Shown here piece after piece: positions 1 through 64,000 of a stretch of 64,000 bases of DNA. Numbering within the stretch: the first letter of the stretch is position 1; each line of letters begins with the position of its first letter. Source of the DNA: Flavobacterium praedii (GTDB lineage Bacteria > Bacteroidota > Bacteroidia > Flavobacteriales > Flavobacteriaceae); assembly GCF_026810365.1 (NCBI RefSeq), contig NZ_CP113948.1, forward strand, positions 1,327,001-1,391,000, read 5' to 3'. The position numbers and the translations under genes are program-made. The notes under the pieces are model-generated. The model was not told where the DNA came from and did no database searches. It was given only the letters and a program-made list of their open reading frames with translations.

Positions 1-721
1 CAATCTGTTTTTGCGGTTTCAAATTAATTAATCCTCGTAATTCTCCAAACTCACTTACCCATCCAGGGGCATCTGCCGGAATGCGTTGCCAGATGGAACG
101 TTCCTGTTTTCGAAAATACCGGCGAGTTGCTTGAAAACCCCAAACCTGATCTTCGCTGGCACTAAATTTTAACTGACTCAATGGTATTTTCATTTCTGCA
201 GTCCAGCCTTCGGTATCCATGTTGGTTTTTACATACCAAATTGGATTCCAACTCGAATCCCAATTATTACCATTATCAGCAATAAATTCATCACTTTTAA
301 CTCCTGAAGCTGATATTGTAAATGAAAATCCTGTTCTTTTATCATGATAGCTATCGATATTTACCTCTACAAAATCACCATCAAAACCATCTCGTCTCGA
401 AAGCCGTTTTACAATTTTATCTGGTTCCTTATCATAACACTTGAAAGCAACATACAAAAACTTGGAATCATACAGTATTTTAAACTTGGTCTGCTCCGTG
501 GGAGGCGTATTTTCATCTGGCAAATTTTCAATAAAATCCGTTTGCCACTCCACAATATCCCAACTAGCATCTGTTAAAAGTCCGTCAATAGTTGGCGAAG
601 TATTATTTTCTAATGATTTCGTGGTGTAAAACCTTTTTTCTACACTTTTAGAGCTCTGCCCAAAACTGAATTGAAATAGCAGGAATAAAAGAAATAGGTA
701 TTGATTTTTGTATGTTTTCAT
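1..721 (-). CDS. CBM9/DUF5916 family secreted protein, C-terminus outside window
   Basis: The frame opens at an ATG at 721 and stays open to the left edge, so only the first 240 residues are visible. It begins with a signal peptide (MKTYKNQYLFLLFLLFQFSFG). A CBM9-like fold follows, with the typical phrases PTIDGLLTDASW near residue 45 and LYVAFKCYDKEPDKIV near 95. The end of the visible part (VWGFQATRRYFRKQERSIWQR) matches the linker into the DUF5916 beta-barrel domain of Bacteroidota proteins, which usually total 700-850 residues. The function of this family is not settled; it is an outer-membrane-associated protein often found near polysaccharide genes. It lies 68 bp downstream of the GH13 gene on the same strand and may be cotranscribed with it. 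Confidence 0.8.
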   Translation of the reverse strand, partial: MKTYKNQYLFLLFLLFQFSFGQSSKSVEKRFYTTKSLENNTSPTIDGLLTDASWDIVEWQTDFIENLPDENTPPTEQTKFKILYDSKFLYVAFKCYDKEPDKIVKRLSRRDGFDGDFVEVNIDSYHDKRTGFSFTISASGVKSDEFIADNGNNWDSSWNPIWYVKTNMDTEGWTAEMKIPLSQLKFSASEDQVWGFQATRRYFRKQERSIWQRIPADAPGWVSEFGELRGLINLKPQKQI

Positions 722-789
722 TTCAAAATTATTGTTAATCAAAGAAATATATGGGTATACTAAAATCCAATATTAAAATAATCATTACT

Positions 790-2646
790 TTATTTTTTTA
801 ATTCTAAGACCCACATTTTCATGGCAGGAATAGTTGTTATATTCGAAGTATTCAAGCCATCCTCAGTAATAACATTTTTTGCAGTTGTAAAACCAGCTGT
901 TCTTTCGTCATACTTATGAAAGTCAATTTCTTTTTCAGAATTGCTCGTATTCATAACACACATTATGGTTTGATTTTCATCATATCTAAAATAAACATAC
1001 AAACCATCTACAGGAACATAGTGCATCATTTTTCCTGTTTTAAGCGCCGATGCTGTTTTCCTGAAATTGGCTAATTTTCGAACTAAATTTTGAGTTGATT
1101 TTTCATCCTCTGTCATTCCTTTTCCTGTAAACGCGTTTTTAGCATCTTCTTTCCATCCTCCGAGAAAATCAGCACGAACCAATCCATCTGGAGCTTTAAG
1201 TCCTTTCATCAACACTTCCGAACCATAATACAGTTGTGGGATTCCTCTACAAGTTAGTAACCATTGAAAACCAATTTTTTGCTTTTCGACATTCTCTCCC
1301 ATTAATGAAAAAAAACGGGATTCATCATGATTATCTAACAACAGTACTTTTTGCATTGGGTTTTTACTTAAAAAATCACTGCTCAAAGTATAGTACAACC
1401 TGTTCACTCCTTCTTTCCATCCAAAAGGTTCTGTCAAAGCAGGAATAATTCCATAATATAAACTTTGAAAATCCACCACCGAAGGCAAGTTGCTTTTGAA
1501 ACTAACATCCATATTATTTTGCTCAAAATACGACTGATTTGCCACGCCATGAACCATAATTTCACCAAAAATGGTTATTTTCGGGAATTCATCCATTATC
1601 GCTTTATTGCAACGATTCGCAAAATCCAAATCATTATAAGTATAGGTGTCGAGGCGAACTCCATCAATACCAAACTTTTCAATATGCCAAATGCAGTTTT
1701 GAATAATGAAGTTTGCCATAAATGGATTGTCTTGATTAATATCTGGCATTATTTTATCAAACCAACCATCGCTCATTCTTTTTTTATCCGATTTTGTTCC
1801 ATAAGGATCAAACAAAGGAATCTCTCTATAATTTGTTTGTGTATAAATAGGCCAACGATGTACCCAATCATTTGCAGGTGGATCCATTTCTAAAAAGTGA
1901 AAAGATCCTAAATGATTATAAACCGCATCAAAAATAAGTTTCATACCTCGTTTGTGCAATTGATCACTTAATTTTTCATACATAACATCTCCACCGTATC
2001 GAGCATCAATTTTATAATGATTGGTAATGGCATATCCGTGTTCAGTCCTTTTCTCCATATCATTTTCCATGATTGGAGTAAACCATAAAGCAGTAACACC
2101 AAGTTCTTGAATATAATTTAAATTATTTAGCACTCCTTGTAAATCACCTCCATGACGATCATACATTTCATTTCTATTAAGAGATTGATCACGCATTCCT
2201 TTTACCTGATCATTCGATATATCTCCATTGCTGAAACGATCCACCATAATCAAATCAATAAAATCACTCGAAGTTACTCCCTGTGCATATTGTGTTCCAT
2301 TACCTGATCTTCGATTATACAACGGCCACTTTATTTTATGCTTACCTCCTTTTTGATTTAATTCGATAATTACATTTCCAGCAACTGCTTCAGGCGCAAT
2401 AACAATATCTATGGCAATGTATTTTTGGTTCGGAAATGAATACGTTTTGCCAACAGTTATTCCCGGATAATTTATTTCTACTTTGTCTGAAATAAATGGA
2501 TCATCGGTACTTCGAATGAGTAATTGAATTGAATTAGTCTTCATTCCTGTCCACCAATTTGTGGGATAGACTTCGGTGTTTTTGGCATTTGTCACCAAAG
2601 AAAAACCAAATAATAGCATTAAAATATAAGTTGTTTTCTTGATCAT
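790..2646 (-). CDS. GH13 alpha-amylase family protein, SusA/neopullulanase-like
   Basis: A secreted or periplasmic alpha-glucan hydrolase of 618 residues with an N-terminal signal peptide ending near AKNT. Residues about 25-110 form the beta-sandwich domain typical of cyclomaltodextrinase/neopullulanase enzymes, and the (beta/alpha)8 barrel follows. Conserved region I is DAVYNH (240-245). The nucleophile is D333 in DGVRLDTY, the acid/base is E362 in FGEIM, and the transition-state stabiliser is D441 in LLDNHDESR. All catalytic residues are present, so the enzyme should be active on starch, maltodextrin or cyclodextrin. No SusC/SusD pair is in the window. The adjacent divergent LytS/LytR genes are candidate regulators, which is inferred from position only. 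Confidence 0.9.
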   Translation of the reverse strand: MIKKTTYILMLLFGFSLVTNAKNTEVYPTNWWTGMKTNSIQLLIRSTDDPFISDKVEINYPGITVGKTYSFPNQKYIAIDIVIAPEAVAGNVIIELNQKGGKHKIKWPLYNRRSGNGTQYAQGVTSSDFIDLIMVDRFSNGDISNDQVKGMRDQSLNRNEMYDRHGGDLQGVLNNLNYIQELGVTALWFTPIMENDMEKRTEHGYAITNHYKIDARYGGDVMYEKLSDQLHKRGMKLIFDAVYNHLGSFHFLEMDPPANDWVHRWPIYTQTNYREIPLFDPYGTKSDKKRMSDGWFDKIMPDINQDNPFMANFIIQNCIWHIEKFGIDGVRLDTYTYNDLDFANRCNKAIMDEFPKITIFGEIMVHGVANQSYFEQNNMDVSFKSNLPSVVDFQSLYYGIIPALTEPFGWKEGVNRLYYTLSSDFLSKNPMQKVLLLDNHDESRFFSLMGENVEKQKIGFQWLLTCRGIPQLYYGSEVLMKGLKAPDGLVRADFLGGWKEDAKNAFTGKGMTEDEKSTQNLVRKLANFRKTASALKTGKMMHYVPVDGLYVYFRYDENQTIMCVMNTSNSEKEIDFHKYDERTAGFTTAKNVITEDGLNTSNITTIPAMKMWVLELKK

Positions 2647-2851
2647 AATTTCTAAAGTTTTTAAAAGTCTGTTAAAGTTATTTTACTTTTCGGATATCAA
2701 AAAGCAACTTATTTAAACAACCTGATTTGAGTTGTAAACAACATAAGTGCAACTAATGTTATTTAAATACAAAAAAGTGTTTTCTAAACCAGATCAATTT
2801 TTATTGTAAAACAAAACCCTTAGCTTTACATGACAGAAAATTAATTCTACA

Positions 2852-3922
2852 ATGAACAATTCAGCTATGTATTCCGGAAGTACATCTCAAAAATTAAAAA
2901 TGTATACAATCTATTGGTTGGGATATATCTTATTATTTAGTTTGATACAAGGACTACCAACAGCAGATTTTTTGAGAGCATTATCCAATGAATTTTATAG
3001 CGTGTTCCCGAAAATATTATTTGTTTTACTGATTGTTGAAGTAGCTATGCCGGTTTTGTTCTTCCAGAAAAAAAAGACACTTTTTATTTTTACCTATATA
3101 TTATCAATCCTTTTCTTTGCCTTCATTCAGCGATTAATAGACAATTACATAATTATTGCTTATAATTTAACCGAATGGAAAAGTGAACCATTACTATCGG
3201 CACCCGTATATTTGTACAATGTGATTAAATTACAGTTTGTAGTCACCATCCCTTTAGCGATAAAACTGGTCTATTACCTAGCTGAAGAGAAAAACAGGGT
3301 GCAAACAATCCTGTCAGAGAAATTACAAGCTGAATTATTTTCATTACGAAATCAATTTCACCCTCATTTTTTATTCAATGTACTCAACAGTTTGTATTCT
3401 AGAATTCTAAGTAAATCGGATGATTCTGCGGATATTGTTCTTAAAATCTCTGATTTTCTTCGGTATTCCGTCTATGAGGTAAATACCAAACATATCCCTT
3501 TAGAAAAAGAAATTGAATATCTGAAAAATTATATTTCGCTACAACAATTGCGATTTGACAATCGACTCGAACTAAGTTTCAGTACCAATGGAATTATAAA
3601 AAACCAAGTAATCGAACCTTTCTTAATACTTCCATTCATTGAAAACAGTTTTAAATATTGTTTAGACGATACGAATTCCCAAGCATGGATTACCATTTCT
3701 ATAACTGCTTCAGAAGACTGGCTAAGCATTAAGATTGAAAACAGTTTATCTTCTAATTGTATGAAAAATAAAAATAGTGAAACCCAATACAGCGGCGTTG
3801 GAATTAATAATGTAAAAAGAAGATTGGAATTACTATATCCAAATCAACATATTTTGACCATAAAAAATGACGTTGATTCCTTTTTTGTTTCTTTAAAAAT
3901 TAAAATTAATGACATCCCATAA
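2852..3922 (+). CDS. LytS-type sensor histidine kinase
   Basis: A membrane sensor kinase of the His_kinase (PF06580) family, 356 residues. Four hydrophobic segments occupy roughly residues 20-35, 52-70, 76-95 and 126-143. A short coiled coil leads to the phosphoacceptor motif QFHPHFLFNVLNSL, where the candidate histidine is H172. The C-terminal ATPase region has the family phrases PFIENSFKY and SGVGINNVKRRLELLY. It overlaps the following response regulator gene by 14 bp, so the two form one transcription unit. It is transcribed divergently from the GH13 gene across 205 bp. The signal it senses cannot be told from sequence. Confidence 0.92.
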   Translation: MNNSAMYSGSTSQKLKMYTIYWLGYILLFSLIQGLPTADFLRALSNEFYSVFPKILFVLLIVEVAMPVLFFQKKKTLFIFTYILSILFFAFIQRLIDNYIIIAYNLTEWKSEPLLSAPVYLYNVIKLQFVVTIPLAIKLVYYLAEEKNRVQTILSEKLQAELFSLRNQFHPHFLFNVLNSLYSRILSKSDDSADIVLKISDFLRYSVYEVNTKHIPLEKEIEYLKNYISLQQLRFDNRLELSFSTNGIIKNQVIEPFLILPFIENSFKYCLDDTNSQAWITISITASEDWLSIKIENSLSSNCMKNKNSETQYSGVGINNVKRRLELLYPNQHILTIKNDVDSFFVSLKIKINDIP

Positions 3923-4646
3923 AATCAATTGCATCATTATAGAAGATGAACTTCCAGCCTCCATATTACTTGAAATGCATATGGCTAAATTTGATTTCTT
4001 GGATTTGAAAGGTAAATTCATGAGTACAAACAATGCTATAAATCTTATCAAGAACCAAAAAATAGATTTACTGTTTTTGGATATTAATTTACCAGGAAAA
4101 TCAGGAATTGAATTTGCAAAATCGTTACCAAAGGAGATCGGAATCATTTTCACTACTGCCAATCCGCAATACGCCGTAGAAGGATTCGAATTGGATGCTA
4201 TTGACTATTTATTGAAACCAATTTCATTTGAACGTTTTTCTAAAGCAGTACATAAATACTGTAAAATTAAGAAAACAAATCAGGAATTTGAACAACTAAA
4301 ACAAGCAGAAACCGAACGTCCTTTTATATTTGTTAAGTGTGAAAGAAAAACAATCAAACTTTATTTGGACGAAATTGACTATTTTGAATCACAAGGCAAT
4401 TATTTAAATATCCATACCGAAACTGATTGTTTTAAGACACACCAATCCATTACCGAAATGATTGAGAAATTACCCGAAGGATTATTTTGTAGAATTCATC
4501 GTTCTTTCTTGATTACAATTAAAAAAGTTACTCAATTCAATAGTCGTTCAGTTACTATAAAAGATAAAAAATTACCTATTGGACGATTTTATGCTTCAAA
4601 AGCAAATGAATTATTGCATTCTATTGTAAAACCAAAAATAATTTGA
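3909..4646 (+). CDS. LytR/AlgR-type response regulator (REC + LytTR)
   Basis: The cytoplasmic partner of the upstream kinase, 245 residues. The receiver domain covers about residues 5-120, with acidic residues IIEDE near 10-14, the phosphoacceptor D58 in LLFLDINLPG, and the conserved Lys in LLKPISFERF. A LytTR DNA-binding domain fills about 140-240 (FVKCERKTIKLYLDEIDYFE, then FCRIHRSFLI). Proteins of this type bind direct repeats upstream of a few target operons. The neighbouring GH13 and GH3 genes are plausible targets, inferred from location only. About 120 bp separates its stop from the convergent GH3 gene. Confidence 0.93.
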   Translation: MTSHKINCIIIEDELPASILLEMHMAKFDFLDLKGKFMSTNNAINLIKNQKIDLLFLDINLPGKSGIEFAKSLPKEIGIIFTTANPQYAVEGFELDAIDYLLKPISFERFSKAVHKYCKIKKTNQEFEQLKQAETERPFIFVKCERKTIKLYLDEIDYFESQGNYLNIHTETDCFKTHQSITEMIEKLPEGLFCRIHRSFLITIKKVTQFNSRSVTIKDKKLPIGRFYASKANELLHSIVKPKII

Positions 4647-4763
4647 AGCCTTAGGATCAATTAGCTACTATTATTTTAACTATTTTCCTTGTATTAAATA
4701 ATAAAAGCTACAATTTTTAAAAAATCGTAGCTTTCACAACTAACTATAATCACTAAAATGATC

Positions 4764-6980
4764 TTATTTCAGTATAAAACTCACTTTCGATTTTATATCT
4801 GTAGAGGATGATCCGATTAAAGCTTCAAAATCACCTGGCTCAGCAATCCATTCGTGTTTTTTATCATCAAAAAAACTTAGAGCAGTTTTATCAATCACAA
4901 AAGTCACTGTTTTTTCTTCCCCTGCTTTAAGAGAAATTTTCTCAAAACCTTTTAATTCTTTTACAGGGCGAGGCAAAGATGATTTTAAATCACTAATATA
5001 TAACTGAACTACTTCGGAACCTTCACGAATTCCAGTATTTTTAACTTTAATTGAAAATGAGATTTGATCTCCACTTGACAATTGTTTTTTATCAGCAATT
5101 GCTTTACTATATTCGAAAGTCGTGTAACTTAACCCATGACCAAAAGAAAATAAAGGTTTTATCTTTTGTTTGTCTGTCCAACGGTATCCTACAAAAATAC
5201 CTTCTTTGTAAGTTACATCATCTCCGCCTGGAAATTCACCTAATTGGTGAGCACCGTTATCGTTTATTTTTACTGGAAAAGTAAATGTCAATTTTCCAGA
5301 TGGATTCACATCCCCGACCAAAACTGCCGCCAAAGCAGTTCCAGTCTCACTACCCAAAAACCAACCTTGAATAATACCTGGAACATCCTTTATCCATGGC
5401 ATAGCTACAGCATTTCCCGAAATATTTACAAAAATCACATTTTTGTTTACCTTAATCAATTCACTAATTAATCGATCCTGATTGTACGGAAGGCCTAAAT
5501 CTTTACGATCGTTTCCTTCCGCGTCTTGAAAATCACTTTTGTTCAAACCTCCGATAAAAAGGACAACATCAGCATCTTTGGCTACATTTACGGCTTCGTT
5601 AATTAATTCTGCCGCAGATCGTTTGTCTTCCAGACTCACTTTTGCCACTACACCATTATAATTACTGGTTGGATCTCCCACATAACCACGCGCATAAACC
5701 ACTTCAGCTTGATTTCCAATTCTATTCTTTAATCCTTCAAGTGGTGTAATTTCATATTTTGCTTTAAGCGAAGAACTACCACCACCTACCGTCATCATTT
5801 TAATTGCATTCTCACCGATAACTGCGATTTTTTTTGTTTTAGATAAATTAATTGGAAGAATATTATTTTTATTTTGTAATAAAACAATTCCTTCTTCAGC
5901 AATTTTTAAACCAGCTTCAGCATGTTCTCTTGTTCCGAATGACCCATACGGTCTGTCTTTATTCATTGTAGTTAAAAATGATAAACGCAAAATACGTCGT
6001 ACTTTTTCATCAAGTTCTTTTGTTCCAACTTCACCAGATTTAATCATAGTTGAATATGGTTTTGCCAAATAATAGTTATCATACGCATTACTGGTTCCCC
6101 ATGAAAGTCCATTTGTCCAAGAACCAAATTCCATATCCAATCCATTATGAATAGCTTGTTTGGTATCATGAACTCCTCCCCAATCTGAGATCACAACACC
6201 TTTGAATCCCCATTCACCACGAAGAATATCATTCAATAAAAACTCATTATGGCAACAATGTTGTCCTCTATATTTATTATATGATCCCATTATTGCCCAC
6301 GCATCACCTTCTTGAACAGCTGCTTTAAAAGCGGGTAAATAAATCTCATACAATGCACGATCATCGACAATCACATTAACGGCATTACGATTTGTTTCTT
6401 GATTATTTAATGCAAAATGTTTTACACAGGCAGCAACTCCGTTAGATTGTACTCCTTTGATGTACGGCACCACCATTTTGGAAGTTAAAAAAGGATCTTC
6501 TCCCATATATTCGAAGTTACGGCCGTTTAATGGTGTTCTATAGATATTTACTCCAGGTCCCAACAATACATTTTTGTTTCGGAAACGAGCTTCTTCTCCT
6601 ATTGATTTCCCATACAAGGAAGCCAATTCTTTGTTCCAAGTTGCTGATAAAGCTGTAAGTGCCGGAAATGCAATGCATGAATCATTTGTCCAACCTGCTT
6701 GATCCCATTCGTCCCATAAAACTTCAGTACGAATTCCATGAGGTCCATCAGTCATCCAATTATCAGGAATTCCTAAACGCGGAACACCTGGCGAACTGAA
6801 TTTTGATTGTGCATGAATCATCGCAATTTTTTCTTCAGTCGTCATTTTAGAAAGTGCATCTTCTACACGCTCTTTAATATTCTTTGCATCATCAAGATAA
6901 ACAGGAACTTTATTTTGTGCATTCAAACTGAACGAACTCAACAGCAGTAAAACAACAATTGTTTTAACATTTTTAAACAT
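4764..6980 (-). CDS. GH3 beta-glucosidase, BglX-like, exported
   Basis: A periplasmic beta-glucosidase of 738 residues, a normal length for BglX-type enzymes. It has a signal peptide (LLLLSSFSLNAQ), a GH3 N-terminal barrel, an alpha/beta sandwich C-terminal domain and a fibronectin III-like tail (about 650-725, with NTGIREGSEVVQLYI). The catalytic nucleophile is D266 in GVVISDWGGVHD. The substrate-binding KHFALNNQE motif lies near 188-196. It hydrolyses non-reducing terminal beta-glucosyl residues, for example from laminarin or cellodextrin oligomers; the exact linkage cannot be read from sequence. It is transcribed in the same direction as the DUF6377 regulator upstream, across a 210-bp gap with no clear promoter motif. 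Confidence 0.9.
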   Translation of the reverse strand: MFKNVKTIVVLLLLSSFSLNAQNKVPVYLDDAKNIKERVEDALSKMTTEEKIAMIHAQSKFSSPGVPRLGIPDNWMTDGPHGIRTEVLWDEWDQAGWTNDSCIAFPALTALSATWNKELASLYGKSIGEEARFRNKNVLLGPGVNIYRTPLNGRNFEYMGEDPFLTSKMVVPYIKGVQSNGVAACVKHFALNNQETNRNAVNVIVDDRALYEIYLPAFKAAVQEGDAWAIMGSYNKYRGQHCCHNEFLLNDILRGEWGFKGVVISDWGGVHDTKQAIHNGLDMEFGSWTNGLSWGTSNAYDNYYLAKPYSTMIKSGEVGTKELDEKVRRILRLSFLTTMNKDRPYGSFGTREHAEAGLKIAEEGIVLLQNKNNILPINLSKTKKIAVIGENAIKMMTVGGGSSSLKAKYEITPLEGLKNRIGNQAEVVYARGYVGDPTSNYNGVVAKVSLEDKRSAAELINEAVNVAKDADVVLFIGGLNKSDFQDAEGNDRKDLGLPYNQDRLISELIKVNKNVIFVNISGNAVAMPWIKDVPGIIQGWFLGSETGTALAAVLVGDVNPSGKLTFTFPVKINDNGAHQLGEFPGGDDVTYKEGIFVGYRWTDKQKIKPLFSFGHGLSYTTFEYSKAIADKKQLSSGDQISFSIKVKNTGIREGSEVVQLYISDLKSSLPRPVKELKGFEKISLKAGEEKTVTFVIDKTALSFFDDKKHEWIAEPGDFEALIGSSSTDIKSKVSFILK

Positions 6981-7190
6981 AACTCTTAAATTTATTAAAG
7001 CATTAAAATTTACAATTTAGGATACCAATTTTCGAAAGTATCTTTATTAGGATATTGTAAAGCTAAAACCTAATAATGCAGCTTTTAATTTTAAATAAAA
7101 AAAGTAGTGATTCTAAAAATCAATCAATTATATATCAATTATTTACTAGATTACGAACACAAAAAAAAGTAGTGAATTTAAAACTTATAG

Positions 7191-8834
7191 TTAACTTTTG
7201 AATGCTACTAATCCAATTTTCATGACCGTTTCTTCAAAATTATTTCGGTCAATTACAGCTTTGTTCCGAGCTCTTGTGCGGTAATTATAAATAGTACTTA
7301 AGGAATAACGAAGAAAAGCAGCTATTTTTACACTATCTGATATCCCAAGACGAATTAAGGCAAAAATACGAAGTTCAGTATTTAACAACTCTCCTTGTTT
7401 CAATACAATTTGCTCATCCTTAATAAGTAATGCATTAAAATCTTTTACAAAAGTGGGATATAGATTTAAAAAAATCACATCGAAATTCTCGTATAATTCT
7501 TCGAGCTCTTTCTCAACCAAAGTGGTAGATTTTAACATTTTATAAATATCATCAAACTGTTTGACAGCGGCTTTTTTGTTTAAAATAATGCGATAATTTT
7601 CTAACTTATTAATGTAAGATGAACACAGATTAAAAAAATGCGCAATATATTCTTCCTTAATGTGATTGGATTCCGATAATTGTGCGTTTCGTTCCTGTAG
7701 CTGATTGTTAGTTTTAGTAATATCTTTATTTAATTCGGCTAATTTTTCACTGGTTCTAAAAAGTTCTTCTCGAATGCGAGATACTTTTTTCATTTGTTTA
7801 TAAACATAAATCACCGCTACAATTAAGAATCCCGATAGCAAACTGATGCAAACCAAATAAAATTGCAATTCGTTTTTTCTTTGGGCTTCCCTTTCTAAAT
7901 AAGCTGTATTAATTATCGAATAGACCTCAGACATGAGCAGCGTTCGAAACTGAACATTACAATAAAGAGCATCTTCAATGGCCGATTGTGTGAGTTTATA
8001 AGCCATATCGACATCTCCAATTTCATAAAAAACTAAAGCCAATTCCTGTAGCGAAGCATTATCTTTTATGGCATTTTTTATATCTGCTGTTGCTGAAAGT
8101 GCAAAATATTTTTTTCTTAACTCTAATTGATTTTTACTTTCATAAATATACCCAAGAAGGTATGTAATCATAGCATATTGTGAATCTTCCAGTTTTGTAT
8201 GTTCTAATAAAATCAATAATTGCTTTTCAGCAAGAGTTCCCTTTTTAGTGAAAATATTTTTCTGAATTTGATTGATTTTATAATTCAAGGAATTAGGTTG
8301 TAGAACACCTAATAAAGAATCCCTATATTTTATTATTTGATCAATGTGTTCTTTACTATTACTATTTGCATTGTAATGTTCGAAAAACTCTTTATACACT
8401 AAATAATAATAAGGAAGTAGCGATTTGTCTAATGCTTTTTTAGTTATGCTTCGCAAAATAGACTCAGATTCACGGTATTTCCCAGATGAAGAATAGAGGT
8501 TGGCCAATTGCAATTGAGCTAAATCTAACAAATATTTATTTTTAAGCTCTTTAGAAATCAAAAGATTCTTTTTAACATATAAAATTGCCGAATCAGAATT
8601 GAATTTTTGGTATTCTGTATATAAAGTTTTATTATAATTATACTCTTGCTCTTTCGATAAATCTACTGATTTAATTTTTTTGAAGTTAACAATGCGTTCT
8701 TCTTTTAGTAAAACATATTGCTGTTTATTTTTTAATGCATCGTTTAGCTTATCAAAAATAGAATCCATATTACCCGATGAATAACCAGAATAACTTATCG
8801 CAAAAAACAAAAAAAATTGAAGATAATTTTTCAA
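7191..8834 (-). CDS. DUF6377 TPR-containing membrane transcriptional regulator
   Basis: A 547-residue regulator of the Bacteroidota DUF6377 type. A signal peptide opens the protein and TPR-like helices fill the periplasmic part (about 30-320). One transmembrane helix lies near 325-345 (YLVCISLLSGFLIVAVIYVY), followed by a coiled coil (about 355-400) and a cytoplasmic DNA-binding end. That end has a LuxR/SpoIIE-like helix-turn-helix around 490-530 (IRLGISDSVKIAAFLRYSLS). Related regulators such as SusR sit beside polysaccharide utilisation genes and sense oligosaccharides through the periplasmic part. The GH3 gene immediately downstream is the likely target. No ligand can be assigned. Confidence 0.85.
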   Translation of the reverse strand: MKNYLQFFLFFAISYSGYSSGNMDSIFDKLNDALKNKQQYVLLKEERIVNFKKIKSVDLSKEQEYNYNKTLYTEYQKFNSDSAILYVKKNLLISKELKNKYLLDLAQLQLANLYSSSGKYRESESILRSITKKALDKSLLPYYYLVYKEFFEHYNANSNSKEHIDQIIKYRDSLLGVLQPNSLNYKINQIQKNIFTKKGTLAEKQLLILLEHTKLEDSQYAMITYLLGYIYESKNQLELRKKYFALSATADIKNAIKDNASLQELALVFYEIGDVDMAYKLTQSAIEDALYCNVQFRTLLMSEVYSIINTAYLEREAQRKNELQFYLVCISLLSGFLIVAVIYVYKQMKKVSRIREELFRTSEKLAELNKDITKTNNQLQERNAQLSESNHIKEEYIAHFFNLCSSYINKLENYRIILNKKAAVKQFDDIYKMLKSTTLVEKELEELYENFDVIFLNLYPTFVKDFNALLIKDEQIVLKQGELLNTELRIFALIRLGISDSVKIAAFLRYSLSTIYNYRTRARNKAVIDRNNFEETVMKIGLVAFKS

Positions 8835-9050
8835 ACTATAATAACTAAAAGATGTGAGTTACAAATATAATAAAGTAGCTATGAAAAAAATGGTTTTAGA
8901 TTTCAAAATACAACAGCAACTTCATTATTAGATATCAAATAAGATATTTTGTAATAGTTTCTTTTTGTTCAAATTAATTAATCTTTTTGCTTAATCACCA
9001 ACTTTTGTACATGATCCCATGAACCATTAATATCAACATATATAAATGCA

Positions 9051-9077
9051 AAAAACCCACTAAAATAGTGGGTTTTT
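9051..9077 (-). terminator. Hairpin terminator after the tRNA cluster
   Basis: A perfect 12-bp stem (9051-9062 with 9066-9077) and a three-base AAA loop. Its core is CCCACTA/TAGTGGG flanked by A and T runs. It begins one base past the 3' end of tRNA-Arg on the minus strand, where the U-run of the transcript would fall, so it is the expected terminator of the leftward tRNA operon. Confidence 0.85.
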
Positions 9078-9078
9078 G

Positions 9079-9152
<74 letters not shown>

Positions 9153-9172
9153 ATTGCTCTTGAATAATAGTG

Positions 9173-9247
9173 TCGGGGTGGCAGGATTCGAACCTGCGGC
9201 CTCCTGCTCCCAAAGCAGGCGCGATAACCGAGCTACGCTACACCCCG
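9173..9247 (-). tRNA. tRNA-Pro (anticodon TGG)
   Basis: A 75-nt cloverleaf on the minus strand, 20 bp upstream of tRNA-Arg in the same operon. The acceptor CGGGGTG pairs with CACCCCG, starting with the C1-G72 pair usual for proline tRNA, and the discriminator is A. The anticodon stem CCTGC/GCAGG holds loop TTTGGGA, giving TGG. CCA is not encoded. Confidence 0.95.
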
Positions 9248-9314
9248 AATTTCAAAACTTTAAATTCTATGATAATTATTGAATCTTGCTAAAATCCTTA
9301 TCATAAAAAAATCG

Positions 9315-9398
9315 CGGAGAGACAGGGACTCGAACCCTGGCACCGATCACTCGATGACAGTTTAGCAAACTGCTCCATTACCACTCTGGCACCTCTCC
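9315..9398 (-). tRNA. tRNA-Ser (anticodon GCT)
   Basis: An 84-nt class II tRNA on the minus strand, the first gene of the three-tRNA operon. The acceptor GGAGAGG pairs with TCTCTCC and the discriminator is G. The anticodon stem GCAGT/ACTGT surrounds loop TTGCTAA, giving GCT (codons AGC and AGT). The long variable arm ATCGAGTGAT is the serine hallmark. Confidence 0.94.
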
Positions 9399-9873
9399 AA
9401 AACCTTAGGAAACGTGTCCTGTTTTGCGGTTGCAAACTTAAGACATGTTTACGTTTCTCACAACTTTTTAAGCAACTTTTTTCATATTTTTTTTATGATT
9501 ATTTTAAACATCTTAACTATCAAACAAATAGACACGAATAAAAAATGGCATTATTTATCATTTATCAGCCAAAAGCCACATTAAGGACATTTTGAAACTA
9601 GAATAAAAATTAAATTATAAATAATTCACTTTACTACTAATTCTTGAAATATAATATAGACTCCTGAAAACAGCAAAAACATTATTTTATTTAAAAACCC
9701 TAATATCTATTCATTAATATTAGTAGAATTTTTAAATTCATCTCATTATTGATTTACCCATAAAATTCAAATAAACCGTACAATTATCATTAAATCATTA
9801 ATTATAATTTGAATAAAATTTGAATCTATCAAAAATAGTTTAAATTTGCTTTATAAATCAACATATAATAAAC
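9399..9873. other. AT-rich intergenic region between tRNA operon and thiolase gene
   Basis: A 475-bp gap between the leftward tRNA operon and the rightward thiolase gene. It must contain the tRNA promoter, but I could not place that with confidence. The thiolase promoter is annotated separately at its right end. I see no open frame of coding character, no repeat and no RNA fold that stands out. Confidence 0.6.
9820..9848 (+). promoter_or_regulatory. Bacteroidota-type promoter for the thiolase gene
   Basis: TTG at 9820-9822, then 18 bases, then TAAATTTG at 9841-9848, an exact match to the TTG-N17-23-TAnnTTTG pattern of the Bacteroidota housekeeping sigma factor. Transcription would start about 9855, roughly 20 bases before the ATG. 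Confidence 0.7.
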
Positions 9874-11058
9874 ATGAGCAAAAGAGTTGTTATCGTTTCG
9901 GCTGTTAGAACACCTATCGGCAGTTTTATGGGTGGATTATCTACAATTACAGCACCAAAATTAGGGGCAACTGCTATAAAAGGGGCGCTAGACAAAATAA
10001 AATTAGATCCAAACTTAGTCCAAGAAGTATTCATGGGAAATGTTGTGCAAGCTGGCGTTGGTCAAGCACCTGCACGCCAAGCTGCGCTATTTGCCGGTCT
10101 ATCTAATGATGTTATTTGCACAACAGTCAATAAAGTTTGTGCTTCTGGAATGAAAGCATTAATGTTAGGTGCTCAAGCCATTCAATGTGGTGATGCCGAG
10201 ATTGTAGTTGCTGGAGGGATGGAAAACATGAGTTTAATTCCACATTATATGCACTTAAGAAACGGAACTAAATTTGGACCAAGCACCATGATTGATGGAC
10301 TTCAAAAAGATGGCCTTACAGATGCATACGATAATAACGCTATGGGTGTAAGTGCCGACTTATGTGCTGCAGAATATAATATTTCTAGACAAGAGCAAGA
10401 TGATTTTGCAATTCAATCATACAGTCGTTCAGCAAAAGCTTGGAGTGATGGTAAATTTGACAACGAAATAGTCCCTGTAGCTGTACCTCAAAGAAAAGGA
10501 GAACCACTATTGTTCTCAAAAGATGAAGAGTACACAAATGTATCCATTGAAAGAATACCTTCTTTAAATGCCGTTTTCACAAAGGATGGCACTGTAACAG
10601 CTGCAAATGCCTCAACCATCAATGACGGTGCAGCTGCAGTAATACTAATGAGTGAAGAGAAAGCAATTTCGCTAGGTTTAAAACCATTAGCTTACATAAA
10701 AGGATATGCTGACGCCGCCCAAGAACCTAAATGGTTTACAACAAGTCCAGCCAAAGCTCTACCAAAAGCGTTAGCAAAAGCGAATTTAACTATAGAAGAA
10801 ATTGATTTTTTTGAATTTAACGAAGCTTTTTCGGTTGTTGGAATTGCTAATGCTAAAATACTTGGCTTAGATAATAATAAAATAAATGTAAATGGAGGCG
10901 CAGTATCATTAGGCCATCCCCTTGGATGCTCTGGAGTTCGTATTATTGTAACACTGATCAATGTACTAGAACAAAACAATGCTAAATATGGCGCAGCTGC
11001 TATTTGCAATGGTGGCGGTGGAGCATCAGCATTTGTAATCGAAAGATATATTTCATAA
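9874..11058 (+). CDS. Acetyl-CoA C-acetyltransferase (thiolase)
   Basis: A cytoplasmic thiolase of 394 residues, the normal length for the AtoB/PhaA group. It interconverts two acetyl-CoA and acetoacetyl-CoA. The nucleophilic cysteine lies in TVNKVCASGMKALML (near 89). The catalytic histidine is in GGAVSLGHPLGCSGVR (near 349) and the second cysteine in ICNGGGGASAFVIE (near 379). The start is supported by the promoter just upstream. It stands alone between the tRNA operon and an NlpC/P60 gene, so context does not decide between a degradative and a biosynthetic role. Confidence 0.93.
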   Translation: MSKRVVIVSAVRTPIGSFMGGLSTITAPKLGATAIKGALDKIKLDPNLVQEVFMGNVVQAGVGQAPARQAALFAGLSNDVICTTVNKVCASGMKALMLGAQAIQCGDAEIVVAGGMENMSLIPHYMHLRNGTKFGPSTMIDGLQKDGLTDAYDNNAMGVSADLCAAEYNISRQEQDDFAIQSYSRSAKAWSDGKFDNEIVPVAVPQRKGEPLLFSKDEEYTNVSIERIPSLNAVFTKDGTVTAANASTINDGAAAVILMSEEKAISLGLKPLAYIKGYADAAQEPKWFTTSPAKALPKALAKANLTIEEIDFFEFNEAFSVVGIANAKILGLDNNKINVNGGAVSLGHPLGCSGVRIIVTLINVLEQNNAKYGAAAICNGGGGASAFVIERYIS

Positions 11059-11249
11059 GTAGATATTATTTGTTTTTTATAGGAATATGGCATCGCCAGA
11101 CTTTCATTGGCGTTTACGACATCTTCTTTCATGCGATTTCATAGCTATTTAATTCAAATAAATATAAAATATTAAAAAATACAATTTGAAAATGACTATT
11201 TTTACAGCCATTTTTGATTTGTATTTTTTTTTAATTCTAATTTATATAA

Positions 11250-12011
11250 ATGTTTGGAATTTGTAATTTAGCCATGATTCCTCTTCGCGCGGAAGCTAGT
11301 GACAAAAGCGAAATTGTATCTCAAATTTTATTTGGGGAACATTTTGAAGTTTTAGAACAAAACAAACAATGGACCTACGTTTTAACACAATATGATAATT
11401 ATAATGGCTGGATAGATAGCAAACAATACCAAGCAATTACAGAATCAAATTACAATCAACTATCTTCGGATGCTATTATACTAAATGCTGATTTAATTGA
11501 ATACATAAGCACTCCGAACAACATATTAATACCAATTCCACTAGGGTCTTCATTATCTTTTTTAAACTATCCAGAAATAAACACTTCAAAATTCAATTTT
11601 GAAGGCACTAAAGCTAGTGGGCAAAAGCCGAAAAATAAAATCCTTGAAACTGCTTTTATGTATTTAAATGCTCCATACTTATGGGGAGGAAAAACACCTT
11701 TCGGAATTGATTGTTCAGGCTTTACACAGATGGTCTATAAATTAAACGGCTATACACTTCTGCGCGATGCATCTCAACAAGCTAAACAAGGAGAAGCATT
11801 AAGTTTTATTGAAGAAAGTGAACCTGGTGACTTAGCATTCTTTGACAACGAAGAAGGAAACATAACTCATGTAGGAATAATTATGGAAAATAATTATATC
11901 ATCCATGCAAGCGGAAAAGTAAGAATTGACCGCCTGGATCATTTAGGCATTTACAATGCTGAAAACAATAAACACACCCACAAACTGAGAGTAATCAAAA
12001 AAATAATATAA
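11250..12011 (+). CDS. NlpC/P60 family C40 peptidase with SH3-like domains
   Basis: A 253-residue cell-wall peptide hydrolase related to dipeptidyl-peptidase VI (gamma-D-glutamyl-L-diamino acid endopeptidase). The N-terminal half holds SH3-like domains (LRAEASDKSEIVSQILFGEH near 12-31). The C-terminal NlpC/P60 domain carries the catalytic cysteine in FGIDCSGFTQMVYKL, the histidine in ITHVGIIM and the polar partner in YIIHASGKVRID. No signal peptide is present, so a cytoplasmic role in recycling muropeptides is likely for this group. The start chosen gives the N-terminus MFGICNLAMIPLR, which fits the family. Confidence 0.9.
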   Translation: MFGICNLAMIPLRAEASDKSEIVSQILFGEHFEVLEQNKQWTYVLTQYDNYNGWIDSKQYQAITESNYNQLSSDAIILNADLIEYISTPNNILIPIPLGSSLSFLNYPEINTSKFNFEGTKASGQKPKNKILETAFMYLNAPYLWGGKTPFGIDCSGFTQMVYKLNGYTLLRDASQQAKQGEALSFIEESEPGDLAFFDNEEGNITHVGIIMENNYIIHASGKVRIDRLDHLGIYNAENNKHTHKLRVIKKII

Positions 12012-12044
12012 AAAAAATGCTAGAATTTAATCTAGCATTTTTTT
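12011..12044. terminator. Bidirectional terminator
   Basis: A perfect 14-bp stem (12011-12024 with 12031-12044) around a six-base loop. The GC-containing core is ATGCTAGA/TCTAGCAT with A and T runs on the two sides. It lies between the stop of the NlpC/P60 gene and the convergent TPR gene, and can serve both. Confidence 0.9.
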
Positions 12045-12072
12045 TTATATTATTTTTTTAAAGTAGTTTTTT

Positions 12073-13140
12073 TTACATACTAGTGGATTTTAAGGCATTA
12101 TAATCATCGGTCATATCTAACGATCTATAAACCCCCAAAAGCGATTTAATAACATCCAGATTTTTAGGTTCTATTGCCAAAGCTTTTTTCAAATATGGTA
12201 TAACACTTTTAACTAAATCATCCTTTTTTGTTTTCAATTTATCATATTGTTCCATTTCTTTCGGAGTATTTCCTAATGCATTCATCTCATCCATTATAGG
12301 TTTTTTACCTTCTAATTTTAAATAAGCCATATTTATATACCCATCTATATATTTAGGATCAAGTTCTAAAACCTTAGTATAATAACTTTCAGCTTTGGCC
12401 AGATTATTTTTTTCAAGATATAAAAAAGCTAAATTTTTATTAATCTCCATTTTCTTGGAAGGTGAATCTTCGTTTCGAGGTTTCTCATAAAGCTCTGACT
12501 TTAAACTAACTTCCCTAACACTTGGCGAAATAAATCGTTCTTCTAATTTTGTTTTTTTATTTGTGGCATAATAAGAAACTCCCTTTCCTGAATATTTAAG
12601 TTTATCCAACTCTTCATAATATTTAATAGCAGAATCATAATCTTTAACTAACATAGATGAAGATGCCGCATAATATAAATTCAAAGTATCCTTTTTATCT
12701 AACAAATATACTTTATAGCTTTTCTCGGCACTTTCTTTATACTTTCCAATTTTGTAATCATCCGAAGCACCATTCACAAGAACAGACTTCATATCGCGTA
12801 AAGCTATATTGGCTTGTAAAGTATATTTAAACTTACCTGATTCACTTTCGGCATTTATCAATTCTTGATAAGCCTCAGATGCCAATGATAAATTATTTGC
12901 TACATCAATTTGTTTTGAGGCAATATCTTTTAAAACATTTCCTTTTAAAAAATAAAAATCGGACTTCTCTTCATCTGTTGAATTAACAATAAGGTATTCT
13001 GTCTTTTTTAAAACTACTAAAGCATCTTGAGAATTTCCACTATTAAAAATTGCTTGTGCATTTTTAATTTGTTCTTTTTGAGCAAAAACGCCAACATTTA
13101 TCAATAACACTATTGATAGCATTACAAATTTTCTTTTCAT
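12073..13140 (-). CDS. Secreted TPR-repeat protein, shorter paralogue
   Basis: A 355-residue protein with a signal peptide (MLSIVLLINVGVFAQ) and several tetratricopeptide helices, for example NLAFLYLEKNNLAKAESYYT near 235. It is clearly a paralogue of the protein at 13757-15025: both share the start pattern after the signal, LYYAASSSML/LYYAASTYVN, the KPRNE.SPSK stretch, and DPKYIDGYINMAYLKLEG against NPKYINAYINMAALKLED. It is 67 residues shorter, which corresponds to the loss of about two TPR units before DPKYI. TPR proteins act as protein-binding scaffolds; its partner is unknown. It is separated from the paralogue by a 616-bp AT-rich gap. Confidence 0.85.
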   Translation of the reverse strand: MKRKFVMLSIVLLINVGVFAQKEQIKNAQAIFNSGNSQDALVVLKKTEYLIVNSTDEEKSDFYFLKGNVLKDIASKQIDVANNLSLASEAYQELINAESESGKFKYTLQANIALRDMKSVLVNGASDDYKIGKYKESAEKSYKVYLLDKKDTLNLYYAASSSMLVKDYDSAIKYYEELDKLKYSGKGVSYYATNKKTKLEERFISPSVREVSLKSELYEKPRNEDSPSKKMEINKNLAFLYLEKNNLAKAESYYTKVLELDPKYIDGYINMAYLKLEGKKPIMDEMNALGNTPKEMEQYDKLKTKKDDLVKSVIPYLKKALAIEPKNLDVIKSLLGVYRSLDMTDDYNALKSTSM

Positions 13141-13756
13141 TAGGTTAAGTATTAATATTAATTTTTGGGTTTGGTTGTGTAAAAAATCTTTAAATAATTG
13201 TTATTTATAAAATGATTTTCAAAATATATATTTTATTTTAATTACGATTTTAAGATCAAACATTTCATTATTCAATTACGAAATCATATTTCTAAATAAT
13301 TAACAAAACTTAACATACAACTGTTTTTAAGATCTGTTTTTTTAATTAATTATGATACTAATTTGCATCTAAAATAAAATATAAATTTGATTGAACAAAT
13401 ATTTTTAAGACTTATTTCAATTTAATTACAACGATTTCGTAAATCAACCAATATTCAAGTAATTTTTTAATATAAAATGAATTATTACTATCTTCATAGT
13501 CATTATAGTTATTAAAAAAACAAATAATTTAAAAAAACATATTTTAATTCTAAAATTCATATTTTTCTTAAAAACTATATTACAGATTAAGAATTCATAC
13601 AAAAAAAAATACAACCCTTAAATCAGATCCATTTTAATATCTATTTGTATTAATTTTCATATTTATTAAATAAAAAAATCCAATAAATAATCTGTAAAAA
13701 AAATCCTGCAGCGAATTAAATATCGTGCAGGATTCAATTTAGTCTTAAATTATCAA
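13141..13756. other. Very AT-rich spacer between paralogous TPR genes
   Basis: This 616-bp gap is dominated by A and T runs. Its right end holds the terminator of the larger TPR gene (annotated separately) and its left end must hold the promoter of the shorter one. I see no plausible coding frame and no repeat longer than chance in such composition. Confidence 0.6.
13702..13734 (-). terminator. Terminator of the gyrA-TPR transcript
   Basis: A 9-bp stem AATCCTGCA/TGCAGGATT (13702-13710 with 13726-13734) with a 15-base loop. On the minus strand it is followed by a run of U. It lies 22 bp after the stop of the larger TPR gene. Confidence 0.75.
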
Positions 13757-15025
13757 CTACATTTTTGCTTTTAACGCTTTGTATTCAGTTGTCATTTCTA
13801 GAGCACTATAAACATTCAATAATGTCTTCACTACATCTTCATTTTTAGGCTCTAATTCAACTGCTTTTGAAAGATAAGGAATGGTGCTTCTAAACAAGTC
13901 TTCTCTTTTCTTTTTCAAAACATTATATCGTTTCATATCGTCATTAGAATTCCCCAATTTATTCATTTCATCAATGATTGCTTTTTCATCTTCTAATTTT
14001 AATGCTGCCATATTTATGTAAGCATTAATATATTTTGGATTTAATTCTATTACTTTATTATAAAATTTTTCAGCTTCAATACTGTTTTTAGCACCTGCAC
14101 TTACTACACCTAAGTTAAATATCAAATCAACATCGTTTGGATTTTTTTCTAATGCTTCAGAAATCAACTTTTTGTATGTAACCATATCTTTGGATTCAAG
14201 ATATAAATTAGCTTCTGTTAATATTAAAGAAGTATCATCAGGATTTGCAATTCTAGCATCCGAAACTGCTTTTTTTGCTAGGTCCATTTTTCCTTCCTGA
14301 ACATAAATCAAAGCAATATTTTTATAGATCTCACCTCTTTTTGAAGGCACATTTTCATTTCTTGGTTTTTCATGAGTTCCCATTTTAACCATACGATCTC
14401 TATCAGCAGCAGTAGTAAAATAGTCTTCTTGAGCATTTACTTTATTAACAGCATAAAAATAAGTAGCTTTTCCAGAATAGTTTAATACTTTTAACTCTTC
14501 ATATAATTTAAGAGCACTATCATAATCTTTAGCATTTACATAAGTAGATGCAGCATAATACAAATTAATAGTGTCTTTTTTATCCAACATATATGCCTCA
14601 TATAATTTTTTAGCGCCATCAGCATCTTTAGAAGCTTTGGTATCAGCAATTGCAGAATTTATTAATTTCCCCTTAATTTCAGCAATTGAGGTAGCTGCCT
14701 GAGTGGAATACTTAACTTTACCCGAAGCTTTTTCTAATTCTAATAATTCTTTATATGATTTTGCTGCAAGACTCAAATTCTTACCTTCTTCTACATTTTT
14801 ATTAGCCAAATCCAAATAAGCATTCCCTTTTACAAAAAAATACTGTGCTTTTTCAGCATCTTGAGCATTGGTAATCAAATATTCCGCACCATCCAAAATT
14901 GTTATAGCTTCTTGCGAATTCCCTCCCTTAATAGCTTTTTCAGCTGCTTTTATTTCATTTTTTTGAGCAAAACTTGCTACTGATAAAAATAATGCTGACG
15001 CTATTATTACATATCTACTTTTCAT
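13757..15025 (-). CDS. Secreted TPR-repeat protein downstream of gyrA
   Basis: A 422-residue protein with a signal peptide (YVIIASALFLSVASFAQ) and TPR units across most of its length, such as NIALIYVQEGKMDLAKKAVS and NLGVVSAGAKNSIEAEKFYN. Its start lies only 37 bp after the gyrA stop, so the two genes are probably cotranscribed. The location beside gyrA is likely chance operon fusion or conserved synteny rather than a topoisomerase role, since the protein is exported. It is the longer of two paralogues in the window and probably the parental form. No enzymatic motif is seen. Confidence 0.85.
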   Translation of the reverse strand: MKSRYVIIASALFLSVASFAQKNEIKAAEKAIKGGNSQEAITILDGAEYLITNAQDAEKAQYFFVKGNAYLDLANKNVEEGKNLSLAAKSYKELLELEKASGKVKYSTQAATSIAEIKGKLINSAIADTKASKDADGAKKLYEAYMLDKKDTINLYYAASTYVNAKDYDSALKLYEELKVLNYSGKATYFYAVNKVNAQEDYFTTAADRDRMVKMGTHEKPRNENVPSKRGEIYKNIALIYVQEGKMDLAKKAVSDARIANPDDTSLILTEANLYLESKDMVTYKKLISEALEKNPNDVDLIFNLGVVSAGAKNSIEAEKFYNKVIELNPKYINAYINMAALKLEDEKAIIDEMNKLGNSNDDMKRYNVLKKKREDLFRSTIPYLSKAVELEPKNEDVVKTLLNVYSALEMTTEYKALKAKM

Positions 15026-15062
15026 ATTAATCTATTTTATATTTATTATTCTAATTATTTAA

Positions 15063-17708
15063 TTACGCCTCATCATCTGAATCATCTTCTTCCAAATCAT
15101 CTTCTTCAACTTCTTCTTCATCCTCATCCTCGTCTTCATCAGACACTCCTTCATCTTCTAAAACCTCAAGTACAGGCTTCACTCTTTCAATGGTTTCAGC
15201 TTCTATAACATTACCGTCTTCATCAAGAACCACTTCAACAACATCATCTTTCATAACTTTTGTTACTGCAGCAATAGAATCTTTTCCTTTAAGGTTTATT
15301 AATTTAACCCCTTGAGTAGCACGTCCCATTACACGTAGATCTTCAATCGCCATTCTAATGGTTAATCCTGACTTATTAATAATCATTAAATCATCAGCAT
15401 CAGTCACAGCGTTTATCGAAATTAGTTTTCCTGTTTTTTCTGTTATATTAAGCGTTTTAACACCTTTACCCCCACGATTAGTGATTCTATAAACATCTTC
15501 ACCATCTTCATCTACTAATTTAGTACGCTTACCATATCCGTTTTCAGTAACCACTAAAATTTGAGAATCGTTTACACTATCTTTTTCAACTGTAACCATA
15601 CCAATAACTTCATCAGTATCATCTTTTAAAGTAATACCACGAACTCCTGATGCGGTTCTTCCCATCGGGCGCGTTTTTGTTTCTTCGAAACGAACTAATT
15701 TACCAGATTTTACAGCTAAAATTATCTGACTTTGACCATCTGTTAATTTTGCTTCTAATAATTCATCACCTTCTTTAATAGTAATTGCAGCCACACCATT
15801 GACTCTAGGCTTAGAATATTTCTCCAAAGAAGTTTTCTTAACCTGACCTTTTTTGGTCACCATTACAAGATTATGACTGTTTATATAGTCTTTGTCTTTT
15901 AAATCTTGAGTACAGATAAAAGCTTTTACTTTATCATCACTTTCAATATTTACAAGATTTTGAATAGCCCTTCCTTTAGCAGTTTTACTTCCTTCTGGAA
16001 TTTCATAAACCCGCATCCAGAAACATTTTCCTTTTTGAGTAAAGAACATCATATATTGATGATTTGTTGCAACAAACATATGCTCTAAGAAATCTTGATC
16101 TCTTGTACCAGCACTTTTTTGTCCAACTCCTCCTCTATTTTGTGTTTTGTATTCAGACAAATTCGTACGCTTGATGTATCCTGCGTGCGAGATTGTGATT
16201 ACTACGTTTTCATCAGCAATTAAATCCTCAATACTTACATCTCCACCAGAATATTCGATTTGAGAACGACGTTCATCACCGTATTTGTCACGAATTTCTG
16301 TTAACTCTTCTTTAATCAAAGCAATTCTTAAGTTTACATCTGCCAATAAAGCTTTTAAATGCTCGATTAACTTCATGATTTCTTCATATTCTGATCTTAA
16401 CTTATCTTGCTCAAGACCCGTTAATTGACGCAAACGCATTTCAACGATTGCACGCGATTGAATATCTGATAAATTAAATCGCTCTATTAATTTTTCTCTT
16501 GCCTCTTCAGTACTTTTAGATGCTTTAATTAAAGCAATTACTTCGTCAATATTATCTGAAGCAATAATCAAACCTTCCAAAATATGCGCTCGTGCTTCCG
16601 CTTTTTTCAATTCAAATTGCGTTCTGCGCGTTACCACATCATGACGATGCTCTATAAAATAATGAATCAAATCTTTTAGATTCAACATTTGTGGACGCCC
16701 TTTGACGATTGCAATATTATTTACACTAAATGAAGATTGCAATTGTGTAAATTTATAAAGCGTATTCAAAACTACATTTGGCGTTGCATCACGTTTTAAG
16801 ATGTAAACAATACGCATACCGTTTCTATCCGATTCATCACGGATATTCGCGATACCATCTATTTTCTTTTCATTTACTAAGTCAGCAGTACGTTTAATCA
16901 TATCCGCTTTATTGACTTGGTATGGGATCTCAGTAACAATAATTGATTCTCTACCATCAACCTCTTCAAAACCAACTTTGGCGCGCATAACTACCCTACC
17001 TCTACCGGTTTTAAAAGCTTCACGAACTCCTTCATAACCATAAATAATACCTCCAGTTGGAAAATCTGGGGCTTTGATATGCGTCATTAATTCATCAACC
17101 TCAATGTCATTATTGTCCATATAAGCCAATGTACCATTGATCACTTCTGTTAAGTTATGAGGAGGCATATTTGTGGCCATACCTACTGCAATTCCTGTTG
17201 CCCCATTAATTAACAAGGTAGGAACACGAGTCGGCATAACCGTAGGCTCTTCTAAAGTATCATCAAAATTTAATTTAAAATCAACCGTCTCTTTATCTAT
17301 ATCAGCCAAAATTTCTTCCGAAATTTTGCGCATTCTAGCCTCAGTATAACGCATTGCAGCTGGACTATCACCATCAACAGAACCAAAATTACCCTGACCA
17401 TCTATCAATAAATAACGCATACTCCACTCTTGAGCCATACGAACCATGGCATCATATACAGAGGTATCTCCATGTGGATGATACTTTCCTAATACTTCTC
17501 CAACGATTCTTGCGGATTTCTTGTGAGCCGATCTAGAGTTTACTCCTAAATCATGCATTCCAAATAATACTCTTCGATGTACTGGTTTCAAGCCATCTCT
17601 AACATCTGGAAGTGCTCTGGATACAATAACTGACATCGAATAATCGATATAAGCTGTTTTCATTTCATCTTCAATGTTAATAGGAATTAACTTTTCTCCT
17701 TCAGACAT
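15063..17708 (-). CDS. gyrA: DNA gyrase subunit A
   Basis: The breakage-reunion subunit of gyrase, 881 residues. The catalytic tyrosine is Y121 in [10 protein letters not shown]. The quinolone-determining region reads [19 protein letters not shown], with Thr82 and Asp86 at the positions equivalent to E. coli Ser83 and Asp87. The C-terminal DNA-wrapping propeller contains the GyrA-box-like QNRGGVGQK near 535. The protein ends in a markedly acidic tail of about 40 residues rich in Glu and Asp, as in other GyrA proteins that tune supercoiling this way. It is transcribed away from clpC across 260 bp. Confidence 0.98.
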
Positions 17709-17968
17709 AATATATTCTTAAATTAAAATTATTTTGTTTTAAAAAATCCCGCTAATATAACCTTTCTCAATATGATTTCAGGTATAAACAACCAGAAATT
17801 TATTCATTTTATTAACAAATTAACATTGCCATTTAGTTAATAAATTAAGTTCGTTTTAACTGTATGTTCATTATTTTTTTTGTCACTTAGCTTTAATCGA
17901 TTTTAAAGGTATGATTTTTGCTTTTAAACATCTTATTCACTAAATTTACAATAACAATACATAATATT

Positions 17969-20536
17969 ATGGATGATAATTTTTCACCAAGAGTAAAAGA
18001 CGTTATTACCTATAGCAAGGAAGAAGCATTGCGACTTGGCCATGATTTTATTGGTACTGAACATTTAATGCTCGGCATTTTAAGAGATGGCAATGGAAAA
18101 GCAATTCATATATTGAATAACCTTGATATAGATCTAGACCACCTTCGGAGAAAGGTTGAAATTCTAAGTCCTGCCAGTCCTAATGCTGAAGTAAGTATTG
18201 AAAAGAAGAATTTACACCTAACACGACAGGCAGAACGCGCTTTAAAAACTACTTTTTTAGAAGCAAAAGTTTTTCAAAGCTCTTCAATTAGCACTGCACA
18301 CCTACTATTATGCATCTTACGAAATGAAAATGATCCCACAACCAAGCTATTGAATAAACTTAAAATTGATTACGATGTAGCTAAAGAACAATACATTAAT
18401 ATGACTCCAAACGAAGAAGAATTTTTAGAAAACTTGCCAAAAAACGAATCATATAATGATGATTCAGGACAAGATGACAGTCTTAAAGAAGGGAATTTTA
18501 ATAATCCTGCCAACAAATCAAATAAAAAATCTAAAACCCCAGTACTTGACAATTTTGGGAGAGATTTAACAGAGATGGCTGAGGAAGGAAAACTTGACCC
18601 TGTAGTAGGACGTGAAAAAGAAATCGAACGTGTTTCTCAAATTTTGAGTCGCCGTAAAAAAAACAACCCCCTTTTAATAGGAGAACCCGGAGTTGGTAAA
18701 TCAGCAATTGCCGAAGGACTTGCTTTACGTATCATTCAGAAAAAAGTTTCCCGCATTCTTTTTAACAAACGAGTGGTAACACTTGATTTGGCAAGTCTTG
18801 TTGCTGGGACGAAATACAGAGGTCAGTTTGAAGAGCGCATGAAAGCAGTAATGAATGAATTAGAAAAAAATGATGATATCATTCTTTTTATTGATGAAAT
18901 TCATACTATTGTAGGTGCTGGCGGAGCGACTGGTTCATTAGACGCTTCTAATATGTTTAAACCCGCATTATCAAGAGGGGAAATTCAATGTATCGGAGCC
19001 ACAACATTAGATGAATATCGTCAATATATTGAAAAAGATGGAGCACTTGAAAGACGATTCCAAAAAGTAATTGTCGAACCAACCACTGTTGAAGAAACAA
19101 TAACAATATTAAATAACATAAAAGATAAATACGAGGACCATCATAATGTAACCTATACTCCAGAAGCAATTGAAGCCTGTGTAAAGTTAACAGATCGATA
19201 TATGTCAGAACGCTTTTTGCCAGACAAAGCAATTGATGCTCTTGATGAAGCTGGTTCCCGTGTTCATATAACCAATATTGATGTACCGAAACAGATTTTA
19301 GACTTAGAACGTCAATTGGAAGAAGTTCGTGAATTGAAAAATTTAGTTGTAAAAAAACAAAAATACGAAGAAGCAGCAAAACTTAGAGATGACGAGAAAA
19401 AAATAGAAAAAGATCTTGCAATTGCTCAAGAACAATGGGAAGAAGATTCAAAAAACAATCGAATTCTTGTTAGTGAAGACAATGTTGCAGATGTCGTTTC
19501 TATGATGACTGGAATTCCTGTAAATCGTATTGCACAAACCGAAAGCAACAAACTGGCTAAATTACCAGAACTTATTCAAAATAAAGTTATTGGACAAAAT
19601 GAAGCCGTGTTAAAAATAGCTCGCTCTATACAACGAAATCGAGCAGGATTGAAAGATCCAAATAAACCAATTGGTTCTTTTATTTTCTTGGGTCAAACAG
19701 GTGTTGGTAAAACACAATTGGCTAAAGTTCTAGCTAAAGAATTATTCGATTCTGAAGACGCTTTGGTTCGAATTGACATGAGTGAATATATGGAGAAATT
19801 TGCAATTTCCAGATTGGTTGGAGCACCTCCAGGATATGTAGGCTACGAAGAAGGAGGACAACTCACAGAAAAAGTTCGAAGAAAACCATATTGTGTAGTA
19901 TTGCTTGATGAAATCGAAAAAGCACATCCTGACGTATTCAATATGATGTTACAAGTTCTTGATGATGGTTTTTTAACAGATAGTTTAGGTCGAAAAATTG
20001 ATTTTAAAAACACAATTATCATTATGACCTCAAATGTTGGCGCACGTCAATTGAAAGATTTTGGACAAGGAGTTGGATTTGGAACCGCTGCCAAAGTAGC
20101 ACAAGCAGATGATAATTCTAAAAGCATTATTGAAAATGCATTGAAAAAAACTTTTGCTCCTGAATTTTTAAACAGAATTGATGATGTTATTGTATTTAAT
20201 ACTTTAGAAAAAGAAGATATTAATTTGATAATTGAAATCGAATTGAAAAAATTAGTTGATCGTGTAAAAGAACTAGGATATCAATTAAATCTTTCTGACA
20301 AAGCAAAAGCTTTTATTGCAGATAAAGGATTTGATAAACAATTTGGAGCAAGACCACTTAAAAGAGCAATTCAAAAATATGTAGAAGATGCACTTGCTGA
20401 AGAAATTATCACTTCAAAAATTTCATCTGGTGATGAGATCTTTATGGACATCGAAGAAGGCTCTCAAGAATTGACTGTAAAAGTTCACAAAGCTGAAGAA
20501 CCTAGAAACCAAGCTGAAGAACCTACAAATCAATAG
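17969..20536 (+). CDS. clpC: ATP-dependent Clp protease ATP-binding subunit ClpC
   Basis: A Hsp100 unfoldase that feeds proteins to ClpP, 855 residues from the chosen ATG. The frame is open 17 codons further upstream, but homologues begin at [13 protein letters not shown]. The Clp N-domain repeats span about 1-150. AAA+ module 1 has Walker A GEPGVGKS and Walker [15 protein letters not shown]-like middle region follows ([19 protein letters not shown]). AAA+ module 2 has GQTGVGKT and [13 protein letters not shown]. The C-terminus carries two near-identical short repeats, AEEPRNQ and AEEPTNQ, of no known role. Confidence 0.97.
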
Positions 20537-20559
20537 TTTACAATAATTCACAGAATTAC

Positions 20560-20592
20560 AAACCCGTTACGTTTTAATAACATAACGGGTTT
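20560..20592 (+). terminator. Terminator after clpC
   Basis: A stem AAACCCGTTA/TAACGGGTTT (20560-20569 with 20583-20592) of 10 bp with a 13-base loop, 24 bp after the clpC stop and followed by a short T-rich stretch. Confidence 0.75.
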
Positions 20593-20607
20593 ATTCTTTA
20601 TATAAAT

Positions 20608-20642
20608 TTGTAGTATTTTTTAAAAACAAATTTTTACATTTG
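20608..20642 (+). promoter_or_regulatory. Possible promoter of the rimK fusion gene
   Basis: TTG at 20608-20610 and TACATTTG at 20635-20642, an exact -7 element. The spacer is 24 bases, one longer than the usual upper limit. The predicted start would be about 27 bases before the ATG at 20676. Confidence 0.4.
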
Positions 20643-20675
20643 ATAATTATATAAAAGTTCAACAAAAATTAATTT

Positions 20676-22046
20676 ATGCTTCAAAATAAAGTTATACTGG
20701 GTAGTGAAGAATGGTGCTCTTTTCCAGAATTAGGAATTCCTACAATTAAAGCTCGTGTAGACTCTGGTGCCAAAACATCTGCTTTGCATGCCATCAATAT
20801 AGCTCCATTTATAAAAAACGATGCCAATTGGGTAAAATTTGACATAAATCCAATACAAAACAACATAAAAACGGTAATTCATTGTGAAGCGCCATTGGTA
20901 GATAAAAGAATCGTAAAAAGTTCAAGCGGATTTAGAGAACATCGGTATGTTATTCAGACGAATCTAGCTATAGGGGATTCTAAATGGCCTATTGAGATGA
21001 CATTGACCAATCGAGATTCGATGGGCTTCAGAATGCTATTAGGACGTGAAGCAATGAGCGGAAGAATATTAGTTGATCCTGAACAAAAATATCTTTTAGG
21101 ACAACCAACCCCTGAAAGCCTTAAAGAATTGTATATTAATTCTGAAAAAGCCAGTTCAGGATTACGAATTGGACTTTTGGCTAGCAATCCTGAACTTTAT
21201 AGCAACAAAAGAATCATGGAAGCTGGAGAAATGCGCGGACATGAAATGCACTTTTTAAACATCAAGGAATGTTATATGAAACTGGATGCCAAAACTCCAG
21301 AAATCCATTATCGTGGTGGAAAAATACTAAATCAATTTGATGCCATAATTCCTAGAATTCGGCCTAGTATCACCTTCTATGGTTGCGCTTTGACCAGGCA
21401 ATTTGAAGCGTTAAAAGTATATTGTTTAAACTCCTCAACTGCTATCACACAATCTAGAGACAAATTATTTTCATTACAACTATTATTAAATCATGGAGTA
21501 GATATCCCAACCACAGGATTCGCCAATTCCCCATTAGATACCGATAATTTAATCAAAATGGTCGGAGGTTCTCCACTTATTGTAAAATTATTAGAAGGTA
21601 CTCAAGGAAAAGGAGTTGTAATGGCCGAAACTAAAAAAGCAGCAGAAAGTGTAATCAATGCTTTCAAAAGTCTAAATGCAAATATTTTGGTTCAAGAATT
21701 CATCAAGGAAGCAAATGGAAAAGATATTCGTTGTTTTGTAATTGATGGCAAAGTAGTCGCTGCGATTCAAAGAGAAGCCATGCCAGGAGAATTTAGAGCT
21801 AATATTCATTTGGGAGGTACTGCGTCAATAATTAAAGTCACACCTGAAGAAAAAAAGATAGCAATTAAAGCAGCTAAAGCTATGGATTTGAAAGTAGCTG
21901 GTGTGGATATCATTCGCTCTGCAAAAGGACCTTTGTTGCTTGAAGTAAATTCTTCTCCAGGTCTAGAAGGAATTGAAGGTGCCACCAATAAAGATATTGC
22001 TGGTGAAATGATAAAAGCAATTGAGAAGAATTTTAAAATTAAGTAG
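20676..22046 (+). CDS. rimK: Retropepsin-like (RimB-type) domain fused to RimK ATP-grasp ligase
   Basis: A 456-residue two-domain cytoplasmic protein. Residues about 5-140 match the ATP-dependent zinc protease/RimB family (PF05618), with the aspartic-protease-like motif [13 protein letters not shown] and [15 protein letters not shown]. Residues about 165-455 form a RimK-type ATP-grasp ligase, which adds glutamate to the C-terminus of ribosomal protein S6 ([48 protein letters not shown]). In other bacteria rimB and rimK are separate, so one polypeptide here may both add and trim glutamates. The role on S6 is inferred from the family. Confidence 0.9.
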
Positions 22047-22156
22047 CCTATTATTTTTGAACACTAAAAACAGACGGAAGATCGAAAAAACAATTTAAAA
22101 ACTTAGCGTGCTGTTTAGCTTATTTAATTTGAATTCAAAATCCGAAATCCGAAAAT

Positions 22157-22672
22157 ATGAATCCCTACCTTGATGTAATTATCCGAAGTGCAGCTGTATA
22201 TTTATTCATGGTTATTGCCTTACGTATTTTTGGCAAAAAAGAATTATCGCAATTGAATACGGCTGATGTTATTTTGATTTTATTGATTAGCAATGCGGTA
22301 CAAAATGCAATGGTTGGAAACAACACAACACTTTTGGGTGGTATTTCAGCTGCAACTGTATTATTTACAATTAATTTTACTTTAAAAAAATTAATGTATC
22401 GCTTTAAAAAATTCAGTGATTTTATGCTCGAAAAACCTGAAATTCTCATTCATGATGGCACTTTGGATTTTAAAATCTTAAGCAAACTGAACATCACATC
22501 GGATGAATTGAAAGAAGCAATGCGGGAACATGGAGTTGAATATTTTGCTGATGTAAAATTGGCTATGCTTGAGATTGATGGTAATATTAGCATCATAACT
22601 GGAGATAAAATGCTAAAACAAACCCATTACAAGCGAAGAAAAAATCATAAAAACTTAATTCAAGGAATGTAA
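22157..22672 (+). CDS. DUF421 (YetF-like) membrane protein
   Basis: A 171-residue inner-membrane protein. Three hydrophobic segments (about 8-25, 38-55, 60-76) are followed by a soluble domain with LEKPEILIHDGTLDFKIL and ELKEAMREHGVEYFADVKLA, typical of DUF421/YetF proteins. The function of the family is not established. It is shorter than many members (about 220 residues) because the C-terminal tail is brief. It lies 110 bp after the rimK fusion gene and could be cotranscribed with it. Confidence 0.88.
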   Translation: MNPYLDVIIRSAAVYLFMVIALRIFGKKELSQLNTADVILILLISNAVQNAMVGNNTTLLGGISAATVLFTINFTLKKLMYRFKKFSDFMLEKPEILIHDGTLDFKILSKLNITSDELKEAMREHGVEYFADVKLAMLEIDGNISIITGDKMLKQTHYKRRKNHKNLIQGM

Positions 22673-22790
22673 AAGCTTTTAAATTCCTAATAACTTTTCT
22701 TTCCATTGTTTTCTATCACTATCCATTAAAGATTTGATCCAGCTGTTGTTTTTTTTGAGAAAGTTGAATAAATCACTAAATTTCTAAATT

Positions 22791-22889
22791 AGCCCCGATA
22801 GTAGTGGCATCTCCCGATTTAGAAAAACAAGGCTTTTTTGCCGTAGTTTTTGTTAATTGGGAATATAACGGATAGCGGGACTTCAGGTC
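22791..22889. repeat. Dispersed hairpin repeat, copy 1
   Basis: The core 22811-22864 closely matches a second copy at 37493-37546. Both read CTCCCGATTTA, then an A-rich stem arm, GCCGTAGTTTTT, and an AATnGGGAATA end, so the core folds into a hairpin of CCCGATT with AATnGGG and AAAAAC with GTTTTT. This copy is bordered by AGCCCCGATAGTAGTGG and ACGGATAGCGGGACTTC, a border pattern I recall from repeats common in Flavobacterium genomes. The rest of the gap 22673-23004 shows no coding frame. Confidence 0.7.
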
Positions 22890-23004
22890 TTCCTTACGCA
22901 ATGCTGTGCTCCTAAAAATACTATTTCAAATTCTGATTCTATGTTAGACTTCATGACGAATTCAAAAGCTGAATCTGGGTTTTAAAAACTTTTCTTTTGC
23001 ATGT

Positions 23005-23040
23005 AAAAAAAAACCATTCTATTACGAATGGTTTTTTTTT
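23005..23040. terminator. Bidirectional terminator
   Basis: A perfect stem (23005-23019 with 23026-23040) with core ACCATTC/GAATGGT, long flanking A and T runs and a six-base loop. It sits 23 bp after the Pit transporter stop on the minus strand and could also end transcription coming from the DUF421 side. Confidence 0.88.
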
Positions 23041-23063
23041 ATAAATTTTGATAGTAAAAAATA

Positions 23064-24398
23064 TTACAAGAAAATACTAAGAAAGTAGTAGCACAAAGCA
23101 GCCAATAAAGCTGAAATTGGTATTGTTAAAACCCAAGCCCAAATTAAACTAACTGTTACACCCCAACGAACAGCTGAGATTCTTTTAGTCAAACCTACAC
23201 CAATAATAGATCCGGTGATTGTATGCGTTGTACTTACCGGTACTTTGAAGTGTTCTGTGATATATAAAGTTAATGCTCCGGCAGTTTCTGCCGCAACACC
23301 TTCAAAAGAAGTCACTTTGGTTATTTTTGACCCCATTGTTTTTACAATTTTCCAACCACCACTAAGTGTTCCTACTGCTATTGCCGTATAACAAGCTAAT
23401 GGTATCCAATCTGGCATTACACCTTTGATACCTTTATCGTCGTTAGCAAGGGTTACTTGTAACCAATCCGGTAGACTTTCTATTGCAACTCCACTTGTTT
23501 GAATATAAACAGCAACTGCAGCTGCAATAATACCCATAACTTTTTGAGAATCATTACCTCCATGTCCCAAACTAAAAGCAGCAGAAGAGACCAATTGCAT
23601 TTTCTTTAACCAAGCATTAGCTTGGTGCAAATTAAGACTACTGAATATCAAACAAAACAAACTTACTGTTAGTATGATAAAAGCAACCAAAAACCATTTT
23701 ATGTTATGTGATTCAAAAACAACACTCCAGAAATGTGAAACAAAACGAGGTTTTTCAATATCTGCAAAGCTCACCATTTGACCTTGAACAAACCAAATAG
23801 TTAAAACCATTAAGGCCACCGTAAAAATCTTTGGAAAAATACTTTTTCGAGAAGCATTTAGCAACCAAATTGAAATTAAATATGACATCAATGCACCTAA
23901 TAAAGGAGCCAATACAATGAAGGCAATAATAATAAGCACTCCTGATGGCATTCCACCATCTTTTCCTGCCTTATACCAGCTTACAATATTGTACCAATGA
24001 TGAACATTTCCATCTATAGTGTAATCAGAAAATCCATGTACAGCAAAGGCATGAGCCAATGCAGCACCAGCAAAACCACCAATTAAAGTATGGGATGAAC
24101 TTGAAGGAATTCCTTGCCACCAGGTAATTAAGTTCCAAATAATAGCCGCAACTACACCAGCTAGAATAACGACAAGGTTAATCTCACTTGCTTCGGCTGT
24201 TTTTGCAACCGTATTTGCCACTCCCAAACCAAATACCCAATAGGCCAAAAAGTTAAAAAAAGCGGCCCAAAGTACTGCTTGAAAAGGAGATAACACCTTT
24301 GTCGCTACTACTGTAGCAATTGCATTAGCAGCATCATGAAAACCATTAATATAATCAAAAATTAATGCTAGTACTATAATAATTATGAGTAAAGTCAT
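23064..24398 (-). CDS. Pit-family inorganic phosphate permease
   Basis: A 444-residue inner-membrane transporter of the PiT/PHO-4 family, which moves metal-phosphate with a cation gradient. The two family signatures are visible: GFHDAANAIATVVATKVL near 19-36 and GHGGNDSQKVMGI near 277-289. About ten hydrophobic helices are spread through the chain. It is downstream of, and probably cotranscribed with, the DUF47 protein, 28 bp away. Such pairs are common, with the DUF47 protein modulating the transporter. Confidence 0.95.
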   Translation of the reverse strand: MTLLIIIIVLALIFDYINGFHDAANAIATVVATKVLSPFQAVLWAAFFNFLAYWVFGLGVANTVAKTAEASEINLVVILAGVVAAIIWNLITWWQGIPSSSSHTLIGGFAGAALAHAFAVHGFSDYTIDGNVHHWYNIVSWYKAGKDGGMPSGVLIIIAFIVLAPLLGALMSYLISIWLLNASRKSIFPKIFTVALMVLTIWFVQGQMVSFADIEKPRFVSHFWSVVFESHNIKWFLVAFIILTVSLFCLIFSSLNLHQANAWLKKMQLVSSAAFSLGHGGNDSQKVMGIIAAAVAVYIQTSGVAIESLPDWLQVTLANDDKGIKGVMPDWIPLACYTAIAVGTLSGGWKIVKTMGSKITKVTSFEGVAAETAGALTLYITEHFKVPVSTTHTITGSIIGVGLTKRISAVRWGVTVSLIWAWVLTIPISALLAALCYYFLSIFL

Positions 24399-24426
24399 AT
24401 CTATATCTTAGATTGATCGAATTAAA

Positions 24427-25071
24427 TTAAGAATGTTTTACTGTAATGGATTCCAAAACGCTAGCAACACTCTTACATTTATCAGTTGCTGATTCTAAAA
24501 CTGACAACACTTCTTTGTATTTAATGATATTTTTGGCATCGGTTTCGTTTTCAAAAATCTCAAAAACGGCTTTATTGTAAACCATATCCGATTTATTCTC
24601 CAATTTATTGATTTTAGCACAAGCATTGGTGATGGTTTTCATGTTTTCTAAGTTTTTCAACTCTTTAACAGCAACATCAATGTTTTGACAGGCTTCTAAA
24701 TTGATTTCGGTCATTTTACGAATGGACTTTGTAATTTTATCCACTTGATATAAACGCATTCTAGAAGCAGCACCATGAAGATAATCAGCTACATAATCAA
24801 TTGAAGTAATCAAAGAGTGAATATCTTCTCTATCAAAAGGAGTAATAAAATTTCTACTCAATTCCAAATTGGTTTGACGAGTAATATCCTCTCCTTTTTG
24901 TTCTAATTCATCTATTTTTACAAAAAGAGCTTCTCTTTCTTTCAAAGGAAGATTCACAGCTTCGTGTAAAATTGAAGCCAATTCGATTAAATTACTAGAC
25001 GCTTCTTCAAAAAGAGGAAAGAATTTTTTGTCCTTTGGGACTAAAAATTGAAAAATACTATTTAATGACAT
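24427..25071 (-). CDS. DUF47 (PhoU-like) Pit accessory protein
   Basis: A 214-residue all-helical cytoplasmic protein of the DUF47 family, related to PhoU. It contains DELEQKGEDITRQTNLELSR near 48-67 and acidic metal-binding patterns such as NKLENKSDMVYNKAVFEIF. It lies directly upstream of the Pit permease in one operon. Proteins in this position regulate phosphate transport; the mechanism is inferred from family. The N-terminus MSLNSIFQFLVPKDKKFF fits homologues. Confidence 0.93.
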   Translation of the reverse strand: MSLNSIFQFLVPKDKKFFPLFEEASSNLIELASILHEAVNLPLKEREALFVKIDELEQKGEDITRQTNLELSRNFITPFDREDIHSLITSIDYVADYLHGAASRMRLYQVDKITKSIRKMTEINLEACQNIDVAVKELKNLENMKTITNACAKINKLENKSDMVYNKAVFEIFENETDAKNIIKYKEVLSVLESATDKCKSVASVLESITVKHS

Positions 25072-25120
25072 TTGTTTATTTTTTAGTAGTGCAAAATTAA
25101 TTCATTATTTAAAGCCAATG

Positions 25121-26635
25121 TTAAGCTAATGTTAACAAATCTTCTTCTATTTGAAAACTATTTAAAAACGAAACAGTTTTCTCAATATCGTAATGCAATA
25201 TTCTATCCTCATTTACCAAAGGAACTTCTTCCCTGTAGGATTTTAAAAACATTTCGATAAAGTCACTAGAATGCAAAGGTCTACGATATTCAATTGCCTG
25301 TGAAGCATTCATTAATTCTATAGCCAAAATGCGTTCCAAATTATCCATTACTCGCAAACATTTTGTAGCACCATTTGCCCCCATGCTCACATGATCTTCC
25401 TGTCCATTACTAGAAACAATACTATCTACACTTGATGGAGTCGCCAACTGTTTATTTTGACTTGCGATACTTGCAGCAGTATATTGCGGAATCATAAATC
25501 CAGAATTCAAACCAGGATTATCAACTAAAAATGCAGGAAGATTTCGCAATCCTGAAATCAATTGATACGTTCTACGTTCCGAAATACTACCTAGTTCAGC
25601 CAAGGCGATAGCCATAAAATCCAATGCTAAAGCCAGCGGTTGTCCATGGAAATTGCCTCCTGAAATAATCTGGTCGCTTTCGATAAAAATATTAGGATTA
25701 TCGGTTACCGAATTAATTTCAGTTTTGAACACTTTTTTCACATAATCAAAAGCGTCTTTTGAAGCGCCATGCACTTGTGGAATACATCGGAAAGAATAGG
25801 GATCTTGAACATGATTTTTTTGTTGTTCTATTATTTCACTTCCATCCAAAAATTCTTTCACCCTTTTGGCTGTTGCGATTTGACCATTATGTGGTCTTAT
25901 ATAATGTATTAGCTCATTGAAAGGCTCAATTCTACCATCAAAACCTTCTAAGGAAATTGTTCCGATTAAATCGGCTAAATAAGAAAACTTATTGGCTTTC
26001 ATCAAAATATGCGCACCATAAGCACTCATAAATTGAGTTCCATTAAGTAATGCCAAACCTTCTTTAGATTTTAAAACGATTGGCTCCCATCCAAAATGCT
26101 TTAACACAACACTCGAATGCACTTTTTTACCTTCGAACCAAACTTCTCCCTCTCCTAATAAAGGCAATGACAAATGTGCCAAAGGAGCTAAATCCCCAGA
26201 AGCTCCCAAGGATCCTTGGGTGTATATTATAGGAAGGATGTCATTATTATAGAAATCAATCAATCGTTGAGCCGTTTCTAACTGAATTCCTGAATGCCCA
26301 TAACTTAACGATTGAATTTTAAGCAACAACATTAGTTTAACAATATCATTTGGAACTTCATCCCCAGTTCCACACGAATGAGACTTTACAAGATTTTCTT
26401 GAAGCTTAGAAAGATTTTCATTTGAAATTTTCACATTACAAAGAGACCCAAAACCGGTATTAATTCCGTAAATAGGATCTAAATTGGAAGCCATTTTAGC
26501 ATCTAAATACTTTCTACACTTTAGAATATTTGTTTTAGCTTCTTCAGAAAGTGATATTGATTTATGATGCGAAATAATCTCTTGTAAACTTTCGAAAGAA
26601 AGTAGGCTTGTACTTATATAATGTATATTATCCAT
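25121..26635 (-). CDS. hutH: Histidine ammonia-lyase
   Basis: Converts L-histidine to urocanate and ammonia, 504 residues from the chosen ATG at 26635. The frame is open 17 codons further, but MDNIHYISTSLLSFESL suits the family. The Ala-Ser-Gly triplet that cyclises to the MIO cofactor is A145-S146-G147 in GSLGASGDLAPLAHL. The active-site phrases YGINTGFG near 57 and GNFHGQP near 320 are present. No hutU, hutI or hutG gene is adjacent; the neighbours are a phosphate transporter and the thr operon. The downstream DUF47 start is 49 bp away, so some readthrough is possible. Confidence 0.94.
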   Translation of the reverse strand: MDNIHYISTSLLSFESLQEIISHHKSISLSEEAKTNILKCRKYLDAKMASNLDPIYGINTGFGSLCNVKISNENLSKLQENLVKSHSCGTGDEVPNDIVKLMLLLKIQSLSYGHSGIQLETAQRLIDFYNNDILPIIYTQGSLGASGDLAPLAHLSLPLLGEGEVWFEGKKVHSSVVLKHFGWEPIVLKSKEGLALLNGTQFMSAYGAHILMKANKFSYLADLIGTISLEGFDGRIEPFNELIHYIRPHNGQIATAKRVKEFLDGSEIIEQQKNHVQDPYSFRCIPQVHGASKDAFDYVKKVFKTEINSVTDNPNIFIESDQIISGGNFHGQPLALALDFMAIALAELGSISERRTYQLISGLRNLPAFLVDNPGLNSGFMIPQYTAASIASQNKQLATPSSVDSIVSSNGQEDHVSMGANGATKCLRVMDNLERILAIELMNASQAIEYRRPLHSSDFIEMFLKSYREEVPLVNEDRILHYDIEKTVSFLNSFQIEEDLLTLA

Positions 26636-26970
26636 TTCATTTGATTTTAAGTGTTCAAAATTCAACAAATCAATATTAAAAAGCAATTATTTTTGAGGAT
26701 AATTAAAAATATGATTTAAACCTATTTCAACTTTATTAAATTAGCCCCAATATATCTTATATAAAAACATATAAATCGAACAAAGTTTACAATTATTGTT
26801 TTAAAATTAATACCCGCATTTTTTGATTAATAATCAACATAAACCCCGATGAAAATCAATTTTAAAACAAAGATAATCTCAATAAAAGCAGAAATAAATT
26901 ATGCAATATTAAATTTTATCCCATATTAAAATCAAATATTAAACTATTCGTAAAAACACTCCCAAAAGCT

Positions 26971-26999
26971 TTGTTTTTTTATAAAAAACAGTACTTTTG
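26971..26999 (+). promoter_or_regulatory. Promoter of the thr leader and thrABC operon
   Basis: TTG at 26971-26973, 18 bases, then TACTTTTG at 26992-26999: an exact Bacteroidota consensus. The predicted start near 27005 leaves only a few bases before the leader ATG at 27011, so the leader peptide would be translated almost from the 5' end of the mRNA. Upstream, 26687-26970 is AT-rich and shows nothing else. Confidence 0.8.
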
Positions 27000-27010
27000 G
27001 AAAATCAAAA

Positions 27011-27109
27011 ATGAAAAATTTTAACAGTACATATCATCCTTCGATAACAACTCAAACTAGAGTTGAACTTGCTGTTACAACTACATCTACTACAACTACT
27101 ACCCCTTAG
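27011..27109 (+). CDS. thrL: Threonine-rich leader peptide of the thr operon
   Basis: A 32-codon open frame from ATG to TAG, too short for ordinary gene calling. It encodes MKNFNSTYHPSITTQTR, then VELAV, then a run TTTSTTTTTP: 12 Thr in 32 residues, 8 of them in the last 10 before the stop, and one Ile. It starts about 6 bases after the predicted transcription start and ends 180 bp before thrA. Thr-rich and Ile-containing leader peptides control thr operons by attenuation in enterobacteria. The same logic here is inferred from position and composition: ribosome stalling at Thr codons when threonyl-tRNA is low. Confidence 0.85.
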   Translation: MKNFNSTYHPSITTQTRVELAVTTTSTTTTTP

Positions 27110-27207
27110 GGGTATACATTTTACATATAATCCTATTAACTGTACTTTTCTTTAAAAGAAAGAAAGTGTTGGGTGTATAAAAGACATTTGCATTTAAAAA
27201 AAACACT
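27101..27207 (+). promoter_or_regulatory. Candidate attenuator region of the thr operon
   Basis: Three pairings can be seen after or over the end of the leader frame. ACCCC-TTA-GGGGT (27101-27113) straddles the leader stop codon. ACTTTTCTTT with AAAGAAAGAAAGT (27144-27167) forms an imperfect hairpin. AGTGTT (27165-27170) can pair with AACACT (27202-27207) and excludes part of the second. A classical hairpin followed by a U-run is not evident, so the exact mechanism is open. Confidence 0.5.
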
Positions 27208-27289
27208 ATAAAATCGTTAGACTTTGACAAGAATGTTTATCAAATAAAATAACGAAAATAAATTACAATAAAACAAATACAAACTTATC

Positions 27290-29737
27290 ATGAGAGTATT
27301 AAAATTTGGCGGAACTTCGGTAGCCAATGCGGAAAACATAAAATTAGTTTTAGACATCGTAATAAACAAAGCCCAAGAAGAAAAACTTGTAGTAGTCGTA
27401 TCCGCTTTAAGCAAAGTGACCGATTTACTGCAATTAGCAGCTTCGAAAGCAGCGGCTAATGATGAAAGCTTTAAAGACATTGTTACCGAAATTGAGAAAA
27501 AACATTTAGAAGCCCTTAAACAACTGATTCCAGTTAGTGAACAAAGTGGTTTATTAAGCCACATTAAAAGAATCATCAATCACTTGGAAACATTACTTGA
27601 TGGATGTTTTCTTTTGGGTGAATTATCCCCAAGAACTTTGGATACTATTTTAAGTTTTGGAGAATTACTATCATCTTATATCATTGCCGAAGCTTTAAAA
27701 CAAAAGCTAAAAAATAGCGGATATAAAGACAGTCGAGAATTGATTAAAACCAATAATCAATTTGGGAAAGCAGCCGTAAACTTTGAGGTTTCAAACCAAT
27801 TAATTGCAGCTTTTTTTGCATCCAATGACAATCAAGTCGTAGTGATGCCTGGTTTTATTGCCACTTCTGAAGATGGAATTAACACTACTTTAGGTCGTGG
27901 TGGGTCTGATTATACTGCAGCAATTATTGCAGGTGCTCTAAATGCAAGTGATTTGGAAATTTGGACTGATGTAAACGGAATGTTTACAGCCAATCCAAAA
28001 ATTGTAAAACAAGCACAACCAATCGCTACAATTTCGTATCAAGAAGCCATGGAATTGTCTCATTTTGGTGCCAAAGTATTGTATCCACCAACAATTCAAC
28101 CTGTTTTAAGAAAAAACATTCCCATTTTAATCAAGAATACTTTCGAACCGCAAGCCGAAGGAACTCTAATTTCAAATGCCGTTTCAGCACAAACAAATCC
28201 TGTAAAAGGGATTAGCCATATTGACAACATTACTTTGATTACTCTGGAAGGTTCTGGAATGATTGGGGTTGCAGGTTCTTCTAAACGTTTATTTGAAGTT
28301 TTATCGAATGAAAGCATTAACGTGATTTTTATCACTCAAGCATCATCGGAACATTCAATATGTATTGGTATATTAAATTCAGATGCCGATACTGCCGAAA
28401 ACGCCATCAACAAAGCGTTTCAAATAGAAATTGCCCAAAACAAAATTGATCCTTGTATTGTAGAACAAAACCTTTGCATTATTGCTTTGGTAGGTGAAAA
28501 CATGAAAAACCACCAAGGTTTGAGCGGAAGAATGTTTAGTACTTTAGGAAAAAATAACGTTAACATTCGTGCGATAGCTCAAGGTGCTTCCGAAAGAAAC
28601 ATCTCGGTTGTCATCAATGAAAGAGACGTTAAAAAAGCATTAAACACTTTACACGAAAACTTTTTTGAAGAGAACACCAAACAATTAAACTTGTTTGTAA
28701 TGGGTGTTGGAAATGTAGGAGAGAAATTCATCGAGCAAATTAACCAGCAAAAGAAATTCCTAAAAGAAAATTTAAAAATAAACCTTAGAGTTATTGCAGT
28801 TTCTAATTCTAGAAAAATGTATTTTGACGAAGATGGCATTCCATTAAAAGAATGGCAATCGCTTCTTGAAAAAGGAGAAACTGCCAACAAAGAACAATTT
28901 ATCACTAATGTAAAAGCACTCAATTTACGCAACAGTATTTTTGTGGATATTACTGCCAATGAAGAAGTATCTAAAACTTACGAGCAGTATCTAAAACAAA
29001 ATGTAGCCGTGGTAACTTGCAACAAAATTGCCTGTTCATCTGCGTATGACAATTACAAAAACTTAAAAAGTTTATCCCGTCAATTCAATGCACCATTCTT
29101 GTTTGAAACCAATGTTGGAGCTGGATTACCTATTATTGATACCGTAAAAAACCTGATTGCATCTGGAGATAAAGTACATAAAATTCAAGCCGTTTTGTCA
29201 GGTAGTTTGAACTTTATTTTCAATAATTTTGATAAAAATAATACTTTTCATGACGTAGTCAAAGAAGCTGGAGTTCAAGGGTTTACAGAGCCAGACCCAA
29301 AAATAGATTTAAGCGGAATTGACGTAGCCAGAAAGATCCTTATTTTGATTCGTGAAAGCGGTTACCAAATGGAAATTGACGCTATCGAAAATAAATCATT
29401 TCTTCCGGCAGCATGTATGGAAACTACCAATAACGATGCTTTTTTTGCTTCCTTAAAAGAGCATGCTAAACACTTTGAATCCATTTTGGCTGAAGCCAAA
29501 CAAAAAGACAGCCGATTAAAATTTGTAGCTCAATTTGAAAATGGAAAAGCAAGCGTTGGTTTGCAATTCATTCCAAAAGACCATCCGTTTTACAACTTGG
29601 AAGGAAAAGACAATATTGTTTTATTCTACACCGATCGTTATGTAGATCAACCGTTATTGATAAAAGGTGCAGGTGCTGGAGCTGCTGTTACCGCTTCGGG
29701 AATTTTTGCTGATGTGATTAGAATAGGAAATAACTAG
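27290..29737 (+). CDS. thrA: Bifunctional aspartokinase I/homoserine dehydrogenase I
   Basis: An 815-residue fusion enzyme that phosphorylates aspartate and reduces aspartate semialdehyde to homoserine, the first and third steps toward threonine. The kinase domain covers about 1-290 (KFGGTSVANAENI at the start, GRGGSDYTAAIIAGAL near 204). ACT-type regulatory domains follow (about 305-455, with SGRMFSTLGKNNVNIRAIAQ). The homoserine dehydrogenase part begins near 462 (NLFVMGVGNVGEKFIEQI) and includes the catalytic stretch GFTEPDPKIDLSGIDVARK. It heads the thrABC operon and is predicted to be controlled by the leader upstream. Its length is normal. Confidence 0.97.
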   Translation: MRVLKFGGTSVANAENIKLVLDIVINKAQEEKLVVVVSALSKVTDLLQLAASKAAANDESFKDIVTEIEKKHLEALKQLIPVSEQSGLLSHIKRIINHLETLLDGCFLLGELSPRTLDTILSFGELLSSYIIAEALKQKLKNSGYKDSRELIKTNNQFGKAAVNFEVSNQLIAAFFASNDNQVVVMPGFIATSEDGINTTLGRGGSDYTAAIIAGALNASDLEIWTDVNGMFTANPKIVKQAQPIATISYQEAMELSHFGAKVLYPPTIQPVLRKNIPILIKNTFEPQAEGTLISNAVSAQTNPVKGISHIDNITLITLEGSGMIGVAGSSKRLFEVLSNESINVIFITQASSEHSICIGILNSDADTAENAINKAFQIEIAQNKIDPCIVEQNLCIIALVGENMKNHQGLSGRMFSTLGKNNVNIRAIAQGASERNISVVINERDVKKALNTLHENFFEENTKQLNLFVMGVGNVGEKFIEQINQQKKFLKENLKINLRVIAVSNSRKMYFDEDGIPLKEWQSLLEKGETANKEQFITNVKALNLRNSIFVDITANEEVSKTYEQYLKQNVAVVTCNKIACSSAYDNYKNLKSLSRQFNAPFLFETNVGAGLPIIDTVKNLIASGDKVHKIQAVLSGSLNFIFNNFDKNNTFHDVVKEAGVQGFTEPDPKIDLSGIDVARKILILIRESGYQMEIDAIENKSFLPAACMETTNNDAFFASLKEHAKHFESILAEAKQKDSRLKFVAQFENGKASVGLQFIPKDHPFYNLEGKDNIVLFYTDRYVDQPLLIKGAGAGAAVTASGIFADVIRIGNN

Positions 29738-29740
29738 TGT

Positions 29741-29825
29741 TCAGTGATCAGTTAATTAGTAATCAGTTAAAAACTGACTAGAAAAACTTTATGTCTTTGT
29801 GCCTTTGTGGCAAAAACTAAAAAAA
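29741..29825 (+). repeat. Repeat-like thrA-thrB spacer
   Basis: An 85-bp spacer with iterated CAGTGATCAGTTAATTAGT-type words, a small hairpin TCAGTT-AAA-AACTGA (29763-29777), and the phrase CTTTGTGCCTTTGTGGCAAA. I recall the last phrase from many Flavobacterium intergenic gaps, but I cannot verify that here. It resembles the spacer between thrB and thrC in style. Confidence 0.45.
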
Positions 29826-30746
29826 ATGAAAGAAATAAAAATATTTTGCCCAGCCACTATTGCGAATCTTTCGTGCGGTTTTGATGTACTCGGACTTTGC
29901 TTAACCACTGCGGGCGATGAAATGATCGTTCGCAAATCAGATGTAAAAGGAGTGCGTATTACAAAAATATTGGGAGCCGATTTACCAATGGAAACCGAAA
30001 ACAACGTTGCTGGAGTTGCTGCTTTGGCGATGCTGGAAGAAGTGGAAACCGAATTCGGATTTGAAATTGAGATCTACAAACACATCAAAGCAGGAAGCGG
30101 AATCGGAAGCAGTGCTGCCAGTTCAGCGGGTGCGGTTTTTGGAATCAATGAATTGTTGGGACGCCCTTTTACTAGAAAAGAATTGGTAAAATTTGCGATG
30201 CAAGGTGAGAAATTGGCCAGCGGTAATGCTCATGCAGACAACGTTGCCCCTGCCCTTTTGGGAGGTTTCACTTTGGTAAGATGTTCAAATCCTTTGGATA
30301 TCATCAAAATTGAAAGTCCATCTGATTTGTATGCTACAGTGGTACATCCTCAAATTGAATTAAAAACATCAGATGCACGTTCGGTACTGAAACAAACTGT
30401 ATCCTTAAAAAGTGCCATTACCCAATGGGGAAATGTGGGCGGATTAGTAGCAGGATTGTACACTCAAGATTATGAATTAATCGGACGTTCATTACACGAC
30501 GAAATCATAGAACCCGTTCGCAGTATGCTGATTCCTGGATTTGATTTAATCAAACAAACGGCTTATGAAAACGGAGCTTTGGGTTCTGGAATCTCTGGTT
30601 CTGGGCCTTCTATTTTTGCTTTAAGCAAAGGAAAGGAAAACGCCGACAAAATTGCCAAAGCCATGAGTGCCGTTTACGATCAAATGAATTTACCTTATGA
30701 AATTCACGTTTCCAAAGTGAATGACGAAGGGATGAAAATTATTTAA
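29826..30746 (+). CDS. thrB: Homoserine kinase
   Basis: A GHMP-family kinase that phosphorylates homoserine, 306 residues. The start is placed at ATG 29826 (MKEIKIFCPATIANLSCGFD); nine further codons upstream are open but lie in repeat-like spacer. The ATP-binding loop is GSGIGSSAASSAGAVFG near 96-112, and the C-terminal GHMP motif is ALGSGISGSGPSIFAL. It follows thrA by 88 bp and precedes thrC by 85 bp in one operon. Confidence 0.96.
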   Translation: MKEIKIFCPATIANLSCGFDVLGLCLTTAGDEMIVRKSDVKGVRITKILGADLPMETENNVAGVAALAMLEEVETEFGFEIEIYKHIKAGSGIGSSAASSAGAVFGINELLGRPFTRKELVKFAMQGEKLASGNAHADNVAPALLGGFTLVRCSNPLDIIKIESPSDLYATVVHPQIELKTSDARSVLKQTVSLKSAITQWGNVGGLVAGLYTQDYELIGRSLHDEIIEPVRSMLIPGFDLIKQTAYENGALGSGISGSGPSIFALSKGKENADKIAKAMSAVYDQMNLPYEIHVSKVNDEGMKII

Positions 30747-30758
30747 GAAGTATTTAGT

Positions 30759-30826
30759 CCTTAGTGATTAGTAATTAGTACTAAGAACTAAAGACTATTC
30801 ACTAATTACTATTCACTAATCACTAA
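30759..30826 (+). repeat. Large imperfect inverted repeat between thrB and thrC
   Basis: The left arm 30759-30779 (CCTTAGTGATTAGTAATTAGT) pairs with the right arm 30801-30826 (ACTAATTACT, ATTCACTAATCACTAAG); the right arm holds an extra 7 bases that would bulge. The hairpin ends six bases before the thrC start, so it could influence translation or mRNA stability there. Confidence 0.65.
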
Positions 30827-30831
30827 GAAGA

Positions 30832-32121
30832 ATGAAATATTACAGTTTAAACCATAATGCACCAAACGTTTCTTTTCAGGAAGCAGTAATACAAGGATTA
30901 GCAACAGACAAAGGGTTGTATTTTCCAGAAACTATTACGCCTTTGACTCCAAGCTTTTTTGAGACTATCGAAAGTTTATCCCATGAAGAAATCGCTTTTG
31001 AAGCCATCAAACAATTTGTGGGAGACGAAATACCTTCCGAAACGTTAAAACAAATCATATCCGAAACATTATGTTTTGATTTTCCTTTGGTCGAAGTTGA
31101 AAACGGAATTTATTCGCTTGAATTATTTCATGGTCCTACTATGGCATTCAAAGATGTAGGAGCGCGTTTTATGTCACGTTGCCTTGCCTATTTTAACAAA
31201 GACAATACCGAAAGTAAAAATACAGTTCTTGTAGCGACTTCTGGAGATACAGGAGGTGCCGTAGCCAGTGGTTTCCTTGGTGTAAAAGGTGTTGATGTCG
31301 TTATCCTTTATCCTTCGGGAAAAGTAAGTGACATTCAGGAAAAGCAATTGACTACTTTGGGTCAGAATATAAAAGCCCTTGAAGTAGATGGTGTTTTTGA
31401 TGATTGCCAAGACATGGTCAAAAAAGCGTTTTTGGACGAAAGCCTAAATCATATTCAATTGACTTCTGCCAATTCGATTAATATTGCGCGCTGGTTACCG
31501 CAAATGTTTTACTTTTTCTTTGCTTACAAAGCATTAAAAGCACAAAACAAACCGCTAGTTTTCTCTTGTCCAAGCGGAAACTTCGGAAATATTTGCGCGG
31601 GTATTATTGCTAAGAAAATGGGATTGCCTATTGAACATTTTGTAGCATCTACCAATGTAAACGACACAGTTCCTAGATTCCTTGCCAACGGAATTTACGA
31701 CCCAAAACCATCTATCGCAACGATTTCGAATGCTATGGATGTAGGAAATCCAAGTAACTTCATTCGAATTCAAGAAATGTATCAAAATGATTTGGAGCAG
31801 TTCAAAAAAGATTTTACGTCATACACTTTTACCGATGCTGAAACTTTAGTAGCATTAAAAGCCATTTATAACGAAAGAGGTTATATCGCCGAACCGCACG
31901 GAGCTGTTGGCTATTTGGGATTGAAAAAAGAATTGCTGAACATACCAGATGCTATTGGTATTTTCTTAGAAACGGCACATCCTATTAAATTCTTAGATGT
32001 TGTAGAACCTGCTTTAGGCGTAACTTTGCCCCTGCCAACTCAAATTGAAAGCGTCATGCACAAAGAAAAAGTGAGTGTAAAAATCTCAACTTATGATGAA
32101 TTAAAGGCTTTTTTAGGTTAA
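30832..32121 (+). CDS. thrC: Threonine synthase
   Basis: A PLP enzyme that converts phosphohomoserine to threonine, 429 residues, last gene of the thr operon. The PLP lysine lies in HGPTMAFKDVGARFMS. Phosphate and cofactor contacts appear in VATSGDTGGAVASGFLG and FSCPSGNFGNICAG. Its last 103 bp (32012-32114) align without gaps to a remnant at 35885-35987, 94 of 103 bases identical by my count, meaning that a second thrC 3' end lies 3.9 kb downstream. The intact gene shows no sign of damage. Confidence 0.97.
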   Translation: MKYYSLNHNAPNVSFQEAVIQGLATDKGLYFPETITPLTPSFFETIESLSHEEIAFEAIKQFVGDEIPSETLKQIISETLCFDFPLVEVENGIYSLELFHGPTMAFKDVGARFMSRCLAYFNKDNTESKNTVLVATSGDTGGAVASGFLGVKGVDVVILYPSGKVSDIQEKQLTTLGQNIKALEVDGVFDDCQDMVKKAFLDESLNHIQLTSANSINIARWLPQMFYFFFAYKALKAQNKPLVFSCPSGNFGNICAGIIAKKMGLPIEHFVASTNVNDTVPRFLANGIYDPKPSIATISNAMDVGNPSNFIRIQEMYQNDLEQFKKDFTSYTFTDAETLVALKAIYNERGYIAEPHGAVGYLGLKKELLNIPDAIGIFLETAHPIKFLDVVEPALGVTLPLPTQIESVMHKEKVSVKISTYDELKAFLG

Positions 32122-32144
32122 TAAAAAACATTATTTTCAAACGA

Positions 32145-32176
32145 AACATTGACCGAAAGGTTGATGTTTTTTTTTA
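32145..32176 (+). terminator. Terminator of the thr operon
   Basis: AACATTGACC (32145-32154), a GAAA tetraloop, then GGTTGATGTT (32159-32168) pair over 10 positions with two G-U wobbles, followed by a run of T. It lies 23 bp after the thrC stop. The remaining 160 bp to the DUF4249 gene show nothing more. Confidence 0.85.
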
Positions 32177-32339
32177 TTTTTTATTTTAACAAGGCTTATA
32201 ATTCGCTAAAGTGAACTTTAGGTCCTGCTAAAAAAATATTGTTACTTCTATTGTGAATAAAGTAGAAATACTATTTCTAAATTAACTATTAAATTAGGGG
32301 AACTAAAGCATTCTAGATTTTCAATCAATAAAAACAACC

Positions 32340-33194
32340 TCATTCTTGTTTTCTAGTTTGCAACGAAACAACCGATACACCATATCCCGCCCATATACCT
32401 AAACCTCCAATGATATTAGACTTTAAACTTGTATTGGCGGGGAAAATTGGATTTAAACCATTAACGATTTCATTTTGATAATCATTCCAAAAATCAAAAG
32501 CTGCCTTATCCATTGTTCTTAATTTTACAAATACAAAGTCGCCATCAGAAAAATAAGGCTTAAACTGATTACTTGTTATTAATAATACTCCTCTATTAAT
32601 TTGAAAATTAACATCCGAAGATGAAAAATTGTCATCATTTAAATTACCATAGAAAGCGGGAACATAAACAGGTTCTTTTCCATCGACTTTCGTCAAAATC
32701 TGATAATGATTTTTTTCATTAACTGGGTCATCAAATTTAACAAAAACATAACCCGTTGAATCTAAGGGATTATTTTTAACATAATTTAATTCTCGAATAG
32801 GAACAGACTTTGGAATTGTAGTAGTCGATTTTAAAACACTTCCAACATATTCGACTTTTATGCTATAGGTATTTCCTGATTTTCCAACAATAGTTTTTCC
32901 AGTGTAAATCAAAGGTGGAATCCAATTTTTATCAAATTGCGGAATCAATACTTCTGAGTTGGTTCCATCCGAAACGGTAACTTTTGCAAAGAGAAATAGA
33001 TGTTTCAGAATCGACAAAGTATCAACCGTTGATCCGATAGGTACACTTGTGGATAAAACAACATGAGAAACGTCTCCTTCTTCTATATATCCCTGTAATA
33101 CTATTTTTGAAACCACTTCTACCTCTTCCTTATAATCCACCGTAGTACATCCCAAAAGAAACACCAAAATCAGTACTGAATAGTTTGTTTTCAT
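32340..33194 (-). CDS. DUF4249 lipoprotein
   Basis: A 284-residue outer-membrane lipoprotein. The signal ends in a lipobox (LVFLLGCTT, lipidated Cys16), followed by VVLQGYIEEGDVSHVVLSTS-type beta sequence characteristic of DUF4249 proteins. Members are almost always encoded next to a TonB-dependent receptor, as here (4 bp downstream of the receptor stop). They are thought to be surface partners of the receptor, but the substrate is unknown. The chain is on the short side for the family. Confidence 0.88.
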   Translation of the reverse strand: MKTNYSVLILVFLLGCTTVDYKEEVEVVSKIVLQGYIEEGDVSHVVLSTSVPIGSTVDTLSILKHLFLFAKVTVSDGTNSEVLIPQFDKNWIPPLIYTGKTIVGKSGNTYSIKVEYVGSVLKSTTTIPKSVPIRELNYVKNNPLDSTGYVFVKFDDPVNEKNHYQILTKVDGKEPVYVPAFYGNLNDDNFSSSDVNFQINRGVLLITSNQFKPYFSDGDFVFVKLRTMDKAAFDFWNDYQNEIVNGLNPIFPANTSLKSNIIGGLGIWAGYGVSVVSLQTRKQE

Positions 33195-33198
33195 CTTT

Positions 33199-35487
33199 CT
33201 AAAATTTAAATTTCCAATTCAATGTAGGTAATATGCCATATATATTTTTTTCTTCTTGATTAACAGAAACTGAACGCCCTTCGTTATCTATATTCAAATT
33301 AAAATGGATATAAATAGGATTTGAAATATTTAATGCATTGTATATAGAGATACTCAATGCGCTTTCTTTTTTTGGTTTTTTTACAAACCAATAAATCACA
33401 GATATATCGGTACGAAAATAGTTGGGCATCAATGCATTATTATAGTTTCCATATTCTTTAATTGGATTATTATTTATAAAATACCAAGTTGTCGGCATGG
33501 TAAACCGATTTCCCGAACTAAAAACCTGGGTTATTCCAGCAGACCATTTAGAATTAAAATCATAGGTACCAACCAGAGCAAGATTATGTCGCCTATCATA
33601 TTTAGAATAAAAAGGACTCCCATTATTGATTTCATCAAATTGGCGTATAGACCAACTGTTTGTGTAGCTCAACCATCCTTTTAGTTTTCCTCTTTCTTTC
33701 TTAAACATAAATTCGAATCCATAAGCCTCCCCATTCCCCACAAGCAAATCGTTTTCTAAGGTTGAAATTTCGTTAAACTGGGTTACTCCATAAGGATATT
33801 CGAGTAGATTATGCATCGATCTGTAATATCCATCAAGAGAAACATTATATTCGCTAGATAGAATTCGACTGTAGCCTCCCGAAAAAGAATTCGCCGATTG
33901 CCATGGAATCCCATTGCCACTAGCAACCCAAAAATCGGTTGGAAAACCAATGCTAGAAGTGGTTACCAAATTCAAATATTGATTTTGCCTAGTATAAGAC
34001 ACAAAAAAAGCATCTTTAGTTGTCGGACTATAGCTCACCCGAATACGAGGTTCCAATTGAAAATTATGATCTGAAGTTCTTGTTGCGCCTGCATAATAGT
34101 AATTGAATCTCAAGCCTACTTCGGCACTAACTGTCTCCAGTAATTTTGGTTTGGCAATAGCAAATACAGCGTAATAACTAGAATGTGTTGTAATTGATTT
34201 TCCAGTGGTCGCTATCGATTTTATATTTTCAATTTCAATGTTTTGCGGTTGTAATTCATAATAAGCACATTGAAATCCACTTTCAAAAGGTATTTTGCCA
34301 AGGGTATAATTTATTGTATTAGTAAACCCAAATTCTTTTACATAGGAAGAAATACCCAACTGAACATTCTCTTGTCTCATTAGTAAGTCATTTTCATATC
34401 TAGAAAAATAAACCGAATTAACCATTTTTACTTTTCCCGAAAATGTTGATTCCCAAGAGGGTGTTAAAACAAAATTACTCCATTTTAATTTTGCATCGAG
34501 ACCCATATTTGAATCCACTATTTTCAATACGTCTCCACTTATGAAAGCATCAAAAACAAATTTTTGTGTTCTCGAAATCTCTGAAATAAAGATAAAATTA
34601 CCATCTGAAAAACCATAATTAAAATCCTTTTCATTGTTTTTACTCTTTTTATTTGAAGAAAAAAGAGGCCCAATTATTTCATCAATATAGGTTTTTCGAC
34701 CCGAAATAAACATACCTGTTTTCGTACCGATCGGGACTGCCATAGTAAGCTGAGATGCCAACATACCTGCATTTCCTTCTAACGAAATTTTGTTGGGAAT
34801 CTCCCGATAAGGAGTTACATAAACAGTCGAGCTTAACCTACCACCAAATCCAGCGTATGTACTCGATTTATCAAATTGAATTTCTTGAATTGGATCGGCA
34901 TTATAGAACGGGAAAACACCTAATAAATGAGCCATTCCATATACAGGAGCATTAGCATAAAGCATTAAATTGTGTCCTGGATCTCCTCCTCGAACATACA
35001 AATACCCATTAGCATCACCAGAATTTTGAACTCCTGGAGTTAACTGCAACAATTTAATAACATCAACTGTTCCTGTCAAATTAGGAACCAAACTCAACTT
35101 ATGAGGGTCAAAAGATAATTTTCCGCCACTTACAGTTTTTATTTGTTTTTTAGCAAGAGTTGAAATAACAACAGTCTCTAAAACGGTGTTTTCTAATTCT
35201 AACACAAACGAAAGGGATGTGTCCTTTTGAATAGACAATTCCTGTTTTAAGCTATTATATCCGACACAAGATACATCAATATGGCAAACTCCTTTTGGTA
35301 TTTTCAACAGAAAAAAACCTATAGAATCTGTTACGGTGTTAAAAATCTGTTGTTGCAATGCGATCTTAACCGATACTCCTTTGATTTCTTGCATAGTACT
35401 TGAGTATACGACACCGTTGAGTATCACTTTATTTTGGCCAAAAAAAGTGTTACCCACTAGTAATAGTATAAGTACAATTTGCTTCAA
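33199..35487 (-). CDS. TonB-dependent outer-membrane receptor
   Basis: A 762-residue receptor beginning at a TTG codon; an in-frame stop lies two codons upstream and no ATG is available. A signal peptide (IVLILLLVGNTFFGQ) leads to a CarboxypepD_reg-like domain (about 22-100). The plug includes VDVIKLLQLTPGVQNSGDAN and LYVRGGDPGHNLMLYANAPV, and the rest is a beta-barrel ending in an aromatic residue (NWKFKF). It probably imports a nutrient with the DUF4249 protein. Both genes lie between intact thrC and a thrC remnant, so the pair may be a later insertion. The substrate cannot be assigned. Confidence 0.92.
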   Translation of the reverse strand: MKQIVLILLLVGNTFFGQNKVILNGVVYSSTMQEIKGVSVKIALQQQIFNTVTDSIGFFLLKIPKGVCHIDVSCVGYNSLKQELSIQKDTSLSFVLELENTVLETVVISTLAKKQIKTVSGGKLSFDPHKLSLVPNLTGTVDVIKLLQLTPGVQNSGDANGYLYVRGGDPGHNLMLYANAPVYGMAHLLGVFPFYNADPIQEIQFDKSSTYAGFGGRLSSTVYVTPYREIPNKISLEGNAGMLASQLTMAVPIGTKTGMFISGRKTYIDEIIGPLFSSNKKSKNNEKDFNYGFSDGNFIFISEISRTQKFVFDAFISGDVLKIVDSNMGLDAKLKWSNFVLTPSWESTFSGKVKMVNSVYFSRYENDLLMRQENVQLGISSYVKEFGFTNTINYTLGKIPFESGFQCAYYELQPQNIEIENIKSIATTGKSITTHSSYYAVFAIAKPKLLETVSAEVGLRFNYYYAGATRTSDHNFQLEPRIRVSYSPTTKDAFFVSYTRQNQYLNLVTTSSIGFPTDFWVASGNGIPWQSANSFSGGYSRILSSEYNVSLDGYYRSMHNLLEYPYGVTQFNEISTLENDLLVGNGEAYGFEFMFKKERGKLKGWLSYTNSWSIRQFDEINNGSPFYSKYDRRHNLALVGTYDFNSKWSAGITQVFSSGNRFTMPTTWYFINNNPIKEYGNYNNALMPNYFRTDISVIYWFVKKPKKESALSISIYNALNISNPIYIHFNLNIDNEGRSVSVNQEEKNIYGILPTLNWKFKF

Positions 35488-35883
35488 TGGTTAGTTATTT
35501 TGAACCTTTAATTTACGATTTAAATATGTTAACATTTAAATAAAAACTTTTATTTAAATGTTAATTTTAAAAGAAATATTTAACAGATTTAACATTTATA
35601 AAAAACAATCCTCATTCTAAACAACAATCGAAACACATCTGAATATATTGGTTTTCAGTGTGGTAATCGATATTGTGAAATTTGTTGAATGAAATTAAGA
35701 AAGTTACTTCTCTATAGACTTAATTAACACACTGAGTAAAAATCAAATCTTAACAATGAAAAATATAACGTTGCTTTTTTTGTTCTTAAAAGTATTATTG
35801 TAAAAGAAAACTTTTTTGTAGTCTTTTTTAAGACATTCCATCTTATATGGGTTTATCTTAAAATTTGTAAAGTAGGGATACTA
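35488..35883. other. Intergenic region upstream of the TonB receptor
   Basis: 396 bp of AT-rich sequence between the receptor start and the thrC remnant. It should hold the receptor promoter on the minus strand, but I could not find a full consensus. No coding frame or hairpin is convincing. Confidence 0.55.
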
Positions 35884-36000
35884 ACTTTAGGCTTTACTTT
35901 GCCATTGCCAACACAAATAGAAAGCGTGATGAACAAAGAAAAAGTGAGTGTGAAAATCTCAACTTATGATGAATTAAAGGCTTTTTTGAATTCTAAGTAG
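35884..36000 (+). pseudogene. 3'-terminal fragment of a second threonine synthase gene
   Basis: Thirty-eight in-frame codons plus a stop, reading TLGFTLPLPTQIESVM, NKEKVSVKISTYDE, LKAFLNSK. This matches the intact thrC end (ALGVTLPLPTQIESVM, HKEKVSVKISTYDE, LKAFLG). Over 103 gapless bases I count nine differences; only two change the amino acid within the aligned part (Val to Phe, His to Asn) and the last 35 bases are identical. The homology stops abruptly at its 5' side. The pattern is that of a diverged functional allele whose end was left behind, not of a decaying copy. Confidence 0.88.
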
Positions 36001-36152
36001 TTTTTTCTAAAAAAAAATAAACCATATAAGTCCTATAAGATTTTTTAAAGAATTACAATCTAACCCAATAGTCTTGATTTAATGCCATTTAAGTTTTGCC
36101 AGTGATTTGTAAAATTTAAATGGTTTTTTTATACCAAAAAATATCTCTTCCC

Positions 36153-36230
36153 TGCTAGCGAGAGCATCACGCTCGTGAACGCCACGAAAAGCCAATAGGA
36201 AATCTAACGAGTGTGACGCTCGCGCTAGCA
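36153..36230. repeat. REP-like palindromic element
   Basis: The left arm 36153-36176 (TGCTAGCGAGAGCATCAC, GCTCGT) pairs with the right arm 36207-36230 (ACGAGTGTGACGCTCGCG, CTAGCA) over 24 positions with three mismatches. The 30-base loop contains GAACGCCACGAAAAGCC. It is far more GC-rich than its surroundings. The shape suggests a REP or MITE-type mobile element; no transposase is in the window. The preceding 36001-36152 is plain AT-rich sequence. Confidence 0.8.
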
Positions 36231-36320
36231 TTTGAGAAAAAGTTTATTTCAACAAACCAGATAAATTTAATCCAGAAAACAGTAATTTTAACTTTCTTTA
36301 TAATAAAAAAAAAAAAAAAC

Positions 36321-36767
36321 ATGCCAAATAAAATTACACTTCATAGAGTTTTTTCGGCACCTCCAGAAAAAGTGTACAAAGCATTCTCAGACGCAGATGC
36401 AATGGTGTCTTGGATTCCTCCTTATGGTTTTACCTGCAAAGTACATAGCATGGATTTCCAAATAGGCGGAAAATATAAAATGTCGTTTACCAATTTTACT
36501 ACGGGTAGCAGTCATTCTTTTGGTGGCGAATATTTAGAAATTGTGCCAAATGAACGATTAAAATACACCGACGAGTTTGACGCCCCAAACTTACCGGGAC
36601 AAATGATTACCACAATCGAACTGCGAAAAGTACTATGTGGTACAGAACTTATTGCCACACAGGAAGGAATACCTGATGCAATACCCACTGAAATGTGCTA
36701 TTTGGGCTGGCAAGAATCCTTAGATAAATTAAAACGTTTGGTAGAACCTAATATCCCCGATGCTTAA
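36321..36767 (+). CDS. SRPBCC/AHSA1-domain protein
   Basis: A 148-residue cytoplasmic protein of the START-like SRPBCC fold, Activator-of-Hsp90-ATPase-homologue type (MPNKITLHRVFSAPPEKVY at the start, FGGEYLEIVPNERLKYTDEF in the middle, GWQESLDKLKRLVEP near the end). Such proteins bind small hydrophobic ligands; the ligand is unknown. The frame is open upstream through the palindromic element, but a run of A followed by the ATG at 36321 and family length fix the start. Confidence 0.88.
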   Translation: MPNKITLHRVFSAPPEKVYKAFSDADAMVSWIPPYGFTCKVHSMDFQIGGKYKMSFTNFTTGSSHSFGGEYLEIVPNERLKYTDEFDAPNLPGQMITTIELRKVLCGTELIATQEGIPDAIPTEMCYLGWQESLDKLKRLVEPNIPDA

Positions 36768-36791
36768 CGCAGTACAACCATATATAATTCA

Positions 36792-36865
36792 TTTGTCATT
36801 TCAACGAAGGAAAAATAACATTACATGAGCAACTAATGAGATTTCTCCTTCGTCGAAATGACAAA
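36792..36865. repeat. Palindromic intergenic repeat
   Basis: The left arm 36792-36811 (TTTGTCATTTCAACGAAGGA) pairs with the right arm 36846-36865 (TCCTTCGTCGAAATGACAAA) with a single mismatch across 20 bases and a 34-base loop. I recall similar TGTCATTTCGACGAAGGA repeats from Flavobacterium genomes; this is from memory and not checked. Confidence 0.75.
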
Positions 36866-36903
36866 ACAAGCAATAAATATTCTTATTAAAAAACTAAAAA
36901 AAA

Positions 36904-37311
36904 GTGGCTAAACAAATTTTTATCAATTTAGCAGTAACTGACTTGCAAAAATCTATGGCTTTTTATACTGCATTAGGCTTTACAATTAATCCTCAATTTT
37001 CGGATGACAGTGGAAAGTGCATGGTTTGGTGCGAAAATATTTTTGTAATGCTCTTGACACACGAAAAGTTTTCAAACTTTACAACCAAACCAATTGCAGA
37101 CACAAAATCAAAGGTAGCAGGACTTTTTTCATTATCGACTGAAAGTGTTGATGAAGTGAACAGCATTGTGTCAAATGGATTAAAGGCTGGCGGAATAGAA
37201 CCTAGCGAAATGAAAGATTATGGTTTTATGCAACAGCGGACTATCGAAGATTTTGATGGGCACACTTGGGAAATTTTCTATATGGATGTTTCAAAATTTC
37301 CAACAGCATAA
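36904..37311 (+). CDS. VOC/glyoxalase-family protein
   Basis: A 135-residue protein of the vicinal-oxygen-chelate fold, starting at GTG (VAKQIFINLAVTDLQKSMAF). It carries the usual LxxSxxFYxxLGF opening and ends with DFDGHTWEIFYMD. Typical members are small metal-dependent lyases, isomerases or antibiotic-binding proteins; the reaction is not identifiable. It lies 136 bp after the SRPBCC gene, with a palindromic repeat between them. Confidence 0.86.
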   Translation: MAKQIFINLAVTDLQKSMAFYTALGFTINPQFSDDSGKCMVWCENIFVMLLTHEKFSNFTTKPIADTKSKVAGLFSLSTESVDEVNSIVSNGLKAGGIEPSEMKDYGFMQQRTIEDFDGHTWEIFYMDVSKFPTA

Positions 37312-37343
37312 TAAAATAAGTCAATAGCTAACCCTAATTGAAA

Positions 37344-37380
37344 ACTACAAAATAACAAACCGTTATCTTGTAGTTTTTTT
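37344..37380 (+). terminator. Terminator after the VOC gene
   Basis: ACTACAAAATAAC (37344-37356) pairs with GTTATCTTGTAGT (37362-37374) with one mismatch, followed by a run of T. Confidence 0.8.
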
Positions 37381-37492
37381 ACATCAACTTTTCACCACTA
37401 AATTTCTCCTTCAACGTAAAGCTCGCGTAAGGGATTACCTCATATTGTATTTATTTTCATTGGAGTTCAATGAATTTCATTTGCGGAGGTAT

Positions 37493-37623
37493 CTCCCGAT
37501 TTATAAAAACAAGACTTTTTAGCCGTAGTTTTTCTAAATCGGGAATAAAACCAAAAGCCCGACCCCAAAGTAGCAGGAAGCCGAATCATTTACGAAATCT
37601 TCTGCTTTGGGGTTACGCCCAAA
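37493..37623. repeat. Dispersed hairpin repeat, copy 2, with a second nested hairpin
   Basis: 37493-37546 is the second copy of the hairpin core seen at 22811-22864. Here CCCGATTTA pairs with TAAATCGGG and AAAAAC with GTTTTT, almost without mismatch. To its right, ACCCCAAAGTAGCAG and CTGCTTTGGGGT (about 37563-37613) form another stem enclosing a 20-odd-base loop, bordered by AAAGCCCG and GGTTACGCCC. The flanks differ from copy 1, so only the core is shared. The rest of 37381-37641 shows no gene. Confidence 0.72.
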
Positions 37624-37641
37624 TTATAAAAATGGTAGGAG

Positions 37642-38037
37642 TTACAAAACCAATTCTTCAAACAAGCGTTGAATGGTTTTATCCAAATCTGTGCAGAAAC
37701 CCGAATGCGGTCTGGAAGTTTGTATTGCCGAGCTTCGGATAGCAGTGAGCCAACGAAAACGAGACGGAATATCGAACTCGCCAATAGGACCGCCGGCTTT
37801 ACCTCCGTGAGCAATTTTTTGAAAGGAAGCCAAATTCAATTCGAGTTGCTCCAAATCAAAATCTTCTGAAAATAGCAGCAACTTAGCTTCATTAACCGAA
37901 TAGAGCATTTTTATAAATTTGGCGCTTTTGCAAAACAGAATTACGCCTACATTTAGGAATTCTTCGCGATCTACCTTAGGCACAACACGAATAACGGCAT
38001 ATTCATATAAGTTTTTCTCTTGCATTTTGGGCTTCAT
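37642..38037 (-). CDS. DUF3037 protein, partner of HipA-like kinase
   Basis: A 131-residue cytoplasmic protein with the DUF3037 pattern (LYEYAVIRVVPKVDREEFLN, VGVILFCKSAKFI, then RWLTAIRSSAIQTSRPHSG). Its start overlaps the end of the upstream HipA-like gene by 35 bp, or 23 bp if the internal Met5 is used. This pairing with a HipA_2-type kinase recurs in bacteria, but its job is not known. Whether it is an antidote, a substrate or a cofactor of the kinase is open. Confidence 0.88.
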   Translation of the reverse strand: MKPKMQEKNLYEYAVIRVVPKVDREEFLNVGVILFCKSAKFIKMLYSVNEAKLLLFSEDFDLEQLELNLASFQKIAHGGKAGGPIGEFDIPSRFRWLTAIRSSAIQTSRPHSGFCTDLDKTIQRLFEELVL

Positions 38038-38797
38038 TTATAAAAATTTCGGAATGATTTAATCTTGTCCACAAAAACTGAAAGTAAATGGATCTGATTT
38101 CGTCTGGAGTTTGCTCGTTGTCCTCCCAATAGAGCCAATCTTCTGGTATATAATTAACAATATCTTGCAATATTTCTTTGGTAAGTAACTTCCTGAAAGC
38201 AAAATCGGTTGCTACCAATTCACTGGCTTGAGGCAACAACACATGGTCTTTTATCAGGGCAAAAGGGCTTTTGGCGTGCGTTTCCCATGTATTCCAAGAA
38301 TGGTGAAAATAGAGTGAAGCACCATGATCAATGAGCCATAACTCTTTGTGCCAAATAAGCATATTGGTATTTCGGAACGTGCGATCGACATTGGTAATAA
38401 AAGCATCCAACCAAACAATTTGCGATGCCAACTCAGCAGATAATTTGGTCACTACGGGATCAAAAGTAATGGCGCCAGACAAAAAGTGCAACGCTAGATT
38501 TAGTCCCTGACTTCCTTGCAATAAATCCTGAATTTCCTCATCGCCTTCGGTACGGCCAAAAGCTTCGTCGAGATTGGCAAATACCAATTCGGGCATTTTT
38601 AGATTGAGAACTCGAGCAATTTCACCGCCTATCAGTTCAGCAATCAAGGCTTTTACACCATGTCCCGCACCTCTAAATTTCAACACATATTTAAAATCAT
38701 CATCCGCTTCGGCAAGTGCGGGCAACGAACCACCTTCCCGCAGCGGCGAAATGTAGCGCGTAACATTTACGGTTCTTAATTCAAGTGGTTTTTTCAT
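38003..38797 (-). CDS. HipA-family (HipA_2) kinase-like protein
   Basis: A 264-residue protein resembling the catalytic half of HipA. Visible pieces are YVLKFRGAGHGVKALIAELI near 36-55 (nucleotide-binding Lys), the catalytic-loop-like LDAFITNVDRTFRNTNML, and LWLIDHGASLYFHH for the metal-binding Asp. It lacks the HipB-type DNA-binding antitoxin gene next to it; instead it overlaps DUF3037. The base composition looks richer in G and C than nearby genes, which would fit horizontal acquisition. Kinase activity and target are inferred from family only. Confidence 0.85.
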   Translation of the reverse strand: MKKPLELRTVNVTRYISPLREGGSLPALAEADDDFKYVLKFRGAGHGVKALIAELIGGEIARVLNLKMPELVFANLDEAFGRTEGDEEIQDLLQGSQGLNLALHFLSGAITFDPVVTKLSAELASQIVWLDAFITNVDRTFRNTNMLIWHKELWLIDHGASLYFHHSWNTWETHAKSPFALIKDHVLLPQASELVATDFAFRKLLTKEILQDIVNYIPEDWLYWEDNEQTPDEIRSIYFQFLWTRLNHSEIFINEAQNAREKLI

Positions 38798-38988
38798 GGT
38801 ACAATTTTACGAACTACAAACTTACAAATAACTATTCTTTTTGAAGATGATAAGTTACTAAGAAACTAAGATGCTAAGGTTTAAGTAGGCAGTTTAAACC
38901 CGTTAAAAGTATATCAACAATTAACTATGCTAACATTTAAATAATAAACTAAAAAATGAGACATTATTAAAGTTGTTTAGAATCTCTA

Positions 38989-39021
38989 ACCTTTGTCAAA
39001 GTTTAAAACTTTGACAAAGGT
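38989..39021. repeat. 33-bp palindrome, copy 1
   Basis: ACCTTTGTCAAAGTTT, one central A, then AAACTTTGACAAAGGT: 16-bp perfect arms. A close second copy lies at 46065-46097. It stands in a 300-bp gap (38798-39097) between the HipA-like gene and nnrD that otherwise holds only AT-rich sequence. It may act as a bidirectional structure, or mark a dispersed repeat family. Confidence 0.8.
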
Positions 39022-39097
39022 GGTAGACGAAATTATATGAATATAGATTTTTTGACTTACTGTTAAAATTTACCAAAACCAAACATTTTAAACAATC

Positions 39098-39946
39098 TTA
39101 AACGTCCAAACTCAAATAGGCTTTCCCAATATGTTCAATAATAGACGTAGCGATAAAAGATTGATAACCCGTTTCGGGCAAAGCGATATCTGCCGTTAAA
39201 CCGTGTAGGTAAACACCCAATAGTGCAGCATCAACAGGTTTGTAGGATTGTGCTAGCAAACTTGTAATCATACCCGTCAAAACATCTCCACTTCCCGCAG
39301 TGGCAAGAGCGGCGTTTCCGGTAGTGTTTTCATAAATATTTTCGCCGTCAATAATGTAGGTAGGCGCTCCTTTCATCACAATAATAACTTGGTTCACCAA
39401 CGAAAAAACTACTGCTTTACCAAACTTCTCTTCTTCGGTGTACCATTTTCCTATTAAGCGTTCCAGTTCTTTGGGATGTGGAGTCAATATTGTTCTTGGA
39501 GGCAAAAGTGCTACCCAAGAAGGATTATGAGACAGTATATTCAGTGCATCAGCATCAATAACCAAAGGTAAACTAGTTTTAGATAAAAAATCATGAAAGG
39601 CCTTTTGGGTTGCCATTTTTTGTCCCATTCCTGGGCCAATTCCTATGGCGTCAACCTCTAACTCTATACTAATATCTGTCAGGTATTTTTCGTGCTCATC
39701 GGTTACTACCATTACTTCTGGAATGGTAATTTGTAGAATTTCATAACCACACATAGGAACAAAACTGGTTACCAAACCACAACCTGTTTTCAATGCAGCT
39801 TTACTCGACAAGCTTATAGAGCCAATCTTACCATAGCTTCCACCAATAATCAAAGCATGTCCCTGTATACCTTTATGTGTGAATTTATCCAAGGGTTTAT
39901 ACCTTTTTAAAATTTCATTTCGATCAATAGCAATTGGAGTATTCAT
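39098..39946 (-). CDS. nnrD: ADP-dependent NAD(P)H-hydrate dehydratase
   Basis: A ribokinase-fold enzyme of 282 residues that repairs hydrated NAD(P)H with ADP or ATP. The opening [20 protein letters not shown] carries the nucleotide-site glycines, and [20 protein letters not shown] near 214-233 has the catalytic aspartate of the YjeF_C family. The epimerase domain (YjeF_N), fused in many bacteria, is absent here. The length fits the stand-alone dehydratase. Confidence 0.93.
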
Positions 39947-40251
39947 CAGCTTATAATTTCTATTAAAAGTACGAAATTCTTAAACTCAAATTTCAATAAT
40001 CTAAATTCAAATTTATTATTATTTTATTACATTTTTCATTGGCAAAAGTTGCATTAAAATTAACCATTGAAACTTAGGTTTGTTTTTATAATACTTATCG
40101 ATACTTAATTGAAAGAAATAAAAATTTAAAAAAACCGAAACGATGTACTATATTCGAAATAATTCTAAGCACATTTTTTATGAATACTTATTGTTTTCAA
40201 TACTATTTAGAAACCGAAACATATTAATAGTAATTTATTGTTAGTTTAACA
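39947..40251. other. Intergenic AT-rich region
   Basis: Between the divergent nnrD and secreted-protein genes. Apart from the promoter annotated at its right side, I see no coding frame, repeat or RNA structure. Confidence 0.55.
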
Positions 40252-40279
40252 TTGCAAAAAATGAAATAAAATATTTTTG
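40252..40279 (+). promoter_or_regulatory. Promoter of the secreted hypothetical protein
   Basis: TTG at 40252-40254, 17 bases, TATTTTTG at 40272-40279: an exact Bacteroidota consensus, about 30 bp before the ATG at 40309. Confidence 0.75.
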
Positions 40280-40308
40280 CAAAAAACTAATACTATTATA
40301 AAAATTAA

Positions 40309-40890
40309 ATGAAAAAATTATTACCTATTGTTGCTGCAATGCTTTTTGCTTTTTCTTCCTATAGCCAAACTAGCAATTATGCCACTCTCAAAGTTAAAAT
40401 ATCAAATCAAGTAGTCGATTCGTTAGTAATCGTATCCTATAAAAATCCAAATTTCAAAAAAGTCATCAAAGCGGACAAAGATGGAGTATTGAAAGATACT
40501 CTAAATGTAAAAAGTGACAAATATTATATAAGTAACCTTACGAGTTTTTTTCCAAACGGCATTTACTTAAACAATGGTTATGATTTAAAAATAAGCATCG
40601 ACGCTAAACAACCTGGAAAATCATTAGAATTCACAGGAAAAGGAGCAATAGAAAATGAGTTTGTAAATACTTTCGCAAAAAATGAAGAGGAATTCGACTA
40701 TGAATCATTAATGCAATTGGATGAAAAAGATTTCTACAAACAAATAGAAAAAATACGTTTAAATTTATTTTCTTCATTGGATAAAAAGAAATATTCCTCT
40801 GATTTTGTGGTCTACCAAACAGCCTATTTGGATACATTTGTAGAAATGAAAACCCAAACCTACAAAACTATTTTAGAAAGCAAACAATAA
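40309..40890 (+). CDS. Secreted protein resembling the N-terminal domain of TlpA-like reductases
   Basis: A 193-residue exported protein (signal MKKLLPIVAAMLFAFSSYSQ). The part KADKDGVLKDTLNVKSDKYY and LKISIDAKQPGKSLEFTGKG resembles the beta-rich DUF4369-like domain that precedes the thioredoxin domain in Bacteroidota TlpA/AhpC-type proteins, and ENEFVNTFAKNEEEF fits the helical linker. The thioredoxin domain itself, with its CxxC motif, is absent, and a terminator follows. No Cys is present in the mature part. The relation to TlpA proteins is my reading, not a certainty. Confidence 0.65.
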   Translation: MKKLLPIVAAMLFAFSSYSQTSNYATLKVKISNQVVDSLVIVSYKNPNFKKVIKADKDGVLKDTLNVKSDKYYISNLTSFFPNGIYLNNGYDLKISIDAKQPGKSLEFTGKGAIENEFVNTFAKNEEEFDYESLMQLDEKDFYKQIEKIRLNLFSSLDKKKYSSDFVVYQTAYLDTFVEMKTQTYKTILESKQ

Positions 40891-40939
40891 TAAACTTTCA
40901 AACCGTTTAACGCTTAAAGGAATTTACAAATTTTCAATC

Positions 40940-40978
40940 TGCCCCAAAAAGTTACACACTATTTGGGGCATTTTTTTT
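40940..40978 (+). terminator. Terminator after the secreted hypothetical gene
   Basis: TGCCCCAAA (40940-40948) pairs with TTTGGGGCA (40962-40970), followed by eight T. The remaining 260 bp to the next gene (40979-41238) are AT-rich, with no other feature seen. Confidence 0.9.
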
Positions 40979-41238
40979 GAAAGAAAAGTGAAGTGAACTT
41001 ATGTAATTAAATTTAGAAAGAGTAGAATTAATTTTAAAGAAACATTTTTCAAATAATCATCTTTTTAACCAACTGCAAAAAGCATCTCAAATAAACTATA
41101 AAAATAACAACAACACTACTATTAAAACCCGAAGACTTTTAGTACTTTTATCATTTTATTGCAAATATAAAAGAACTAAAAAAAACAATTTAGATTAAAA
41201 TACAAAAACTTATAAATCAATAACATTATACATTTTAA

Positions 41239-42333
41239 ATGAATAATAAATTTAATACCAAATATTTTATCTTTTTTATTATTCTATTTGTGAGTTGTCT
41301 TTCCTTTGGACAAAATAAAAATTCTTTCGAAAAAAAAATTGATTCCTTAATTGAAAGTAAAACAACAAAACCTTTCAACGGAATTATTTTAATTTCACAA
41401 AATGGTAAAGTCAAATATTCCAAAATTGTTGGTTATTCAGACCTTGAAAAGAAAACCCCTTTACAAATCAACAACCAATTTGTAATAGGCTCCATTAGCA
41501 AGCAAATTACAGCGGTTTTGGTACTACAAGAATATGAAAAGGGACATTTAAAACTAAATGAACCCATACACACCTACTTACCCGAACTCACGCAAAAATG
41601 GACAGATACCGTTACAATTCATCATTTATTAACTCATATGCATGGTATTGTAGCACTTGATAAACCAACAGCGTTCAAAGTTGGATCACAATTTAATTAT
41701 TCCTATTCCAACACAGGTTATGATTTGTTATCAAAAATCACAGAACGAACTTCAGGAAAATCCTTTGCTATGCAATCAAAAGAATTATTTCAAAAATGTG
41801 GAATGAAAAATACTTTTCATCCCGATGATAAAGAATATAAAAACTTGGTAAAAGGATATTCTGAACAAGAAAACGGAGAGCTATTTTTTGAAGAAAATAG
41901 TTTCAGAAATGCACCAGCGGCTGGTTCTTTTGTATCAAACGCAACCGATTTGAATATTTGGAATCAGAACTTACAAGCTGGCAAACTTTTAAAACCAGCT
42001 GCTTTTAAAATAATGACTTCAAAACAAGAAGGTGCAATTAGACAACATCCATTGTCTGGAATTACCCATTATGGATATGGCATAACTATAGATACTAAAG
42101 ATAAAATGACACAATTGGGTCAAACCGGTTTTGCACCAGGATTTGTATCTATGAATTTTTATTTCCCTGAAACAAAAACAAGTCTGATCATTTTAGAAAA
42201 TATTGTTTATGAACCAAACGATTTAAAAAAAACATTCTTTTATCACAGTGAAATTTTAAAAATTGTAAGACAGAAATTAAAAGAAACCAATGCTAATTCG
42301 GCAAATACTGATAATTCAAAAAAAATAAAATGA
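41239..42333 (+). CDS. Serine hydrolase, class C beta-lactamase/PBP-like
   Basis: An exported 364-residue member of the beta-lactamase family PF00144 (signal peptide FIFFIILFVSCLSFGQ, possibly lipidated at Cys20). The active-site serine and lysine are S85 and K88 in IGSISKQI. The YxN motif is Y156-S-N158 in NYSYSNTGY. A third motif around HYGYGI, in place of KTG, suits peptidase or esterase members rather than true AmpC. It ends with an ATGA overlap to the class D beta-lactamase gene, so both are translated from one message. Confidence 0.88.
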   Translation: MNNKFNTKYFIFFIILFVSCLSFGQNKNSFEKKIDSLIESKTTKPFNGIILISQNGKVKYSKIVGYSDLEKKTPLQINNQFVIGSISKQITAVLVLQEYEKGHLKLNEPIHTYLPELTQKWTDTVTIHHLLTHMHGIVALDKPTAFKVGSQFNYSYSNTGYDLLSKITERTSGKSFAMQSKELFQKCGMKNTFHPDDKEYKNLVKGYSEQENGELFFEENSFRNAPAAGSFVSNATDLNIWNQNLQAGKLLKPAAFKIMTSKQEGAIRQHPLSGITHYGYGITIDTKDKMTQLGQTGFAPGFVSMNFYFPETKTSLIILENIVYEPNDLKKTFFYHSEILKIVRQKLKETNANSANTDNSKKIK

Positions 42334-43139
42334 AAAAAATAGCCATCCTTTTAAACATATTTTTATTAGTTAACATTTCTGTTCAAGCACAAAAAAAGAG
42401 CGAAATTAAAAAACCCGAATTTGGAACTATCTTGGACAGTTTGAAAGTAAAAGGAGCCATTTTAATTTATGATGTAAAAAACAACACTTACTATTCGAAT
42501 GACTATGCTTGGGCAAAAACAGGAATAATTCCAGCCTCTACTTTTAAAATTCCAAATTCAATTATTGCTTTGGAAACTGGAGTAATAGCAAACGATTCGG
42601 TTATTTTTAAATGGGATGGAGAAAAACGCAATAATAAAAAATGGGAACAAGATTTGACTTTCAAACAAGCTTTTCAAGTTTCTTGCGTGCCTTGTTACCA
42701 AGAAATAGCTCGAAAAATTGGCGTTACGCGAATGAAAACCTATTTAAAAAAATTAAATTATTCTGGAATGGCTTTCGATACTCTGACTCTTGATAATTTT
42801 TGGTTACAAGGAAAATCAAAGTTCTCACAAATGCAGCAAATTGATTTTTTAGAAAGCTTGTATTTTTCAAAATTACCCATTTCAAAACGAACTGAAAATA
42901 TCATGAAAAACATTATGTTAATAGAAAAAACCGAAAGTTATACTTTAAGGGGAAAAACGGGTTGGGGTATGCGAGGTGAATTGGATAATGGCTGGTTTGT
43001 GGGTTATTTAGAAACCCAAAATACAGTATACTTTTTTGCTACAAATGTCGAAATGAAAAATGCAACTATGGAAAGTTTCCCTGCTATTCGAATGAATGCA
43101 ACCAAAGAAGCATTTAGGAAAATGAAGTTGATGAATTAA
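42330..43139 (+). CDS. Class D (OXA-like) beta-lactamase
   Basis: A periplasmic serine beta-lactamase-fold protein of 269 residues with signal peptide. Residue numbers match the standard class D scheme closely: S70-T-F-K73, S118-C-V120 and KTG near 209-211 (LRGKTGWG). The third class D box, normally Y144-G-N146, reads Y144-S-G146 here. The Trp in DNFWLQG is retained. Activity on beta-lactams is likely from the family, but the altered box makes the spectrum uncertain. The gene sits on a chromosome-like background without mobile elements and shares a 4-bp overlap with the upstream serine hydrolase. Confidence 0.88.
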   Translation: MKKIAILLNIFLLVNISVQAQKKSEIKKPEFGTILDSLKVKGAILIYDVKNNTYYSNDYAWAKTGIIPASTFKIPNSIIALETGVIANDSVIFKWDGEKRNNKKWEQDLTFKQAFQVSCVPCYQEIARKIGVTRMKTYLKKLNYSGMAFDTLTLDNFWLQGKSKFSQMQQIDFLESLYFSKLPISKRTENIMKNIMLIEKTESYTLRGKTGWGMRGELDNGWFVGYLETQNTVYFFATNVEMKNATMESFPAIRMNATKEAFRKMKLMN

Positions 43140-43355
43140 GAGTCAATAAAATTTAAACTACAGAATAATACCTAAAATTTTAAATTTAGGTTTCTCATTA
43201 TTTATTATTTCTATCAAAAAAAACTGTTTTATGAACTACTTTTTAAAATAAATCCTTTTAGGCTAGAAATCTTGGAATAATTATAAGAACTTTGCACGCT
43301 TTTTGTGAAAAACAATCCAAGAGTCCATTAGAAATTATAAAATGATCATCAACTG

Positions 43356-45215
43356 ATGAAGAAGAAAGTAGAAATATTAGCGCCTGCAAAAGATTTAATT
43401 CACGGTATAGCTGCAATCAACAGTGGTGCTGACGCCGTATATGTTGGTGCTCCGCAATTTGGAGCACGTTCCAATGCCACCAACTCTATTGAAGATGTTG
43501 CTACCTTGGTGCAATATGCCCATTTATACAATGTTCCCGTTTTTGTGGTTTTGAATACCATTCTTTACGATAACGAATTGGAGACCTGTCGTCAGCTAAT
43601 TTGGAAATTATATGACATTGGTGTTGACGCGCTTATCATTCAGGATATGGCCATTATGGAAATGGACTTGCCTCCTATCATCTTGCACGCCAGTACACAA
43701 GCCAACAACAGAGATGCCGACAAAATGAAATTCTTGGCCGATGCCGGAATCAAACGTGTGGTTTTGGCTCGTGAATTGAACTTACACCAAATCAAAGAAA
43801 TCAGTACTACAACTGATGTCGAACTGGAATTTTTCGTGACAGGTGCTTTGTGCGTTTCTTTCAGCGGGAATTGTTATATGAGTGTTGCTAATGGAGAACG
43901 TAGCGCCAATCGAGGTTCTTGCGCTCAAAACTGCCGTTTACCGTACAACCTGATTGATGGTCATGGAGAAACTTTAATCAAAAGTACACACTTACTTTCT
44001 ATAAAAGATTTTGACGTTTCGAATGAAATTCCAAATTTAGTAGAAGCGGGGGTTTGTTCGTTTAAAATCGAAGGTCGTTTGAAAGATATCGTTTATGTAA
44101 AGAACAACGTTTCGTACCTTAGACAAAAACTAGATGCTTTCTTGGAAGATAATGATAAATACACTAAAGCTTCTTCTGGAAAATGTACTTTTACGTTTGA
44201 CTCTGCTTTGAACCGTACCTTTAACCGCGGTTATACCGATTATTTTGTTAACGAGCGTCATGATACTATTGGTTCTTGGGAAAGTCCAAAATCCAAAGGA
44301 CAATACATTGGTAAATTAATCCGAACTGTTGGAAATGCTTACGAAATTGAAAATGGAGAATTATTGAACAATGGTGATGGTTTGTGCTACATCAATGAAA
44401 ATAACGAAGCTGAAGGAATCTATGTCAATAAAGCAGAAAATGGTTTGGCTTATCCAAATGTTCTAAAAGAAATCAAAGACGGTACTTTCATTTACCGAAA
44501 CAATGACGCTGCTTTTATAAAAATCGTTGAACGCGAGGATAGTGCTGTTCGAAAAATAAGTACTTCATTGTTATTATTCGAAAACGAAACTGGTTTTGAG
44601 TTACTTGCTACAGATGAAGATGGCAATACGAGCACAGTTCAATTGGTTCATCCAAAAGAACAAACCAAAAACAATCAATCCATCGAAGAAAACATCAAAA
44701 CGCAGTTGGCCAAAACAGGTTTTACGCCTTATACAGCCGATGAAATAACAGTTCAATTTTCAGACAATTGGTTTTTACCCATTTCAAAAATCAATGAAAT
44801 GCGCAGAACGGTTTACGAGCAACTAACAGAAACTCGTTTGAAAAATTACAAACGCGAAGAACGCAAAATCGAAAAAACGTCTCACCCTTACCCTGAAGAA
44901 AAATTGGATTTCATGTACAATGTTTCCAACAAATTGGCTCGCAAGTTTTATGAGCGCCATGGGGTAACCGAAATCGAGAAAGCCTTTGAATTGCAATGGG
45001 ATCCAGGGAAATCGCGTGTAATGACAACCAAATATTGCATCAAATACGAGTTGGCCAAATGTCCAAAATACCACAAAGACACTATGGAAACCAAACTAAA
45101 AGAACCTTTGGTGTTGAAACAAGGCGAATTGGAATACAAACTGAAATTCAATTGCAAACCTTGCGAAATGGAAATTTGGGAAAAAGACGCCGAATTTGAA
45201 ATTGAAGAAGATTAA
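43356..45215 (+). CDS. U32 family protein (RNA-hydroxylation peptidase-like)
   Basis: A 619-residue cytoplasmic U32 family member. The U32 signature is clear: ELEFFVTGALCVSFSGNCYM near 156-175, followed by SANRGSCAQNCRLPYN. Four cysteines in this region and the C-terminal CPKYH and CKPCEMEIW can hold an iron-sulfur cluster. Family members TrhP and RlhA hydroxylate tRNA U34 or 23S rRNA rather than cleave protein; which of the two this is cannot be told without alignment. Its length agrees with full-length members with the C-terminal extension. Confidence 0.9.
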   Translation: MKKKVEILAPAKDLIHGIAAINSGADAVYVGAPQFGARSNATNSIEDVATLVQYAHLYNVPVFVVLNTILYDNELETCRQLIWKLYDIGVDALIIQDMAIMEMDLPPIILHASTQANNRDADKMKFLADAGIKRVVLARELNLHQIKEISTTTDVELEFFVTGALCVSFSGNCYMSVANGERSANRGSCAQNCRLPYNLIDGHGETLIKSTHLLSIKDFDVSNEIPNLVEAGVCSFKIEGRLKDIVYVKNNVSYLRQKLDAFLEDNDKYTKASSGKCTFTFDSALNRTFNRGYTDYFVNERHDTIGSWESPKSKGQYIGKLIRTVGNAYEIENGELLNNGDGLCYINENNEAEGIYVNKAENGLAYPNVLKEIKDGTFIYRNNDAAFIKIVEREDSAVRKISTSLLLFENETGFELLATDEDGNTSTVQLVHPKEQTKNNQSIEENIKTQLAKTGFTPYTADEITVQFSDNWFLPISKINEMRRTVYEQLTETRLKNYKREERKIEKTSHPYPEEKLDFMYNVSNKLARKFYERHGVTEIEKAFELQWDPGKSRVMTTKYCIKYELAKCPKYHKDTMETKLKEPLVLKQGELEYKLKFNCKPCEMEIWEKDAEFEIEED

Positions 45216-45241
45216 GGTCTCAATTCTTTAAACTCACATAC

Positions 45242-45284
45242 AAAAACCACAAAGTAAATTGCTATTTATTTTGTGGTTTTTTTT
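45242..45284 (+). terminator. Terminator after the U32 gene
   Basis: AAAAACCACAAA (45242-45253) pairs with TTTGTGGTTTTT (45270-45281), followed by more T. It lies 27 bp after the stop. Confidence 0.85.
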
Positions 45285-45323
45285 ATGTTTAATTTTGGAA
45301 TAAATCGTCATAAAAATAACGAA

Positions 45324-45363
45324 CACTGAATTCAGTGGGGTATTATTTAAAATCCTAAATTTG
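45324..45363 (+). promoter_or_regulatory. Palindrome plus -7 box upstream of the lipoprotein gene
   Basis: A perfect 14-bp palindrome CACTGAATTCAGTG (45324-45337) precedes an exact -7 element TAAATTTG (45356-45363), while the TTG element is missing. The palindrome centre would lie about 40 bp before the transcription start, a usual place for an activator site. The factor is unknown. Confidence 0.5.
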
Positions 45364-45385
45364 TAACAAACCAATAAAACCAAAC

Positions 45386-45967
45386 ATGAAAAATCTATTT
45401 ACTCCCCTATTCATTATAGCATTTGTGTTGATTTCCTGCAAAAATGAAGCTGAAAACCAAGCTCCTAAAGTAGTTGTTCCTTTTTATCAAGTTGCCAATC
45501 AGCAGCAAAATCAAACGTTAAAAACTCCACAGCCAAACCAAAGTCAAAGTCTATACCCAGCCCCATCTGCTCAAAATACAACGACTCAGACACAAACCGT
45601 GACTGCTCCAGTGGCTGTTGCAAAAGGAATGAATCCTTCACACGGTCAACCAGGTCACCGTTGCGATATTCCTGTAGGAGCTCCCTTGAATTCTCCAGTT
45701 GCTACAACAAATCCATCGACAACTCAAGTAACTTCTAAACCAACTGTAACAGCAATTCCATCAGCAATATCAACTCCAAAAGGTATGAATCCTCCACACG
45801 GGCAACCAGGACACCGTTGTGACATTCCTGTTGGATCTCCACTAAATTCTCCAGTAGCCGCTGCTAAACCTGCAACACCTCAAGTGGTTCCAAATTATAT
45901 CGTTTCCCCTCCTTCAACAAGTGAAGTTCCTGCTGTAACTCCTGCAGCAACAACTCCTCCTCAATAA
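45386..45967 (+). CDS. Lipoprotein with two copies of a His/Cys motif
   Basis: A 193-residue lipoprotein with lipobox LISC (Cys18) and a low-complexity chain rich in Pro, Thr, Gln and Ser. Two 27-residue repeats stand out at about 80-106 and 132-158. Each carries GMNPxHGQPGHRCDIPVG followed by xPLNSPVA. The repeats are almost identical in protein but differ at about 11 synonymous positions in DNA, so the sequence is under selection. The conserved two His and one Cys could bind a metal or haem, or form disulfides. I do not know a characterised family. It has its own promoter-like region and no operon partner. Confidence 0.75.
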   Translation: MKNLFTPLFIIAFVLISCKNEAENQAPKVVVPFYQVANQQQNQTLKTPQPNQSQSLYPAPSAQNTTTQTQTVTAPVAVAKGMNPSHGQPGHRCDIPVGAPLNSPVATTNPSTTQVTSKPTVTAIPSAISTPKGMNPPHGQPGHRCDIPVGSPLNSPVAAAKPATPQVVPNYIVSPPSTSEVPAVTPAATTPPQ

Positions 45968-46064
45968 GAATATAATTTAAAAAAGTTAGAGCACTAAAAA
46001 TCAAATTAGTACACCCTTTTTTCATAACTTTATAAAAACATAAAAATCAGATTCAACTTATTTA

Positions 46065-46097
46065 ATCTTTGTCAAAGTTCAAAACTTTGACAAAGAT
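46065..46097. repeat. 33-bp palindrome, copy 2
   Basis: ATCTTTGTCAAAGTT, loop CAA, AACTTTGACAAAGAT, with 15-bp perfect arms. It is the second copy of the palindrome at 38989-39021 and differs mostly at the ends and loop. It lies between the lipoprotein gene and the DJ-1 gene. Confidence 0.8.
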
Positions 46098-46139
46098 GTC
46101 ATAATAAAAAACTGGTATTAATTTAAAAATTAAAATAAA

Positions 46140-46715
46140 ATGAAAAAAGTATTGTTCTTAACAGGTGATTTCACCGAAGATTATGAAACTATGGTTCCGT
46201 TTCAAATGCTAGAAATGGTAGGATATACTGTTCATACTGTTTGCCCCAATAAAAAAAAGGGAGACACTGTAAAAACAGCTATTCATGATTTTGAAGGCGA
46301 CCAAACGTATACCGAAAAACCAGGTCACAATTTTGCTCTAAATTATAGTTTTGATGATGTAAAAGTGGAAGAATACGATGGACTAGTTATTGCAGGAGGA
46401 AGAGCTCCCGAGTATTTGAGATTGAACGAAAAAGTACTTGAAATAACAAAGCATTTTTTTACCACCAATAAACCCGTTGCTGCCATTTGTCACGGTATTC
46501 AAATTTTAACCGCAGCTGGCGTTGTCAAAGGACGAAAATTAACTGCTTATCCTGCAGTAGGTCCAGAAGTAACATTGGCTGGTGGAGAATTCCAATCTAT
46601 TCCTGTTGATGGAGCATTTGTTGATGGAAACTTAGTCACCTCCCCTGCTTGGCCAGCTCATCCGAGTTTTATAAGAGAATTTCTTAAAATTATGGGAACC
46701 AAAATTGAAATTTAA
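46140..46715 (+). CDS. DJ-1/PfpI family protein
   Basis: A 191-residue cytoplasmic protein of the DJ-1/PfpI superfamily. The nucleophile cysteine lies in [20 protein letters not shown], and the glutamate-containing stretch [15 protein letters not shown] is present. Relatives act as glyoxalases/deglycases, proteases or chaperones, so the exact activity is uncertain. No partner gene is evident. Confidence 0.9.
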
Positions 46716-46772
46716 TTTCACATCAAAATAAGGCATTACTTTAAAGTTTATATTTAAGTAAAACAATTCAAT

Positions 46773-46810
46773 AACTACAACAAGAAGTAATTTTGTTGTA
46801 GTTTTTTTTA
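46773..46810 (+). terminator. Terminator after the DJ-1 gene
   Basis: AACTACAACAA (46773-46783) pairs with TTGTTGTAGTT (46793-46803), followed by T residues. Confidence 0.85.
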
Positions 46811-46861
46811 CCTTTGAAAATCATTACCTTTTTATACCAATACAAGATTACAATTAATTTT

Positions 46862-47368
46862 ATGATTACAACAGCAACACTAGAAGATGTATTTTCTTTA
46901 GAAAAATTAATCAATTCTGCCTACCGTGGAGAAACTTCAAAACAAGGTTGGACCACAGAAGCAAACCTTTTATCTGGAAAAAGAATTACTTTAGATGAAT
47001 TATCAGAAGTTATTCAAAACAAAAGCAATAGCATTTTAAAATACACAAAAAACAATCAAATCATCGGATCTGTTTTACTGGTCAATAAAGAATCCAAACT
47101 TTATTTGGGAATGCTAACCGTTTCACCAGAATTGCAAAATAGCGGTATTGGAAAATTATTACTAAAAGAAGCCGAAGTTCATGCTTCATCAATGGGTTTG
47201 CCTAAAATTGTAATGACCGTAATTTCCATCAGGAAAGAATTAATTGAATGGTACAAACGCCATGGTTACGAGGACACGGGAGTAAGAGAACCATTTCCGC
47301 TTAATGATACCGATGCAGTTATTGCGAATCAACCATTAGAATTCATTGTTTTAGAAAAAAAACTTTAA
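46862..47368 (+). CDS. GNAT family N-acetyltransferase
   Basis: A 168-residue acetyl-CoA-dependent acetyltransferase. The start is set at ATG 46862 (MITTATLEDVFSLEKLI); upstream codons overlap the end of the terminator region. The acetyl-CoA motif A is LGMLTVSPELQNSGIGKLLL, and WYKRHGYEDTG near the end fits motif B. The substrate is unknown. Confidence 0.88.
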   Translation: MITTATLEDVFSLEKLINSAYRGETSKQGWTTEANLLSGKRITLDELSEVIQNKSNSILKYTKNNQIIGSVLLVNKESKLYLGMLTVSPELQNSGIGKLLLKEAEVHASSMGLPKIVMTVISIRKELIEWYKRHGYEDTGVREPFPLNDTDAVIANQPLEFIVLEKKL

Positions 47369-47510
47369 AACTACTATAACGTTTGAGATATATTTATAAA
47401 TTAGTAAAAAAAAATATTATTTATGAAATGAGCATAACAGAACATTGGTTGTAAAAATCAATCTTCTTCTGCGAATTACATATGACCACTAAAAAAATAA
47501 ATATATACAT

Positions 47511-47975
47511 ATGAAAACATTAGATCAATGGTTTGAAGAATACGCAGTAAGCCACCAAAACCCAAAAAATAAGGCCATACACTATATTTGTGTTCCTGCT
47601 ATTTTCTTTTCAGTATTGGGTTTATTGATGAGTATTCCGAGTGGATTTTTGAATTCTATTTTTCATTTAAACCAACCTATCATTGAAAACTGGGGATTTG
47701 TAGCTTTGCTATTTGTTTCTATATTTTACTTCAGATTGTCTGTTCCTATGGCTATCAAGATTATCATTTTCTCTTTTCTTTGCTTGATTCTAAATCAATA
47801 CATCGGACAGTTTGTGCCACTTTGGGCTTTCTCAATTGGAGTTTTCGCTATCGCTTGGATTGGACAATTTTATGGACATAATATTGAAGGCAAAAAACCA
47901 TCATTCCTAAAAGACATACAATTCTTGATGATTGGTCCTGCTTGGGTGGTACAAAATTTATTTTCAAAAAAATAA
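47511..47975 (+). CDS. Mpo1-like (DUF962) membrane protein
   Basis: A 154-residue membrane protein with four hydrophobic segments. It carries the family phrases YAVSHQNPKNKAIHYICVP near 11-29 and GHNIEGKKPSFLKDIQFL near 122-139, whose His residues bind iron in the yeast 2-hydroxy fatty-acid dioxygenase Mpo1. A lipid alpha-oxidation role is inferred from that homologue. Confidence 0.86.
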   Translation: MKTLDQWFEEYAVSHQNPKNKAIHYICVPAIFFSVLGLLMSIPSGFLNSIFHLNQPIIENWGFVALLFVSIFYFRLSVPMAIKIIIFSFLCLILNQYIGQFVPLWAFSIGVFAIAWIGQFYGHNIEGKKPSFLKDIQFLMIGPAWVVQNLFSKK

Positions 47976-48065
47976 TGGATTGATATTATTATTTTATTCA
48001 TTATACTCTTACAATAAAAAAAGAACTACTTTTACTTAAAGCTACTTGCAATACTTATTTTTAGA

Positions 48066-48095
48066 TTGCACTATTTATAAGCAACTCTAATCTTG
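48066..48095 (+). promoter_or_regulatory. Possible promoter of the contractile module
   Basis: TTG at 48066-48068, 19 bases, TAATCTTG at 48088-48095, one mismatch from TAnnTTTG. It lies about 40 bp before the sheath ATG. Confidence 0.4.
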
Positions 48096-48134
48096 GTTTT
48101 TTGTTTTTGTAGAACAATAATGATTAAAATTTAA

Positions 48135-49718
48135 ATGTCAATGAAATCATCCAAAATCGAAAAACCAGGTGTTTATATACAAGAATTAAATGCTTTTCCA
48201 AATTCAGTTGTAGCAGTTGCTACTGCTGTTCCAGCATTTATTGGTTACACACCGCAAGCAGTATACAAAGGTAAATCTTACAAAAATGTGCCAGTAAGAA
48301 TCACTTCCTTTTCAGACTTTCAGGCCTATTTTTGTTTTCCAAACCCTCCGCTTCCTGCTAGTCCTGCTAAACAATACAGTCCCGAATATTATTTAGTACA
48401 ACAAAATAGCCAACCCACAAAGGGAGATTCTATATTGATTAATGGTTCTTATTATTCTATAGTTCCAGATTCCAATACTATTTATTATTTGTACAATAGT
48501 GTAAAGCTTTTTTATGAAAATGGCGGTGGTGATGCTTATATTGTTTCTGTTAGTTCGTATGGTCCTCCTTCCAAAAAGGCAATGACTCCATATACAACAA
48601 TTGCAAATCCAAATGTGCAACTCAATGACTTATTGTCGGGACTTGCTTTATTACAAAAGGAGTCCGAACCTACAATGTACATCTGCCCGGAAGCAACCTT
48701 ATTAAGCATTGAGAACAACGCAACACTCATGCAAAATATGCTTCTTCAATCTTCAAATATGCAAACGACAATGTGTATTTTTGATGTCATTGGAGGTAAT
48801 AATCCCGATCCCATTTTATACACAGAAGACATTTCAAATTTTAGAATGAATACAGGTACTATTGGCCTGAATTATGGAATGGTCTACTACCCTTTTATTG
48901 GAACAACCATCATGCAAAATCAGGACATTGATTATACCAACTTATTTGGTGGAGACATAAAACAATTAGAAGCCATCATTAATCCTACGAGTAATCCCAA
49001 TCCAAGCATCAGCACAATTATTGCAAACATCCAAAATCCGGAGAGTGGTTTGACGGTTACCCAAAACAATAATGCTCTAATAATTGCGAGCCCAATCTAT
49101 TCCTTGATAATAAAACATGTATTAAATGATGCCAATATTCTTCCTCCAAGTGGTGCAATGGCAGGTTTAATCACTACAATTGACAATCAGGTAGGACCTT
49201 GGGAAGCACCCGCAAACACTTCTATCGTTGGAGCTGTGTCATTGCCCATTTGTATTTCAGAGAGTCAACAGGGTAATTTAAATATAGATGCTGTTTCAGG
49301 AAAATCCATAAATGCCATTCGAATATTCAATGGACTTGGTATTTTGGTTTGGGGAGCAAGAACTCTGGATGGAAATAGTCAAGACTGGAGGTATATTCCT
49401 GTACGAAGAACAATGATTTTTCTTGAGCAGTCTTGCAAATTAGCTGCTCAGCCTTATGTATTTCAACCGAATGACAAAAATACTTGGGAAGCTGTAAAAT
49501 CAATGTTATCAAACTTTTTAACACAGGTATGGAAACAAGGCGGACTACAAGGTGCCAGTGCATCCGATGCCTTTTTAGTGGAATGTGGTTTGGGAACAAC
49601 TATGACGGGTGAGGATATCCTTAACGGATTTATGACTGTTACCATAAAAGTTGCTGTTGTTCATCCAGCCGAATTCATTGTCCTAACATTCCAACAACAA
49701 ATGGCAATCCCCAATTAA
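48135..49718 (+). CDS. Contractile tail sheath protein
   Basis: A 527-residue sheath protein of phage-tail/contractile injection system type. It opens with the family phrase KPGVYIQELNAFPNSVVAV and includes AVPAFIGYTP. The C-terminal domain (about 395-527) has RRTMIFLEQSCKLAAQPYVF, NTWEAVKSMLSNFLTQVWKQ and the end VAVVHPAEFIVLTFQQQM. Sheath proteins form the outer cylinder that shortens to drive the tube into a target. It heads a five-gene cluster with tight spacing. It resembles sheath proteins of extracellular injection systems (Afp2-4/Pvc2-4) more than those of a complete prophage, as no capsid or packaging genes are near. Confidence 0.93.
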   Translation: MSMKSSKIEKPGVYIQELNAFPNSVVAVATAVPAFIGYTPQAVYKGKSYKNVPVRITSFSDFQAYFCFPNPPLPASPAKQYSPEYYLVQQNSQPTKGDSILINGSYYSIVPDSNTIYYLYNSVKLFYENGGGDAYIVSVSSYGPPSKKAMTPYTTIANPNVQLNDLLSGLALLQKESEPTMYICPEATLLSIENNATLMQNMLLQSSNMQTTMCIFDVIGGNNPDPILYTEDISNFRMNTGTIGLNYGMVYYPFIGTTIMQNQDIDYTNLFGGDIKQLEAIINPTSNPNPSISTIIANIQNPESGLTVTQNNNALIIASPIYSLIIKHVLNDANILPPSGAMAGLITTIDNQVGPWEAPANTSIVGAVSLPICISESQQGNLNIDAVSGKSINAIRIFNGLGILVWGARTLDGNSQDWRYIPVRRTMIFLEQSCKLAAQPYVFQPNDKNTWEAVKSMLSNFLTQVWKQGGLQGASASDAFLVECGLGTTMTGEDILNGFMTVTIKVAVVHPAEFIVLTFQQQMAIPN

Positions 49719-49758
49719 TTAACTAACGAATGAATTTTAATTTGAAAAAATAAATAAT

Positions 49759-50223
49759 ATGGCAACAGATGATGGTAGCATAGAAGGCGCAACATGGCCA
49801 ATGCCAAAATTTAGGTTTGAAGTAGACTTAGGTACAGAACTTACAAAAGTAGCCTTTCAGGAAGTATCTGGAATGGATGTAGAAAACCAAATAATAGAAT
49901 ATCGAAGTACTAATAGTCCTTTATTTTCTGTAGAAAAAATGCCGGGCATTACCAAATACGGAAATATTACTATGAAGCGAGGCATCTTTGTGAATGACAA
50001 TACTTTTTGGGATTGGCATCAACAAATTGTAATGAATACAATCAAAAGAAGAACGATTGTAATAAAATTGTTGGATGAAAGTGGAAATGTAACTATGCAA
50101 TGGACATTAAACAACGCGTGGCCCACTAAAATTACCAGCACCGACTTAAAATCAGATGGAAATGAGGTAGCCATTGACACCATAGAAATTGCACATGAAC
50201 AATTAATTATTTCAAATGGATAA
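49759..50223 (+). CDS. Tail tube protein 1 (gp19 family)
   Basis: A 154-residue inner-tube subunit of the T4 gp19-like family (PMPKFRFEVDLGTELTKVAF, FQEVSGMDVENQIIEYR, then GNITMKRGIFVNDNTFWDWH). It would form the rigid tube inside the sheath, as Afp1/Pvc1 do. It overlaps the next tube gene by 8 bp, which points to coupled translation. The sheath gene lies 40 bp upstream. Confidence 0.92.
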   Translation: MATDDGSIEGATWPMPKFRFEVDLGTELTKVAFQEVSGMDVENQIIEYRSTNSPLFSVEKMPGITKYGNITMKRGIFVNDNTFWDWHQQIVMNTIKRRTIVIKLLDESGNVTMQWTLNNAWPTKITSTDLKSDGNEVAIDTIEIAHEQLIISNG

Positions 50224-50680
50224 TGATACTCCAATAGAATTTTATTTTAAACTTACTTTTAAAGATCAAGATATTGCTTTCCAAAAAGTTTCGGGTATTT
50301 CAAAAGAATTCAGCATTGAAGAAGTTTCTAGTGGTGGTGAAAATCAGTTTAAGTACCGCTTGCCAACTGTTTCCAGTAGCGAAAATTTAGTTCTCAGGAG
50401 AGCTATTGTACCACCTGATTCCTTATTAGTGAATTGGTGTGAAAGTTGCATTAATCAAGGATTGTCCAGTCCGATTCAACCCGAAAAAATGACATTAAGT
50501 TTAGTCAATGCAAACGATCAAACAATTATGCAATGGACTTTTCATAACGCTTATCCTGTAAAATATCATGTTTCTGACTTGAACACACAGGAAAATGCCA
50601 TTATTATAGAATCATTAGAACTGGCCTATACCTATTTTGATGTTTCTACAATTACAAATACTACTAATCTTTTTACCTAA
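50216..50680 (+). CDS. Tail tube protein 2 (gp19 family)
   Basis: A second 154-residue tube-like protein (FYFKLTFKDQDIAFQKVSG, ENLVLRRAIVPPDSLLVNW, WTFHNAYPVKYHVSDL). It is homologous to the first but clearly diverged, in the way that Afp5/Pvc5 differs from Afp1: such a protein usually makes the first ring that joins tube and spike. It is separated from the spike gene by 4 bp. Confidence 0.9.
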   Translation: MDNDTPIEFYFKLTFKDQDIAFQKVSGISKEFSIEEVSSGGENQFKYRLPTVSSSENLVLRRAIVPPDSLLVNWCESCINQGLSSPIQPEKMTLSLVNANDQTIMQWTFHNAYPVKYHVSDLNTQENAIIIESLELAYTYFDVSTITNTTNLFT

Positions 50681-50684
50681 AATA

Positions 50685-52484
50685 ATGAGTACAACAAGCG
50701 AAATATCAAGTGGTTCAATTGCCACGTTTTCTATCAAAGTCAATGGAGAAATAATTCCAGATTTGTTTAATATATACTCAATTCATGTTGAAAAAAATAT
50801 AAACCGAATCCCAATTGCCAAAATAGTAATTCTGGATGGTGAGCCCAATACTGGAACATTTGATGCTAGCTCATCAGCTACATTTCTGCCTGGTGCCACA
50901 ATTAGTATTGAAGCAGGATATGATTCAAAAAATGAGTTGATTTTTAAAGGAATAATTACAAGCCAATCGATTCGCATTGACAGTATAGTGGGTTCAGCAT
51001 TAGAAGTTGAATGTCGAGATCCTGCAGTTAAAATGATTGTGGGTCGAAAAAGCATTACCTATAACAATAAAAAAGACAGTGATATTATTTCATCTATTAT
51101 CGGAAGTTATTCGGGCTTAACTTCGGAAGTTTCGACCACTACAACTACATGGCCCGAACAGGTTCAATATTATGTAACCGATTGGGACTATATTTTGGCT
51201 CTTGCCGAAGCAAATGGATTAATTGTAACAACAATAAACGGGAAAGTTGCTGTTAATGCACCAGACAGCAATACCTCATCTGTTTTGAAAGTCTCTTATG
51301 GAGATGGCCTGATGGAATTTAATGCAAAACTGAATTCCATTCCTCAACTTGGAAATGTAACTTCTAATTCTTGGGATTTTAAAAATCAAGCAATACTAAA
51401 TGGTCAAGCCACTCCAAATGAAGCTGGAGCTGGCAATCTATCTACAAAAAAACTTTCCGAAGTCATAGGCCTTTCTGTCTATCAATTACAAACCTCAGCA
51501 CCATTAGAAACCACTGATTTAAACAGTTGGTCCAAAGCACAAATTGTAAAAAGTGAATATTCGAAAATAATAGGCGAAGCAAAATTTCAAGGTACGAGTT
51601 TAATTGACCCAGGAAAATGTATGACTTTTGATGGGCTTGGAGATCGTTTTAATGGTGATTACCTCATCTCTGGCGTGATTCATGAACTATCAGAAGGCAA
51701 TTGGCTTTCGACAGTAAATCTTGGTCTTTCTCCAAATTGGTTTACAGAAGAACCCGATGTGATGGCACCACCAGCATCTGGCCTTTTGCCTGGAGCTCGA
51801 GGCCTTTTGAACGGAACAGTTAAACAACTATTTGGCGATCCTGATTCTCAATATAGAATTCTGGTAAATGTTCTATTCTTTGACACTAACGGAGCAGGTA
51901 TTTGGGCAAGACTTTCCAATTTTTATTCCACTAGTGGAGCAGGTGCCTTTTTTTTACCTGAAGTAGGTGATGAAGTAATTCTTGGTTTTTTAAATGAAGA
52001 TCCCCGTTTTCCTGTGATTTTGGGAAGCTTGTACAGTAATTCGAAAATAAAACCTTTTACTGGATTAGAACCCAATGAAAAAAATTCAATAAAAGCCATC
52101 GTTTCCAAATCTGGAATTTCAATTGAATTTGATGATGAAAATAAAATTTGGACAGTGGCTACACCCAGTAAAAACACCATAAATATTAGTGACAAAGACA
52201 AACAAATTACTATCAAGGATCAAAACCAAAATAGCATCGTAATGTCCAGTAGCGGCATCGATATGTCGAGTCCAAAAAGCATAAACATTTCAGCTCAGGA
52301 AAAAGTAACCATCAAAGGAACTCAAGGGATTGAAATTGAATCCAATGGCGGTGATGTTGAAACAAAAGGGTTGAATATAAAAGAATCAGCAGCTATGCAA
52401 TACGCCGCTCATGGTGAACAAATGGCGGAAGTATCAGGAGGAATGGAATTAACGCTGAAAGGCGCAATGGTAATGATAAACTAG
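50685..52484 (+). CDS. VgrG/Pvc8-like spike protein
   Basis: A 599-residue spike protein. The start chosen is ATG 50685 (MSTTSEISSGSIATFSIKVN). The N-terminal part (about 15-370) is the gp27-like platform, with RIPIAKIVILDGEPNTGTFD near 45-64 and VTDWDYILALAEANGLIV near 165-182. An OB-fold like that of gp5 follows (LLNGTVKQLFGDPDSQYRIL, VGDEVILGFLNEDPRFPVIL), and then a repetitive beta-helix needle (INISDKDKQITIKDQNQ, IDMSSPKSINISAQEKV). No effector domain is appended. Confidence 0.92.
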   Translation: MSTTSEISSGSIATFSIKVNGEIIPDLFNIYSIHVEKNINRIPIAKIVILDGEPNTGTFDASSSATFLPGATISIEAGYDSKNELIFKGIITSQSIRIDSIVGSALEVECRDPAVKMIVGRKSITYNNKKDSDIISSIIGSYSGLTSEVSTTTTTWPEQVQYYVTDWDYILALAEANGLIVTTINGKVAVNAPDSNTSSVLKVSYGDGLMEFNAKLNSIPQLGNVTSNSWDFKNQAILNGQATPNEAGAGNLSTKKLSEVIGLSVYQLQTSAPLETTDLNSWSKAQIVKSEYSKIIGEAKFQGTSLIDPGKCMTFDGLGDRFNGDYLISGVIHELSEGNWLSTVNLGLSPNWFTEEPDVMAPPASGLLPGARGLLNGTVKQLFGDPDSQYRILVNVLFFDTNGAGIWARLSNFYSTSGAGAFFLPEVGDEVILGFLNEDPRFPVILGSLYSNSKIKPFTGLEPNEKNSIKAIVSKSGISIEFDDENKIWTVATPSKNTINISDKDKQITIKDQNQNSIVMSSSGIDMSSPKSINISAQEKVTIKGTQGIEIESNGGDVETKGLNIKESAAMQYAAHGEQMAEVSGGMELTLKGAMVMIN

Positions 52485-52489
52485 ACAAT

Positions 52490-52789
52490 ATGCCAGCAGC
52501 AGCAAGACTTACAGATTTTCACGAATGCCCAATGGTAACTCCAGGCTTACCTCCTATTCCGCATGTCGGTGGTCCAATCGTTGGCCCAGGAGAACCAACC
52601 GTATTAATAGCTGGATTACCTGCCGCAAGAGTTGGTGATATGCTAGTTTGTGTTGGTCCACCAGATTCGATTATTAAAGGATCTACAACAGTAATGATTG
52701 GCGGAATGCCAGCAGCAAGAATAGGTGATCAAACAGCACACGGCGGATCAATACTATTGGGAGCTTTTAACGTTATCATTGGGGGATAA
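52490..52789 (+). CDS. PAAR-domain tip protein
   Basis: A 99-residue PAAR protein, the conical tip placed on the VgrG spike, with metal-binding His and Cys in LTDFHECPMVTPG, MLVCVGPPDSI and RIGDQTAHGGSI. It starts 5 bp after the spike gene and is the last gene of the cluster. No effector extension is attached, and the gene downstream (NmrA-like) is an unrelated enzyme. Confidence 0.92.
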   Translation: MPAAARLTDFHECPMVTPGLPPIPHVGGPIVGPGEPTVLIAGLPAARVGDMLVCVGPPDSIIKGSTTVMIGGMPAARIGDQTAHGGSILLGAFNVIIGG

Positions 52790-52943
52790 AAAATTTAACC
52801 ATCATTTATTGCAACTTAGTTTCATACATTTTACAAAACTAGTACTTTATAAATCGTACATATACAAAATATAACTCACTAATAATCTAACATATAGTAC
52901 ATTTTCATTAATTTTATATTCTTAATAAAACAAATTAATAAAA

Positions 52944-53894
52944 ATGGAAACTAAAAAAATAATCACCGTATTTGGTGCCACAGGAGCACAAGGTGGAGGA
53001 TTGGCCATAGCTATTTTGGCCGATACAAATAGTGAATTTTCAGTAAGAGTGGTGACAAGAGATTCTAATACTGAAAAAGCTAAATCTTTTATTGAATTAG
53101 GGGCTGAAGTTGTCGAAGCTAATATTGATGATATACAAAGCATTAAAAATGCTCTAAAAGGTGCTTATGGTGCTTATTTTGTTACGTTTTTCTGGGAACA
53201 TTTCTCGGTAGACAAAGAACTACAAGAAGTGCGAAATTTTATTGAAGCGGCAAGAGAATCCCATCTTAAACATATCATTTGGTCAACATTGGAAGACACT
53301 CGAAACTGGATGAAATTAGACGATGACAGAATGCCTACTTTACAGGAAAAATACAAAGTTCCTCACTTTGATGGAAAAGGAGAAGCCGATCATTTTTTTA
53401 GAGAGGCCGATTTGCCTACTACTTTTTTAAGAACTTCTTTTTATTGGGATAATTTCATCCATTTTGGTATGGGCCCTCAAAAAGGTGAAGACGGGAATTA
53501 CTATATTGCTTTCCCAATGGATGACAAAAAGCTAGCGGGAATTGCTGCGGAAGATATTGGTAAATCTGCTTATGGAATATTCAAAAAGGGAAATGAATTA
53601 ATTGGAAAAACAATCGGTATTGCTGGAGAAAAATTAAGCGGATATGAAATGGCTGAAAAACTCTCAAATGCATTGAATATACATGTCCTTTTTAATCCTG
53701 TAAGTCCCGAAGTATATCGCAATTTTGGATTTCCAGGAGCTGATGATTTGGGAAATATGTTTCAGTTTAAAAGAGATTTTAATGATGATTTTAATGCTGC
53801 AAGAAATGAAGTTTTCGCAAAAGAATTGAATCCTTACCTTCAAAATTTTGATGCATGGCTTACCAATAATACTTCAAAAATTCCTATCGATTAA
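52944..53894 (+). CDS. NmrA/HSCARG family NAD(P)-binding protein
   Basis: A 316-residue Rossmann-fold protein with the opening ITVFGATGAQGGGLAIAIL for dinucleotide binding and the family phrases GAEVVEANIDDIQSIKNAL and AAEDIGKSAYGIF. NmrA/HSCARG proteins sense the NADPH/NADP state or reduce small molecules; the role here is not identifiable. The gene is convergent with hypE, 80 bp away. Confidence 0.87.
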   Translation: METKKIITVFGATGAQGGGLAIAILADTNSEFSVRVVTRDSNTEKAKSFIELGAEVVEANIDDIQSIKNALKGAYGAYFVTFFWEHFSVDKELQEVRNFIEAARESHLKHIIWSTLEDTRNWMKLDDDRMPTLQEKYKVPHFDGKGEADHFFREADLPTTFLRTSFYWDNFIHFGMGPQKGEDGNYYIAFPMDDKKLAGIAAEDIGKSAYGIFKKGNELIGKTIGIAGEKLSGYEMAEKLSNALNIHVLFNPVSPEVYRNFGFPGADDLGNMFQFKRDFNDDFNAARNEVFAKELNPYLQNFDAWLTNNTSKIPID

Positions 53895-53974
53895 ATTTTA
53901 AAAACAGACCAACAAAAATTGGGGGCAGTTCGTTTCATAATCACGTTTATCTTTTCTTTCTTAGATTGAATAAC

Positions 53975-54985
53975 TCAGCAAATTCTAGGCAACTGCTCCC
54001 CAATAAGTGGACTCACCACTCTTTTTCCTCCAAAAGAACTCTCTAGAATGATTTTGGCTTTTTCATCGTTGGTAACAACTCCAATTACGGATGGTTTTTG
54101 GCCCATACTTTCTAAAATTTGTATAATTTCAGTTTCAGACTCTTTGCTTGTAATACACACAAATACTCCTTCATTGGCAACGTACAGTGGGTCTAATCCT
54201 AGAATTTCGCAAGCGCTTTTTACTTGCTTATCAACACTAATAGCATCGTCTTTCAAAAGCATTCCAAGTTTGCTTTCGGTGGTAATTTCATGTAAAACAG
54301 AGGCCAATCCTCCACGTGTGGCGTCTCTAAGAAAATGGATTTCATTACCACAATTGTCCATTAATGTTTCTACAAACTTGTTCAGATTATTGGTATCACT
54401 GAGGATTTCACTTTCAAATTGCAGCCCTTCCCTTTCAGACATAATCGCCATTCCATGAGAAGCTATCGGCATATTGATGATAATAGAATCCCCTGCTTGG
54501 ATTCTTTTAATACTAATATTTGCATTTTTATGCAAAACTCCAACCCCTGCAGTATTGATGTAGATTTTATCTCCTTTGCCTCTCTCAACCACTTTTGTGT
54601 CGCCAGTAACAATTGAGACTCCTGCTTTGTCGGCAGTTTCTCTGATTGACTTTATAATTGCTGTAAATTCATCCATTCCAAAACCTTCTTCAATAATAAA
54701 TGCCAAGGAAAGGTATTTTGGTATTGCACCACACATGGACAAATCGTTTACGGTACCATTTACCGCCAATTCGCCTATATTTCCTCCTTTAAAAAATATC
54801 GGATGCACGACATAACTATCGGTTGTAAAAGCCAATTTGCCTTGTATATCAAGGAAAGCACCATCATGTCGCACATTTAATATTGGATTATCCAAATATT
54901 TAAAAATCACTTCATTTAGCAATCTAGTAGTGTGCTCTCCCCCGCTTCCGTGATGTAAATTGATTTTTTCCTGAGATTCTTGCAT
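53975..54985 (-). CDS. hypE: Hydrogenase expression/formation protein HypE
   Basis: Dehydrates the C-terminal thiocarboxamide to thiocyanate, making the cyanide ligands of the [NiFe] centre. It has 336 residues. The AIR-synthase-like fold is visible in HHGSGGEHTTRLLNEV, FTTDSYVVHPIFFKGG and SIVTGDTKVVERGKGDK. The C-terminus ends in PRIC, and this terminal cysteine is the carbamoyl acceptor used by HypF. It is the last gene of the leftward hypABCE operon, 10 bp after hypC. Confidence 0.97.
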   Translation of the reverse strand: MQESQEKINLHHGSGGEHTTRLLNEVIFKYLDNPILNVRHDGAFLDIQGKLAFTTDSYVVHPIFFKGGNIGELAVNGTVNDLSMCGAIPKYLSLAFIIEEGFGMDEFTAIIKSIRETADKAGVSIVTGDTKVVERGKGDKIYINTAGVGVLHKNANISIKRIQAGDSIIINMPIASHGMAIMSEREGLQFESEILSDTNNLNKFVETLMDNCGNEIHFLRDATRGGLASVLHEITTESKLGMLLKDDAISVDKQVKSACEILGLDPLYVANEGVFVCITSKESETEIIQILESMGQKPSVIGVVTNDEKAKIILESSFGGKRVVSPLIGEQLPRIC

Positions 54986-54995
54986 TGTACTAAAA

Positions 54996-55232
54996 TTAAA
55001 TTTCTTCGCCCATTTGTTTCAGAACTTCCATGGTGATTTTGGCTTCTTCTTCATTTATGATTGCTATGGCAGCTCCAACATGAACTAACAAATAATCTCC
55101 GATCTTGGCTTCGGGAACCAATGTCAAATTTACTTCTTTCACAACACCGTCAAACGAGACACTTCCTATTCTGAAAGTTTCGTCAATTTCTTGTGTTATT
55201 TTTTCTAATTTACCAGGAATTGCTAGACACAT
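54996..55232 (-). CDS. hypC: Hydrogenase assembly chaperone HypC
   Basis: A 78-residue HypC/HupF protein starting MCLAIPGKLEKI. The N-terminal Cys2 binds the iron centre and the large-subunit precursor. The fold ends with LVHVGAAIAIINEEEA. It works with HypD, whose gene starts at 63654. It lies 4 bp from hypB in the same operon. Confidence 0.97.
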   Translation of the reverse strand: MCLAIPGKLEKITQEIDETFRIGSVSFDGVVKEVNLTLVPEAKIGDYLLVHVGAAIAIINEEEAKITMEVLKQMGEEI

Positions 55233-55236
55233 ATCT

Positions 55237-56073
55237 TTAGTTTATTATGGATTTTTTTAAAAAATCATACCAACCTTCCATACCTTCGCCTGTATAAGCT
55301 GATACTTCAAAAAAGGTAAGATGAGGATTTACCTGTTTGGCATAATTTTTCAATTTTTCGATATCAAATTTCAAATAAGGAAGTAAATCAATTTTGTTAA
55401 TGATGCATATTTGAGAACCATAAAACATATCTGGATATTTAATCGGTTTGTCTTCCCCTTCGGTAACCGAAATAATAACAGCTCGAGTATTTTCGCCCAA
55501 ATCAAACATAGATGGACATACTAGATTTCCAACATTTTCAATCATCAAAATCGAATGATCCGCTGGAGCCAATTCTTTGACGGCTTTTGAAATCATATCA
55601 CTATCCAAATGACATCCTTTACCTGTATTGATTTGTATTACGGGAACTTCAAGTGCAGCGATTCTGTCGGCATCATTGGTAGTTTGCTGATCACCTTCAA
55701 TTACGGAGAAAACTATTTCTTTTTTCAGATCAGCAATGGTTCTTTCCAAAAGAGAGGTCTTTCCAGAACCTGGGGAACTTACCAAATTTATAGAAAAAAT
55801 GTTTTTAGCATCAAAATAGCCTCTGTTTCGCTCCGCCAATAAATCATTTTTATGTAAAATTTCTTTTTCTAAATCAATTTCTTTGGTTTCATAATGAAGA
55901 TGTACATGATCGTGATCGTGATCATGCGTGTGTTCATGATCATGCGTATGTTCGTGATCATGCCCATGATGATGCTCATGCGAATGAACGTGAGAAGTTT
56001 GTGCTTTTTTATTGTTTACGTCTATAATTTTCACCTGGTTATTATCAGGATTACACCCACAAGTTACACACAT
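55237..56073 (-). CDS. hypB: Hydrogenase nickel incorporation GTPase HypB
   Basis: A 278-residue GTPase that delivers nickel. The N-terminus MCVTCGCNPDN carries the CxxCGC nickel site. A His-rich stretch follows at about 28-60, with runs such as HEHHHGHDHEHTHDHEHTHD, likely a nickel store. The P-loop is SSPGSGKTSLLERT and the switch and G-motif are IENVGNLVCPS and CIINKIDLLPY. It is transcribed in the leftward operon between hypA and hypC, 5 bp after hypA. Confidence 0.97.
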   Translation of the reverse strand: MCVTCGCNPDNNQVKIIDVNNKKAQTSHVHSHEHHHGHDHEHTHDHEHTHDHDHDHVHLHYETKEIDLEKEILHKNDLLAERNRGYFDAKNIFSINLVSSPGSGKTSLLERTIADLKKEIVFSVIEGDQQTTNDADRIAALEVPVIQINTGKGCHLDSDMISKAVKELAPADHSILMIENVGNLVCPSMFDLGENTRAVIISVTEGEDKPIKYPDMFYGSQICIINKIDLLPYLKFDIEKLKNYAKQVNPHLTFFEVSAYTGEGMEGWYDFLKKSIIN

Positions 56074-56078
56074 ATCCT

Positions 56079-56423
56079 TTATCTATTTGAGATTACTAAT
56101 TTATTGATTTTAAATTCTTTTCCCGAAATAATACTTTTAAAAGGACTATTGCATTTGGTACAAGAATCATATATTTTTTCTAAATGATATTCAAAATCAC
56201 AATCCAAGCATTTGGCTTTTCCTTCGGGTTGAGCAATGGTGACTTTTGAATCTTGCAAAACCGTTCCTTTTGTTGCCAATTCCCAAATAAAATTTAAAGA
56301 AGCTATTTCTATCCCGGAAAGCTTACCAATTTCTAAAAAAATTTCCAAAACTCTTTCGTTTTTATCTGTAATTTCTTTTTCGGATGTTTTTATAATGGAT
56401 GTCACAATAGACAATTCGTGCAT
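56079..56423 (-). CDS. hypA: Hydrogenase nickel chaperone HypA
   Basis: A 114-residue protein with the N-terminal MHELSIV (nickel through His2) and a zinc knuckle formed by CLDCDFEYH and CTKCNS. It hands nickel to HypB for insertion into the large subunit. It is the first gene of the leftward operon and is divergent from the hydrogenase structural genes. Confidence 0.96.
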   Translation of the reverse strand: MHELSIVTSIIKTSEKEITDKNERVLEIFLEIGKLSGIEIASLNFIWELATKGTVLQDSKVTIAQPEGKAKCLDCDFEYHLEKIYDSCTKCNSPFKSIISGKEFKINKLVISNR

Positions 56424-56459
56424 AATTATGATATTTTAGCATTACCTACAAAATAACTA

Positions 56460-56522
56460 CAAATATAGCATCAAAAATATGATAATTATCATAAATCAAC
56501 ATACGAAAACGTTGTATATTTG
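56460..56522. promoter_or_regulatory. Divergent hyp/hydrogenase promoter region with 14-bp palindrome
   Basis: An exact -7 element is found on each strand: TATATTTG at 56515-56522 (+, toward the structural genes) and its reverse complement at 56460-56467 (toward hypA). Neither has a TTG element at 17-23 bases. Between them, 56479-56492 is the perfect palindrome ATGATAATTATCAT. The site is about 43 bp before the rightward start and 33 bp before the leftward one, which fits an activator or repressor acting on both operons. Confidence 0.65.
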
Positions 56523-56558
56523 TTTGATTTACAATTTATTAACAATAAATTAAATGTT

Positions 56559-57680
56559 ATGAGTCAAGAAATTAAAAAAAACGAAACCTATTATGAAAGT
56601 ATTCAGAGACAGGGATACAACCGAAGGGATTTTTTAAAATTTGTGGCCTTCATTGGTGCTTATATGGGAGTAGAATCTTCTACATTAGGACAAATTGCAA
56701 AATCCTTATCGACTAAACCAAGACTCCCTGTAATATGGGAACACTTTCAGGAATGTACGTGCTGTAGCGAATCGTTTATACGCTCAGACCACCCTATCGT
56801 GGCGGATATTATTTTAGATAAAATTTCTCTTGACTATACCTTAACATTAATGGCCGCATCGGGACATCAAGCAGAAGCTGCCAAAAAAGCAACCATGGAG
56901 AAATATAAAGGAGAATATATCCTTTGTGTCGAAGGATCAATTCCTTTGGGTGATGACGGTAATTATTGTTGTATTGGTGGAAGAAGTGCGGTAGAAATTT
57001 TAAAAGAAGCTGCTGCTGGAGCAAAAGCAATTATTGCATGGGGAAGTTGTGCAACATCTGGCTGCGTTCAAGCTGCTAAACCAAATCCTACTGGTGCTGT
57101 ATCCATTGATAAAATTATAACAGATAAACCGATAATCAACGTTCCTGGTTGTCCACCAATTGGTGAAGTTATGGCTGGTATTATTGTACACGTTGTCACT
57201 TTTGACAGACTTCCAGAACTTGATGACGCAGGAAGACCAAAAGCTTTCTATTCCAAAAGAGTACATGACAGCTGCTATAGAAGACCTTATTTTGATGCCG
57301 GCTTATTTGTAGAAAATTTCGATGACGAGAATGCAAAAAAAGGCTATTGCTTATACAAAGTGGGTTGCAAAGGACCAACTACCTATAATGCCTGTGGCAA
57401 CATCAAATGGAACGGAGGCGTTAGTTATCCAATACAATCCGGTCACGGATGTCTTGGTTGCAGTGCCAAAGGATTCTGGGATGCAGGAAGTTTCTATTCG
57501 AGAGATTTAGCTATGGGAGGTGCAATTGAAGCCGATGCTGATACAATTGGAAAAGTAGCTTTGGGTGCCGTAGTTGGTGGCGCTTTGATACATGGAACCA
57601 TTTCTAATATTGCAAAAAGGAAAGAATTAGAAAGAAGAATTAAAGACGGAATAGACGTTGAATCAAACATTGAAGATTAA
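56559..57680 (+). CDS. hyaA: [NiFe]-hydrogenase small subunit, oxygen-tolerant type
   Basis: A 373-residue electron-transfer subunit from the ATG at 56559; a TTG 13 codons upstream is also in frame, but it overlaps the -7 box. The Tat signal has RRDFLKF at 22-28. The proximal-cluster cysteines are C66, C68, C69, C164, C169 and C198, each exactly 49 above the numbers used for mature HoxK (17, 19, 20, 115, 120, 149), so all six cysteines of the oxygen-tolerant [4Fe-3S] cluster are there. The medial and distal cluster cysteines lie in [18 protein letters not shown] and HGCLGC. A C-terminal helix ([15 protein letters not shown]) anchors it in the membrane. Confidence 0.96.
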
Positions 57681-57700
57681 CAAACCAAAAATAGAACAAA

Positions 57701-59437
57701 ATGGCAGAAAGAATCGTAGTCGACCCAATCACCAGAATTGAAGGACATTTAAGAGCCGAAGTAGAAATCTCAGATGGAACTATACAAGAAGCTTTTGTTT
57801 CTTCAACAATGGTAAGAGGTCTTGAAAATATAGTAAAAGGAAGAAATCCAAAAGATGTTTGGGCATTTGTGCAAAGAACTTGTGGTGTTTGTACCGCAGT
57901 TCATGCCACAGCATCGGTTAGAGCTGTTGAAGATGCTTTAGGAGTAAAGGTACCGCCAAATGCAGAAATGGTTCGAAACATCATGCTTGGGTCATTATAC
58001 ATACACGATCACGTTGTTCACTTTTACCATCTTCATGCTTTTGATTGGGTGGATGTGGTAAGTGGCTTAAGTGCTGATCCTGTGAAAACGTCACAATTGG
58101 CTCAAAGCATTTCAAATTGGCCCAAAAGTTCCCCAGGTTATTTCTCGGATTTGCAAAAAAGACTGAAAAAATTTGTTGCAAGTGGTCAATTGGGAATTTT
58201 TGCCAATGGCTATTGGGGGCATCCCCAAATGAAGCTCCCGCCAGAAGCAAATCTTATGGCAACAGCCCATTATCTTGAAGCTTTGGAATGGCAAAAAGAG
58301 ATTGTGAAAGTTCATGCTATTTTTGGAGGTAAAAATCCTCATCCTAACTTTTTAGTTGGAGGAATGGCCTGCGCTATAAACCTTGACGATGCAAGTGGTC
58401 TTAACGCTGAAAGATTGGCTATGGTTGAAAAATTGCTGATCCAAGGAAAGAATTTCGTGGAGCAAGTTTACATTCCAGATGTATTGGCAATTGCGGGTTT
58501 CTACAAAGATTGGGGAGCCATTGGTGGATTCCACAATTTTATGAGTTTTGGCGATTTTCCAATGCAAGGATACAACAACACCAATACCAATACTTTCAAA
58601 TTCCCATCGGGTGTAATTCTAAATAAAGATTTAACAAAAATTCATAATCTTGATTTAAGGGATTTAAAAACCGTTGAAGAATATGTAAATAATTCATGGT
58701 ACGATTATGAAGGCGATGGAAATGCAGGTCTTCATCCTTGGAAAGGTGAAACCAAAATCAATTATTCTGGTCCAAAACCACCCTATACCCATTTGGATGT
58801 AGACAAAAAATACAGTTTCATTAAAACGCCAAGATGGAAAGGCCATGCCATGGAAGTAGGCCCTTTGGCGAGAACGCTAATTGGTTATGCATCGGGAAGA
58901 CCTGAATACAAAGAAATTGTTGACGCAACACTGTCTAAACTTCAAGTGCCTGCAGCAGCTCTTTTCTCCACATTAGGAAGAACAGCCGCTAGAGCTTTGG
59001 AAACACAATTAGTCGCCAATTGGAATTTGGAATTCTTTACTACTTTGATAAGCAACATCAAAAATGGAGATACCAGAATGTCCAATATGGAAAAATGGGA
59101 AACTTCTACTTGGCCATCCGAAGCAAAAGGAGTTGGATTGGTTGAAGCACCAAGAGGCGCATTAAGCCATTGGATCGTAATCAAAGATGGGAAAACAGAC
59201 AATTACCAACAAGTGGTTCCATCTACTTGGAATGCCTCTCCTCGAGATCCAAAAGGACAAAGATCGCCTTACGAAAGTGCCTTATTAAACACTCCAGTTG
59301 CTAATCCGGAGCTGCCATTAGAAATCATCCGAACGCTTCATTCTTTCGACCCATGTATTGCCTGTGCGGTGCATTTGTATGACGAAAAAGGAGACATCAT
59401 CAAAGAAGTAAATGATATTTCTGTCTGTAGTATATAA
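57701..59437 (+). CDS. hyaB: [NiFe]-hydrogenase large subunit
   Basis: The 578-residue catalytic subunit that splits H2. The L1 motif RTCGVCTAVH holds C61 and C64, and the L5 motif DPCIACAVH holds C552 and C555; these four Cys bind the NiFe(CN)2CO centre. Twenty residues after H558 form the C-terminal extension removed by the maturation protease after nickel insertion. The gene lies 20 bp downstream of the small-subunit gene and belongs to the same operon. With the Tat signal on its partner, the complex is exported to the periplasmic side. Confidence 0.97.
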   Translation: MAERIVVDPITRIEGHLRAEVEISDGTIQEAFVSSTMVRGLENIVKGRNPKDVWAFVQRTCGVCTAVHATASVRAVEDALGVKVPPNAEMVRNIMLGSLYIHDHVVHFYHLHAFDWVDVVSGLSADPVKTSQLAQSISNWPKSSPGYFSDLQKRLKKFVASGQLGIFANGYWGHPQMKLPPEANLMATAHYLEALEWQKEIVKVHAIFGGKNPHPNFLVGGMACAINLDDASGLNAERLAMVEKLLIQGKNFVEQVYIPDVLAIAGFYKDWGAIGGFHNFMSFGDFPMQGYNNTNTNTFKFPSGVILNKDLTKIHNLDLRDLKTVEEYVNNSWYDYEGDGNAGLHPWKGETKINYSGPKPPYTHLDVDKKYSFIKTPRWKGHAMEVGPLARTLIGYASGRPEYKEIVDATLSKLQVPAAALFSTLGRTAARALETQLVANWNLEFFTTLISNIKNGDTRMSNMEKWETSTWPSEAKGVGLVEAPRGALSHWIVIKDGKTDNYQQVVPSTWNASPRDPKGQRSPYESALLNTPVANPELPLEIIRTLHSFDPCIACAVHLYDEKGDIIKEVNDISVCSI

Positions 59438-59458
59438 AAACCTCAAAAAATCTTTATT

Positions 59459-60178
59459 ATGACAGTACAAGATTATAAAAGAGCCTACGTTTGGCAACTT
59501 CCAGTTAGGGTATTTCATTGGGGTAATGCCATTGCAATAGTGGTATTAATTATTACAGGGTTACTAATTGCGCATCCTCCTGGAATCATTTCCTCCAAAG
59601 AAGCATCGGCTCAATTTTGGTTTGGATACATCCGAAAAATTCATTTTATGAGTGCTTATATAATGTTTGCTTTATTAATCATGAGAGTCTATTGGGCTTT
59701 TGTTGGAAATAAATATTCCAATTGGAAAGTATTTTTCCCTTTTAATAAAAATAGAGCTGCTAGTTTTTGGCACACTATCAAACATGATATTTTTCTTTTG
59801 AATGAAGAAGTTCATAACGACAAAAATGTGCATACGGGACATAATGATGTTGCGGCTGCGTCCTACCTTGTCATGTTTTTTATGGCATTGATAATGGTCT
59901 TTACGGGTTTTGGATTGTATGCCGATAATGCGACATGGTTTCTTCCTCGATTATTCAAATGGGTTCCCGAATTTTTGGGAGGTGACACAAATACAAGAGT
60001 AATTCATCATGCTACGATGTGGACCTTCATCTTATTCTCGGCTGTTCACATCTATTTGGTATTATTCCACGATTGGTTGGAAGGACGAGGAGAATCATCT
60101 GCCATGGTAAGTGGTTATAAATTTGTGCGATCCGAAAGAACCAAAAAAGAAATCGAAGAAGAAAAAAAACAATTATGA
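59459..60178 (+). CDS. hyaC: Ni/Fe-hydrogenase b-type cytochrome subunit
   Basis: A 239-residue integral membrane cytochrome b with four hydrophobic helices (about 20-35, 62-80, 140-160, 190-205). It has histidines suited to haem ligation in RVFHWGNA, RKIHFMSAY and TRVIHHATMWTF. It anchors the hydrogenase and passes electrons to the quinone pool. It overlaps the next gene by 4 bp. Confidence 0.94.
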   Translation: MTVQDYKRAYVWQLPVRVFHWGNAIAIVVLIITGLLIAHPPGIISSKEASAQFWFGYIRKIHFMSAYIMFALLIMRVYWAFVGNKYSNWKVFFPFNKNRAASFWHTIKHDIFLLNEEVHNDKNVHTGHNDVAAASYLVMFFMALIMVFTGFGLYADNATWFLPRLFKWVPEFLGGDTNTRVIHHATMWTFILFSAVHIYLVLFHDWLEGRGESSAMVSGYKFVRSERTKKEIEEEKKQL

Positions 60179-60705
60179 CAGATGAATTATTTCCGCATAA
60201 AACGGATGAATTTCATAGCAATAATAATGAAATTCTAATTTTAGGTATTGGCAATTATTTAATGGGAGATGAAGGAATTGGCGTTCATTTTGTGAATAAT
60301 TTGGATGCATCCGAATTTCCAGAAAACATCACAATCATTGATGGAGGAACGGGAGGATTCTTGCTGGTTCCTTATCTAGAAAGTCATCCCATTGCCATTA
60401 TTGTTGATGCCACTATGGACGGAAAAGAAGCAGGAACCGTAACGCTTTTGAAACCAAAATTTTCAAATGATTTTCCATTAGCGCTAAGCGGACACAATTT
60501 CGGATTGAAAGACATGGTCGAAATACTGACTTTATTTGACAGAATGCCCGAAATATATCTGTACACTGTCTCTATTGATTGCATGGACCCAATGGTTACA
60601 GAGCTTTCGCCAAAAGTGAAAGAGGCATTGAACGTAGTAAAAACTAAAGTGCTGTTGTTGTTAAATGAATTAAAAACAAAAAATAACCTTTTAATTGAAC
60701 ACTAA
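60175..60705 (+). CDS. hyaD: Hydrogenase maturation protease
   Basis: A 176-residue endopeptidase that clips the large subunit tail. The nickel-recognition residues are E33 in LMGDEGIGVH, D78 in AIIVDATM and H107 in SGHNFG, matching HybD/HyaD. It overlaps the cytochrome gene by 4 bp and hypF by 11 bp. Confidence 0.95.
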   Translation: MTDELFPHKTDEFHSNNNEILILGIGNYLMGDEGIGVHFVNNLDASEFPENITIIDGGTGGFLLVPYLESHPIAIIVDATMDGKEAGTVTLLKPKFSNDFPLALSGHNFGLKDMVEILTLFDRMPEIYLYTVSIDCMDPMVTELSPKVKEALNVVKTKVLLLLNELKTKNNLLIEH

Positions 60706-62977
60706 TATTTCTGCTATTTACATTTCCGGAAGAGTTCAGGGAGTAGGCTTCAGACCTTTTATATATAATTTGGCAACAAAATATAATATAAAAGGTTTTG
60801 TTACTAATAATGAATTTGGGGTTTTTATACTTGCCAATGCAGATCCAAACGATATTGATACGTTCTACAAACAAATATCAATTCAAAAACCTATTGGAGC
60901 CAAGATAAGTTCAATTCGAATAGAAGAAATAGATACCAATGAAATCTCAACTTCTTTCTTTATAAAACCAACCGAACCAAATTTAGATATCGACTTGCCG
61001 CTGACACCCGATTTTGCAATTTGCCACAATTGTTCTAAGGAAATGCTGGACACCAAAAACCGAAGATATCATTACCCTTTTACGACCTGCACCCAATGTG
61101 GACCAAGGTACACCATAACAAAAAAGTTTCCTTTTGAAAGAGAAAACACAGCCATGAATGCTTTCAAGATGTGTGCAAATTGTGCTAATGAGTATACAAA
61201 TAACAGCGATATCCGATTTCACTCGCAGACAAATTCGTGTCCAAATTGTGGTATTACATTAGAAATGAGTACAAATACGGAAGAAATTCTGTCGAAAGAA
61301 AATGCAGAAATATTTAAAATCATTAGCAAAAAACTAGAACTAGGTAAAATTATTGCTCTAAAAAACACCGCTGGCTATTTGTTAATTTGTGATGCAACCA
61401 ATGAAAAAGCGGTGCAGGAATTACGAATTAGAAAAAAAAGAGTTTCAAAGCCATTTGCTGTTTTATTTAAAGACATTGAAACCATAAAAACATACCTAAA
61501 CACAAATGAAATTGAAGAAAACGAATTGAAATCAGTGGAAGCTCCAATTGTGATTTTAACATTAAAAAATGGGTTGGATTTGGCTCTAAATGAAATTGCT
61601 CCCAATCTAGAAACCATTGGTGCTTTGCTTCCAAATTCAGGTACTTTAAAGTTAGTAACCGAAAATTTTGACAAACCAATCATAGCAACTAGCGGGAATT
61701 TTCATGGCTCCCCGATCTGCGCCACCGAAATGGAAGCATTCGCTGCATTGCATAAAATTGCTGATTATTTTCTTCATAATTCATTACATATCCAGCATCC
61801 ACAAGATGATTCGGTGGTGAAATTTTCTGAAAAATTTTCAAAAAAAATAATTTTACGTCGTTCACGTGGTTTTGCGCCAAATGTCATGAATTTTAAAACA
61901 CCAAATAGCAATCAAAAAATACTGTGTTTGGGAGGAGACTTAAAAAACACAATTACAGTTTTGCCCAATAATAATTGTTACGTAAGTGAATACATTGGTG
62001 ATTTGGCTAACTATGATACCTTTTTGAAGTTTGAAAAAACAATCGAAAATTATTTCGAAATATTCAATTTTAGGCCAGAGGTAGTATTGATAGACAAGCA
62101 TCCAAAATATGAAAGTTCAAGACATTCGAAAACATTCATAAATTCAACAAACAAAGTTAATTTACAAGAAATACAACACCATCAAGCTCATTTTTCAGCC
62201 ATTCTTGGAGAGAAAAATTTATGGGATTCACCCGATAAAATAATGGGTATCATTTGGGATGGAACTGGTTATGGCACAGAGAATGAAATTTGGGGTGGAG
62301 AATTTTTTACTTACCAAAACAAAAAAATGGAAAGGATAGGACATTTAGATTACTTCCCTTGGATTTTAGGTGATAAAATGTCAAAAAATCCAAAGATTTC
62401 TGCATTGTCCATTTGTGAAGCGAATCCAGTTTTAAAAGAATATTTTGACAATAACGAATGGAATGTCTATTCTAGAAGTATCCAGAATTCTGAAATTAAA
62501 ACGTCTTCCATGGGGCGATTATTCGATGCAGTGAGTTTTATTTTAGGTTTTAAAAAAGCTGTAAGTTATGAAGGGGAAGCTTCACTATTTTTGGAGAAAA
62601 TAGCACAAAAACAATTTTCCAAAAGCAAAAATGCAGTAGTGGATTATCTTGAAAATATTGAATTCTTAAATAATTGCATCCCCACCAAACTCCTTTTCGA
62701 TAGAATAATATCAGAAAATAATAAAAAAACAGAAGTGGCAGAAATTGCATTAAATTTTCATTACACCTTGATAAAGTCAATTGAGAAAATTGCCATTCAA
62801 AATAATTGTAATATATTAGCTTTCAGTGGCGGAGTGTTTCAAAACGCACTACTTATTGATTTACTCTGGACCTTTCTACCCAAAGATTTTTGCCTACACA
62901 TACATGAAACTATTTCACCCAATGATGAAAATATTTCTTTTGGCCAATTAAATTATTATCTAAATATAAAAAACTAA
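60695..62977 (+). CDS. hypF: Carbamoyltransferase HypF
   Basis: A 760-residue enzyme that makes the carbamoyl group for cyanide ligand synthesis. It begins at a TTG codon inside the protease gene; no ATG is available before the acylphosphatase domain (SGRVQGVGFRPFIYNLA). Two zinc-finger pairs follow (CHNCSKEM, CTQCGPRYT, CANCANEY, CPNCG), then a YrdC-like domain and a Kae1-like carbamoyltransferase with HHQAHFSAILGE and GIIWDGTGYG. The domain order is complete and the length is normal. Confidence 0.95.
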   Translation: MNTNISAIYISGRVQGVGFRPFIYNLATKYNIKGFVTNNEFGVFILANADPNDIDTFYKQISIQKPIGAKISSIRIEEIDTNEISTSFFIKPTEPNLDIDLPLTPDFAICHNCSKEMLDTKNRRYHYPFTTCTQCGPRYTITKKFPFERENTAMNAFKMCANCANEYTNNSDIRFHSQTNSCPNCGITLEMSTNTEEILSKENAEIFKIISKKLELGKIIALKNTAGYLLICDATNEKAVQELRIRKKRVSKPFAVLFKDIETIKTYLNTNEIEENELKSVEAPIVILTLKNGLDLALNEIAPNLETIGALLPNSGTLKLVTENFDKPIIATSGNFHGSPICATEMEAFAALHKIADYFLHNSLHIQHPQDDSVVKFSEKFSKKIILRRSRGFAPNVMNFKTPNSNQKILCLGGDLKNTITVLPNNNCYVSEYIGDLANYDTFLKFEKTIENYFEIFNFRPEVVLIDKHPKYESSRHSKTFINSTNKVNLQEIQHHQAHFSAILGEKNLWDSPDKIMGIIWDGTGYGTENEIWGGEFFTYQNKKMERIGHLDYFPWILGDKMSKNPKISALSICEANPVLKEYFDNNEWNVYSRSIQNSEIKTSSMGRLFDAVSFILGFKKAVSYEGEASLFLEKIAQKQFSKSKNAVVDYLENIEFLNNCIPTKLLFDRIISENNKKTEVAEIALNFHYTLIKSIEKIAIQNNCNILAFSGGVFQNALLIDLLWTFLPKDFCLHIHETISPNDENISFGQLNYYLNIKN

Positions 62978-63001
62978 GCTAACCTTTTTAGACTAAAAAA
63001 A

Positions 63002-63631
63002 ATGAACATCAACGAATTATTAGGAGAAATACAAAAAACAGATGAATCGGATAAAATATCCTACTCTGCTGGAGTAATTATGGGTCAAAGCTTAAAGGAT
63101 ATTGGATTTGACGAAATACAATATGACGATTACGTGGAAGGAATGAAATCGGTTTTTAACGATTCTGAACCCAAAATCAGTAAAAAACGAGCAATTGAAA
63201 TTTTTCAAAATTATGTTGTCTTACTTCAAGAAGATTTAAAAGATAAAAATGCGGAACTCGGTAAGGCTTTCTTAGAAAAAAACGCCAAAAAACCTGGAAT
63301 CATTTCACTTCCCAACGGCATGCAATACGAAGTTTTACAGGATGGAAAGGGCGAAATTCCAACTGAAAGCAGCATTGTAAAAGTAATCTATGAAGGTAGT
63401 TTGATAGACAAAACCCTATTTGATTCCACTCAGGATACCGGACCGTTAGAACTGGAAGTGTCAAAAACCATTCTAGGATGGCAAGATGCTTTGCAGATGA
63501 TGCCAGTGGGCTCGCGTTGGAAACTTTTTATACCGCATCATTTGGCTTATGGGGAATTTGGCGCTCAACCTATGATCCAACCCAATTCGACAATAATTTT
63601 CTTAATTGAATTGCTGGAAATTGTGAACTAA
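63002..63631 (+). CDS. FKBP-type peptidyl-prolyl isomerase inside the hyp operon
   Basis: A 209-residue cytoplasmic FKBP of the FkpA/Mip type without signal peptide. Residues about 1-95 form the helical dimerisation domain, and about 105-209 the FKBP domain (SSIVKVIYEGSLIDKTLFDS, then PVGSRWKLFIPHHLAYGEFG). It is set 24 bp after hypF and 22 bp before hypD, so it is part of the maturation operon. In E. coli the FKBP-domain protein SlyD assists HypB in nickel delivery, so a related role is plausible here. It lacks the SlyD insert-in-flap and its His-rich tail. Confidence 0.92.
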   Translation: MNINELLGEIQKTDESDKISYSAGVIMGQSLKDIGFDEIQYDDYVEGMKSVFNDSEPKISKKRAIEIFQNYVVLLQEDLKDKNAELGKAFLEKNAKKPGIISLPNGMQYEVLQDGKGEIPTESSIVKVIYEGSLIDKTLFDSTQDTGPLELEVSKTILGWQDALQMMPVGSRWKLFIPHHLAYGEFGAQPMIQPNSTIIFLIELLEIVN

Positions 63632-63653
63632 TTGAATATAAAATTCACTTTGC

Positions 63654-64000
63654 ATGAAATATTTAACCGAATATAGAAGTCCAGAACTCGTCAAACATTA
63701 TTTGTCAGAGATTCAAAAAATCGTTACAAAACCATGGAATATCATGGAAATTTGTGGTGGTCAAACCCACTCTCTGGTAAAAAACGGGTTGATTGATTTG
63801 CTTCCAAAAGAAGTCAGAATGATTCATGGCCCTGGATGTCCGGTATGCGTCACTCCTATTTCATTAATCGATAAAGCCATCGAACTCCTAAAACAAGGAG
63901 TCATTGTATGTTCATTCGGCGACATGATTAGAGTTCCAGGTTCTACCAAAAGTCTGTTGCAAGCCAAAGCAGACGGAGGTGATTTACGAATACTGTATTC
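63654..64000 (+). CDS. hypD: Hydrogenase maturation protein HypD, 5' part
   Basis: The first 115 codons of hypD, cut by the window edge. [20 protein letters not shown] starts the frame, followed by [16 protein letters not shown] and [20 protein letters not shown], which carry the conserved iron-binding cysteines. HypD, with HypC, assembles the Fe(CN)2CO unit. It completes the HypA-F set. Confidence 0.95.

Follow-up and report, generated by a model that had tools for sequence, protein, structure and literature searches.

The window, a stretch of 64,000 nucleotides of the Flavobacterium praedii chromosome, contains five contiguous genes that constitute a single-sheath extracellular contractile injection system (eCIS) operon minus the LysM gene and everything beyond the PAAR gene. 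On balance, we think that this block became a reduced eCIS by deletions in place, that it no longer injects, and that some of its parts are probably kept for another role.

The five genes lie on the forward strand in the tight order described by the first-pass annotation. A contractile sheath protein (48135-49718; 525-527 aa, with homologues beginning at 48141) is followed by an Alg1/Cis1-like main inner-tube protein (49759-50223), a second gp19 protein that resembles the tube adaptors Alg5 and Pvc5 (50216-50680), a VgrG/Cis8-type spike of 599 aa (50685-52484, beginning at the ATG at 50685; some VgrG comparisons used 50682, i.e., one extra codon), and a PAAR tip of 99 aa (52490-52789). The tube and adaptor genes overlap by 8 bp, and the next two gaps measure 4 bp (adaptor to VgrG) and 5 bp (VgrG to PAAR). 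Matches above the cut-off were obtained for PF17482 in the sheath, PF04717 (Phage_base_V) in the spike, which also matched TIGR01646, and PF05488 in the tip, and gp19 (PF06841) matched twice, in the tube and the adaptor; PF04984 in the sheath (22.6 versus 31.4 bits) and Phage_GPD in the spike were under theirs. Among NCBIfam models, the main tube scored higher with CIS5 (86 bits) than with CIS1 (31 bits), both far under the cut-off. All five reading frames are undamaged, the spike has the length found in full systems (598-599 aa), and domain scans showed the spike and the tip to be free of additional domains, in agreement with the earlier claim that no effector is fused to them. An Mpo1-like gene (47511-47975, forward strand; PF06127) and an NmrA-like gene (52944-53894, forward strand; PF05368) flank the module, as annotated, and mark a conserved chromosomal site. 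Ahead of the sheath, a Flavobacterium-type promoter motif had no match, the count of sigma-70-like sites (35 observed versus 23.1 expected) is uninformative, and no Rfam family was found at 44000-58000.

These genes have their nearest relatives in full eCIS operons, where the order is identical. We kept the best 80 of the 98 loci retrieved from bacterial contigs with the sheath as query, and 45 of these 80 are full single-sheath eCIS operons. All 45 share the order sheath, tube, adaptor, LysM, VgrG, PAAR, gp25, wedge (e.g., genome G103). The five genes of the window all have close relatives inside such complete operons, which excludes a chance assembly, and the block is thus a derivative of operons with identical genes and order rather than the undescribed arrangement that had been proposed. 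Two junctions locate what is missing. At the first (50681-50684, forward strand), 4 bp separate the adaptor stop from the VgrG start where the full operons have 852-1546 bp with the LysM/CIS_tube initiator gene; the interval is longer in 45/45 full loci, and Flavobacterium sp. A45 has the same 4-bp spacing, to the base. At the second (52790-52943, forward strand), nmrA follows PAAR where the full operons have the gp25 and wedge genes. This junction is common to A45 and M31R6. Downstream of the window's PAAR gene, the initial 76 bp show no clear similarity to A45 (244 of 1000 shuffles score as high).

The missing parts are not next to the block, and those searched for genome-wide are not elsewhere in the genome, which consists of a single contig of 4.17 Mb. 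A tblastn search of window positions 45001-56000 with 17 full-operon proteins (E-value 1e-3) recovered only the five genes, leaving Cis12, the AAA+ ATPase (Cis15) and the terminator (Cis16) absent from that interval, and Pfam scans of the neighbours recognised no cargo gene; the first-pass annotation was right that no other eCIS component is adjacent. Its suggestion that the rest lies elsewhere fails in whole-genome searches. There is no further sheath or gp19 tube, and there are no matches to the LysM tube initiator (Cis7, CIS_tube, PF19266; 35 matches in 31 of 199 genomes of the genus), to the tape measure (PF19268; positive in 8 of the 13 genomes searched), or to the Cis11-type wedge of 1250-1290 aa (query from locus L061; positive in G103). 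The only gp25 match, which is Cis9-like, lies inside a T6SSiii locus 1 Mb from the block. The genome thus has the sheath, tube, VgrG/Cis8 spike and PAAR tip of an eCIS and lacks its LysM protein, gp25, Cis11 wedge and tape measure, so the block is not one half of a split ordinary eCIS or T6SSiv.

Four more Flavobacterium species carry an equal or smaller remnant at the same mpo1-nmrA site. The comparison across the genus called for in the first-pass annotation shows five genes in sp. A45 and fewer in three further species, all without the adaptor: F. taihuense and M31R6 have four genes, and F. aquariorum has the sheath plus tube1 and PAAR pseudogenes, with a lost start and an internal stop. 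In genome G150 the site is empty. A putative adaptor remnant ahead of VgrG in F. taihuense was withdrawn after a shuffle test (555 of 1000 as high). In the sheath tree, which omitted L105 and L118 because their sheath ORFs are short (truncated by the contig end in L105, interrupted in L118), F. taihuense falls inside the group of the window and A45. In trees with 22 or 23 of the 45 full loci, and SLB02 tube1 left out, these three have a starred support of 97 for the sheath, and VgrG gives a support of 93 to one clade of site loci; for the other genes, a single clade of all site loci was neither rejected nor shown (AU test p of 0.53 for the sheath, 0.57 for the tube and 0.90 for PAAR). Given the shared junctions and the position of F. 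taihuense, the reduction predates these species, as seen directly for the window and A45 and as the tree suggests for the others. Some interspecies recombination is visible: in a comparison using 8 of the 45 full loci, tube1 of the window and F. taihuense has a dS of 0.09, versus 0.42-1.19 for the flanks.

These observations suggest that one deletion took the LysM initiator from between the tube adaptor and VgrG, and that another took everything from gp25 onward, i.e., the wedges, tape measure, ATPase and cargo. No known machine can be built from the five genes that are left. In PVC, single deletions of tube (Pvc1, Pvc5, Pvc7), baseplate (Pvc8, Pvc11, Pvc12) or sheath-initiator (Pvc4, Pvc9) genes stop particle formation, according to the excerpt of PMC12210884 used here; by analogy, no loaded particle would be expected to form without the initiator, gp25 and the wedges.

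Selection on the remaining genes was measured with our own GY94-type codon script (not PAML, and not cross-checked with another program), whose background omega proved unreliable under saturated distances in a Pseudoalteromonas test. With the reduced clade forced to be monophyletic, 6 of the 45 full loci, and F. aquariorum tube1 left out, omega in the reduced versus the full systems was 0.102 versus 0.041 (sheath), 0.108 versus 0.024 (main tube), 0.366 versus 0.078 (adaptor), 0.101 versus 0.062 (VgrG) and 0.062 versus 0.059 (PAAR). All five values of the reduced clade are below 1; relative to the full systems, constraint on the sheath, tube, adaptor and VgrG is relaxed, as slow decay would also predict. 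On the branch of the window alone, omega is significantly below 1 for the sheath (0.149, p = 4e-12), VgrG (0.175, p = 9e-5) and PAAR (0.033, p = 1e-7), not significantly so for the main tube (0.088, p = 0.14), and not distinguishable from 1 for the adaptor. The sheath, VgrG and PAAR are still under purifying selection (omega of about 0.06-0.10 in the clade), and the tube adaptor, its partner gone, drifts almost neutrally in the window lineage. The tube1 remnant of F. aquariorum, our positive control for decay, has an omega of 0.27, raised yet below 1, so a raised omega alone cannot separate decay from function. On other branches with reduced or solitary sheaths, where the estimate may include time before the reduction, omega is 0.20 (F. 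piscis/SLB02), 0.15 (Lacinutrix), 0.045 (F. restrictum), 0.066 (Polaribacter) and 0.066 (Pedobacter, indistinguishable from background at p = 0.11).

These values bear on the two readings that accept the deletions and differ on what remains. The block may be a plain relic, functionless and still intact as its loss is recent, with a selection signal left over from before the genes were lost or imported by recombination between species. We give this a minority share of our belief, and a substantial one: the graded loss with pseudogenes at the same site, the tube of SLB02 split over two frames, the PAAR fragment of F. piscis, the raised omega of four genes and the recombination signal in tube1 are all in its favour. 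However, the low omega of the sheath, VgrG and PAAR was obtained on the terminal branch of the window, which by tree and junction postdates the reduction, and close environmental relatives (P0002 and P0003) keep a full-length sheath (525 aa, 91-92% identity). We therefore favour a reduced system in which selection probably still keeps the sheath, VgrG and PAAR, and at clade level the main tube, after the loss of the machine, with an adaptor that would have lost its partner and now be drifting. Since these genes are still kept by selection, their products probably do something other than injection; examples would be an intracellular polymer of sheath and tube, or an intracellular complex of spike and tip.

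The remaining explanations keep the block in a working machine or derive it from another one. A minimal injector that assembles by a new route without initiator, gp25 and wedges, as the first-pass annotation had envisaged, agrees with five intact ORFs and with clade omegas all below neutrality, but is very unlikely given the effect of single deletions in PVC (PMC12210884, excerpt), an adaptor that is nearly unconstrained in the window lineage and lost in the sister species, and neighbours with no cargo gene recognised by Pfam. The further losses in the sister species, with pseudogenes in one, indicate a deletion derivative instead; what stands of the initial interpretation is that the missing parts are not adjacent, that nothing is fused and that the frames are undamaged, and what falls is the new assembly route and the split system. 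Even less credible is completion of the block by the genome's own T6SSiii, which could offer a baseplate, gp25/TssE and ClpV. That locus has its own VgrG (and presumably Hcp-like genes), and its TssN, at 2403593, is not linked to the block. We reject this helper because TssN is found in only two of the five genomes with the block or a remnant (that of the window and G094) and is missing from the other three (G151, G030 and G168, the last with a hit under the cut-off); G129 and G179, which have lone VgrG-PAAR pairs, are also not among the genomes with TssN. Least probable of all is a prophage tail fragment. The families are common to phage tails, but of 50,697 phage records 392 match the sheath, and no match covers more than 80% of its length; the ten best phage matches listed cover 44-54% of the sheath at 25-28% identity, whereas the best 80 of the 98 bacterial loci, which include the 45 full operons, are 61-84% identical. 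The block thus has no close relative in myophage tails, and no phage structural or lysis gene was found among the Pfam-scanned neighbours. Among plasmids, 121 of 72,556 records match the sheath, at less than 60% identity.

Parts of these systems also occur alone. Solitary sheaths make up 15 of the best 80 of 98 loci, a sample drawn with a sheath query and hence biased towards them; they are full-length (ORFs of 514-567 aa), and their loci, which are unrelated, come from several families and from Pseudoalteromonas. The lone VgrG-PAAR pairs are two. Within the genus, all 35 LysM matches are near a sheath match (as judged by eye), mostly of the long-sheath eCIS type, and LysM is lacking at 9 of 16 short-sheath loci (including G141, 45% identity) and at 6 of 13 short-type VgrG loci. 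We tentatively suggest that Bacteroidota eCIS sheaths and VgrG-PAAR pairs might have been freed repeatedly as stand-alone, non-injecting components, e.g., intracellular sheath polymers, with the five-gene block as an intermediate; we hold this to be a possibility of modest weight. Available excerpts of two surveys describe criteria of at least 10 core genes per operon (PMC8213781) and of all three essential protein classes (PMC12210884); such criteria demand near-complete operons and would by design leave out reduced sets like these five genes. Among the open-licence papers listed in our searches, none dealt, by title or start of abstract, with eCIS or sheath genes that are orphan, reduced or solitary, which is not proof of absence. 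If parts stay selected long after the machine became unbuildable, they have another job or the assumed minimum working set is wrong; if they are only slow-dying relics, they document clearly the sequence of steps by which an eCIS is lost.

Closest to the block among known systems are complete eCIS with a single sheath, from Flavobacterium and other Bacteroidota (solved relatives 9r9h and 9rce), which share the five genes in identical order. The sheath scores 370 bits with 9r9h_T, 270 with 7adz and 267 with 7b5h; the main tube 187 with 9r9h_B, 166 with 7b5h_AN and 153 with 7adz_1a; the adaptor 102 with 7aeb_Y (which we take to be Alg5), 96 with 9rce_I and 58 with Pvc5; and VgrG 476 with 9rce_F, 455 with 7b5h_AJ and 374 with 7aef_q. 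Identities to the proteins of the full eCIS of G103 are 80% (sheath), 91% (tube), 63% (adaptor), 73% (VgrG) and 91% (PAAR), but the full operon also has Pvc16_N, LysM/CIS_tube, gp25, two large wedge-like proteins, a tape measure and an AAA+ ATPase, all lacking in the block, and presumably, further downstream, proteins with a DUF4157-like stretch. AlgoCIS of Algoriphagus machipongonensis (7adz, 7aeb, 7aef) has a homologous sheath, tube, adaptor and spike in a cluster of 18 ORFs that includes Alg7, Alg9, Alg11, Alg12, cap and plug (PMC8894135, in the part consulted), against five genes in the window. The thylakoid-anchored CIS of Anabaena (7b5h) has a homologous sheath, tubes and spike and, unlike the block, is described as complete in the excerpt of PMC8894136. 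The orphan hcp/vgrG/PAAR islands of T6SS are, like the block, parts of a contractile system on their own; those islands belong to T6SS, according to the excerpted text of PMC13098142, whereas our searches of the genome turned up no machine to match the five genes of the window.

The five ORFs of the block (window 48135-52789) are present as the first-pass annotation described them, each with the expected domains. Structural relatives of the sheath include 9r9h_T (370 bits), AlgoCIS 7adz (270) and Anabaena 7b5h (267), and the first gp19 protein resembles main tubes (9r9h_B, 187 bits; 7b5h_AN, 166; 7adz_1a, 153). We take the second gp19 protein to be the adaptor between tube and initiator, because it matches 7aeb_Y (presumably Alg5; 102 bits), 9rce_I (96), 7b5h_AM and Pvc5 (58); NCBIfam does not tell the two gp19 proteins apart, both being nearer CIS5 and under the cut-off. 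VgrG is related to 9rce_F (476 bits), 7b5h_AJ (455) and 7aef_q (374). Counted from the ATG at 50685, the spike has 599 aa, compared with 598-599 aa in full systems, and thus carries no fused effector, in agreement with the same annotation.

Sheath homologues were abundant (7926 proteins at E <=1e-3 among 7999 candidates scored), and scanning genome contigs yielded 98 confirmed sheath loci. The best 80 of these 98 were sorted with the proteins of a complete operon (Flavobacterium genome G103) as queries, full loci being those with LysM, gp25 and a Cis11-type wedge. This gave 45 full, 13 partial and 15 solitary-sheath loci, 5 unclear ones (contig ends) and 2 with a short sheath ORF. All 45 full loci among these 80 have the order sheath, tube, adaptor, LysM, VgrG, PAAR, gp25, wedge, and the window block is this order minus LysM and minus all genes past PAAR. 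The block descends from an eCIS and was reduced by deletion: 4 bp separate the adaptor stop from the VgrG start in the window and in Flavobacterium sp. A45, against 852-1546 bp between these genes in the 45 full loci. Partial and solitary states have several origins: the starred branches of the sheath tree require at least 7 changes for each.

Related remnants lie between mpo1 and nmrA (47511-47975 and 52944-53894 in the window) in four other species. All five genes are present in A45 (G151), and sheath, tube, VgrG and PAAR, without the adaptor, in F. taihuense (G030) and sp. M31R6 (G168); an apparent adaptor remnant in F. taihuense scored no better than shuffles (555/1000 as high). F. aquariorum (G094) has an intact sheath, a first tube gene that lacks a start and runs into PAAR, and a PAAR gene with an internal stop. 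Elsewhere, mpo1 and nmrA are ~100 bp apart (G150) or enclose two other genes (G157). Around the adaptor-VgrG junction, 56/68 bases are identical between the window and A45. The DNA directly 3' of PAAR is similar in A45 and M31R6, as is the whole PAAR-nmrA spacer in the window and A45 (0/1000 shuffles as high in each case); for the first 76 bp of that spacer, window against A45, likeness was not shown (244/1000). The sheath tree pairs the window with F. taihuense (94), nested in a group with A45 (96 starred; 97 starred in a second tree). Given the common junctions and this tree, the reduction is older than the split of the window and A45 lineages and, by the tree, than that of F. taihuense. In the larger sheath tree, the loci of all five species at this site group as a single clade (SH-aLRT 89); in smaller trees this clade was neither shown nor rejected with the sheath (AU p 0.53), the tube (0.57) or PAAR (0.90), and had a support of 93 with VgrG. 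The tube gene (49759-50223) has a dS of 0.09 with F. taihuense, compared with 0.42-1.19 for flanking genes, a sign of recombination between species. In F. taihuense (L040:14292-17024; a P-type cation ATPase by Pfam) and F. aquariorum (L066:12200-14932; start similar by eye), an opposite-strand 910-aa ORF separates the reduced block from nmrA. To the right of the window block (53975-59437), Pfam identifies AIRS/HypE-like, CobW/HypB-like, HypA and NiFe hydrogenase small and large subunit genes.

The genome was searched as a single contig of 4,168,457 bases (completeness 100%) that includes the window. Throughout it, PF04984, gp19 and PAAR_motif matched only the sheath, two gp19 genes and PAAR of the block, and LysM/CIS_tube, tape measure and Cis11-type wedge were not found; Cis12, AAA+ ATPase and Pvc16 were not found in window 45001-56000, the scope of that search. 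Phage_base_V matched the block VgrG and a gene at 2392129, and gp25 had its sole match at 2415475. These two genes share a locus with TssN (G000 C1:2389969-2415834), which is an ordinary T6SSiii. The genome check proposed in the first-pass annotation thus revealed no second locus with the missing LysM, tape measure or Cis11-type wedge, and assigned the sole gp25 to this T6SSiii. The latter (L003, L004, L005), outside the window, carries TssN, gp25/TssE-like, VgrG and ClpV-like genes. TssN was found in the window's genome and F. aquariorum, only under the cut-off in M31R6, and not in A45 or F. taihuense, which have the block or a remnant at the site; the T6SSiii is therefore ruled out as keeper of the block.

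A short sheath of the window type occurs in 16/199 Flavobacterium genomes (counting G141, at 45% identity), with LysM adjoining it in 7 of the 16. In G153, G033, G024 and G141, the sheath was present and tube and spike were not found in the 19 kb read; a tape-measure fragment adjoins the sheath of G153. C-terminal tape-measure fragments at reduced sheath loci of Lacinutrix himadriensis (L101:15008-15508) and F. restrictum (L128:8548-9102) are traces of internal deletion. Two genomes have intact eCIS-type VgrG-PAAR pairs without this sheath (G129, L159:7462-9574; G179, L160:7919-10019), with VgrG branch omega of 0.13 and 0.11, respectively. Solitary sheaths amid unrelated neighbours (15 of the best 80 of 98 loci; gene maps read for 14) occur in several Bacteroidota families and Pseudoalteromonas (L070, L078, L080, L082, L086, L091, L096, L097, L098, L102, L103, L109, L110, L113, L114). 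The two Pseudoalteromonas loci (L109:10007-11584; L113:10007-11584) have a conserved setting and encode an intact 525-aa sheath with 457/525 identical residues, followed in both strains by the same 120-aa gene; its omega is 0.19, the background value being saturated there.

Pairwise NG86 omega of the sheath is 0.092-0.129 among reduced loci (10 pairs) vs 0.028-0.065 among full ones (28 pairs, 8 loci). In codon likelihood models that set the reduced clade (foreground, stem excluded) against a background of six full loci, omega in reduced vs full loci is 0.102 vs 0.041 for the sheath (2dlnL 59), 0.108 vs 0.024 for the tube (24), 0.366 vs 0.078 for the adaptor (27), 0.101 vs 0.062 for VgrG (17) and 0.062 vs 0.059 for PAAR (0.02). 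Each of the five foreground estimates lies below 1 (p 3e-4 for the adaptor, p <1e-20 for the other four), and the two sheath halves are alike. On the window's terminal branch, omega is significantly below 1 for sheath (0.149, p 4e-12), VgrG (0.175, p 9e-5) and PAAR (0.033, p 1e-7); for the tube (0.088, p 0.14) and adaptor (p 0.25), a difference from 1 was not shown. Freedom of the adaptor from constraint makes sense, because its partner, the LysM initiator, is gone. Such values are not those expected of a machine that operates as a unit, and they agree poorly with a dead locus, so that a plain relic seems to us the less likely reading, even if omega must be read with caution since the damaged tube1 of F. 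aquariorum gave 0.27 instead of 1. The block is real and intact, a reduced remnant of an eCIS whose site also holds remnants in sister species, and selection probably maintains part of it.

According to excerpts of the respective papers, PVC particles are no longer produced when any one baseplate, tube or sheath-initiator gene is deleted (PMC12210884), gp25-like Alg9 initiates sheath assembly in AlgoCIS (PMC8894135), and recombinant T4 gp18 is prone to polysheath formation, while the simpler sheath proteins of prophages fail to polymerise (PMC9230969). The block would make no injecting particle, and the products of its retained genes probably have another role. A sheath polymer in the host is conceivable by analogy, because of the behaviour of T4 gp18. 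Most interesting is the repeated occurrence of solitary sheaths and spike-tip pairs.

The arrangement had been proposed as undescribed; we regard the block instead as a variant, reduced, of a known kind of system. Its sheath, tube, adaptor and VgrG all match proteins of AlgoCIS (7adz, 7aeb_Y, 7aef_q) and of the Anabaena system (7b5h; chains AN, AM and AJ among them). The 45 full operons carry LysM between adaptor and VgrG, and gp25 and wedge after PAAR, which the block lacks.
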